Shown: positions 1-35,186 of the stretch, in pieces
How the letters are laid out: each line of letters begins with the position of its first letter
Numbering within the stretch: the first letter of the stretch is position 1
DNA from: Candidatus Magasanikbacteria bacterium CG_4_10_14_0_2_um_filter_33_14
Lineage (GTDB): Bacteria > Patescibacteriota > Patescibacteriia > Magasanikbacterales > UBA922
Length of the DNA stretch: 35,186 nucleotides
Assembly: GCA_002793035.1 (NCBI GenBank)
Contig: PFPL01000032.1
Span: 1-35,186 of the forward strand
Direction: 5' to 3'
The notes under the pieces: model-generated
Database searches by the model: none
What the model was told of the DNA's origin: nothing
The model's input: only the letters and a program-made list of their open reading frames with translations
Position numbers and translations under genes: made by a program

Positions 1-1
1 T

Positions 2-1309
2 AGTGGCAAAGACAATGAACTTATCAAAAAAGCTTGTCATGTCAATGGCGATGGTATAGATATAAGTGGACGTGAACTAGGTTTTTGTTTACCTGCCGGT
101 ATTAGTAAGACAGCTGTTTCCTTTGGTGACAGAACAAAATTCGAAAACTTGGGTGATTTCATACAATTTTTATACAAATATGGTTTTCAAGTCGGATCTG
201 TACTTGCTGTCATTGTCATCATTGTAGCAGGTATCATGTATATTTTTTCTGGTGGAAATACAGATACAGTGGGCAGTGCCAAGAAAAAAATTGCTGGAGC
301 TGTAATAGGTCTAGTGCTTATGGCATTGTCTTATACTATTTTGAATGTCATCAATCCATATTTGGTCAATCTAAAAATGCCAGACGTCTGGGCAATCAAT
401 AGGATAGGTATCACCCCAGCCCTCTGTACTCAAGTAAAAGGTGAGACAGAGTCAGCTTCTAGTACTCCCCGCTTTGCGACTAGTACAGCCGCAGGTGATC
501 CAAGTACTGTCAAAATGATGGACAAAAAAGACATGACATTCATCTGTGGTGAAAAATATTTTGTCGAAGGCAATGGTACCCAGACTTGTGGAGGAAATGA
601 ATGTCCTGCCTTAGGTCAGACTTGTTACCAACAACTTTTTGATAAAGATAAAGCTTGTCACACAGCCAATATTGCTGGCATTGTCTATGCTAGTTCACTA
701 GCTGACAAATTCATCCAAAGCAACACCTTAGCTAGTTTAGCTAGTACTTTTGTAGGAGATGGTTTCGAATTTCCTTGGCTAACAGCATCCGGAGGCAATG
801 ATGAAGAAGTATATGCAGTTTGTAAAAATGGTTATTTTACAAGTATTTCAGATGATTCTAATGACCCTACTAGCGACCAATACAAAAATGAAAAAACATT
901 AAGACAAGAATATTATATAACCACAACAGAAAATCAATTGAATCCAAATGTTTGTAGTGGATATGATGGTCTGAAAGGATATGTTCTTTTTCTTAATTTA
1001 AATGAAGAAAGTGATGTTACAAATGAAAAACATTTATTTGGAATAAATAGAAATACAGGTGAAGCTGTAGACTTGGGTAGACCACAAGATGATACTACCA
1101 AAACTCAAGTTTTTGCCAAAGATTGTGTTAATAAATATTTAATAACACCTGAAGAACTAAAAAAAGGATTATATTTACCTGTCGATATCTCAGGTGTTTG
1201 TGATATAGAAACAGGAGATGAGGGAGAAATTTTAAGAAAACGTTGTTATTCATTTGTTGGCTATACCAGCACAAAAGATGAATGTGCATCTCAAGCTCAA
1301 AATCAATAA
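2..1309 (+). CDS. T4SS-pilin-like two-helix membrane protein with Cys-rich C-terminal region (5' partial)
   Basis: The reading frame is open from base 2, so the gene starts before the window; the TTG at 149 is an internal codon, not the start. About 435 residues are visible. A short Cys-containing segment precedes two hydrophobic helices at about residues 65-85 and 97-117, joined by a short polar linker with GGN and KKK. That two-helix plan is shared with the VirB2/TrbC-like pilin family found in many Patescibacteria, where the proteins are thought to be surface or secretion components. After the helices comes a region of about 300 residues with many Cys, Thr and Ser, probably extracytoplasmic and disulfide-bonded. 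uvrA starts 32 bases downstream. The family assignment of the N-terminal part is reasonable; the function of the C-terminal part is unknown to me. Confidence 0.75.
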
Positions 1310-1341
1310 TAAAAAAATAAACATAAAAAATAAGACAAGCT

Positions 1342-4170
1342 ATGCCAGACAAAATAAAAGTAGTAAACGCCCGAGTACACAATTTGAAAAATGTCTCAGT
1401 CGAAATACCAAAAAATAAATTAACTATCATTACAGGACTTTCCGGATCAGGAAAATCTTCTCTCGCTTTTGACACAATTTACGCCGAAGGACAACGTCGC
1501 TATGCCGAGAGTCTCAATGCTTACGCCAGACAATTCATGGATATGCAAGACAAACCAGACGTCGACGAAATCCAAGGTCTGTCCCCGACAATTGCTATCA
1601 ACCAAAGAAACTTCGCCAAAAATCCTCGCTCCACAGTAGGAACAACGACAGAAATCTATGATTATCTGCGTCTTCTTTTTGCACGCATCGGTAAACAATG
1701 GTGTCCAAAATGTAATCTGCCAGTTGAACACTTGAGTAAAGGAAAAATAATAGAAGAAGTCAGAAAAGCCAAAAAGAAAAATCCAAATCTTCTGCTCCTC
1801 TCCCCTATCATCCGTCAACAAAAAATAAATTTGAAAAATCTAAAACTAAAAATCGAAAAAACAGGTTTTAGTAATTTGCTTATCAATGGTGTAGAAGTAC
1901 AAATAAAAAATTTGAAAAATTTTAAATTCAATAATAGCTATCTCTACGATATAGATTTGGTAATGGAAAAATTGAGTTCAATTTCACTTAGTGACCTAAC
2001 TATCCATGTCGAAAAAACATTGGACTTTAGTAATGGATTCGTAAAACTTTTTGATCAAGACGAAGATACAGAAACAAATTTTTCTGAAATGCCAGTCTGT
2101 AGTAAATGTGATAGAGTCTTCGACCCAGTCGAACCACGCACATTTTCTTTCAACAGTCCTTACGGGGCTTGTCCTCGTTGTACAGGTCTAGGCAAGACTC
2201 TCGAAGTCGATGCTGAGCTTGTCATCCCAAATCCAAAATTAACTATTGCCGAAGGTGCTGTCCAACCTTGGACTAGATTAGTTGGCAACCAAGTATATTA
2301 CCAAGAGCTTATTACCAAAGTGGCCGAAGCCCACGATTTTTCTGTCGACGTACCAGTAGAAAGTTTGCCACAAAAAATAATGGACATCATTCTTTATGGA
2401 ACAGATGGTCAAGAATATGATCTAAATGGTAAAAAATCGATTTACGAAGGTGTCATCCCAAATCTGACCAATAAATATTTGACTAGCAAATCTGAGTATG
2501 TAAAAAAAGAAATCGAAACTTACATGCACGAAAAAGATTGTTCAGTCTGCAATCGCAAAAGATTGAAAGAAGATAGCAACCATGTCAAAGTCGCTGAATT
2601 CAGTATTGCCGACATGGTCGAGATGAGTATTGGAGAAGCTTTAATTTTTTTCAAAAATATTGAAAGCAAAAAATCTGATTTCCTAAAAAAATTGAATAGT
2701 AAAGAACAAGAAGTCGCGATAACAATTGCCAAAGAAGTGAAGCGTAGACTAGATCACATCGACAAAGTAGGCCTCTCCTATATCACTCTTGATCGCTCCG
2801 TCTCTACACTCTCTGGTGGTGAATCTCAAAGAGTAAGATTGTCAACACAATTATCCGCTGGACTATCTGGTATTATATATATTTTGGACGAACCATCTAT
2901 TGGTTTGCACTCCAAAGACAATGACAAACTCATTGAAACTTTGAAATCATTGCGTGACTCTGGCAACACCGTCATCGTCGTCGAGCACGACCAAGCTATC
3001 ATGGAAGCCGCTGACTATCTCATCGACATCGGTCCTGGCGCTGGTGAATATGGTGGAGAAATCATGGCTTCAGGTACCCCAGCTCAAGTAATGAAAGACA
3101 ACAAGTCCATGACCGGTCGTTATCTTAGTAAAAAAGAAAGTATCGAAACTCCCAAAAAACCTCGCAAAGGCAATGGCAAAGAAATAATAATAGAAGGCGC
3201 CAAAGCAAATAATTTGAAAAATATTGATGTCAAAATTCCACTGGGAAAACTCGTCAGTATCACAGGTGTCTCTGGTTCTGGTAAATCTACTCTTATCTTA
3301 GATATCTTGAGCAAAGAACTAGCCAAGAAATTTTATCGTGCCAAAGATGAACCAGGTATTCACAAAACTATCAAGGGTCTAAACAATATTGACAAAGTCA
3401 TTACGATTGATCAAACCCCAATTGGTCGTACACCTCGCAGTAATCCTGCGACTTACACCGGAATATTTACTCTCATCCGTGATCTTTTTGCTGAACTGCC
3501 AGAGTCAAAAATGCAAAGCTACAGTGCAGGCACCTTTAGTTTCAATGTCAAAGGCGATGGACGTTGTGAAGCTTGTGGTGGTGAAGGCTATGTCACTATC
3601 CCGATGCATTTTCTAAATGATGTCTATGTAGAATGTAGTGAATGTCATGGTACTCGCTATACCAAAGACGTACTTGAAATCCACTACAAAGACAAAAATA
3701 TTGCCGAAATTCTCAAAATGACAGTCGAAGAATCTTACAAATTCTTCATGCACGACAAAAATATTGCTGAAAAATTACAAATTTTACGCAACGTAGGTTT
3801 GGGATATTTACAGCTTGGTCAGCCAGCCACTACCCTCTCTGGTGGTGAAGCCCAAAGAATAAAACTAGCGACTGAGCTTTCTCGTCGCTCTACCGGAAAA
3901 ACTCTTTATATTCTTGATGAGCCAAGTACTGGTCTACACTTTGAGGATATCAAGAAGCTCTTACACGTCTTGAATCAACTAGTAGACAAAGGCAACACAG
4001 TACTCATCATCGAACACAATTTGGACATAATCAAATCCAGTGATTGGATAATCGATCTAGGGCCAGAAGGTGGCAAAGAAGGTGGTGAGGTAGTAGCCGA
4101 AGGAGTCTTAGCTGATGTTATCAAAGCGAAAAGAAGTTGGACTGGAAAGTATTTGAAGAATGTGATCTAA
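1342..4170 (+). CDS. uvrA: Excinuclease ABC subunit A (UvrA)
   Basis: DNA-damage recognition ATPase of nucleotide excision repair; it dimerises and loads UvrB on lesions. The 942-residue length and both ABC modules are complete. Visible motifs are Walker [10 protein letters not shown] at 32-40, signature LSGGESQR at 490-497, Walker B ILDEP from 514, second Walker [10 protein letters not shown] at 642-650, second signature LSGGEAQR at 832-839, and a second LDEPSTGLH. Zinc-binding Cys pairs occur at 121/124, 253/256, 277/280 and from 742/745. The ATG at 1342 gives the family-typical N-terminus with 'VHNLKN' before the first P-loop. A palindrome and a rho-independent terminator follow the gene. 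Nothing suggests co-transcription with the restriction genes downstream. Confidence 0.98.
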
Positions 4171-4239
4171 GAATCAACTAGTTCCAAAATGGAAACAGTT
4201 GGATAATCTGGAAATTCCGAATAGTTAAATATAAAAGGA

Positions 4240-4258
4240 ATGTGCAAATTTTGCACAT
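4240..4258. repeat. 19-base near-perfect palindrome after uvrA
   Basis: ATGTGCAAA and TTTGCACAT flank a single central T. It lies about 20 bases before the uvrA terminator hairpin and has no T-run of its own, so it looks more like a protein-binding dyad than a terminator. No regulator could be assigned. Confidence 0.6.
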
Positions 4259-4279
4259 ACTAAAATAAAAAATAATTAA

Positions 4280-4306
4280 AAAACCGTCATTTTGACGGTT
4301 TTTTGT
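4280..4306 (+). terminator. Rho-independent terminator after uvrA
   Basis: A 10-bp stem AAAACCGTCA/TGACGGTTTT (4280-4289 and 4293-4302) with a TTT loop is followed by T residues. It separates uvrA from the restriction-modification operon. Confidence 0.85.
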
Positions 4307-4310
4307 TTGG

Positions 4311-4339
4311 TTTACTTTTACCAACTTTTTTGGTATATT
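4311..4339 (+). promoter_or_regulatory. Candidate sigma-70 promoter of the mod-res operon
   Basis: TTTACT at 4311-4316 and TATATT at 4334-4339 are separated by 17 bases, directly after the uvrA terminator and 60 bases before the mod start. The -35 box is only a partial match, so this is tentative. Confidence 0.4.
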
Positions 4340-4399
4340 TATATCAGACGTATGATCTATTTTTATATAAAAATCGTTAAAAACAAATATAAATACATT

Positions 4400-6169
4400 A
4401 TGTCAAAAGAACAAGAAAAAGATAATAAAATACTTCGTTTAGAAAAAGAACTTGACCGTCTTAAAAAGAACTTGAAAAAACAAAAGTACGGTTTGGTTTG
4501 GATGGATGTTCCTGAAGCATTTGAGGATGATGTAGAAAATAAACTTCCTATCTTAAAAGAAAATCCAAAGTTGGCTATTAAAAATAATGACGGAAAGCCA
4601 ACCCATATTTTAATTGAGGGCGATAATTATCACGCTCTTACTTGTTTGAATTATACACATAAAGGAAAAGTGGATGTTATTTATATAGATCCGCCATACA
4701 ATACAGGGTCAGACGGTTTTAGATATAAAGATAAAAGGATTTTAGATAAGTTTCCGGACGGGACAGAAGTACCAAAGGATCATCCGTATAGACATAGTTA
4801 CTGGCTGTCTTTTATGAGAAAACGAGTTGAACTTTCTCGGGACATATTAAAAGAAGATGGTATTATTTTTATAAGCATTGGTGAAGATGAGCTTGCTCAA
4901 TTAAGATTTCTGTGTGATGAGATTTTTGGAGGAAGTAATTATATTTCAACAATATCTAGAGTTGCAAAAACAGCAAGTAATAAAGGTAGTTACTTTGCTC
5001 CTTCAGTGGATTTCATATTGTGTTATGCGAAAAACATATTGATGATAGATAGTTTTATTGATGAAGTAGATATTAAGCTTTATAAGAAAGAAGATGAAAA
5101 AGGATTTTATCGTGATGATGTAGCACTTTATCAATCTTCGCTAGATCCGATGAGAGGATGTACTAATCAAAGATATTATATTGAATGTCCTGATGGTTCC
5201 TTGGTACTTCCTCCGGGTAAAGTAGAACCAAAATTAAAAAAAGATGCACAACATATAAAGCCAGAAACAGCTGAAGATAAGGTGTGGAGGTGGAGTTATA
5301 AAACATATCTAGAAAAAAAAGAGTTATTAGTTTTCAAAAATACTAAAACTTCCCCATTATTAGATGAGAAAGGATTGAAGGCAAAATGGAATATCTATAC
5401 AAAAAGTTATTTGAATGAAAGAAATAAAACTGGTACAGTCCCGAGAAATTATGTTGATAAGTTTATAAATAGAAAGGGTGCGGATTTACTTAAACGAATG
5501 GGAATTGATTTTAACTATTCAAAACCCGTTGAGCTAATAAAATGGTTGATAAAAATTGTAAACAAAGATAATTGTTTGGTTTTGGATTATTTTGCTGGGT
5601 CAGGCACGACAGGACAAGCAGTTATGGAATTGAATGATGAAAATGGCTCTCATCATCAATTTATTTTAGTAACCAACAACGAAGAAGTAGTGAACGGAAC
5701 AACACATAAAATAATGACTGATATTTGTTATCCAAGGATATCCAAAGTTATAAAGGGTTACAATGATGTTAAAAGTTTGGGTAATTCTATCAGGTATTAT
5801 TATACAGATTTTGTTGGTGAAAATAATATATTAGATGCCACAGATAAAGACAAAATCGAATTAGCTCACAATGCTGGTGAATTATTAGCAATTGCTGAAA
5901 ATACATTTGAATTGGTTAAGCAGGATAAGTATATGCAGATTTTTGAAAATGATAACCAGTATACAGCGGTTTATTTTAAAGAAGAAATGAACAAGTTGGA
6001 TGACTTTGTTGCCGAGGTAAAGAAATTAAAAAAAGATGTGTCAGTTTATATTTTCAGTTGGGAAGATGAAGCGATGTTTGATGATTTTGAGGGATTAAGT
6101 AATATCCGACTAAAAACAATTCCACAACCAATTGTGGAAATATACAAACAGATATACAACCTAATTTAG
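4400..6169 (+). CDS. mod: Type III restriction-modification DNA methyltransferase (Mod), N6-adenine
   Basis: Transfers a methyl group from S-adenosylmethionine to adenine in the recognition site and supplies sequence specificity to the type III complex. Catalytic motif IV is DPPY at residues 97-100, followed by NTGSDGF; the SAM-binding motif FAGSGTTG is at 398-405. Motif IV before motif I is the beta-class order typical of Mod proteins, and the roughly 300 residues between them hold the target-recognition region. At 589 residues it is close to the usual Mod size. An open frame runs upstream to 4292, but the ATG at 4400 (MSKEQ) is preferred because the upstream extension lies in the uvrA terminator and promoter region and has no family similarity. 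An N-terminal Lys/Glu-rich helix precedes the fold. res starts one base after its stop. Confidence 0.93.
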   Translation: MSKEQEKDNKILRLEKELDRLKKNLKKQKYGLVWMDVPEAFEDDVENKLPILKENPKLAIKNNDGKPTHILIEGDNYHALTCLNYTHKGKVDVIYIDPPYNTGSDGFRYKDKRILDKFPDGTEVPKDHPYRHSYWLSFMRKRVELSRDILKEDGIIFISIGEDELAQLRFLCDEIFGGSNYISTISRVAKTASNKGSYFAPSVDFILCYAKNILMIDSFIDEVDIKLYKKEDEKGFYRDDVALYQSSLDPMRGCTNQRYYIECPDGSLVLPPGKVEPKLKKDAQHIKPETAEDKVWRWSYKTYLEKKELLVFKNTKTSPLLDEKGLKAKWNIYTKSYLNERNKTGTVPRNYVDKFINRKGADLLKRMGIDFNYSKPVELIKWLIKIVNKDNCLVLDYFAGSGTTGQAVMELNDENGSHHQFILVTNNEEVVNGTTHKIMTDICYPRISKVIKGYNDVKSLGNSIRYYYTDFVGENNILDATDKDKIELAHNAGELLAIAENTFELVKQDKYMQIFENDNQYTAVYFKEEMNKLDDFVAEVKKLKKDVSVYIFSWEDEAMFDDFEGLSNIRLKTIPQPIVEIYKQIYNLI

Positions 6170-6170
6170 T

Positions 6171-8555
6171 ATGCAAGTTTTTAACTTATTAAGATTTCAA
6201 AAAAAAGCTGTTGAGGATTTACTGGAAATGTTTGTCCAAGTTTGGAAACAAGAAAAAAGAAAAATCCCAATGGTATTTAAGTCACCAACAGGAAGTGGTA
6301 AGACTTTTATGGTTGCCAATTTTATACGTGGTCTTAATCATTTGCCACAATGGAAAAGGGACAAGGCTTTTATTTGGATTACTTTCAATGATGATCTAGC
6401 AATGCAAAGTCGAGATAAGTTTATGCAGTACTTTGAAAATAATCTTGAAAATAATTTAGTGACAGTCAATGATATTAACAGAGGTAAGCTTTATGAAAAT
6501 GATATTTTATTTTTGAATTGGCAAAAGATTGTTTCAAAGAGTGCCGACAGTAGGGTTTTACGTCGTCCAGATGATGAAATGATGAGAAAAGAAAGTGGTT
6601 GTTATTGGGAAGACTTTTTAGAAAATACTCAAAAAGAGGGACGAGAAATTATTTTGATTATAGATGAAAGCCATAAGAATAAAGGTACTGACTTGGCAAA
6701 AAATGAAATTGATAAAATCAATCCAAAAATTGTCTTGCACATTAGTGCTACACCAGATCAAGATGATGAATTAGAGGCTTACAGAAATAAAAGTTTTTTG
6801 GAAGTTGAGAGAGAAAGTGTAGTTGGCGAGGGTTTGATAAAAGAAAGAATACTTGTTCAGACTGATGAGGACTTACAAAAATATAAAGGTAAGGATTTGG
6901 ATGAAGTGTTGCTAGATTTAGGAATGGCGAAACGTGAAGAATTAAAAGATGAATTGGAAAGAATGGGTAAAAATGTCAATCCTTTAATGCTTATTCAATT
7001 ACCAAATGATGATAAGAGTTTGATTGAAAATGGTGTTGATAAAACAAAAGAAAAAGTTGTTTGTGATTATTTGAGAAAGAAAGGTGTTAAAGATACCAAG
7101 ATAGCTAAATGGTTTGATGGACGACAGGAAAATATGGAGTTGGTAACTGAGAATGATGATGATACTGATTTTATGCTTTTCAAACAAGCCGCCGGAACGG
7201 GTTGGGATTGTCCAAGAGCTTGTGTGTTAGTTATGTTTAGAGAAATTAAAAAGGAAGTTTTTTACACACAAACAGTCGGACGTATTTTGCGTATGCCCGA
7301 ACCTCAGTTTAAGGACGATTATAAAAACAATGCTTTGTTGAATACAGGTTATTTGTTTACCAATTATAAAAGGAACAAAGTTCAAATACCCGATCAAAGT
7401 GAAAATAATAAGGCTGATATTTATCACGCTCATCCAAAAAAAGGAATTAAAAATATCGAGTTGCAATCAGCGTATATTTCAAGAGTAGATTATGGTGATA
7501 TACCTCGGTCGTTTGAGTTTCAAAAGAGTTTTGTGGCTTCAATGGATAAAGCCTTTGGATTATCAAAGGAGGACATATTAAACAAGGCAAATGCCCTTAA
7601 AAAGCTCGAAAAAGCGAGTATAGACCTTTCAGGACATCTAACCAATAAAATCATTGCAAACGCTCAATTTGAGGATTTTGACCAAATAGAGATTGATTTC
7701 AATGAGAAAGGTATTGATGTTGATTTGGATATGTCCACAAATGACGTGGAGAAAACTTTTAACTTTATTTGTTATCAATTATTGAAAGAACAGACGGATG
7801 AACAAGCAAAGTTTACAAATATCGCTCGTTCTTGGAGTGTATTAAAATCAGGTATTCGTATTTGGATGAAAAGTGTTTTTGGAGAGGATAGTGATTTTTA
7901 TTATCGTGTGTTTGTGGCAGATATAAACAAGGGGGCAAGTAGTAAGTTTAGACCAGCAATTACAAAAGCGTTAAGAGATTTCAAACCGACAGCTAAAAAA
8001 CTTTTGGAAAAGAAACAAAAAGAACAAGAAGAAAGAGAAGCTCCAATTTTTACCATACAAAAAGAATATGGATATACGGAAGATTACGAAGAAGTATCGC
8101 AAAAACTTTGTGCCCTTGATAGTTTTTATGTTTTACGAGATTACAAAGGTAAGGTCAACGAAATGAAGTTTAAGGATTATATTGATGTAAAAGGTAAAGA
8201 GATTGAGTGGTGGTTTAAGAATGGTGATTATGGTAAATTGCATTATGCTATAAAATATTTTAATACTGATGAACAAAAAGAAGAATTGTTTTATCCTGAT
8301 TGGATTATTCAATTTAAGGATGGACGAATTGGTATCTTTGATACTAAAGAGGGTGATACTGCCACATCACAAGAAACAAAAGACAAAGCGTTAGCCCTGT
8401 TAAAACGATTAAAAGAATTGGGGAAGAAGTTTGTTGGTGGTATAACAATTTTTGAGAACGGTGTTTGGTATTACCATAGTTCTGAAAATTATGAATATGT
8501 AAAAGGTAAAGTTGGAGAGGATAAAAATTGGAAATTATTTGAAGAATTATTTTAA
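6171..8555 (+). CDS. res: Type III restriction enzyme Res subunit (SF2 helicase plus endonuclease)
   Basis: ATP-driven translocating/cleaving subunit that works with Mod on unmodified DNA. Helicase motifs appear in order: Walker A SPTGSGKT (38-45), DESH (165-168), SATP (192-195), GTGWDCP (342-348) and QTVGRILRMP (367-376), the last two being typical of type III Res. A PD-(D/E)xK-like nuclease motif is visible near the C-terminus: PD at 709-710 and DTK at 724-726. At 794 residues it is somewhat shorter than the classic enzymes of about 970 residues, but all catalytic parts are present. It starts one base after the mod stop, consistent with translational coupling. Confidence 0.94.
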   Translation: MQVFNLLRFQKKAVEDLLEMFVQVWKQEKRKIPMVFKSPTGSGKTFMVANFIRGLNHLPQWKRDKAFIWITFNDDLAMQSRDKFMQYFENNLENNLVTVNDINRGKLYENDILFLNWQKIVSKSADSRVLRRPDDEMMRKESGCYWEDFLENTQKEGREIILIIDESHKNKGTDLAKNEIDKINPKIVLHISATPDQDDELEAYRNKSFLEVERESVVGEGLIKERILVQTDEDLQKYKGKDLDEVLLDLGMAKREELKDELERMGKNVNPLMLIQLPNDDKSLIENGVDKTKEKVVCDYLRKKGVKDTKIAKWFDGRQENMELVTENDDDTDFMLFKQAAGTGWDCPRACVLVMFREIKKEVFYTQTVGRILRMPEPQFKDDYKNNALLNTGYLFTNYKRNKVQIPDQSENNKADIYHAHPKKGIKNIELQSAYISRVDYGDIPRSFEFQKSFVASMDKAFGLSKEDILNKANALKKLEKASIDLSGHLTNKIIANAQFEDFDQIEIDFNEKGIDVDLDMSTNDVEKTFNFICYQLLKEQTDEQAKFTNIARSWSVLKSGIRIWMKSVFGEDSDFYYRVFVADINKGASSKFRPAITKALRDFKPTAKKLLEKKQKEQEEREAPIFTIQKEYGYTEDYEEVSQKLCALDSFYVLRDYKGKVNEMKFKDYIDVKGKEIEWWFKNGDYGKLHYAIKYFNTDEQKEELFYPDWIIQFKDGRIGIFDTKEGDTATSQETKDKALALLKRLKELGKKFVGGITIFENGVWYYHSSENYEYVKGKVGEDKNWKLFEELF

Positions 8556-8564
8556 TTTAATAAT

Positions 8565-9158
8565 ATGGAAATTATTTATATTCTCATCAATGAAGCCATG
8601 CCAGGATATGTAAAGATTGGAAAAACTAGCAATCTTGAACAAAGAATTCGTTCACTTGATACAACTAGTGTTCCTTTACCATTTGAATGTTTCTATGCTT
8701 GTACAGTTTCCAACGCAAATTTTGTAGAAAAACAATTACATGATGCTTTTTTAGATCATCGGGTACGTTCTAGTCGTGAATTTTTTGAACTTTCTCCTGA
8801 TAGAGTCGTTTCTGCTTTAAAACTAGCTGAGATTGAAAATGTTACACCAAAAAAAGATTACGTAGAATCTTCTGAAGACCAACAAGCTCTAAACCAAGCT
8901 AGAACACGTCGTTCTGTATTTAATTTCAAAATGGCAGAAATTCCTATTGGATCTGAACTTTCATATATTAATGATGAAAGTATAAAATCAAAAGTTATTG
9001 ATAACAAATTAATTGAAATGGATGGAGAAATAACAAGTTTGTCAGCATCTGCACAAAAATTACTTGGATATCCATATCAAGTACAAGGAACAGTTTATTG
9101 GATGTTTGAAGGTGAAACACTTGATGAAAGACGCCGACGTTTAGAATCTGAATCATAA
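8565..9158 (+). CDS. GIY-YIG nuclease domain protein (T5orf172/MUG113-like) with DUF4357/RAMA-like C-terminus
   Basis: The 197-residue protein begins with a GIY-YIG-type module: YIL at 5-7, YVKIGKT at 15-21, an Arg a few residues later, and a conserved Glu in 'FVEKQLHDAF'. This arrangement belongs to the T5orf172/MUG113 branch. The C-terminal part (about 115-195) contains 'VFNFKMAEIPIGSELSY', 'SLSASAQKLLG' and 'GTVYWMFEGETL', which resembles the DUF4357/RAMA-type module that often accompanies modification or restriction proteins; I cannot decide between these names. It starts 9 bases after res, so it is probably the third gene of the restriction operon. Its role may be accessory nuclease or sensor of DNA modification (inference). 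Confidence 0.75.
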   Translation: MEIIYILINEAMPGYVKIGKTSNLEQRIRSLDTTSVPLPFECFYACTVSNANFVEKQLHDAFLDHRVRSSREFFELSPDRVVSALKLAEIENVTPKKDYVESSEDQQALNQARTRRSVFNFKMAEIPIGSELSYINDESIKSKVIDNKLIEMDGEITSLSASAQKLLGYPYQVQGTVYWMFEGETLDERRRRLESES

Positions 9159-9169
9159 AAAATAAACAA

Positions 9170-9197
9170 AAAACCACTCTTTCACGAGTGGTTTTTT
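9170..9197 (+). terminator. Rho-independent terminator of the mod-res operon
   Basis: Stem AAAACCACTC/GAGTGGTTTT (9170-9179 and 9186-9195) followed by T residues. It belongs to a set of three near-identical terminators in this segment (also at 11103 and 12327). Confidence 0.85.
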
Positions 9198-9217
9198 AAA
9201 TATAATTTAGGTATTAT

Positions 9218-9352
9218 CTATACTAAAGCCTGTAAAATATTCTTTTCGGATAATATTTTACAGGCTTTAGTAGGAAAAGTCAAAAAAACAGAAGAAATTA
9301 TTACCATTTCTACTAAAACAATCCCCGCAAGTAACTTTGCTATTTTCTTCAT
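9218..9352 (-). CDS. Possible 44-residue membrane peptide
   Basis: From the ATG at 9352 the minus strand encodes a peptide starting MKKIAKLLAG with a hydrophobic segment (IVLVEMVIISSVFL) that looks like a signal or transmembrane helix, followed by a short tail containing one Cys. A weak purine-rich stretch (AAGAGA) precedes the ATG. The last third is encoded by the perfect inverted repeat. An in-frame extension upstream to 9436 has no recognisable feature. The hydrophobic profile argues for a real coding origin, but the size, isolation and repeat overlap make it uncertain; it could be a decayed gene. Confidence 0.3.
   Translation of the reverse strand: MKKIAKLLAGIVLVEMVIISSVFLTFPTKACKILSEKNILQALV
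9221..9272. repeat. Perfect 21-bp inverted repeat with a 10-base loop
   Basis: Bases 9221-9241 are the exact reverse complement of 9252-9272; the loop is CTTTTCGGAT (9242-9251). There is no clear T-run on either side, so it is not an ordinary terminator. It covers the 3' end of a possible minus-strand mini-gene and lies just after the restriction operon. Confidence 0.85.
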
Positions 9353-9501
9353 ATTTTCTCTTGATTTAAATGACTTGTTAGATCTTTTTAGAATACTTAT
9401 TTCCCTTATCTTAGCAAAAAATAAGGCTTTTGTCAAAGATTTTTATAGTGAATTTTTGAAAAAAATATCATAATCATAAAAAATAAAAGTTTTTATAATA
9501 A

Positions 9502-9530
9502 TTGCAATAACAAATTTATAATGATAAAAT
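9502..9530 (+). promoter_or_regulatory. Weak candidate promoter of the WYL-NYN pair
   Basis: TTGCAA (9502-9507) and TAAAAT (9525-9530) are 17 bases apart, 24 bases before the WYL start. The surroundings are extremely AT-rich, so a chance match is possible. Confidence 0.35.
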
Positions 9531-9554
9531 TAAATTATAAATTTAATAAATAAT

Positions 9555-9812
9555 ATGTATAACCTACTTGATACAATCAAACAATCTGCCCAGGATAGAA
9601 AAATATTGAAAATAAGTTATCTAGAAAAAGATGGCTCAAATGATGGATGGCGTTATGTAGAACCATATAGTTTTAGTACCGATCATGGAGAAGATGGTCT
9701 ATTTGCTTGGGATGTAGAAAAAGATGGGATAAGAAGATTCTCTATTGAAAGAATAAGCTCTGCAGAAATTACCGACCAAGATTATACACCTAGATATACT
9801 GTTGAAATATAA
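9555..9812 (+). CDS. Stand-alone WYL-domain protein
   Basis: An 85-residue protein that is essentially one WYL-type domain: 'ISYLEKDG' (the Y of the domain), 'WRYVEPYSF', 'LFAWDVEKDGIRRFSIERI'. WYL domains bind small ligands or nucleic acids and commonly sit in regulators, including regulators of phage-defence loci; here the usual N-terminal helix-turn-helix is absent. The stop codon is one base before the ATG of a NYN-domain gene, so the two are almost certainly co-translated. A sensor or specificity role for the NYN nuclease is inference. It lies next to a restriction-modification operon. Confidence 0.75.
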   Translation: MYNLLDTIKQSAQDRKILKISYLEKDGSNDGWRYVEPYSFSTDHGEDGLFAWDVEKDGIRRFSIERISSAEITDQDYTPRYTVEI

Positions 9813-9813
9813 T

Positions 9814-10614
9814 ATGGCTGACAATAAATTAAAAATAAAAAAGAGAACTTTGTTAATAATAGATTGGGCAAATGTATATGGTTGGTCAAAAACAACAAAT
9901 TGGATAGTATGCCCAAAAAAACTATATCACTTTTTTAATAGACCAAAAATAGTAGACAAAATACTTTATCACGGAGTAGAAATAGGACAAAATAAATCTG
10001 AACAATTCAAGCTAGACATGGAAAATTTAGGATTTTCAGTAGTTTCAAAAGAAGTAAAATGGCCACCTGTATTATTGAGTCAACAAAATCATTTTAAAAA
10101 AATTGTAAAAGATTTATTTAATTTATTGGATAAAATCAAAAAAACTAATTCTAGTATTTCCAACAAACTATACGATTTAACAAAAAAGATAGAACACCTA
10201 CAAAGTTATCAAAATAAAAACCTTGAGATACTTGATATTTCAAACGAAGATGAACTCAAGGAAATCTACACTTATATTGAAGAAGTAGATTTAGAATTAA
10301 AAAATCTAAATATAGATGTAAATGATCTTAGATATAATTTAAATAAACCCGTACACAGAAGAAAATGCGATTTTGATGTAGAAATAACCAGAGATGCAAT
10401 AAACAAAGCTGATGAATATGACACATTACTTCTTTTTAGTGGAGATGGAGATTATTATGCACTTACAGAAGATTTAATAAAAAAAGGAAAAAAAGTTATA
10501 TTAGTTTTTGCAAAAGGTCACAAAGGAAAAGAATATGACAATATAAAAAGTAGTCTTTTTTTGGCCTATCCTGTGAACCTATTAAAAGATCAATTAAAAT
10601 TGATAAAAAAATAA
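9814..10614 (+). CDS. NYN-domain (PIN-like) RNase family protein with an inserted helical region
   Basis: The ATG at 9814, one base after the WYL stop, is preferred over the TTG at 9802 because it fits the coupling. The protein (266 aa) carries the acidic residues of the NYN/LabA fold: IIDWANV with D17, DVEITRD at 188-194, and SGDGDY from 209, then 'GKKVILVF' as in the C-terminal strand. NYN domains are PIN-like, metal-dependent RNA-cleaving modules. Between strands there is a Lys/Asn/Leu-rich helical stretch at about 85-180 that is not in typical 160-190-residue family members and looks like a coiled-coil insertion. Together with the WYL protein it may form a small regulatory or defence module (inference). 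Confidence 0.78.
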   Translation: MADNKLKIKKRTLLIIDWANVYGWSKTTNWIVCPKKLYHFFNRPKIVDKILYHGVEIGQNKSEQFKLDMENLGFSVVSKEVKWPPVLLSQQNHFKKIVKDLFNLLDKIKKTNSSISNKLYDLTKKIEHLQSYQNKNLEILDISNEDELKEIYTYIEEVDLELKNLNIDVNDLRYNLNKPVHRRKCDFDVEITRDAINKADEYDTLLLFSGDGDYYALTEDLIKKGKKVILVFAKGHKGKEYDNIKSSLFLAYPVNLLKDQLKLIKK

Positions 10615-10639
10615 GACCAGAAATAAATCTTGGTCTTAT
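10611..10639 (+). terminator. Hairpin overlapping the NYN stop codon
   Basis: ATAAGACCA (10611-10619) pairs perfectly with TGGTCTTAT (10631-10639), and the TAA stop lies in the left arm. There is no strong T-run after it, so it may be a weak terminator or an RNA 3'-end stabiliser. Confidence 0.5.
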
Positions 10640-10802
10640 GTGTATCTCGATGAATGAATCCATCAAGCGTGATTAAATGTAATATAACATAAAATACTAA
10701 AAAAGTCAAGATAGCTGTGTACAAGACATTTTTAATAAAAATAGCAAATAAAAAAACAAAATACTGATAATGCTAGAATTATTATATAAATAATATTTAC
10801 CT

Positions 10803-11087
10803 ATGAAAAAATCATTACCCTTTATCTTAGTCCTCCTCGTCATCATCCTCTCCTCTGCCTACCTACTCTGGCCAAAATACGTTTCTCACGATAAACAAGC
10901 CGACACCATCGAGAAACCTGCCATCGTAGATTTCTTCGCCTGCGGGGATTATTGTCCCGGAGCACCCGAACAGTACACTGTAAAAGTATATCAAGACGTA
11001 ACCGATGAGACACAGTGTAAAGATCTTGGCGGTACGCCCGCTAGCTTCCAGGGTTGGACAGAAGTACATTATTGTCTAGCAGAATAA
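10803..11087 (+). CDS. Small exported Cys-containing protein (signal anchor)
   Basis: The 94-residue product starts MKKS and has a hydrophobic helix at about 4-23 (signal peptide or anchor). The outer part contains four Cys: 'FFACGDYCPG' near residues 44-51, a Cys before 'KDLGG', and a final 'HYC'. The pattern suggests two disulfides in a small extracytoplasmic domain. I recall similar short proteins as common, uncharacterised members of Patescibacteria genomes. Codon use is noticeably richer in C and G (for example CTC, ATC, GCC) than the AT-rich neighbours, hinting at a different history. It is monocistronic and followed by a terminator. No function can be assigned. Confidence 0.75.
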   Translation: MKKSLPFILVLLVIILSSAYLLWPKYVSHDKQADTIEKPAIVDFFACGDYCPGAPEQYTVKVYQDVTDETQCKDLGGTPASFQGWTEVHYCLAE

Positions 11088-11102
11088 AAAATAAACAAAC
11101 AA

Positions 11103-11129
11103 AAAACTACTTTCTCAAGTGGTTTTTTA
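11103..11129 (+). terminator. Rho-independent terminator after the exported protein gene
   Basis: AAAACTACTT (11103-11112) and AAGTGGTTTT (11117-11126) form a 10-bp stem with one T-G pair, followed by T residues. It is near-identical in plan to those at 9170 and 12327. Confidence 0.8.
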
Positions 11130-11158
11130 ATTATGTCTAAAATATAAACATTCCAAGT

Positions 11159-11187
11159 TTGACATTCATACATATTTTGTGTATACT
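11159..11187 (+). promoter_or_regulatory. Near-consensus sigma-70 promoter of the toxin-antitoxin pair
   Basis: TTGACA (11159-11164) and TATACT (11182-11187) are separated by exactly 17 bases. It lies 36 bases before the antitoxin ATG. Confidence 0.85.
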
Positions 11188-11200
11188 ATGTGCGTAAGAT

Positions 11201-11214
11201 GTTAATAAATTAAC
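11201..11214. promoter_or_regulatory. Candidate antitoxin operator dyad
   Basis: GTTAAT and ATTAAC flank two A residues. The dyad sits between the predicted transcription start and the antitoxin start codon, the usual place for autorepression by an HTH antitoxin. Binding is inferred. Confidence 0.5.
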
Positions 11215-11223
11215 ACCAAAAAT

Positions 11224-11910
11224 ATGACTAATAAATACTGCGAACTAATAAAAAAATTAAGAATAGAAAAGGGTCTTTCTCAAGAAGATATATACAGTAA
11301 ATTGGATACTTCTCGTTCTACTTATATTGCTTTCGAACAAGGAAAAACTGACTTGAATTTTTCTCAAATGGTGAAGATTGCTGATATTTTTGGTATATCT
11401 TTGGAAAATATAGAAAGTGGCATGTACCCAAACATGAAAAAATATAAAGAAATGATACTATCTTTTTTAAGACTAGCCAACTCTTCAGACAAAAAAATCC
11501 CAAAAACAAAACTAGCAAAACTTGTATATTTGGCCGATTTCAATTGGTTTTATGAAAAATTGGATAGTATGAGTGGCATGCAATACCGCCGACAAACTTA
11601 TGGACCAGTACCAGATATGTACTTTCGAGCCTTGGATGAACTAGAATCAGATGGAAAAATTGTGATAGACAGAAGTAAAAATAATATGTTTTTGATAAAA
11701 GAAAGTGAAAGTAATACAAAACAACAATTTGATGATTTGAACTCCGAAGAAAAAAAGTTGATAAAAAATATAAGTAAAAGATGGAACGACAAAAGGACAG
11801 AAGAAATAGTCAATTTCACCCACAATCAACTTCCCTACTTCTTATGTCGTGAAGATGAAATCATTCCTTATGAACTCATCACTCAAGAAGATCCAAAAAA
11901 CTTATATTAA
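11224..11910 (+). CDS. XRE helix-turn-helix antitoxin with Panacea (DUF4065/SocA-like) domain
   Basis: Residues 1-65 form an XRE-type DNA-binding domain ('LRIEKGLSQEDIYSKL', 'STYIAFEQGKTDL'). Residues about 80-200 match the Panacea/DUF4065 fold: 'KLAKLVYLADFNWF', 'GMQYRRQTYGPVP', 'ALDELESDGKI'. Proteins of this type are antitoxins that neutralise varied small toxins encoded next to them; the HTH part usually autorepresses. The gene is preceded by a near-consensus promoter and a dyad, and the downstream toxin candidate begins 6 bases after its stop. The length (228 aa) fits HTH plus one Panacea domain. Confidence 0.88.
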   Translation: MTNKYCELIKKLRIEKGLSQEDIYSKLDTSRSTYIAFEQGKTDLNFSQMVKIADIFGISLENIESGMYPNMKKYKEMILSFLRLANSSDKKIPKTKLAKLVYLADFNWFYEKLDSMSGMQYRRQTYGPVPDMYFRALDELESDGKIVIDRSKNNMFLIKESESNTKQQFDDLNSEEKKLIKNISKRWNDKRTEEIVNFTHNQLPYFLCREDEIIPYELITQEDPKNLY

Positions 11911-11916
11911 TGTCTT

Positions 11917-12312
11917 ATGCTAGAAAATTATTCAGTATTTATTGAACAATTTGCAGAGAGGCACTATATAAAAAGTTTTGAAAAAAAATATAAACGTGCT
12001 TGGGATATTACACAAAAAGCTTTGCTAGCTCAATTTGAACGTATTGATATGCTGCTCAAGCGTGATATAGCCGAGACTATAGTTGATGCCGGAAAATATA
12101 AGATAATAAAGACTGACTTTTCCGTCGCTGGTACCAACAAAAGTCCCAAATCAGCTGGCAATAGATGCATTGTAATTGTAGATGAAGAAGTAAAAAAAGT
12201 TTCAATACTACTTGTTTACCATAAAAATGATTTGGTTGGATCTGGTAACGAAACAGCACTTTGGAAACAAGTAATCAAAAATAATTATAGAGAATATTCA
12301 AATTTGTTGTAA
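11917..12312 (+). CDS. Putative toxin paired with the Panacea antitoxin (RelE-like by appearance)
   Basis: A 131-residue protein encoded 6 bases after the antitoxin. The N-terminus 'YIKSFEKKYKRAWDITQKAL' and the C-terminal 'GNRCIVIVDEEVKKVSILLVYHKND' recall small cytotoxic proteins of the RelE/ParE-like alpha/beta type, in which a basic strand region acts on ribosome-bound mRNA. I recall the family as a common neighbour of DUF4065 genes but cannot name a characterised member. There is no transmembrane segment. Function as toxin is inferred mainly from position, size and pairing. Confidence 0.65.
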   Translation: MLENYSVFIEQFAERHYIKSFEKKYKRAWDITQKALLAQFERIDMLLKRDIAETIVDAGKYKIIKTDFSVAGTNKSPKSAGNRCIVIVDEEVKKVSILLVYHKNDLVGSGNETALWKQVIKNNYREYSNLL

Positions 12313-12326
12313 AAATAAACAAACAA

Positions 12327-12357
12327 AAAACCACTTTTTCAAGTGGTTTTTCTTTTT
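12327..12357. terminator. Bidirectional terminator between the toxin gene and rplS
   Basis: Stem AAAACCACTT/AAGTGGTTTT (12327-12336 and 12341-12350) has T-runs on both strands, serving the converging toxin-antitoxin operon and rplS. Confidence 0.85.
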
Positions 12358-12366
12358 TTCAAAATA

Positions 12367-12744
12367 TTATTTAGCAGCTTCAGCTTTTACTTCTTCTTTT
12401 TTAACTTCTTTTTTTTCTTTTACTTCTTTCAATTTTTTCTTGTAAGTACGTAGATAGTAAGGACGAGATTGTGTTACTTTCATCTTGCGAACTAGTTCGA
12501 TTTTGTCGATAACTGGAGAATATACTGGATAAATTTTTTCTACACCGATACCACCAGATACTTTGCGAACAGTCATAGTAGAACCAGGCTCTTTGCCATG
12601 TTTCACAGCCAATACTAGACCTTCGAAGATTTGGATACGTTCTTTTTCTTCACCTTTAGCATTAGTTTCTTTTACTTTTTGATGAACTCTGACGATCATT
12701 CCTGATTGTACTTCAGCTCTGATGTCTTTGATTTCTTGTGACAT
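12367..12744 (-). CDS. rplS: Large ribosomal subunit protein bL19
   Basis: Structural protein of the 50S subunit near the interface with the 30S subunit. The family core is clear: '[10 protein letters not shown]', '[14 protein letters not shown]', '[21 protein letters not shown]' and '[14 protein letters not shown]'-type C-terminus. The 125-residue length includes a Lys/Glu/Ala-rich tail of about 20 residues beyond the usual end. It follows gmk with an 84-base gap on the same strand. The common bacterial partner trmD is not adjacent. Confidence 0.97.
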
Positions 12745-12828
12745 ATGTTTGTTTAATTACGAGAGGTTGGTAGTATTACCCCAACATGCGAGATTTATAA
12801 AAGTTTAAATTTATTGTGTGCAGACATT

Positions 12829-13419
12829 CTACAAAATTTTTCCGTTTTTGTCAAGAGGAAAGAGATCACGAACGATACTCTCAGTCTTGGCGACCGATTC
12901 GTCCAGCTTGCCCTCGACATTTTCTACCTCATAGTCATAAATATGACGATATTTTAGCCATTCTTCCGTGTATTTCATGCGTTCAGCGATATATGCGTCA
13001 TCTACATTGTCACGACGCTTGATACGGCTTTTTAGCACGTCTAGAGGGGCATTTATGAATATTGCCACGATATTTGGGATCATTTCCTTGGCTTTGATCA
13101 CACCTTTGTATTCTATCTTCCAGACACCTATTTTACCACTTTCTTCTACACGCTTCAGCTCTTCGAAAGTCACACCATAGAGTTGTCCGTTGTATTCCTG
13201 CGCATACTCGAAAAATTTACCTTCTTTCACTTTGTCCTCGAAGTCTTGTTTGGAGATGAAGTGATAAGGATGTCCTTCACTTTCACCCGGACGCATAGCT
13301 CTAGTCGAAGTCGTGATGACACGCTCGGTAGCGATACGCTCTCCCAATTTTTCGATGATACTGTCTTCCCCTGCTCCCGAAGGACCAGAGATGATGATGA
13401 TAGGATAAGGTTTGTCCAT
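12829..13419 (-). CDS. gmk: Guanylate kinase with altered P-loop
   Basis: Phosphorylates GMP to GDP with ATP. The 196-residue length and fold motifs fit the family: P-loop region SGPSGAGEDS at 11-20, GMP-binding 'TSTRAMRPGESEGHPYHF' at 37-54, 'FFEYAQEYNGQLYGV', and the lid 'RIKRRD'. The oddity is at residue 18, where the invariant Walker A lysine (GxGK) is glutamate (codon GAA), followed by Asp-Ser. The rest of the protein shows no decay, so either this is a lineage-specific active-site variant or activity is changed. It starts 5 bases after the stop of the rluD-like gene, with which it is probably co-transcribed. Confidence 0.9.
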   Translation of the reverse strand: MDKPYPIIIISGPSGAGEDSIIEKLGERIATERVITTSTRAMRPGESEGHPYHFISKQDFEDKVKEGKFFEYAQEYNGQLYGVTFEELKRVEESGKIGVWKIEYKGVIKAKEMIPNIVAIFINAPLDVLKSRIKRRDNVDDAYIAERMKYTEEWLKYRHIYDYEVENVEGKLDESVAKTESIVRDLFPLDKNGKIL

Positions 13420-13424
13420 AAAAA

Positions 13425-14405
13425 TTAAACTAGACTTTGTAAATAATTTTTCAAACTTGCAGGAATAGCTTGATCAAAACTTACTCTCTCACCTTTCAAA
13501 TCTGTGAATTCTAGATGTCTAGCATGAAGAAACAATCTATTCAATTCCCCATCACTTTTCTTTTGTAATTTTTTGTTGCAGTACAAGGGATCTCCGACGA
13601 CTGGACAACCAAGCGCATACATATGCACACGGATTTGGTGAGTACGTCCACTGTGAATTTTTACTTTTAATAAACTGAATCTTTTGTATTTTTCTTCTAC
13701 CCAATATTCGGTCAGAGCTTCTTTGCCATCTTGGATTTTACTAATATTACGAAGTTTCATTTTATCAATCTTTGGTCTAGAGACCATACGTCCATCTCCA
13801 CCACGATCTATATCAAAATCTATTTGACCAGTGTCTTTGTTCATTTGTCCATAGACTAGTACACTATATAGCTTGTCGACAGATCTATCTTGGAACTGTT
13901 TTTTCAAACTTTCGAAACTCTTTTGAGTACGCGCGATGACGAGTAAGCCAGAAGCTTCTTTGTCGAGACGATGCACAATACCTGGTCTTACTTCTGCTTC
14001 ACCAACATTTTTTATTTCAGGATATTTTGCGAGCAACATGTTTACTAGTGTATCTACTTCCCCGGCTTGTGTCGGATGAACTAGAATTCCAGAAGGTTTG
14101 TTGACGACGATATAATCTGCAGTTTCAGCGACGACATCTAGTTTTGGTAATTTTTTGGCTTTTATTTTGTTTTCTGCATCTTTTATACTAGTGTCTTCTT
14201 CTTTTACTTCTATTTGTTTGGTCGAAGTCAGTCTTTCCCCAGCTTTTTTTGGTTCTCTACCATCTAGTGTCACTTGATTGGCGATAATCATTTTTTGGAT
14301 CTTAGTACGACTAATCCCCATTTGTTCAGCCAAAAAGACATCCAGACGCTCGTGACATCTTTCTTCTGGTACTTGATAAATTTGTGTATTTTTAGCTTTT
14401 TTCAT
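13425..14405 (-). CDS. RluA/RluD-family 23S rRNA pseudouridine synthase
   Basis: Isomerises uridines in rRNA. An S4 RNA-binding domain lies at about residues 15-70 ('ERLDVFLAEQMGISRTKIQKMI'-like). The catalytic motif HRLDKEASG carries the nucleophilic Asp at 148, followed by 'LVIARTQKS'. 'VNKPSGILVHP' at about 101-111 and 'HSGRTHQIRVH' are further family signatures. The 326-residue length and the S4 domain fit RluD-like enzymes, but the target cannot be read from sequence. A charged linker at about 65-88 joins S4 and catalytic domains. It has a good promoter 11 bases upstream of its start and is followed after 5 bases by gmk. Confidence 0.93.
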   Translation of the reverse strand: MKKAKNTQIYQVPEERCHERLDVFLAEQMGISRTKIQKMIIANQVTLDGREPKKAGERLTSTKQIEVKEEDTSIKDAENKIKAKKLPKLDVVAETADYIVVNKPSGILVHPTQAGEVDTLVNMLLAKYPEIKNVGEAEVRPGIVHRLDKEASGLLVIARTQKSFESLKKQFQDRSVDKLYSVLVYGQMNKDTGQIDFDIDRGGDGRMVSRPKIDKMKLRNISKIQDGKEALTEYWVEEKYKRFSLLKVKIHSGRTHQIRVHMYALGCPVVGDPLYCNKKLQKKSDGELNRLFLHARHLEFTDLKGERVSFDQAIPASLKNYLQSLV

Positions 14406-14415
14406 AAGTAGAGCG

Positions 14416-14444
14416 ATTATACCCTATTAGACTTGAAAAATCAA
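14416..14444 (-). promoter_or_regulatory. Sigma-70 promoter of the rluD-like/gmk operon
   Basis: Read on the minus strand: TTGATT (14439-14444), 17-base spacer, TATAAT (14416-14421). The predicted start lies just before the ATG at 14405, giving a nearly leaderless mRNA. Its -35 box abuts that of the oppositely oriented tRNA promoter. Confidence 0.8.
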
Positions 14445-14461
14445 GGGCTTTCTGCTATAAT
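14433..14461 (+). promoter_or_regulatory. Sigma-70 promoter of the tRNA/tRNA-like array
   Basis: TTGAAA (14433-14438), 17-base spacer, TATAAT (14456-14461) with an extended -10 TG at 14453-14454. A transcript starting near 14468 would contain both tRNA-like relics before the mature tRNA. Confidence 0.8.
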
Positions 14462-14505
14462 CTATTTGTTAATTTTGTTGTGAATTAAGGGCCTATACTT
14501 CAAAA

Positions 14506-14606
14506 CTACTATTAATATAAATAGTAGCTCAGAGGTTAGCCCCGCCCTTCGCGAAGGGCGGGGTATAACGTCGGGGTCGATGGTTCAAAGTTAGATATAA
14601 ATATAA
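14506..14606 (+). pseudogene. tRNA-like relic 1 with 24-base palindrome in place of the D/anticodon half
   Basis: Shares TAGCTCAGAGGTTAG (14525-14539) and TATAACGTCGGGGTCGATGG plus TTCAAA (14564-14589) with the intact tRNA downstream. Where the tRNA has 11 bases completing the D stem and the 5' side of the anticodon stem, this copy has a perfect 24-base GC-rich palindrome (14540-14563, centre TTCGCGAA). The T-stem 3' strand and acceptor 3' strand are missing. An 8-bp inverted repeat (14506-14513 with 14520-14527) lies at its 5' side. It cannot fold as a tRNA. Confidence 0.75.
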
Positions 14607-14671
14607 GGGCCAATAGCTCAGGGGTTAGTCCCGACAAAGTCGGGATATAACGTTGGAGTCGATGGTTCAAA
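14607..14671 (+). pseudogene. tRNA-like relic 2 with hairpin in place of the D/anticodon half
   Basis: Shares TAGCTCAGGGGTTAG (14614-14628) and TATAACGTTGGAGTCGATGG plus TTCAAA (14646-14671) with the intact tRNA. Between them the hairpin TCCCGAC-AAA-GTCGGGA (14629-14645) replaces the same 11-base segment as in relic 1. It ends at the same point in the T loop and lacks the 3' acceptor strand. Confidence 0.75.
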
Positions 14672-14677
14672 TAATGG

Positions 14678-14750
14678 GGGCTAGTAGCTCAGGGGTTAGA
14701 GCACAACGCTTATAACGTTGGGGTCGATGGTTCAAATCCATCCTAGCCTA
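14678..14750 (+). tRNA. tRNA-Ile, anticodon UAU
   Basis: A full cloverleaf can be drawn. Acceptor GGGCTAG/CTAGCCT (one G-U), D stem GCTC/GAGC with GG in the loop, anticodon stem CAACG/CGTTG with loop CTTATAA, five-base variable loop, T stem GATGG/CCATC with loop TTCAAAT, discriminator A. The anticodon at 14711-14713 is TAT, reading AUA. CCA is not encoded. Most bacteria read AUA with a lysidine-modified CAU tRNA, so this anticodon is unusual. Confidence 0.88.
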
Positions 14751-14828
14751 CAAAGTAAATCAGTGTGTTAAAGTTAAAGTTCAAATTCATACTATATTAC
14801 AAATGTAGAACCAATAAAAATTAATTCT

Positions 14829-15092
14829 ATGCATTACCTATATTTTTTATGGAGTGAAAAACTACAAAAAATATATATAGGTGAAACGACAGATGTCTTA
14901 GCAAGAATTGACTACCACAATAGCGGACGTCAAAGATATACTTCCCTAGGTGTACCTTGGACACCAATTGCTTATGTAGAATTTGAAAATAGACACGAAG
15001 CACTTGCCGAAGAAAAAAGATTGAAAAAATGTAAAAATAGAGAATACTACAAAAAGTATTTACTAGAAAATGGAAAGAAAATAAAAAAATAA
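14829..15092 (+). CDS. Single-domain GIY-YIG protein (UPF0213/YhbQ-like)
   Basis: The 87-residue protein is one small GIY-YIG domain: 'YLYFLWSEKLQKIYIGET' region near the N-terminus, Arg in 'DVLARIDYHNSG', then 'VEFENRHEALAEEKRLKK', which carries the catalytic-type Glu. Free-standing members are widespread in bacteria and have been linked to branched or single-stranded DNA cleavage; the exact role here is unknown. It begins 79 bases after the tRNA-Ile on the same strand and has no clear terminator before it, so it may be read through from the tRNA promoter. No Shine-Dalgarno sequence is seen. Confidence 0.85.
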   Translation: MHYLYFLWSEKLQKIYIGETTDVLARIDYHNSGRQRYTSLGVPWTPIAYVEFENRHEALAEEKRLKKCKNREYYKKYLLENGKKIKK

Positions 15093-15147
15093 TAAATCAA
15101 TATCAAACTGTATTACGAAAGTAGGGATACAAAAAATCTTCAAAAAG

Positions 15148-15174
15148 TGCTATAATACTATATATATTATAGCA
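15148..15174. promoter_or_regulatory. 10-bp inverted repeat containing a TATAAT box
   Basis: TGCTATAATA (15148-15157) and TATTATAGCA (15165-15174) are perfect complements around a 7-base spacer. The left arm contains TATAAT, so a bound regulator would cover a -10 region upstream of the HD gene. Confidence 0.55.
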
Positions 15175-15187
15175 TCAAAAAACAGTC

Positions 15188-15210
15188 ATTTCATTTATAA
15201 CAAATGAAAT
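15188..15210 (+). promoter_or_regulatory. Hairpin at the first possible start codon of the HD gene
   Basis: ATTTCATTT (15188-15196) pairs with AAATGAAAT (15202-15210) around a 5-base loop. The right arm includes the first two bases of the ATG at 15209, so in RNA it could mask that start. Confidence 0.5.
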
Positions 15211-15988
15211 GGTTCAACAATTACAACATCTACAACAAAAAGCTATGTCTTTTACCAAAAGTATAAAAAAACTTATTATTGAAGCTCAAAAACAAATGAG
15301 TCATTCTTTTGATCCTCTTCATGATTTGCGCCACGTCGAAAGAGTCGTAGACAATACCAAAAATATTTCCAAAAATATAAAACTAAGTCAAAAAGAAAGA
15401 GATGCTCTCGAACTTGCCGCTTGGTGGCATGATGTTAGTCGCGCATTATCAAACAAACCTTCCATGATTTGGATGGCACTTTTCGACGACAACTTGTCAG
15501 CCTTTGCCCTACTCTTCTATGCTATACGTCATCGTGTAGTGAGTAGTGTAGCTCTAAAAGCTTTTGGAATGCTTATGTGCAATGGTATGATGACAGGCAA
15601 ATTCATGACAAAGATTTTTGCAAGAAAAAGAACCAGATTACTTTTGAACCTTTTGAAAGATGCTGACATGATGGACATCATGAATATCAATAGATTCTAT
15701 GAAGCAAGTCAACTTGCCCAAATGTCTAAAGCAAATTTACGAAAATTCCGTACTCTTATTTGGTTCAACTTACATACCAAAATTTTACAAATGAAAACAA
15801 TCGAGGCTAGAGTATATATCGAAGAGATTATGAAAGATTTCATTACCTGGTTTTCAGAAGCCGAAATATATCTATGGCATGCCGAAAATTTTGGTGAAGA
15901 GTGGATGGAAAAAACCATGGCTAGACTAAAGAGCAACCTAAATAATATCATTGAGCTAAATAGTATTAGCTACGCCATGACAAACTAA
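15209..15988 (+). CDS. HD-domain phosphohydrolase-like protein
   Basis: The HD metal site is visible: His in 'HDLRHVERVV' (about residues 44-53), the HD pair in 'AAWWHDVSR' (about 70-78), and a late Asp in 'LLKDADMMD'. HD proteins hydrolyse nucleotide or other phosphoester bonds; the substrate is not deducible. Residues after about 85 contain a mildly hydrophobic helical stretch ('MIWMALFDDNLSAFALLFYAIRHRVV'-like), with an IRHRV that may supply another metal ligand. The start may be the ATG at 15209 or at 15245 (MSFTKS); no ribosome-binding site decides, and a hairpin overlaps the first. A terminator overlaps the stop. Confidence 0.8.
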   Translation: MVQQLQHLQQKAMSFTKSIKKLIIEAQKQMSHSFDPLHDLRHVERVVDNTKNISKNIKLSQKERDALELAAWWHDVSRALSNKPSMIWMALFDDNLSAFALLFYAIRHRVVSSVALKAFGMLMCNGMMTGKFMTKIFARKRTRLLLNLLKDADMMDIMNINRFYEASQLAQMSKANLRKFRTLIWFNLHTKILQMKTIEARVYIEEIMKDFITWFSEAEIYLWHAENFGEEWMEKTMARLKSNLNNIIELNSISYAMTN

Positions 15989-16006
15989 TAAGTTTGTCTT
16001 TTTTTC
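15979..16006 (+). terminator. Terminator overlapping the HD gene stop codon
   Basis: GACAAACT (15979-15986), loop AATA, AGTTTGTC (15991-15998), then a run of T. The TAA stop begins in the left arm. Confidence 0.85.
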
Positions 16007-16097
16007 AAAAAAATTAATAACCAACTATTTTACAACAAATTAACAAAATGTGAGAAGAAACATTTTGGTAGTAAGCTACGATAAATTAAATCTTCTC

Positions 16098-16136
16098 GTC
16101 CGCCTTGCCTATAGCACGCCTTGGGCTGTGGGCGGA
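16098..16136. repeat. GC-rich element with TCCGCC/GGCGGA ends
   Basis: In an AT-rich gap, a GC-rich stretch begins with TCCGCC (16099-16104) and ends with its complement GGCGGA (16131-16136). It resembles the other GC-rich palindromic inserts at 14540, 19561 and 27878. Just upstream, AAAATGT/ACATTTT (16045-16066) is a smaller dyad. Confidence 0.55.
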
Positions 16137-16150
16137 TTAATATTAAAAAT

Positions 16151-16801
16151 ATGTTCAATTTTTTTTCATCAGCAGAAAGACTTCGCAACAAAACTTTCAA
16201 TCATTTGGAAAAATATAGTCGTCCTACATTAGATTTCTTTTTACTTACCGCTGTTTCTTCAGCCATCATTTCTATTGGTCTTATCTTGGACAATGCTTCT
16301 GTCATCATTGGTGGTATGGTAGTAGCCCCACTTATCACACCTATCTTTGGTTTTTCACTTTATTTGATTGTCTTCAATATAAAAGGACTTTTTAGAACTT
16401 TGTGGTCAATTTTTTTAGGAATGTTACTAGCCATTGCCACAGCTTTTATCATCGGACATTTTACCAGTATTGTTTACAACGATACTTTCACCACTACCTA
16501 CGAAATTATTTCTCGTACCAAACCAGACTTACTATACTTCCTAGTTGCTTTACTTAGTGGTATGGTTGGTAGCTATGCTTACGCCCGTCAAAACTTGTCA
16601 GAAAAAATTGTTGGTATCGCAATCTCAGCCGCTATTGTTCCTCCTCTTTCTGTAGTAGGCTTATCATTAGCACAAACAAATACTACATTTACCATTTCTA
16701 GTTTAACTTTATTTTTGATAAACTTAGCAGGTATCTGTTTAGGGAGTATACTTATGTTTATCTTCCTTGGTTTCGGAAAAGAAAAAGAAAATAAATCATA
16801 A
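16151..16801 (+). CDS. DUF389 family membrane protein
   Basis: The ATG at 16151 (MFNFFSSAERL) is preferred; the frame upstream of it is read through a GC-rich repeat and has no family similarity. The 216-residue protein has several hydrophobic helices, with the DUF389 hallmarks 'LDNASVIIGGMVVAPLITPI' region, 'LVALLSGMVGSYAYAR' and 'VGIAISAAIVPPLSVVGL'. Family members are uncharacterised inner-membrane proteins of 5-6 helices, found from archaea to bacteria. It stands alone with its own terminator. No Shine-Dalgarno sequence is visible. Confidence 0.88.
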   Translation: MFNFFSSAERLRNKTFNHLEKYSRPTLDFFLLTAVSSAIISIGLILDNASVIIGGMVVAPLITPIFGFSLYLIVFNIKGLFRTLWSIFLGMLLAIATAFIIGHFTSIVYNDTFTTTYEIISRTKPDLLYFLVALLSGMVGSYAYARQNLSEKIVGIAISAAIVPPLSVVGLSLAQTNTTFTISSLTLFLINLAGICLGSILMFIFLGFGKEKENKS

Positions 16802-16838
16802 AAAATAAAAAAATACTTTCCCAATTAACCACTAAAAT

Positions 16839-16866
16839 AATTCTGCAAAACAGAATTGTTTTTTTA
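16839..16866 (+). terminator. Terminator after the DUF389 gene
   Basis: AATTCTG (16839-16845), loop CAAAA, CAGAATT (16851-16857), then GTTTTTTT. Confidence 0.85.
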
Positions 16867-17157
16867 AAAAAATATTTTTTATTATTTTTAATGTTTTTTT
16901 GTTTAAGTATTTAATATTTTTTTAAAAGTTATGCACAGTTTATTTGCAACTCTATTTCAAAAAAACCGAAAACAAATTATAATTATAATAACAAAAGGTC
17001 GAAAAGATTTTTTACAAAAAAAATTTTTAAAGAAAAGTTTTTGCGTCGATGCTTGTCATGTAAAAACTTCCGATGTACACAAAAAATATTTTGGTGTGTA
17101 CCATGGTCACGTCAAAGTGAACATCAAATAACTAACTAAACGAAGGGGGTGAAATTT
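16867..17157. other. Very AT-rich leader region of the histone-like gene
   Basis: No gene is supported here. The first half is almost only A and T. The second half contains a dyad GTACAC/GTGTAC (17075-17080 and 17096-17101) and a strong ribosome-binding site AAGGGGGTG (17143-17151) seven bases before the ATG at 17158. Such a clear Shine-Dalgarno sequence is rare in this window and suggests high expression of the next gene. Confidence 0.5.
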
Positions 17158-17406
17158 ATGCCAGCAAAAAAGAAATCACCAGCTAAACGTAAACCAGTAG
17201 CTAAGAAAAAAGTTACTGCTAAACGTAAACCAGCTGCTAAGAAAAAAGTAGCTGCTAAAAAGAAACCAGTAGCTAAGAAAAAAGTTGCTAAGAAACCAGC
17301 AAAACGTAAAGCTGTAAAAAAAGTTGCTAAGAAACCAGCAAAACGTAAAGCTGTAAAAAAAGTTGCTAAGAAACCAGCAAAACGTAAAGCTGCTAAGAAA
17401 AAATAA
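17158..17406 (+). CDS. Lys/Ala/Pro-rich histone H1-like DNA-binding protein
   Basis: The ATG at 17158 is chosen over the upstream GTG at 17149 because a strong Shine-Dalgarno sequence ends seven bases before it. The 82-residue product consists of Lys, Ala, Arg, Pro and Val in short repeats; 'KKVAKKPAKRKA' recurs three times at the C-terminal end and related 'KRKPVAKKKV' units precede it. This composition matches histone H1 C-terminal-like nucleoid proteins (Hc1/AlgP-type tails), which bind DNA through charge. The repeats are nearly identical at DNA level (17277-17400), so copy number could vary. It is monocistronic with its own terminator. Confidence 0.85.
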   Translation: MPAKKKSPAKRKPVAKKKVTAKRKPAAKKKVAAKKKPVAKKKVAKKPAKRKAVKKVAKKPAKRKAVKKVAKKPAKRKAAKKK

Positions 17407-17423
17407 TATTTTTCTTACACAAA

Positions 17424-17453
17424 AAAATACTCTCGTAAGGGAGTATTTTTTTA
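17424..17453. terminator. Terminator between the histone-like gene and endonuclease Q
   Basis: AAAATACTCTC (17424-17434) pairs with GGGAGTATTTT (17439-17449) around GTAA, with T/A-runs on both sides. It can serve both converging genes. Confidence 0.85.
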
Positions 17454-17472
17454 TTCAAAAAATTTATTAGTT

Positions 17473-18708
17473 TTATTTATCCTGAAAAAACTTTACTTCA
17501 CCAAACACACCATCATAGCCTGGCTTCACAAATATATTTCCACTTCGCACTCGCTCAATAGCACCTGCGAGATCTTTGCCAACCACATCAGAGATTTTTA
17601 ATAAATCAGCTTCGAGCAAAATAAAAAACTCGTTGGGAAAATTCTGTATCAACTTTTCATAAACTTCACTTACTCTCTTGGTATTTACTCCACAACTATA
17701 TGTACCTGCAATGACTTCGACGAGTGGGACAATACTTTTGTAAGGGATTTGTTTCTTTCCTGCCACCTTGGCTTCTGCCAAAGTCCTATCAGCAAGTTCA
17801 AATACTCTATTCTCTACTCCAATAATTAATTTCTTACCACACTTCGGACAAAGTCCTTTGAGTTTTTTTGTTTCTTCTGGTGCGCAAGAAAAATTACAAG
17901 ACATATGCCCGTCGTAATGATACTTTCCTTCTTCTGGGAAAAATTCTAGAGTATGCAAAAACTTTTTTCGATCTTTTTCGTCAATTATTCTTTTTATTTC
18001 AGTGTAAGTAATATCTTTTTCTGAATTGAAATCAAAAACATTCGCCTCCCTACCAAGTTTTGGCAAGCTATGCGCATCAGAATTCGATATGAGCGTGATA
18101 TTATCCAAACTTGATACTCGCCAGTTCATGATAGGATCACTTGATAAACCCGTCTCCACGGCCCGTACATAAGGTGTCAGTTCTTCGAACGCATCTTCCA
18201 ATTTTTCATAACCACCTTTACTACCAAAAATTCCAAACCATGGTGTCCAAGCATGTGCAGGTATCATCATCATGCGTTCATCAATCTCCAGCATCAGCTC
18301 CAAAATTTGTTTGGAAGTAATCCCAAGTATTGGTCGACCATCTGACCTTAGATTGAACCCTTTTTTTGTTAATGTGTTATTGAATTTTTCAGCAACTTCT
18401 AGACTTGGCGCAAAAATAAGCAAATGAATTCTTCTGGTTTTGTCTTTGTGTTTTTTTATAGAAGCGACTTCAGTCCCAATTATAAATTTTGTCTTGCTAC
18501 TTCCATCTTTTAGTTTATAAATCCCTTCCGTATCTTCGACCAAACTATCTTTCATATGGACAAACCATTTTGGGTGCGTAAAATCCGAAGTAGAAATTAT
18601 ATCTATTCCTCTTGTTTCACAAGTTTGTGCAATTGATTGTAAATCCAAACTCTTGGAGCAAGCACGAGAGTATTTTGAATGGATGTGTAAATCAAGTATT
18701 TGACGCAT
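17473..18708 (-). CDS. Endonuclease Q-like PHP-domain DNA repair nuclease
   Basis: EndoQ enzymes cut DNA 5' of deaminated bases (uracil, hypoxanthine) and abasic sites. The PHP metal site is readable: DLHIHSKYS with H8 and H10, 'STSDFTHP' with D42, E80 in 'GTEVAS', H95, H152 in 'PAHAWTPWFG', and D211/H213 in 'SNSDAHS'. After the PHP part there is a four-Cys zinc site (C271, C275, C287, C290, ending 'LCPKCGKKL') and a C-terminal helical region with helix-hairpin-helix character, the same order as in archaeal EndoQ. The length (411 aa) agrees with the family. It lies between the histone-like gene and the citryl-CoA lyase gene, with repeat arrays upstream. Confidence 0.87.
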   Translation of the reverse strand: MRQILDLHIHSKYSRACSKSLDLQSIAQTCETRGIDIISTSDFTHPKWFVHMKDSLVEDTEGIYKLKDGSSKTKFIIGTEVASIKKHKDKTRRIHLLIFAPSLEVAEKFNNTLTKKGFNLRSDGRPILGITSKQILELMLEIDERMMMIPAHAWTPWFGIFGSKGGYEKLEDAFEELTPYVRAVETGLSSDPIMNWRVSSLDNITLISNSDAHSLPKLGREANVFDFNSEKDITYTEIKRIIDEKDRKKFLHTLEFFPEEGKYHYDGHMSCNFSCAPEETKKLKGLCPKCGKKLIIGVENRVFELADRTLAEAKVAGKKQIPYKSIVPLVEVIAGTYSCGVNTKRVSEVYEKLIQNFPNEFFILLEADLLKISDVVGKDLAGAIERVRSGNIFVKPGYDGVFGEVKFFQDK

Positions 18709-18745
18709 AGTTACAAAAATACACTAAATTAAATAATTTAAAAAT

Positions 18746-18820
18746 ATGGTTAAATTGTCAAATTGTTAAATTGCTATATTAAAACAAAAAACAATTTAAC
18801 CATTTAGCCATTTAACAATT
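18746..18820. repeat. Two inverted arrays of 8-bp tandem repeats
   Basis: On the plus strand TTAAATTG, TCAAATTG, TTAAATTG run head to tail (18750-18773). CAATTTAA, CCATTTAG, CCATTTAA (18792-18815) form a similar array in the opposite orientation. Arms 18746-18757/18792-18803 (12 bp) and 18761-18771/18810-18820 (11 bp) are perfect complements in interleaved order. Confidence 0.75.
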
Positions 18821-18822
18821 AT

Positions 18823-19545
18823 TTAAAGATATTCCACTTCACTATCATCTAATCTTCTAATCCCTACATCATTTTCCACTTCTTCCAAAATCTGAGCCGC
18901 CAGTCCAGGCACACGAGCAATGATAAATATTCCATTTCCAATATTACTTTTCAAACCCATATCACAAAGTATAGCAGCGATAGCTCCGTCAGCATTGAGT
19001 GGTAATTTCTTAGATGATATTTCGTTTATATTTTTTTCTACTGCCAAAGCCATTTCACAATGTTGTCCAAAAATATTATTTTCTTTGGCTAGTTCAAACA
19101 ATTTTACAGAGCGTGGATCAGCATCACTAAAAAACTTATGTCCGTAACCCAAAACATACTGTTTCTTTTCTTTCATATCTTTCAATAATCCTGGCAAATC
19201 TTTTTCTTCTGCATGATTGTAAAAAAATTCCATTGCTTGTGAAATCACTACACCATGTCTTTCACCAAGACCAAGCAATCCAGCCGCTACTGAAGCATGC
19301 AAAGGATTCTTAGCAGAAGCTGAGATGCGAGCGTTCATAGCAGAAGCCGTGGCTGGACCATGATCAATCACAGAACTAAGAATAGCCTCAAACATTTTGC
19401 TTTGTTTTTCGTCTGGCTTATGCCCTGTCAGCAAGAAAAAAATATTTTGCGCAAAAGTATTTTCTGTCATTAATTTTTCTAATTTTTCACCACGAATTGT
19501 TTCTTCTCCTTTTTCTACTTTGGTTAGTTTTGTTTGAAATTTCAT
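18823..19545 (-). CDS. ccl: Citryl-CoA lyase / short citrate synthase-like protein
   Basis: The 240-residue protein matches the C-terminal citryl-CoA lyase part of ATP-citrate lyase and not a full citrate synthase (about 370-430 aa). It has DHGPA at 61-65, GERHG at 94-98, 'VLGYGHKFFSDADPRS' with the His at 136, 'LNADGAIAAILCDMG' around 183-197, and an RRLDD near the C-terminus. It would split citryl-CoA into acetyl-CoA and oxaloacetate, or run in reverse. It is the last gene of a minus-strand set with citryl-CoA synthetase-like subunits, 146 bases after the alpha subunit; that gap holds a GC-rich palindromic element. Short citrate synthase-like proteins of other function cannot be excluded from sequence alone. 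Confidence 0.82.
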   Translation of the reverse strand: MKFQTKLTKVEKGEETIRGEKLEKLMTENTFAQNIFFLLTGHKPDEKQSKMFEAILSSVIDHGPATASAMNARISASAKNPLHASVAAGLLGLGERHGVVISQAMEFFYNHAEEKDLPGLLKDMKEKKQYVLGYGHKFFSDADPRSVKLFELAKENNIFGQHCEMALAVEKNINEISSKKLPLNADGAIAAILCDMGLKSNIGNGIFIIARVPGLAAQILEEVENDVGIRRLDDSEVEYL

Positions 19546-19560
19546 ATGTTTTTTAATTAA

Positions 19561-19620
19561 TCCCGAACCGCTGAAAGACGGTTAGGCCTGCCTGCCGGCA
19601 GGGATCTGTAGATCCTGAAC
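19561..19620. repeat. GC-rich palindromic element between alpha subunit and lyase genes
   Basis: Three dyads stand in a row: AACCG/CGGTT (19566-19583), the 12-base palindrome CCTGCCGGCAGG (19591-19602), and GGATCT-GT-AGATCC (19602-19615). Base composition is sharply richer in G and C than the surroundings. It may be a mobile or regulatory repeat inserted in the operon. Confidence 0.65.
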
Positions 19621-19691
19621 ATGCTAATTAAATTATAATTTTGTTGAAGTGTTATAAATGTTATATCACTTCTTTTGTTGTAATTGTTTTT

Positions 19692-20588
19692 TTAAGAATA
19701 GGGCTTAATTAATTCTACCAAATCTTCATATCTGTCGGCAATCATCACACCAACTTCTGACAAAGCTTGAGATTTTTCAACAGCACCCTTGCCACGCTCG
19801 ACAATCGCTCCAGCATGACCGATATTCATACCTTCTGGCAAAGTACTCGCAAACTTACCACCGATATAAATCGCGAGAGGTTTTGTATATTCCTTATTTT
19901 TTATCAAATCAACTATTTCAAATTCATAACTTCCACCATGTTCACCAAAAATTATCACCGCTTTGGTCTGTTCGTCTTTCTCAAATAGTTTTAGTAAATC
20001 CGCATAAGTCGTACCCATAAGTAAATCACCACCAACATGCACGGCTGTACTTTGTCCCAGTCCAGCTTTCCTCACTTGCCAAGAAACTTCGTTGGTCATA
20101 CCACCCGAGCGAGAAATAATTCCAATACTACCTGGTGTAAATATTTCATCAGCCTGAGCTTTTGGTCCACCAACCACACCAATACGCCCAATACCTGGAG
20201 AAATATATCCGAGTGAACTTGGTCCAATAATCTGAATATTTTTCTCTCGTGCAGAGGCCAGACAATAAGCTGTGTCGCGAATTGGTACACGCTCAATGAT
20301 TGTATTGATTTGTGGGATACCAGCATCAATATCTTCAAGTATAGCTGCTTTGGCAGCAAACGGTGGCACGTAAATTGCTGTTGTTGTAATATCTGGAAAT
20401 TGTTCAACGGCTTCAGCTACCGTATTGAAAACTGGTTTACCAAGCACCTCTTCCCCACCTTTGCCAGGACGCACACCACCGACGACATTGGTGCCATAAT
20501 CCAGCATCGCTTTGGCCGCTTTTTCTCCTTCGTTGCCAGTGATACCTTGGACAAGGACTTTTGTTTGTTTGTTAATTAGAATTGGCAT
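19692..20588 (-). CDS. ccsB: Citryl-CoA/succinyl-CoA synthetase alpha-type subunit
   Basis: A 298-residue CoA-binding and ligase subunit. It has the Rossmann start 'VLVQGITGNEGEKAAKAM' (12-28), 'GGVRPGKGG', the CoA-contacting 'AIYVPP', and the phosphorylated His at 258 in GHAGAI. Key diagnostic residues are SRSGGMTNE at 159-167, where succinyl-CoA synthetases have SRSGTLTYE and ATP-citrate lyases SRSGGMSNE, and GEHGGSYEFE at 215-224, close to the lyase GEIGGTEEY. Together with the beta gene and a citryl-CoA lyase this favours citrate as substrate. A conventional succinyl-CoA synthetase remains the alternative. The gene starts 7 bases after a small membrane-protein gene. Confidence 0.85.
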   Translation of the reverse strand: MPILINKQTKVLVQGITGNEGEKAAKAMLDYGTNVVGGVRPGKGGEEVLGKPVFNTVAEAVEQFPDITTTAIYVPPFAAKAAILEDIDAGIPQINTIIERVPIRDTAYCLASAREKNIQIIGPSSLGYISPGIGRIGVVGGPKAQADEIFTPGSIGIISRSGGMTNEVSWQVRKAGLGQSTAVHVGGDLLMGTTYADLLKLFEKDEQTKAVIIFGEHGGSYEFEIVDLIKNKEYTKPLAIYIGGKFASTLPEGMNIGHAGAIVERGKGAVEKSQALSEVGVMIADRYEDLVELIKPYS

Positions 20589-20595
20589 AATTACT

Positions 20596-21117
20596 TTATT
20601 TGATACTAAAATTTAATACAAAATTTTCAGAAGATCCATAAACACAAATTTCTTTAAAATTAAACTGCCCTTCACCTGATAGTTTTGCCTTATATAATAC
20701 ATGGCTATAAAATCCAGAAAAATACGGATTTTCTTGACGTAATACTATATTATTTTCTTTTTGTTTTTTATTGTCTATATCATTAATTATTCTTACAACT
20801 TTACCAGTATCCTCTATATAATCATTATCATAAGTAAGCTTAGTATAATAACAAGAAAGGAACCCTGTTTTTTGCCGATCTAAAATTTTTTTTATAGCTA
20901 TACTTTTGTATTTTGCTCCTATGGATGATAGATAAAAATAATCTCCCACTTTCAAATCACAAACTTGTTCAGAAAAAGGATCACAAACTTTATAAGTTAT
21001 ACTTTTTTTTGGGAAAAAATATTGAAAAAAATAAACAGGAAAACCAACAAAAAATTCTGTGATAGACAAAAAAACAAAAACTATAACTAAAATTTTTAAA
21101 TATTTCTTATAATTCAT
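20596..21117 (-). CDS. Hypothetical membrane-anchored protein inside the citryl-CoA operon
   Basis: I do not recognise the family. The 173-residue product has an N-terminal hydrophobic segment (about residues 8-35, 'ILVIVFVFLSITEFF' then Phe/Tyr-rich) followed by an extracytoplasmic-looking domain with several Cys: 'YKVCDPFSEQVCDL', 'FLSCYY', 'FKEICVYG'. The alternating hydrophobic pattern suggests beta structure. It lies 5 bases after the beta subunit and 7 before the alpha subunit, so it must be co-transcribed with them, yet it has no evident metabolic role. It is AT-rich like its neighbours. Insertion of an unrelated gene between the subunits is one explanation. Confidence 0.7.
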   Translation of the reverse strand: MNYKKYLKILVIVFVFLSITEFFVGFPVYFFQYFFPKKSITYKVCDPFSEQVCDLKVGDYFYLSSIGAKYKSIAIKKILDRQKTGFLSCYYTKLTYDNDYIEDTGKVVRIINDIDNKKQKENNIVLRQENPYFSGFYSHVLYKAKLSGEGQFNFKEICVYGSSENFVLNFSIK

Positions 21118-21122
21118 ATTAT

Positions 21123-22343
21123 TTATATATTAATCATATCAGCCAAAACTTGAGCAGTATCACTCATACTTGTTTCTTTACCAAAAATTTTTATATTCAA
21201 ATTATTTCTCTTAGCACAATCTTCCAACAGTTTCATTCCATCTTTGTCATGAGGTCCAGCACGACGTACGACAATTGGATAAGTCGGTTTGATTTCGTCG
21301 AGTGCATCTACAATGCCTTTGAAAGTTTCTTCCACATTGGTAAAGTTGGCGACAACACCACACATCCACAACCCTTTGATACCCGGTTTAGACAAAACAA
21401 TTTTAGTAAGTGCATATACTTTTTCACGAGGAGGATTGCCAGAGTATTCAGTATAATTGGCCGGTTCTAATCCGACTTTTTTGAGAGCGTCCATGTTAGC
21501 AATACTAGCTCCACCACCATTCAAGATAAGCGCAATATCACCTTCTAATTCAATATACTTGCCGGCCGTACCTTGATAATATTTTTCACCTTTATCAATC
21601 TCTTGCACAGCAATTTCGCGCTCAGTCGCCGGACGACAAAGCATCGTGCGAGATTCAAACAAATCCCAATCAGTGATAGTACCAGAATCTAGTCCTTTTT
21701 CTTTGGCGCGTTCTTGAGCCTCTTTATTGTGACGATAAAAAGCATCGTCGTCTAGTGCCACTTTGGCATCCAGCGCCATTATTTCACCAGAAGTTGTTTT
21801 GACAAGTGGATTTATTTCTACCAGACGAGTGTCTTCTGAGAGAAAACAATTCCACAGACTCTTGGCCGTTTCCAAAAATTCTGCAGGTAATTCTAGATTC
21901 CCTGCTAATTCTTTTTCTCTAATATCCAAAAGTTTTTTATAAATTTTGTCTTCAGCCACATCTTCAATATCCATACCACCTTCCGAGCTAAAAACTAATA
22001 CAGGTTGTTTCTTGTTTGTATCGTAAGTGATAGATAAATAATTTTCTGATTCGATATTTATTTTTTCAGTTAGCAAAATAGAAGCTACATATTGCCCACA
22101 AATAGACATATTGAAAATCTCATCAACTGCTTTTTCTACTTCTTCTAAATTACTACAAAATTTAATACCATTATTTTTACCACGTTTGCCAGAGAGTACT
22201 TGAGCTTTAACGACAACTTCTTCTAATCCCAACTTTCTGTAAGCATCAGCAATATTATCGCCACGTCTGACGACTTCTCCCACAGGAATTATGATACCAT
22301 GTTTTTCTAGCAATTCTCTACCTTCAAATTCGTATAGATTCAT
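21123..22343 (-). CDS. ccsA: ATP-grasp citryl-CoA synthetase-like beta subunit (ATP-citrate lyase N-terminal homologue)
   Basis: The 406-residue protein has an ATP-grasp half ('VVVKAQVLSGKRGKNNGI' at 43-60, EINPL at 176-180) and a CoA-ligase half. The second half carries ATP-citrate-lyase features, not those of SucC: GGGAS at 276-280, ANYTEYSGNPP at 295-305, ANFTNVEETFKGIV at 332-345, VRRAGP at 359-364 and FGKETSM at 387-393. SucC has GGGAT and GGIVRCD-type sequences in these places. It would activate citrate to citryl-CoA with ATP together with the alpha subunit. It lies 11 bases after a GNAT gene and opens the citryl-CoA block. Confidence 0.87.
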   Translation of the reverse strand: MNLYEFEGRELLEKHGIIIPVGEVVRRGDNIADAYRKLGLEEVVVKAQVLSGKRGKNNGIKFCSNLEEVEKAVDEIFNMSICGQYVASILLTEKINIESENYLSITYDTNKKQPVLVFSSEGGMDIEDVAEDKIYKKLLDIREKELAGNLELPAEFLETAKSLWNCFLSEDTRLVEINPLVKTTSGEIMALDAKVALDDDAFYRHNKEAQERAKEKGLDSGTITDWDLFESRTMLCRPATEREIAVQEIDKGEKYYQGTAGKYIELEGDIALILNGGGASIANMDALKKVGLEPANYTEYSGNPPREKVYALTKIVLSKPGIKGLWMCGVVANFTNVEETFKGIVDALDEIKPTYPIVVRRAGPHDKDGMKLLEDCAKRNNLNIKIFGKETSMSDTAQVLADMINI

Positions 22344-22354
22344 AAATCAAATTA

Positions 22355-22690
22355 TTAAAAAAAATTTATTCTAAATTCAAGACCATGTTCTTCAAAACCA
22401 TTTTTTTTATACCAGCCATGTACTACTTCTCGTTCTTTACGACTTGTGGCCAAAAATTTGTAACAACCAGCTTCTTTTGCACCTGCTATTGTCTTTTTCA
22501 ACAACTCAGTACCCAAACCTTGTCCACGATAATCCTCATCAACATATAAATCTTCCAAAAGTCCATAAGGATCATCATGCAAATCATTTTTTATAATATA
22601 AATATAAGCACGTGCTACTTCCTTACCCTCTTTTTCTACAAAATACTTTAAAGCTTGGACATTATTAATTTCTTTTTTTTGTATTTCCAT
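22355..22690 (-). CDS. GNAT family N-acetyltransferase
   Basis: A 111-residue minimal GNAT fold. The acetyl-CoA-binding motif A is clear: 'LYVDEDYRGQGLGTELLKK', followed by 'FLATSRKEREVVHGWYKKNGFEEHG', the typical C-terminal strand-helix. The acceptor substrate cannot be inferred. It sits 4 bases after yvcK and 11 bases before the citryl-CoA synthetase beta gene, so it belongs to the same transcript. Confidence 0.85.
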   Translation of the reverse strand: MEIQKKEINNVQALKYFVEKEGKEVARAYIYIIKNDLHDDPYGLLEDLYVDEDYRGQGLGTELLKKTIAGAKEAGCYKFLATSRKEREVVHGWYKKNGFEEHGLEFRINFF

Positions 22691-22694
22691 AACT

Positions 22695-23660
22695 TTATTT
22701 TAAACCCATAATTTTTCCAAATGGTTCTACCAATTTATCAGGTGCTAGACCACCTCCAGCCTTTTCAAAATCAACTTCCCAAATTTCATTATCTAATAAA
22801 TTTTCTTTATCACAAGGAACAAGTTCCCAACCACGTATTTTATATTTCTTTTTTTCATCTTGATTCAACTTATGATTATCATAAATTACCAAATCAATTT
22901 TTCTACCCAAATAACTTTCCAAAGCTAAAACGGCTTCACTAAAAGTCTTAGGTCCAGTCTCTCCATCTAAATGGCGAATATTACCAAAAATATAAATTAT
23001 TTTTGCTTTTGATTTTTCTATAGTTTCTTTGAATCCTTTTGGCAATGTAGTCGCAATTATACTAGTGTAGAGATCCCCAGGTCCTAAAAAAATATAATCA
23101 GCCTTTTCCAAAGCTTGTTTAGTTTCCACATAAATTTCTGGAGACTCTTTTGAGTTTTCTTTTTCAGACCAGACTTTTTTTATTTTCAAATCTCTGTCGT
23201 AATTTGGTTCATCTATCTCATTTTCACCAAATATGATATCTCCATTTTCTAGCTCTGCTACAAGATTGTTTATTTCCAAAGTATTGGGATAGACATGTGC
23301 CATAGATTCTACAGACTGTTCAAATGCACGTAGGGCTGACATAAAATCACCATATTGAGAAGTCAAAGTCAAAAATAAATTACCAAGATTATGCCCCTCT
23401 AATTTTTCTAAATTATTGAATCTGTTTTTATAAAAAATCTTTTTGAGCAGTAAATAATCATAGGGTGAAAGTGATAACACAGCACGCATAATGTCTCCTG
23501 GAGGCAATACACCAAATTCTTTTCGCAACCGACCACTAGATCCTCCAGAATCACTCATACCAACAACAACAGACAAATTTATCTGAGAAATAAATTTTTT
23601 CAAAGCATTGACTGTAATAGCTGTACCATTTCCTCCACCAATTGTAACAACATTTTTCAT
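22695..23660 (-). CDS. yvcK: YvcK/CofD-like gluconeogenesis factor
   Basis: The 321-residue protein begins 'VVTIGGGNGT' and continues with 'GMSDSGGSSGRLRKEFGVLPPGD', 'GHNLGNLFL', 'FLGPGDLYTSI' and 'IYIFGNI', all typical of the YvcK/UPF0052 family. In Bacillus, YvcK binds UDP-GlcNAc and is needed for growth on gluconeogenic carbon and for normal cell-wall synthesis; it lacks proven enzyme activity. Its position between glmS (UDP-GlcNAc pathway) and citryl-CoA genes fits a link between wall precursors and central carbon. A candidate promoter lies upstream, with its -35 inside a tandem repeat. Confidence 0.92.
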   Translation of the reverse strand: MKNVVTIGGGNGTAITVNALKKFISQINLSVVVGMSDSGGSSGRLRKEFGVLPPGDIMRAVLSLSPYDYLLLKKIFYKNRFNNLEKLEGHNLGNLFLTLTSQYGDFMSALRAFEQSVESMAHVYPNTLEINNLVAELENGDIIFGENEIDEPNYDRDLKIKKVWSEKENSKESPEIYVETKQALEKADYIFLGPGDLYTSIIATTLPKGFKETIEKSKAKIIYIFGNIRHLDGETGPKTFSEAVLALESYLGRKIDLVIYDNHKLNQDEKKKYKIRGWELVPCDKENLLDNEIWEVDFEKAGGGLAPDKLVEPFGKIMGLK

Positions 23661-23679
23661 AAAACACTGATTTAAAATG

Positions 23680-23709
23680 ATTGTAATAAATTACACAGAA
23701 AAATTGTAA
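23680..23709 (-). promoter_or_regulatory. Candidate promoter of the yvcK operon
   Basis: On the minus strand TTACAA (23704-23709) and TACAAT (23680-23685) are separated by 18 bases. The -35 box is formed by the first unit of a tandem repeat. Confidence 0.45.
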
Positions 23710-23739
23710 GCCTCGTTAGCCTTGTAGGCCTTGTAAGCT
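23704..23739. repeat. Four tandem 9-bp repeats
   Basis: TTGTAAGCC, TCGTTAGCC, TTGTAGGCC and TTGTAAGCT follow each other without gaps in the intergenic region between glmS and yvcK. Confidence 0.75.
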
Positions 23740-23775
23740 CATATTTAAAATACTAAATTATCAAAACAAATAAAA

Positions 23776-25611
23776 CTACTCGACAGTGACAGACTTCGCT
23801 AAGTTACGAGGTCTATCCACATCTCTTCCCAAAGCCACCGCTGTATGATAAGCAAACAATTGCAAAGCTACACTATTCAAAAGTGGTTCTAATAATTCCA
23901 TAGTTTCTGGTACATAGATAATATCTTCAGACAAATCTTTGGCACCATCATCACCTTCTGTTGCAATAAGAATTATTGGAGCTTTACGAGCTTTTATTTC
24001 CTCTACATTACTTCTCATCTTATCATAGAGTTGATCTTTGGTCATGATAGCAAATATTGGGAAGTCAGTACTAAGCAAGGCGATATGACCATGCTTTAGC
24101 TCACCACCAGGGAAAGCATCAGCGTGAACATAAGATGTTTCTTTTAGTTTTAGTGCTCCTTCCAAAGCCACAGGATAGTTCACACCACGTCCAATAAACA
24201 TCATACTCTTGGTATCTTTGTATTTTTCCGCAATGACTTTTATTTTATCACTTTCTGCCAAAATCTTTTCCATTTTTTCTGGAATTTCAAGTAATGCTTT
24301 CAAAATTCTTTCACCTGTTGCCAGACTAGTTCTTTTGAGACGTCCGAATTGCAAAGCATAAAGTAAGAGTACTGCAGCTGTATTGGTATAAGCTTTGGTA
24401 GAAGCTACCGCTAGCTCTGGACCGGCATGAATATAAGTTCCCCCCTCAGTTTCACGAGCAATACTTGATCCCACGACATTGACTACACCACGCACAAAAG
24501 CACCTTTACGCTTGGCTTCACGCAAAGCTGCCAAAGTATCTGCCGTTTCACCAGATTGTGAAAGTACGAAAACCAAAGTATTTTCGTCAACAATCGGATC
24601 ACTATAACGAAACTCACTTGCTACTTCCACAGTTGTTGGAATACCTGCCAAACGTTCAAAAGCATATTTTCCAGTCATACCAGCATAAGAAGCCGTACCA
24701 CAAGCGATAATCATTATTTTATTAATATTATGCATTTCTTCTTCTGTCATGTTGAGTCCTCCCAAAAAAGAAATTCCATTTTTGAGATCATAACGACCAC
24801 GAATTGCATCCACAAAAACTCTTGGCTGATCAAAAATTTCTTTGAGCATAAAATGAGGGAACCCTTGCTTTTGGGCTTCGGCTTCATCCCATTCTATTTC
24901 TTCAATATTTTTTTGGACAATTTCATCTTTGATATTAAAGGTATTCATCTTACCGCCATTAATTTCTAATACTTCATTATCGTCCAAGAAAATTACTTTT
25001 TTGGTATAAGCCAAAATTGGTGAAGCGTCACTAGCAATAAAAAACTCATCACTACCATTGTCAGTGTTTACTCCTACGACAAGTGGACTACCGAGACGTG
25101 CTGCCACAATAGTATCTGGATGATCACTATGTATGGCTACGAGAGCATAAGTACCACGCACCAAAGACAAAGCTTTTTCTACGGCCAAACGTAAATCACC
25201 AGTATAATTATTTTCGATTAAGTGTGCCAAAATTTCAGTATCAGTTTCTGTTTTGAAGTTGTGTTTTTCACCCAAATCTTTTTTTATCTCACGATAATTT
25301 TCTATAATACCGTTATGAACAATCACAAGTTTTTCATCACAACCAAAATGAGGATGTGCATTTTCTTCAGTCACACCACCATGGGTAGCCCAACGAGTGT
25401 GAGCAATTCCCACATGTCCTTCAAATTTTTCATTTTTTAATTTGTCAGCCAAATTATCTATACGACCAACTGATCGGATTCTTTTGATATTAGAATTTTC
25501 AATAATAGCTACACCAGCACTATCATAACCACGGTATTCCAAACGACGCAACCCTTTGATCAAGACTGGTAAAGCTTCTTTTTTGCCAATGTAACCGACA
25601 ATTCCGCACAT
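23776..25611 (-). CDS. glmS: Glutamine--fructose-6-phosphate aminotransferase (isomerizing)
   Basis: Makes glucosamine-6-phosphate from fructose-6-phosphate and glutamine, the entry step to UDP-GlcNAc. The mature N-terminus MCGIVGYIG gives the catalytic Cys, followed by 'LEYRGYDSAG', 'HTRWATHG' and 'HNGIIENY' of the glutaminase domain. Two SIS domains follow ('ACGTASYAG', 'SQSGETADTLAAL', 'FIGRGVNYPVALEGALKLKE') and the C-terminus is the typical 'LAKSVTVE'. At 611 residues it is full length. It is 23 bases after a GlmU-like nucleotidyltransferase gene, supporting a UDP-GlcNAc unit. No glmS ribozyme is possible in the short upstream gap. Confidence 0.98.
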   Translation of the reverse strand: MCGIVGYIGKKEALPVLIKGLRRLEYRGYDSAGVAIIENSNIKRIRSVGRIDNLADKLKNEKFEGHVGIAHTRWATHGGVTEENAHPHFGCDEKLVIVHNGIIENYREIKKDLGEKHNFKTETDTEILAHLIENNYTGDLRLAVEKALSLVRGTYALVAIHSDHPDTIVAARLGSPLVVGVNTDNGSDEFFIASDASPILAYTKKVIFLDDNEVLEINGGKMNTFNIKDEIVQKNIEEIEWDEAEAQKQGFPHFMLKEIFDQPRVFVDAIRGRYDLKNGISFLGGLNMTEEEMHNINKIMIIACGTASYAGMTGKYAFERLAGIPTTVEVASEFRYSDPIVDENTLVFVLSQSGETADTLAALREAKRKGAFVRGVVNVVGSSIARETEGGTYIHAGPELAVASTKAYTNTAAVLLLYALQFGRLKRTSLATGERILKALLEIPEKMEKILAESDKIKVIAEKYKDTKSMMFIGRGVNYPVALEGALKLKETSYVHADAFPGGELKHGHIALLSTDFPIFAIMTKDQLYDKMRSNVEEIKARKAPIILIATEGDDGAKDLSEDIIYVPETMELLEPLLNSVALQLFAYHTAVALGRDVDRPRNLAKSVTVE

Positions 25612-25634
25612 ATGATTTTTATTAATTAATTAGA

Positions 25635-26387
25635 TTATTGGTTCAATCTTTTCTTCGCCTCTTCCAACTGTTCCAAAGTATTTATACCAAACCACTCTTG
25701 AGGATTCTCTAATATCACAATATCATATTTTTCTTTTTTGTCTCTTACCATTGCCAGAGCCGTTGGGAGACCATATTCTCCAAGCTTACGTAATTTTGGC
25801 ATAGTTGGGAACATATCTTCATACCAATATCTATCAAAACAAAAAGTACCAGTACTAATCTCATTTATTTTTTCTTGTTCTTCTGTCAAATATTCTTTTT
25901 CAATAATCTCCACATCACCATTTTCATGTCGTACTATTCTACCAAGTTGAAAAGGATTCTCTACTTTGGCAGTCAAAAGAGATACTTTATTACCACCCAA
26001 GATATGATTGCTCATAAATTTTTCCAAAGTCTCTGCTGTATAAAAAGCGCTATCATCTCCTGCCAACACCAAAACATTTTCAATATTTTCCGGTAACTTT
26101 TTGATACCAGTAAAAGCAGCGTGAGCAGTACCTAAGAGCTCTGTTTGCTCTGCATAAGACACTTTATCTCCAAAATAATCTTCTACTATTTCTTTCTTGA
26201 AACCAACAACTAAAACAATTTGTTCTTTGCTCAATCCCATTTTTTCTAAAGTATTTACAATATAGCTGACAATAGGTTTGCCTCCAATTTCCAACATAAC
26301 TTTTGGTCTATCAGTACAATTGAGACGAGTACCTTTGCCTGCAGCCAAGATTACAACTCCTACATTATTTAAGTTTACTTGTGACAT
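25635..26387 (-). CDS. Sugar-1-phosphate nucleotidyltransferase, GlmU N-terminal-like
   Basis: A 250-residue single-domain NTP transferase: LAAGKGTRL at 14-22, Lys 29 in 'DRPKVM', 'GTAHAAF' and 'LAGDDSAF' with the metal-binding Asp. It resembles the uridylyltransferase half of GlmU but lacks the C-terminal left-handed beta-helix acetyltransferase. With glmS downstream, UDP-GlcNAc synthesis is the most likely pathway; another sugar nucleotide is possible. Its first 23 bases overlap the end of the HAD gene, indicating coupled translation. Confidence 0.87.
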   Translation of the reverse strand: MSQVNLNNVGVVILAAGKGTRLNCTDRPKVMLEIGGKPIVSYIVNTLEKMGLSKEQIVLVVGFKKEIVEDYFGDKVSYAEQTELLGTAHAAFTGIKKLPENIENVLVLAGDDSAFYTAETLEKFMSNHILGGNKVSLLTAKVENPFQLGRIVRHENGDVEIIEKEYLTEEQEKINEISTGTFCFDRYWYEDMFPTMPKLRKLGEYGLPTALAMVRDKKEKYDIVILENPQEWFGINTLEQLEEAKKRLNQ

Positions 26388-27000
26388 ATTCTTTTATTTC
26401 TGTTAAAGTTTTAAAATATTTTAATCCACTTTTTTTGTATTCTTCCTCAGAAAAATTTTGGGATTGTTTTAATATTATTTGCATATTTGGGAAAAATCTT
26501 TTTATCTGTAGAGCTTCCTCTATTTTATCATCAATAAAAAATATTTTTTCTTGTTGCCTACCTTCAGAAATTTCTTTTACAACCATTTCCTTTAATTTAC
26601 CCAAGAAAAATAATTGATCAAAATATTTTTCTATTTCACAATTATTTACTTTTATTTCTTGGAAGTCTTTGTCTCCTAAGCTGAGTAGATGCAGTTCTTG
26701 ATGAAAACTTTGCAAATATTCCAAGAAAATTTTAGTATCAGGAAAAAGAAATTTTTTTATTTTTGATTTAACTTCATTGAGATTTTCCAAAATTTGTTTT
26801 TTATTGAAATTTTTCTTTTCCAATATATCAGCATGCCTTTCAAATGAATAAGAAAAATTTCTATCTGGCAACATTCTTGCTTCTTTGTAAGTCTGCCAAA
26901 ACAATTTTTCATCTACTCCTATATTTTTTAAACTATATGCTAATTCTTTTTTAAAATTTTGAGTATCAAATAATGTATCATCGAAATCTATTATAAACAT
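26365..27000 (-). CDS. HAD-superfamily hydrolase
   Basis: The ATG at 27000 (MFIIDFDDTLF) is preferred over one at 27033 because the latter overlaps the TrmB gene and adds a tail without family similarity. Motif I is DFDDT at 5-9; 'LLSLGDKDFQ' supplies the motif II region, a Lys follows, and 'IFFIDDKIEEA' gives the acidic motif IV. The 211-residue length fits a phosphatase of sugar phosphates or nucleotides. It starts 7 bases after the TrmB stop and overlaps the nucleotidyltransferase gene by 23 bases. The substrate is unknown. Confidence 0.82.
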   Translation of the reverse strand: MFIIDFDDTLFDTQNFKKELAYSLKNIGVDEKLFWQTYKEARMLPDRNFSYSFERHADILEKKNFNKKQILENLNEVKSKIKKFLFPDTKIFLEYLQSFHQELHLLSLGDKDFQEIKVNNCEIEKYFDQLFFLGKLKEMVVKEISEGRQQEKIFFIDDKIEEALQIKRFFPNMQIILKQSQNFSEEEYKKSGLKYFKTLTEIKEYVTSKLK

Positions 27001-27007
27001 AGCAGTT

Positions 27008-27742
27008 TTACAAAGTTTTCCAAACCTGATCAAATATCATCTTCTGTGTCTCACTAATACCTTGATTTTCAATAATTACTCCAACCAAGTTACCTTTGGC
27101 ATCAAAAGATATATAAGCAGTTTTACCTGGATAAATAAAAATATAAGTTGGGGTTTCACTATCTTGATTGAGCCACTTTCTTTCGTCGAGTCCACGCAAT
27201 TCACCACCTTTACCCATAGCAATGACTTTGACGGCTATATTTTTGGCAATGCGAGCATCACTAAAAGAAGGAAAATCTTCGTATAAATGTTCACGTACTC
27301 CTTCGGCCGAATAAACACGATACATTTTGTCCTCAAAAGTTTCACAGACAAGTAAGACATCTTCTAAAATATCTTTGATATTTTCACCCTTAAAATATTT
27401 GGCGACAGGTCTATGACCACCAGAATTATACAAAGCTTGTAATTCTGGAATTACTCTATCGACATTTTTGTTTATTATTTTCAATTCTTGTTGTTTTTTG
27501 TCTACCATTTTTTTCAAACTATCAGGATCATCAGCTACAAAAAGTTGTTTAGTTTCTTCCTTAAAAAACCTTACAACTTCCTTTTCTTGTAAATCTTTGA
27601 GAACTTCATAGACTTGACCTCTATTCATATCCAGATTTTCTGAAAGTTTACGAACAGAACTTGGACCTAAAGCAAGAAGAACCAAGTATACCTTGGCTGA
27701 TTTGTCAGAAAATCCTATTTTTTTGAGAAGATTTATATCCAT
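27008..27742 (-). CDS. TrmB-family transcriptional regulator
   Basis: An N-terminal winged helix (about residues 1-65: 'LLKKIGFSDKSAKVYLVLLALGP', 'VRKLSENLDMNRGQVYEVLKDLQEK') is followed by a coiled linker and a C-terminal effector-type domain ('MYRVYSAEGVREHLYEDFP', 'YISFDAKGNLVGVIIEN'). TrmB proteins are best known as sugar-responsive regulators in archaea and are also common in Patescibacteria. It heads the minus-strand HAD, nucleotidyltransferase and glmS cluster and lies near fba. The upstream promoter overlaps a dyad, suggesting autoregulation. The ligand is unknown. Confidence 0.85.
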   Translation of the reverse strand: MDINLLKKIGFSDKSAKVYLVLLALGPSSVRKLSENLDMNRGQVYEVLKDLQEKEVVRFFKEETKQLFVADDPDSLKKMVDKKQQELKIINKNVDRVIPELQALYNSGGHRPVAKYFKGENIKDILEDVLLVCETFEDKMYRVYSAEGVREHLYEDFPSFSDARIAKNIAVKVIAMGKGGELRGLDERKWLNQDSETPTYIFIYPGKTAYISFDAKGNLVGVIIENQGISETQKMIFDQVWKTL

Positions 27743-27757
27743 ATTTTTGCTAATTTA

Positions 27758-27786
27758 AGTATATTTTATAATATAAAAACTGTCAA
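27758..27786 (-). promoter_or_regulatory. Near-consensus promoter of the TrmB cluster
   Basis: On the minus strand TTGACA (27781-27786), 17-base spacer, TATACT (27758-27763). The same boxes and spacing occur in the toxin-antitoxin promoter. Confidence 0.85.
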
Positions 27787-27805
27787 CTTTTTTGTATACA
27801 GTTTT
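27776..27805. promoter_or_regulatory. Candidate TrmB operator
   Basis: AAAACTGT (27776-27783) and ACAGTTTT (27798-27805) form a perfect 8-bp dyad with a 14-base spacer that overlaps the -35 box. Autoregulation by the TrmB protein is inferred. Confidence 0.5.
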
Positions 27806-27815
27806 GGGGATAACA

Positions 27816-27842
27816 ACAAAAAAAGACTAATTTTAGTCTTTT
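27816..27842 (-). terminator. Terminator downstream of fba
   Basis: AAAAGACTAA (27821-27830) and TTAGTCTTTT (27833-27842) form a 10-bp stem with T-runs on both strands. It stops minus-strand transcription coming from fba before the TrmB promoter. Confidence 0.75.
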
Positions 27843-27877
27843 TTTTGATATTGTTTTGTCAAATATCTTAATTGATT

Positions 27878-27971
27878 CTCCCCCTATTAGGGGGAGTTAG
27901 AGGGGGTCTTTACCAAGATAAAACGTCTTATTATACTAAAGACCTCCCCTAGCCCCTCCTATTAGGAGGGG
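27878..27971. repeat. Imperfect inverted repeat element with nested hairpins
   Basis: Left arm 27878-27911 and right arm 27938-27971 are imperfect inverted copies. Each arm itself is a hairpin around TATTA (CTCCCCC-TATTA-GGGGGAG and CCCCTCC-TATTA-GGAGGGG). The unpaired centre is about 26 bases. The look is that of a MITE-like or REP-like repeat placed between fba and its terminator. Confidence 0.7.
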
Positions 27972-27983
27972 AAATTTTCTAAT

Positions 27984-28964
27984 TTATTTCAATTTAATGC
28001 CACAACCCAACACTTCAATATTCTTCTTTACATACATCTTCACCAAATCTTCTCTAACTTTACCAAGATAAAATCTAGGATCGAAAGCCTCAGGACTCTT
28101 GGCAAAAGTCTCACGGATAGAAGCTGTCATAGTAACACGACTATCAGAATCAATGTTTACCTTACAAACAGGTGTTTTGGCAGCTTCTCTGACTTGTCTT
28201 TTATCAATACCAATTGCATCTGGCATCTTACCTCCATATTGATTTATTTTTTTTATAGCATCTTGTGGAATAGAAGATGAACCGTGCAAAACTATTGGAA
28301 AATTCTTTAGTTTTTTTTCAACAGCACGTAAAATGTCTAATCTTATTTTTGGATGTTGCCCTGGCTTGAATTTGTAAGCACCATGAGAAGTACCAACCGC
28401 AATAGCCAAAGAATCTACCCCGGTCTTACCAACAAAATTTTCTACTTCTTCTGGTCTAGTATAAATATTTTCTTCTGCGGAAACATAATCCTCTACTCCA
28501 GCCAACACACCAAGTTCACCTTCAACAGTTACATTATATTTGTGAGCAAAGTTAACAACTTTTTTTGTTAATTTTACATTTTCTTTATAATCAAAATGTG
28601 ATCCGTCAATCATCACCGAAGAAAAACCATTTTTGATAGCTGACACACAAAGTTCATAACTATCGCCATGATCTAGATGAAGAGCTACTGTGATTGGTTT
28701 CAATTTCATTTTCTTAGCTTGTGCTTTCATCTCTTGCATAGCACCATAAACCATATGAGAGATAAGTTCTCCTCCCATATATTCATAAGCTTTGCGTGAA
28801 ACTTGAAGTACTACTGAATTTTGTGTTTGCAAACAAGCAGACAAAATTGCCTGCAATTGTTCCATATTGTTGAAGTTGTAGCCTGGCAGTGCATAATTTT
28901 TCTTAAGTGCTTCTGCGTACATTTTCTTGGTATTTTGAAATCCAAATTGTTTGTAAGTTGTCAT
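27984..28964 (-). CDS. fba: Class II fructose-bisphosphate aldolase
   Basis: Reversible cleavage of fructose-1,6-bisphosphate in glycolysis and gluconeogenesis. Zinc and catalytic residues are visible: HLDHG at 96-100, VEGELG at 147-152, GTSHGAYKF at 191-199 with H194, VLHGSSSIP at 225-233 with H227, and KVNIDSDSR at 268-276. The 326-residue length fits the family. It lies 71 bases after the small acidic protein gene, with a terminator-like hairpin in the gap; a possible promoter TTGAAA-17-TACTAT overlaps that hairpin. A repeat element and a terminator follow the gene. Confidence 0.96.
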   Translation of the reverse strand: MTTYKQFGFQNTKKMYAEALKKNYALPGYNFNNMEQLQAILSACLQTQNSVVLQVSRKAYEYMGGELISHMVYGAMQEMKAQAKKMKLKPITVALHLDHGDSYELCVSAIKNGFSSVMIDGSHFDYKENVKLTKKVVNFAHKYNVTVEGELGVLAGVEDYVSAEENIYTRPEEVENFVGKTGVDSLAIAVGTSHGAYKFKPGQHPKIRLDILRAVEKKLKNFPIVLHGSSSIPQDAIKKINQYGGKMPDAIGIDKRQVREAAKTPVCKVNIDSDSRVTMTASIRETFAKSPEAFDPRFYLGKVREDLVKMYVKKNIEVLGCGIKLK

Positions 28965-28974
28965 AATATTTTTT

Positions 28975-29009
28975 AAATAAAAAGTGATACTACCTAAATA
29001 GTATCACTT
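28975..29009 (-). terminator. Terminator/attenuator hairpin between the acidic protein gene and fba
   Basis: AAGTGATACTA (28982-28992) and TAGTATCACTT (28999-29009) are perfect 11-base arms around CCTAAA, with a T-rich stretch following on the minus strand. Confidence 0.75.
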
Positions 29010-29035
29010 CTTGTACTTTATTTCAATAATCCAAA

Positions 29036-29305
29036 TTACATGTCCAAATCCAAATCATCCAAAGCATTGTTCCAAACTTCATCTAGTTCATAACCAAGAT
29101 CAAGATCTTCTGCCTGGTCATTGAACCACTGAGTAAAGGCTACTTGTAGTTCTTCAGTATCAGATGCCTCCTCTAATGCATCTTCGAGCATGGCAAATTT
29201 TTCTTCATGAAAACGAGCTAATTCAGATTCTATTTCTTCAAAAAGTTCACGTACGTGACCGAGCAATGCGGCTTTGACTAATAGGTAGTTTTCGTCTGAA
29301 GACAT
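29036..29305 (-). CDS. Small acidic hypothetical protein
   Basis: An 89-residue, strongly acidic protein with predicted helices ('ALLGHVRELFEEIESELARFHEEKFAMLEDALEEA'-like region) and an Asp-rich end 'LDDLDLDM'. I do not recognise a family. There is no signal peptide, Cys or catalytic motif. It has its own promoter (29337-29365) and a terminator-like hairpin after it, and lies between divergent lgt and co-directional fba. The clean promoter and codon use support a real gene. Confidence 0.7.
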   Translation of the reverse strand: MSSDENYLLVKAALLGHVRELFEEIESELARFHEEKFAMLEDALEEASDTEELQVAFTQWFNDQAEDLDLGYELDEVWNNALDDLDLDM

Positions 29306-29336
29306 AGTTTTATAGTTAATGGTAAAATCAAGAAAG

Positions 29337-29365
29337 ACTATAACAATATTTGAAATTCTTTACAA
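29337..29365 (-). promoter_or_regulatory. Promoter of the small acidic protein gene
   Basis: On the minus strand TTGTAA (29360-29365), 17-base spacer, TATAGT (29337-29342), 32 bases before the ATG. Confidence 0.7.
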
Positions 29366-29394
29366 GGGTTCTTATGTGGATAGATAATCACAGT

Positions 29395-29423
29395 TTGACA
29401 GGCTATAATTTATTATCTATAAT
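29395..29423 (+). promoter_or_regulatory. Consensus sigma-70 promoter of lgt
   Basis: TTGACA (29395-29400), exactly 17 bases, TATAAT (29418-29423). Both boxes are perfect. It lies 24 bases before the lgt ATG. Confidence 0.9.
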
Positions 29424-29447
29424 CAGCTTAAATTAATTAATAAAAAT

Positions 29448-30230
29448 ATGTTTATAAATACACTCAATCCAATACTTTTTCACGCTGGTTTTATCACTAT
29501 TCGATGGTACGGATTATTTCTCACAATAGGTATAATCCTTGCTGTTGCTATATACCACAAATTATTCAAAGAAAAAAATTACTCTATTGATCTTGTCTAT
29601 GATCTTAGCATTTGGTTAGTAATCGGTGGACTTATTGGCGCACGACTTGGTCATATTATTTTTTACAATCTTGATTATTTTCTAGCTCATCCACGAGAAA
29701 TAATTATGATCAATCATGGAGGTCTAGCTAGTCACGGCATGACAATTGGTATTATTTTGACACTACTTATTTATCAAAAAGTGAAAAAAATAGATATCAA
29801 AAAATATTTCGACTTATTGATAATTCCAATTCCACTACTCGCAGTATTCATTCGTCTTGGTAATTTTTTTAATTCGGAAATTATTGGAAAACAGACAGAC
29901 ATGCCTTGGGGTATTTATTTTCCAAAAGCTGACAATGGTGAAATGATTTTACGTCACGCCAGTCAAATGTATGAATCTCTTACGGCTTTGGTAATTTTTG
30001 GAATAATTTATTTTATCTATAAAAAATATAAAAATATACCACAATATTTTATCACAAATTTATTTTTGCTATTATATTTTTCTAGCAGATTTTTACTAGA
30101 ATTTTTCAAAGAAAGATTCATACTATTTCACTTTCCACTTAGTATGGGACAACTCCTTAGTTTGCCTTTTATAATTTGGGCAGTATATTGGTTCTGGAAA
30201 AATAAAAACATTAAAACATTAAAACATTAA
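29448..30230 (+). CDS. lgt: Prolipoprotein diacylglyceryl transferase
   Basis: Membrane enzyme that adds diacylglycerol to the lipobox Cys of preprolipoproteins. Family motifs: 'IRWYGLF' near the N-terminus, HGGLASHG at 90-97, RLGNFFNSEIIG at 136-147, and HASQMYES at 170-177 (HPTQLYE in E. coli). About seven hydrophobic segments are visible across 260 residues. It is monocistronic, with a perfect promoter and a bidirectional terminator. The last residues (KNIKTLKH) are encoded within an 8-bp tandem repeat that continues past the stop. Confidence 0.95.
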   Translation: MFINTLNPILFHAGFITIRWYGLFLTIGIILAVAIYHKLFKEKNYSIDLVYDLSIWLVIGGLIGARLGHIIFYNLDYFLAHPREIIMINHGGLASHGMTIGIILTLLIYQKVKKIDIKKYFDLLIIPIPLLAVFIRLGNFFNSEIIGKQTDMPWGIYFPKADNGEMILRHASQMYESLTALVIFGIIYFIYKKYKNIPQYFITNLFLLLYFSSRFLLEFFKERFILFHFPLSMGQLLSLPFIIWAVYWFWKNKNIKTLKH

Positions 30231-30232
30231 AA
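30209..30232. repeat. Three tandem CATTAAAA units at the end of lgt
   Basis: Three exact 8-bp units (30209-30216, 30217-30224, 30225-30232) encode the last residues of Lgt and its stop codon. Because the unit is not a multiple of three, a change in copy number would alter the C-terminus. Confidence 0.8.
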
Positions 30233-30235
30233 CAA

Positions 30236-30268
30236 AAAACGACTTCAATTTACGAAGTCGTTTTATTT
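30236..30268. terminator. Bidirectional terminator between lgt and gpmI
   Basis: AAAACGACTTC (30236-30246) and GAAGTCGTTTT (30254-30264) form an 11-bp stem with T-runs on both strands between converging genes. Confidence 0.88.
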
Positions 30269-30296
30269 TAAAAAAATATTCATTCCACGTTACTCA

Positions 30297-31877
30297 TCAA
30301 AACAAATTTGTTCCCGTCATCTCAGCTGGTACATCCAACCCCATGTGGGTCAAAATAGTTGGAGCCACATCAGCCAAGATTCCAACTGGAGATAAATATG
30401 GCATTTCAATACTCTTCAAATCTGGATTAGCCTGTCCATCAAGACTATTTGAAGCAATAATAAAAGGTATTGGATAATTATTGTGTTCCTTATCAATTTC
30501 ACCTGTTAAAGGATTCCTGAGCTCTTCCGCATTACCATGGTCAGCCATCACAAAGGCTGTACCGCCACGTTTCAGTATTTCTGTTACAACCTTCTGCAAA
30601 GCTTGATCTACAGCCTCTACGGCTTGTATACAGGCTTGTAGGTTACCTGTATGTCCGACCATGTCAGGATTTGCATAATTTACTACATAAAAATCGTGTA
30701 TATCAGCCTTTAGAGATTTTATAATATTTTGAGTCACAATAGGAGCAGACATCTCAGGTTTTTGATCATATGAAATGACATCTGGAGAAGGAATAAGTAT
30801 TCTTTCTTCACCTACAAATGGTTCTTCTGTCATTCCGTTCATAAAAAATGTAACATGGGCATACTTTTCAGTTTCAGCAATATGCATTTGTTTCAAATTG
30901 AAATCACTCACGACTTTGGCAATAGGATTAGCAATAATTTCTGGAGGAAAAAGTACTTTTACAGGCAAACCTTTTTTGTACTCAGCAAAAGTAATAAAAT
31001 CTAGATTTTCATATTTTATAGTTTCAAATTCTTTAAACTCTTTAGTCACAAAAGCCTCTGTAAGTTGTCTAGCTCTGTCAGCACGAAAATTGAAAAATAC
31101 GACCACATCACCATCATCTACTGTCGCAACAGGCCTATTTTTTTTATCTACCATTACAAAAGGTGGCATCTCTTCATCATAAATTTCTTTAGAATAAAAT
31201 TCTGAAATAGCTTCTATAGGATCCTTGAAAATATAGTCAGATTCCCCTTTGGCAATAGCATTATAAGCCTTAGCAATTCTATCCCAATTATTATTTCTAT
31301 CCATACCAAAGAAACGCCCACCAATAGAAGCAATTTCTCCGACTTTTTCTTTTTTACAAACATTTAATAATTGCTCGACAAACTGTTTACCTAAATCTCG
31401 TGCTGTATCACGACCATCTATAAAAGCATGTATAAAAACATTTTTTTTCATTTTCATTGATTTGGCAAAACTAATAAGAGCTTCCAGATGTTCCCCCGAA
31501 GAATGTACTCCACCATTTCCAATAAGTCCAACAAAATGTATTTTTGCTTTAGTTTTTTTTGCTTTTTTGAAAGCTTCAACCAATACTTGATCTTTGAAAA
31601 ATTGGCCCGTAGCAATAGATCTATCAATTCTAGGTAAACTCTGATAACGCAAAATACCAGAACCAATCGTCGCATGGCCTACTTCTGAATTTCCCACTTC
31701 ACCACGTGGCAAACCAACACTAAGTCCTGATGCATTGAGCAACATGGATGGATAATGTGCAAGAAGTGAATCGAAAAAAGGTGTTTTAGCAAGTGAAATA
31801 CTATTGGAGTTGCTAGAAGGAGCAATGCCATATCCATCCAAAACAATAAGAGCAACTGGTCTATGTGATAATGCCAT
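30297..31877 (-). CDS. gpmI: 2,3-bisphosphoglycerate-independent phosphoglycerate mutase
   Basis: Interconverts 3- and 2-phosphoglycerate using two Mn ions. The N-terminal 'VALIVLDGYG' supplies a metal Asp; GEVGNSEVGH at 59-68 carries the phosphorylated Ser 64; 'HAFIDGRDT', 'FFNFRADRARQL' and 'MADHGNAEE' are further family motifs. Its 526 residues are full length. The gene ends in tandem TGA TGA, one of the few TGA stops in the window. A perfect AAGGAGG lies 20 bases before the ATG, much too far for normal use; in-frame ATT codons lie between them. It follows the small helical protein gene after 77 bases. Confidence 0.97.
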   Translation of the reverse strand: MALSHRPVALIVLDGYGIAPSSNSNSISLAKTPFFDSLLAHYPSMLLNASGLSVGLPRGEVGNSEVGHATIGSGILRYQSLPRIDRSIATGQFFKDQVLVEAFKKAKKTKAKIHFVGLIGNGGVHSSGEHLEALISFAKSMKMKKNVFIHAFIDGRDTARDLGKQFVEQLLNVCKKEKVGEIASIGGRFFGMDRNNNWDRIAKAYNAIAKGESDYIFKDPIEAISEFYSKEIYDEEMPPFVMVDKKNRPVATVDDGDVVVFFNFRADRARQLTEAFVTKEFKEFETIKYENLDFITFAEYKKGLPVKVLFPPEIIANPIAKVVSDFNLKQMHIAETEKYAHVTFFMNGMTEEPFVGEERILIPSPDVISYDQKPEMSAPIVTQNIIKSLKADIHDFYVVNYANPDMVGHTGNLQACIQAVEAVDQALQKVVTEILKRGGTAFVMADHGNAEELRNPLTGEIDKEHNNYPIPFIIASNSLDGQANPDLKSIEMPYLSPVGILADVAPTILTHMGLDVPAEMTGTNLF

Positions 31878-31897
31878 AAAAATAAAAATTTAAAATT

Positions 31898-31904
31898 CCT
31901 CCTT
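31898..31904 (-). promoter_or_regulatory. Shine-Dalgarno sequence at unusual distance from gpmI
   Basis: AAGGAGG on the minus strand ends 20 bases before the gpmI ATG. An in-frame ATT stands 8 bases after it and could be a rare start codon. Confidence 0.4.
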
Positions 31905-31954
31905 GATAAAAATAAAATATTACCTCAAAAAACTGAAAAAAACTAGAGAAATAA

Positions 31955-32191
31955 TTACTCAGATTCTTTTGTAAAAATATTTGCTATTTTTGCTTCAATT
32001 TCTTGCAAATCAGCAACCAAAGCTGACTTACGGTTTTCGTCTTGTTCTTTTTCAAATTTAACCACATGCATATTGTACTCATAGATGACATCTGTCACTA
32101 GAGGCAATAATTTAGCTTTTTGATCAGGGTCAGTAACCCCAAATTTCTTAAAAAAGAACTCGATTGTGTGTTGTTCAAAATTTTCTTCCAT
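31955..32191 (-). CDS. Short helical hypothetical protein
   Basis: A 78-residue helical protein ('HTIEFFFKKFGVTDPDQKAKLLPLVTDVIYEYNMHVV', then a Lys/Glu-rich helix 'ADLQEIEAKIANIF'). Its plan, a short amphipathic region with a DPDQK turn, resembles small Patescibacteria proteins of the DUF5663 kind, but I cannot confirm that family. There is no signal peptide or Cys. It begins 9 bases after the large hypothetical gene, so the two are co-transcribed and probably act together. Confidence 0.65.
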   Translation of the reverse strand: MEENFEQHTIEFFFKKFGVTDPDQKAKLLPLVTDVIYEYNMHVVKFEKEQDENRKSALVADLQEIEAKIANIFTKESE

Positions 32192-32200
32192 ATAATTAAT

Positions 32201-34195
32201 TTAATTTTTTTTATTTCTAGAAAATAACTTTTTAAATTTTGCTAATAAACCTAGTTTTGATTTTTCTACAACTTCTGTACTTGGTTCGTTTATAACACTT
32301 TTATCTGCTTGTTCAATATCTTCTATCATGGACAACCCACCTTCTGAACCTCCCTTTGAAATAGAAAGCCCTCCCCCTACAACTGACACTAAAATTTTTG
32401 ATCTCTCACGACCTATACGGTCCTTAATACTATCTTGAAATCCATATTGTTGCATTCTAGCCATTATGAGACCAGCATATTCTCGTAAACTATCGATACT
32501 ACAAGATTGTATAAAAATAGACATTTCAGAAGGATCATTTCCAATCTTTTTAATCAATTCTGTACCCGTCTTCTTCATCAAGATTCCTTTATCTGAAAGC
32601 TGATTAAAAATTCTTCCAGCACTAGAAGAGCTATCCGGAGGATTATTTATTAAATGATAATTAACATACTCAATGACCATAGGATGAATTGACTTCGCAT
32701 TTTTTGATCTTTCTACAATTTCATAAAGTCTACGATACAACATAACTTCAACAACTTCATTTTCTATTACTCTTTTCAATAATTCAGTTAAATATTCTTT
32801 TTTCCTAAGTTTTTGCAAGTTATCATCAGTAACAATTTTTTCAAAAGCTTTAGCTGATATGCTAGCATCGAGGACCACAGATTTTAATAATATCTGAATT
32901 TCATCTGGACCTAATTTCCCAGAATTAATTATTTCATGATCAGACAATACATCTTTGGCTGTTTTACTATATTCTGCTATTTTGTTAACAATCTTAGCTA
33001 ATTGTTCCTTTGAAATAAGAAGAGATTCACGTCGACAATACTTTTTCAAAAACTCTTCGGCATCAGAGACTCTGACAGACACAAAATCTATCAGAAATCC
33101 TAATATTTCTGGACCTAAAACAGTAATAATATTATCCTCAGGACCCTCTAAAAACAAACGACTTAATTCTTTCAGAATATCTGGAAAGCGAAGAGATCTT
33201 CTTACATAATAATCAGCCAAAAGTCTATAATAATTATTTTTAGAATAATTTTTCAAAATAACTTTTTGAAAAAAATCCCAGTCTCCAGCAAAATCACCCA
33301 CCAATCTCCAAGTACACTCTGTCACTAAAGATTCAGACCTAAACTTTTCAGGTTGGCCAACCAACAAATTCCACATTCTGAGTTTTTCCTCCTTACTATT
33401 TTTACTAGAAAAAAAATCTTTTACAAACCCTTCCAACAAGGGGCTTGTTTCATCACGTTGCAACAAAGTTTCTATACATTTTTTGAGTTCTTTTCCTTTT
33501 CCTTCATAGGCGACCTCTCCTAGCAATTTATTCCACAGATCTTTTGGAATCTTTTTCTCAGAACCACTTTGCAAAATATTAAACAACAACAAACCAAGAT
33601 ATTTTCCTGCATTGAGAGGCTTCCTAGATTTTTTTGGTTTTCTTCTTCTTTGTTCTCTCAAATTATCGATAGAAGAAAAAAGTTCATCAACTAAACTTTG
33701 AAAATATTCTATAGGTACTGTATCAAAATTATCCGATGTAGAAAGAATGGCACGCAAGTCTGTATTGATTGCTCCTAGATTTCTAGAATTTCGGCCATGG
33801 CCTATTCTGATCTGCCAATCAAATGTTTTTTTGACTTCCAAAGAAATAGCTGGACAAGATATGAGTTTATTAAAAGTATATTCTATATAAATATCATATT
33901 TATCAGGGGAATGCTCTCTTAGAATTTCCAAATTTTCTTCGATGCTCTTGCTATCGTCAAAACCTTTTAGACCAGAGTATTCCATCTGTGCCCCCAAAGA
34001 CATTTTCACATCTCTAGTATATGGGTCTTCCTCAACTTCTGGAGAAGAATCCTCTGTCTCAGATTCTTCAATTTCTAATCCTTCAACGTATTCATCTTTT
34101 ACAGACTCATCTAGACCTTCTACATATTCTTTCTTTTCAGGTTCAGCAAAACCCACATCTCCTCCATGACTATGTTGTCCTCTTACTGGTTCCAT
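32201..34195 (-). CDS. Large helical hypothetical protein with GGLS-type tail
   Basis: I do not recognise the family. The 664-residue product starts with an acidic, low-complexity segment (about 1-70) in which 'YVEGLDESVKDEYVEGLE' repeats YVEGL. A long, mainly helical region follows (about 70-590) with the look of HEAT/ARM-like repeats; there is no catalytic motif. Near the end comes 'VVGGGLSISKGGSEGGLSMIEDIEQ', followed by a basic end 'LLAKFKKLFSRNKKN'. The GGLS motif also ends the upstream neighbour. No signal peptide is seen, so a cytoplasmic scaffold or membrane-associated protein is possible. It is 71 bases after the neighbour, with a terminator hairpin in the gap. Confidence 0.75.
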   Translation of the reverse strand: MEPVRGQHSHGGDVGFAEPEKKEYVEGLDESVKDEYVEGLEIEESETEDSSPEVEEDPYTRDVKMSLGAQMEYSGLKGFDDSKSIEENLEILREHSPDKYDIYIEYTFNKLISCPAISLEVKKTFDWQIRIGHGRNSRNLGAINTDLRAILSTSDNFDTVPIEYFQSLVDELFSSIDNLREQRRRKPKKSRKPLNAGKYLGLLLFNILQSGSEKKIPKDLWNKLLGEVAYEGKGKELKKCIETLLQRDETSPLLEGFVKDFFSSKNSKEEKLRMWNLLVGQPEKFRSESLVTECTWRLVGDFAGDWDFFQKVILKNYSKNNYYRLLADYYVRRSLRFPDILKELSRLFLEGPEDNIITVLGPEILGFLIDFVSVRVSDAEEFLKKYCRRESLLISKEQLAKIVNKIAEYSKTAKDVLSDHEIINSGKLGPDEIQILLKSVVLDASISAKAFEKIVTDDNLQKLRKKEYLTELLKRVIENEVVEVMLYRRLYEIVERSKNAKSIHPMVIEYVNYHLINNPPDSSSSAGRIFNQLSDKGILMKKTGTELIKKIGNDPSEMSIFIQSCSIDSLREYAGLIMARMQQYGFQDSIKDRIGRERSKILVSVVGGGLSISKGGSEGGLSMIEDIEQADKSVINEPSTEVVEKSKLGLLAKFKKLFSRNKKN

Positions 34196-34202
34196 AAAAA
34201 AA

Positions 34203-34238
34203 TTAATAAAAAATAGGCATATGTATTATACCTATTTT
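34203..34238 (-). terminator. Terminator after the upstream GGLS-tail gene
   Basis: AAAATAGG (34210-34217) and CCTATTTT (34231-34238) pair around a 13-base loop, with T residues following on the minus strand. Confidence 0.65.
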
Positions 34239-34266
34239 GGGAGTGGGAAGTCAAACGAAATCCAAT

Positions 34267-35043
34267 TTAATCAACTTGGCCTTTTTTTGATTCATCATCT
34301 ACCAAAGAAAGTTCTCCATTATTTCCAATATCAGCAAGAGATAAACCACCCTTATTTCCTGAAAAGCTATTTTTCATTTTTTCAGCCACTTCTCTTAGTT
34401 TTTCTACTATATCTGTTCTGCCTCTTGTTCTAAATTGAGCTATCCACTCTGGTTCTATTGTAGTTTTCTTAAAAAATCCTACTTCAGTAAAAATTTGTCT
34501 TAAATTCTCACCTTCCAATAAAGTTTCAAACATACTATCTGGAACTAAAGATAATTTGTCTTTTGGTAAAACGTTAAGTAAAAAGTCTACTATTATTTTT
34601 TTATCTTTGGTCTGTTCAAATCTATCGATTATTTTAATTAAATACTTCTCTCCATATTCTTTTATTATCCAACATAAACGGCGGTGATCTTTAATAAGAC
34701 TATCAATCAATTTGTTTAAAATATTTTCATCAGTTAAATATTTATCAGGACACCTCGTTAATACATCATATGTATAAGATGAATCATCTGCATAGCGTGA
34801 ATGACCTAAATATTGGACAATATTATCAATAAATCTATCAAGATTGTCTTTATTTTCTCCTGTCAAATACCTTTCAGGCCACCCTTTTACGGCCCAAAAG
34901 GAATTCCATGTATCATAACACGTTTCTTTAACTAATTTAGCTAAATGATTCTTATTTTCTCTTTTATCACCTTTAAATTTTCTATCCTCATACACTTTCA
35001 CATGAACATCATATTGTTCTCCTCCACTTTTACCTTCTCCCAT
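34267..35043 (-). CDS. Hypothetical helical-repeat protein with GGLS/GELS tail
   Basis: The ATG at 35043 (MGEGKSGGEQ) is preferred over 35112, because the longer form would run through the 5S rRNA terminator hairpin. The 258-residue protein has recurring helical units: 'RYLTGENKDNLDRFIDNI' and 'KYLTDENILNKLIDSLI', then a weaker 'KYLIKIIDRFEQ'. This suggests an alpha-solenoid. The end reads 'GNKGGLSLADIGNNGELSLVDDES', with two copies of a G-[GE]-L-S-L motif also found in the next gene. I know no function. It is the first protein gene after the 5S rRNA on the same strand. Confidence 0.72.
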   Translation of the reverse strand: MGEGKSGGEQYDVHVKVYEDRKFKGDKRENKNHLAKLVKETCYDTWNSFWAVKGWPERYLTGENKDNLDRFIDNIVQYLGHSRYADDSSYTYDVLTRCPDKYLTDENILNKLIDSLIKDHRRLCWIIKEYGEKYLIKIIDRFEQTKDKKIIVDFLLNVLPKDKLSLVPDSMFETLLEGENLRQIFTEVGFFKKTTIEPEWIAQFRTRGRTDIVEKLREVAEKMKNSFSGNKGGLSLADIGNNGELSLVDDESKKGQVD

Positions 35044-35055
35044 ATATTTATCAAT

Positions 35056-35086
35056 AAAAAAATAAGTATATCTATTATACTTATTT
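35056..35086 (-). terminator. Terminator of the rRNA operon
   Basis: AAATAAGTATA (35060-35070) and TATACTTATTT (35076-35086) form an 11-bp stem, followed on the minus strand by T residues. It lies about 47 bases after the 5S 3' end. Confidence 0.75.
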
Positions 35087-35132
35087 CTATAGCTAATTAC
35101 AAATTTTGACAATAAAAAAATAGGTACAAAGT

Positions 35133-35186
35133 CTGAGCGCTGGCCTACTCTCCCCTTACGAGTACCATCGGCGATAACGAGCTTAG
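35133..35186 (-). rRNA. rrf: 5S ribosomal RNA, 3' part
   Basis: The reverse complement of the window end reads CTAAGCTCGTTATCGCCGAT, then GGTACT and GGGGAGAGTAGG, the conserved 3' half of bacterial 5S rRNA (loop E and helix IV/V regions). The gene continues beyond the window. The exact 3' end is approximate. Confidence 0.9.

Follow-up and report, generated by a model that had tools for sequence, protein, structure and literature searches.

The window analysed here is the whole 35,186-nucleotide stretch of DNA. An ORF check placed three open reading frames at 18823-22343 on its minus strand, where the initial annotation had set them, and all of the motifs it had listed are present. The citrate genes are the last in an operon with the order TrmB-HAD-GlmU (uridylyltransferase half)-GlmS-YvcK-GNAT-CcsA-CcsB-CCL:

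27008..27742 (-), TrmB-family regulator, first gene of the operon (PF01978, 5e-15)
26365..27033 (-), HAD-like hydrolase (PF13419, weak and under the cut-off; its position is kept across the family loci)
25635..26387 (-), uridylyltransferase half of GlmU alone, 250 aa, without the C-terminal acetyltransferase domain (TIGR01173 positions 3-237 of 452; PF00483)
23776..25611 (-), GlmS, glutamine-fructose-6-phosphate transaminase, 611 aa (TIGR01135, 768 bits versus a cut-off of 418)
22695..23660 (-), YvcK, UDP-GlcNAc-binding protein family, CofD-like (TIGR01826, above cut-off; 4 bp from the GNAT)
22355..22690 (-), GNAT acetyltransferase, 111 aa (PF00583; 11 bp from CcsA)
21123..22343 (-), CcsA-like citryl-CoA synthetase beta (large) subunit, 406 aa (ATP-grasp and citrate-binding domain; PF08442 5e-44, PF16114 Citrate_bind 2e-30)
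20596..21117 (-), 173-aa ORF between CcsA and CcsB, unrelated to the enzyme (no Pfam or NCBIfam match)
19692..20588 (-), CcsB-like citryl-CoA synthetase alpha (small) subunit, 298 aa (PF02629, PF00549; phosphohistidine motif GHAGAI)
18823..19545 (-), free citryl-CoA lyase (CCL), 240 aa (NF004869, above cut-off; PDB 6hxp CCL, 7e-52)

A promoter-like TTGACA-17-TATACT, judged by consensus only (11 of 12 matches), lies at 27786-27758 (-). The operon context was absent from the initial annotation, and it points to acetyl-CoA supply for UDP-GlcNAc over a TCA-like role.

Domain and PDB matches, motifs and phylogeny agree with the split identity originally proposed, and confirm at the sequence level that 18823-22343 (-) encodes a predicted two-subunit citryl-CoA synthetase (CCS) and a free CCL with intact citrate-site, phosphohistidine and lyase residues. 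The beta subunit reaches 106 bits against the Pfam profile PF16114 (cut-off 26.8) and finds Hydrogenobacter CcsA as its top PDB match (6hxq_B, 4e-63), while the alpha subunit possesses the Pfam CoA-binding and ligase-CoA domains, with two archaeal SucD structures scoring slightly above CcsB (6hxq_A) in the PDB search. The lyase is a separate short protein of the citrate-synthase fold, for which Hydrogenobacter CCL (6hxp) is the top PDB match. An expectation that automated pipelines would name these genes sucC, sucD and citrate synthase was not borne out, as NCBIfam calls the lyase citryl-CoA lyase rather than citrate synthase (NF004869, 242 bits; cut-off 212 bits), and both alpha and beta score under the SucC/SucD cut-offs. 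Beta carries EYSGNPP, VANFTNVEETFKGIV, VRRAGP and FGKET, and in our motif comparison its citrate-site motifs EYSGNPP, ANFTN and VRRAGP resemble ATP-citrate lyase (ACL) and not succinyl-CoA synthetase (SCS), the SCS controls being without the citrate-specific motifs. Alpha carries GHAGAI and SRSGGMTNE, the latter shared with ACL and CCS, whereas SCS has SRSGTLTYE (SGGMTNE thus occupying the position of SGTLTYE in SucD). The catalytic H, H and D of the lyase are kept in the motifs DHGP, GYGHK and NADG; rows L072 and L080, truncated alpha subunits, were left out of this alignment. Pfam and NCBIfam profiles assigned no family to the 173-aa ORF at 20596-21117; the CcsA-CcsB insert varies among relatives' loci, and the ORF does not belong to the CCS.

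The tree check suggested in the initial annotation, whether alpha and beta fall inside the SCSs, was answered in the negative: both lie outside the SCS group, which has 100/100 support, and the window proteins are also without the SCS signature residues. In the beta tree ACL separates as a group of its own (100/100). The CPR CCS beta subunits form a single group (70/79) adjoining CcsA and SCS, and Hydrogenobacter CcsA, the one CcsA reference used, sits apart from them beside SCS (94/86). These results place the putative CCS of the window outside both the SCSs and the fused ACLs, and an ACL-type fusion of lyase to alpha is absent, the two being separate genes of 298 and 240 aa. The CcsA/CcsB and Ccl of Hydrogenobacter thermophilus (PDB 6hxq, 6hxp) are likewise three separate proteins with the same domain make-up, and share with those described here the phosphohistidine, the domain that binds citrate and the catalytic residues of the lyase. 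However, the CPR beta has the ACL-type ANFTN where Hydrogenobacter CcsA has ANNTR, the tree does not join the two, and the present genes sit in an amino-sugar operon with no reverse TCA cycle. Two-gene ACL (AclA/AclB, Chlorobium 6hxj) and the fused form of Patescibacteria share the citrate-site residues and the reaction (here predicted), but have alpha and lyase fused (~600 aa).

The assignment to a likely Patescibacterium was upheld, since the nearest named contigs, whose lyase is 91-93% identical, are from Ca. Magasanikbacteria; a related-locus search with the lyase alone returned two near relatives only. Our genome survey, made up of single-family searches and the stretches around their matches, found the split form in 24 of the 46 genomes of the Ca. 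Magasanikbacteria family and the fused form in 2. Some citrate-splitting form, split or fused, occurs in ~6.5% of 380 sampled Patescibacteria, and the fused form (alpha plus lyase, ~600 aa) was found in other Patescibacteria (L052-L063, L076, L077). The suggestion that such an enzyme is unusual for its lineage has to be softened because about half of the family carries the enzyme.

The order GlmU half-GlmS-YvcK-GNAT-CcsA-CcsB-CCL is kept in nearly all loci of the family, and a full GlmU above the TIGR01173 cut-off was found in none of its 46 genomes. Distant families show related arrangements: GlmS-CcsA-CcsB-CCL-GNAT-YvcK-GlmU with mostly overlapping genes in L070, GlmS-CcsA in L071 and L072, GlmU upstream of CcsA in L069, and, in L067, a GlmU acetyltransferase domain that stands alone and overlaps CcsA. 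Fused ACL genes also have such neighbours, with GlmS 2 bp away in L061 and a GNAT 3 bp away in L063. Overall, GlmS lies within the 16-kb stretch in ~5 of 17 lineages, for which we roughly estimate a chance probability of ~6e-6. The link is not universal, as several Patescibacteria have CCS or ACL without amino-sugar neighbours (no amino-sugar gene in the stretches surrounding L052-L058, L060, L065, L073 and L074).

Some genomes of the family carry, in place of CCS, the alpha, beta and gamma subunits of 2-oxoacid:ferredoxin oxidoreductase (OFOR) between the GlmU half and GlmS in the same operon, and others have threonine dehydrogenase (Tdh) and Kbl within that operon, with Kbl above its cut-off. 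OFOR is present in 6 of the 26 genomes with CCS/ACL versus 13 of the 20 without (Fisher p 0.007, relatedness ignored), and the two tend to exclude each other across the family, although three genomes (G114, G411, G414) have both CCS and OFOR within the operon. The finding of other acetyl-CoA makers in the same operon of relatives suggests that citrate is cut mainly for the acetyl group of cell-wall amino sugars. A cluster considered as GlyA was reassigned to Kbl (glycine C-acetyltransferase), only its L070 member being a serine hydroxymethyltransferase.

Single-family searches of this genome detected no aconitase, citrate synthase, Pta, PDH E2 or OFOR, absences that are provisional given that the genome is ~97% complete, and the only SucD-like alpha found is CcsB itself. 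Family-wide, aconitase, Pta and PDH E2 were each found in 0 of 46 genomes, and ADP-forming acetyl-CoA synthetase in G381 alone. With these enzymes undetected a TCA cycle would make no sense, nor would the making of citrate with ATP gain, and of the two directions entertained in the initial annotation it is cleavage to acetyl-CoA and oxaloacetate that the gene content supports. As to citrate transport, a CitMHS match is present but no clear citrate importer was found among the transporter-family matches examined in this genome. This match is at most a candidate importer; together with a CBS protein it lies next to a hydrogenase/complex-I-like cluster. Its homologue in G410 also matches the NCBIfam models for MamN, ArsB and DASS, all under their cut-offs.

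An orthologue of the small GNAT occurs in 42 of the 46 family genomes, all of which except G128 have CCS/ACL, OFOR or Kbl; among the 4 genomes without it, only G409 has one of these sources. Genomes with neither GNAT nor source may simply be missing that contig. The protein has the acetyl-CoA motif R-x-x-G-x-G as RGQGLG, its phmmer and profile matches include several GNA1 structures, though 2dxq comes first by sequence, and its model, of middling quality (pLDDT 75, built from two sequences), has a GNAT fold to which GNA1 is a near match, on a par with other GNATs. We infer that this 111-aa GNAT is a glucosamine-phosphate N-acetyltransferase with a GNA1-like role. Promiscuity is a trait of GNATs, and in the fold search GNA1 does not stand out from the others.

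Beyond the gene identities, operon layout, swapping of sources and absence of the other acetyl-CoA routes tested, all directly observed, we propose that CCS/CCL probably serves mainly as the acetyl-CoA supply of the UDP-GlcNAc operon, with the adjoining GNAT drawing on it to N-acetylate glucosamine phosphate. Citrate, presumably imported from outside the cell, would be converted with ATP and CoA by CcsA and CcsB, followed by CCL, to acetyl-CoA, oxaloacetate, ADP and Pi, with flux toward cleavage. GlmS would provide glucosamine-6-phosphate, which the GNAT would acetylate with the CCL-derived acetyl-CoA, replacing the missing GlmU acetyltransferase domain much like eukaryotic GNA1; isomerisation and the GlmU half would then yield the UDP-GlcNAc that the cell wall needs, and YvcK may be a partner that senses UDP-GlcNAc. 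Whether Patescibacteria in this way make UDP-GlcNAc with a dedicated operon module for acetyl-CoA, in which citrate cleavage by CCS/CCL (or by fused ACL in other families), the oxidation of 2-oxoacids by OFOR and the breakdown of threonine by Tdh-Kbl can stand in for one another, and with central carbon metabolism cut back to the supply of a single cell-wall N-acetylation step, is in our judgement an evenly balanced question.

The enzymes might instead cleave citrate for catabolism (carbon, energy, and redox balance via oxaloacetate reduction), the UDP-GlcNAc neighbours being incidental. One study proposes ACL with citrate and malate use for a gracilibacterium (PMC6851277), a CitMHS-type transporter lies directly downstream of CCL in G407 and G410, and many other Patescibacteria have ACL away from amino-sugar genes. 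Yet the family distribution of Pta and ADP-forming acetyl-CoA synthetase leaves acetyl-CoA with no visible ATP-yielding exit, and the association with GlmS, GlmU and GNAT recurs across unrelated families with both enzyme forms, making this reading unlikely. Quite improbable is a CCS/CCL-like pair whose substrate is a different acid such as citramalate or 2-methylcitrate and which still yields acyl-CoA for acylation: substrate specificity is read only from residues, at the site Hydrogenobacter CcsA has ANNTR in place of the ANFTN of the CPR beta, and the CPR clade is deep, but all compared citrate-site motifs fit ACLs and the lyase exceeds the citryl-CoA lyase cut-off. CCS/CCL serves the reverse TCA cycle of Hydrogenobacter, and chemically its reactions can run either way (PMC9802188), but that the enzyme here works backwards to make citrate with ATP gain, or belongs to a reverse TCA cycle, we consider very improbable given the lack of aconitase in the family, of a separate citrate synthase, of OFOR in this genome and of any SucD-like alpha besides CcsB. 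That the genes are a misidentified SCS beside an unrelated short citrate synthase is hardly credible despite the alpha scoring highest against SucD structures and the N-terminal half of beta fitting SucC models, since SCS stands as its own group in the tree and a true Patescibacterium SCS (L075) has none of the signature residues, nor is there a CCL within its 16-kb stretch.

In eukaryotes GNA1 acetylates glucosamine-6-phosphate, the uridylyltransferase is separate, and ACLY supplies citrate-derived acetyl-CoA. The supply route proposed here would work alike, combining citrate-derived acetyl-CoA, a GNAT and a separate uridylyltransferase, but in a bacterial operon with bacterial-type GlmS and GlmU half, and with a 111-aa GNAT of presumed substrate. 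Within the CPR, citrate cleavage has also been proposed from a putative two-subunit ATP citrate lyase in a Gracilibacterium (PMC6851277) and enriched aclAB in Saccharimonadia (PMC12577380), the passages of these papers that concern it making no mention of a split form or of a tie to amino sugars. Our search of open-licence papers, a scope that leaves prior notice possible, found none tying CCS/ACL to UDP-GlcNAc genes in Patescibacteria, and the new element here is this gene context of citrate enzymes inside a UDP-GlcNAc operon. Patescibacteria are without most central metabolism and the origin of their acetyl-CoA is seldom explained; if citrate cleavage feeds N-acetyl groups, this would explain why a TCA-type enzyme is kept without a TCA cycle, and would tie host-derived citrate to growth. 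The split ACL-like enzyme also offers an extra deep branch for studying the origin of ATP-citrate lyase from CCS and CCL.

Finally, the spacer between alpha and the lyase is structured (z -5.6) and contains a CCTGCCGGCAGG palindrome; a riboswitch was considered and set aside, and we read the spacer as a probable repeat element.

The three genes that the initial annotation had read as a split citryl-CoA synthetase and citryl-CoA lyase (CCS/CCL) were recovered at its positions, all on the minus strand, and that assignment is borne out by their domains, signature residues, the lyase cut-off and phylogenetic trees.

21123-22343, minus strand, CcsA-like beta subunit; ATP-grasp domain and C-terminal Pfam ATP-citrate-lyase citrate-binding domain
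20596-21117, minus strand, 173-residue ORF without a family (orf173), between beta and alpha
19692-20588, minus strand, CcsB-like alpha subunit; CoA-binding and CoA-ligase domains
18823-19545, minus strand, citryl-CoA lyase (CCL); above the NCBIfam citryl-CoA lyase cut-off

Comparison with the PDB gave Hydrogenobacter CcsA as the closest solved structure of the beta subunit. The alpha subunit matched archaeal SucD marginally more strongly than CcsB in the structure-database comparison, and carries SRSGGMTNE at the site of SucD SRSGTLTYE. The nearest solved relative of the lyase is the CCL 6hxp, with the catalytic H, H and D retained. Judged from sequence, this is a CCS/CCL in split form whose citrate site resembles that of ATP-citrate lyase. 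It most likely cleaves citrate; a role in making citrate or in a reverse TCA cycle is disfavoured.

In the beta tree the fused ATP-citrate lyases (ACLs) and the succinyl-CoA synthetases (SCSs) each form a separate group (both 100/100), and the split enzymes of Patescibacteria (CPR) form a third with weak support (70/79). Hydrogenobacter CcsA, the single Aquificales CCS reference, taken from the PDB alignments, fell beside SCS (94/86). The alpha tree likewise set SCS apart from ACL (100/100) and left the CPR split enzymes without a resolved placement. Because both trees hold SCS and ACL as separate groups, and the window's alpha and beta subunits fall outside each, we regard the CPR split proteins as neither. 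A weak citrate-domain match elsewhere (L075) proved to be an ordinary SCS, without any citrate signature and with no lyase within its stretch, and serves as a negative control.

The most informative addition to the initial annotation is the link of CCS/CCL to UDP-GlcNAc synthesis, together with an exchange of acetyl-CoA sources within the operon; a search of open-licence papers returned no report of a CCS/ACL-UDP-GlcNAc link or of such an exchange. CcsA, CcsB and CCL end a minus-strand run ordered TrmB regulator, HAD, GlmU uridylyltransferase half, GlmS, YvcK (of a protein family that binds UDP-GlcNAc), 111-residue GNAT, CcsA, orf173, CcsB and CCL, with gaps of 4 bp (YvcK-GNAT) and 11 bp (GNAT-CcsA) and a promoter-like site directly upstream of TrmB (11/12 matches, by consensus only). 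This order is conserved in nearly all loci of the family.

The window makes up all of contig C38, in a 1.10-Mb genome (estimated completeness 97%). The closest contigs that bear a name come from Ca. Magasanikbacteria, with a lyase 91-93% identical. Split CCS/CCL is common in this family: 26 of its 46 genomes have the citrate-binding domain. When their loci were read, 24 proved to carry the split form; the remaining two, G385 and G386, have a fused two-gene ACL that is unlinked. Across the phylum the domain was present in 25 of 380 sampled genomes, with both forms found beyond the family; passages in two papers already note ACL in CPR bacteria, namely a putative one in a Gracilibacterium (PMC6851277) and aclAB in Saccharimonadia (PMC12577380). 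Further divergent CCS/CCL sets from the same class or order (L073, L074) have shortened subunits and lyases of 191-221 residues, the L074 set lying among ribosomal protein genes and having very long branches.

In family genomes lacking CCS the operon usually holds one or both of two other systems: a three-gene 2-oxoacid:ferredoxin oxidoreductase (OFOR), set between the GlmU half and GlmS, and threonine dehydrogenase with Kbl (2-amino-3-ketobutyrate CoA ligase, above cut-off). Acetyl-CoA would be the product common to all three systems, for OFOR if its substrate is pyruvate. CCS/ACL and OFOR tend to exclude one another (OFOR in 6/26 versus 13/20 genomes, p 0.007, the related genomes not being independent), and three genomes (G114, G411, G414) hold CCS and OFOR together in the operon. 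Of the further acetyl-CoA routes searched for, phosphotransacetylase and PDH E2 were each found in 0 of 46 family genomes, and ADP-forming acetyl-CoA synthetase in a single one; aconitase likewise scored 0 of 46. The OFOR version of the operon also houses a pyruvate kinase in L130 (12616-13635) and, in a different genome, a type I asparaginase (L128, 11828-12820).

The family GlmU spans the uridylyltransferase half only, which calls for a separate acetyltransferase. The evident candidate for this step is the GNAT, its substrate being one that we infer. Its orthologue occurs in 42 of 46 family genomes, and in 41 of these it is accompanied by one or more of CCS/ACL, OFOR and Kbl. G409 is the sole genome with such a source among the four that lack the orthologue; joint absence may partly stem from a missing contig. 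In the single-contig genome G128, which has none of the sources, the operon lacks GNAT and YvcK, and one GNAT copy lies elsewhere. GNA1 proteins, which are glucosamine-6-phosphate N-acetyltransferases, recur among the best sequence matches, behind an uncharacterised Agrobacterium protein. A shallow AlphaFold model (pLDDT 75) shows the GNAT fold and matches many structures almost equally well, GNA1s among them.

Similar linkage was seen in distant Patescibacteria. In another family (L070), GlmS, CcsA, CcsB, CCL, GNAT, YvcK and an archaeal-type GlmU are consecutive, their ends mostly overlapping; elsewhere GlmS immediately precedes CcsA (L071, L072), a lone GlmU acetyltransferase domain overlaps CcsA (L067), GlmU lies upstream of CcsA (L069), or a fused ACL stands 2 bp from GlmS (L061) or 3 bp from a GNAT (L063). 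GlmS fell inside the 16-kb stretch in about 5 of 17 family-level lineages (chance about 6e-6, a rough binomial), and many other ACL or CCS loci are without an amino-sugar gene link.

The CcsB-CCL spacer (19546-19691) is strongly structured (z -5.6) and includes the palindrome CCTGCCGGCAGG at 19591-19602, present once in the whole window; the L069 lyase (11854-12618) includes LPAGRQGG, which looks like an in-frame translation of it. The CcsA-CcsB gap holds unrelated ORFs among relatives: the 173-residue unknown here, a nudix-like one by eye (L064), a TPM-domain protein (L092) and a 742-residue unknown (L082). On contig C55 of the window's own genome (L143, 22-7428) a hydrogenase/complex-I-like membrane gene cluster has a CBS-domain protein and then a CitMHS/ArsB/MamN-type transporter after it; in L084 and L090 a similar pair of CBS protein and transporter comes directly downstream of CCL. 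A GGLS-type C-terminal stretch is common to proteins at the window's end (34267-35184, 32201-34195) and beside this transporter cluster (L143, 13115-13903). By eye, adjacent genes at 4292-8555 of the window resemble a type III restriction-modification pair with the methyltransferase first and the helicase/nuclease second.
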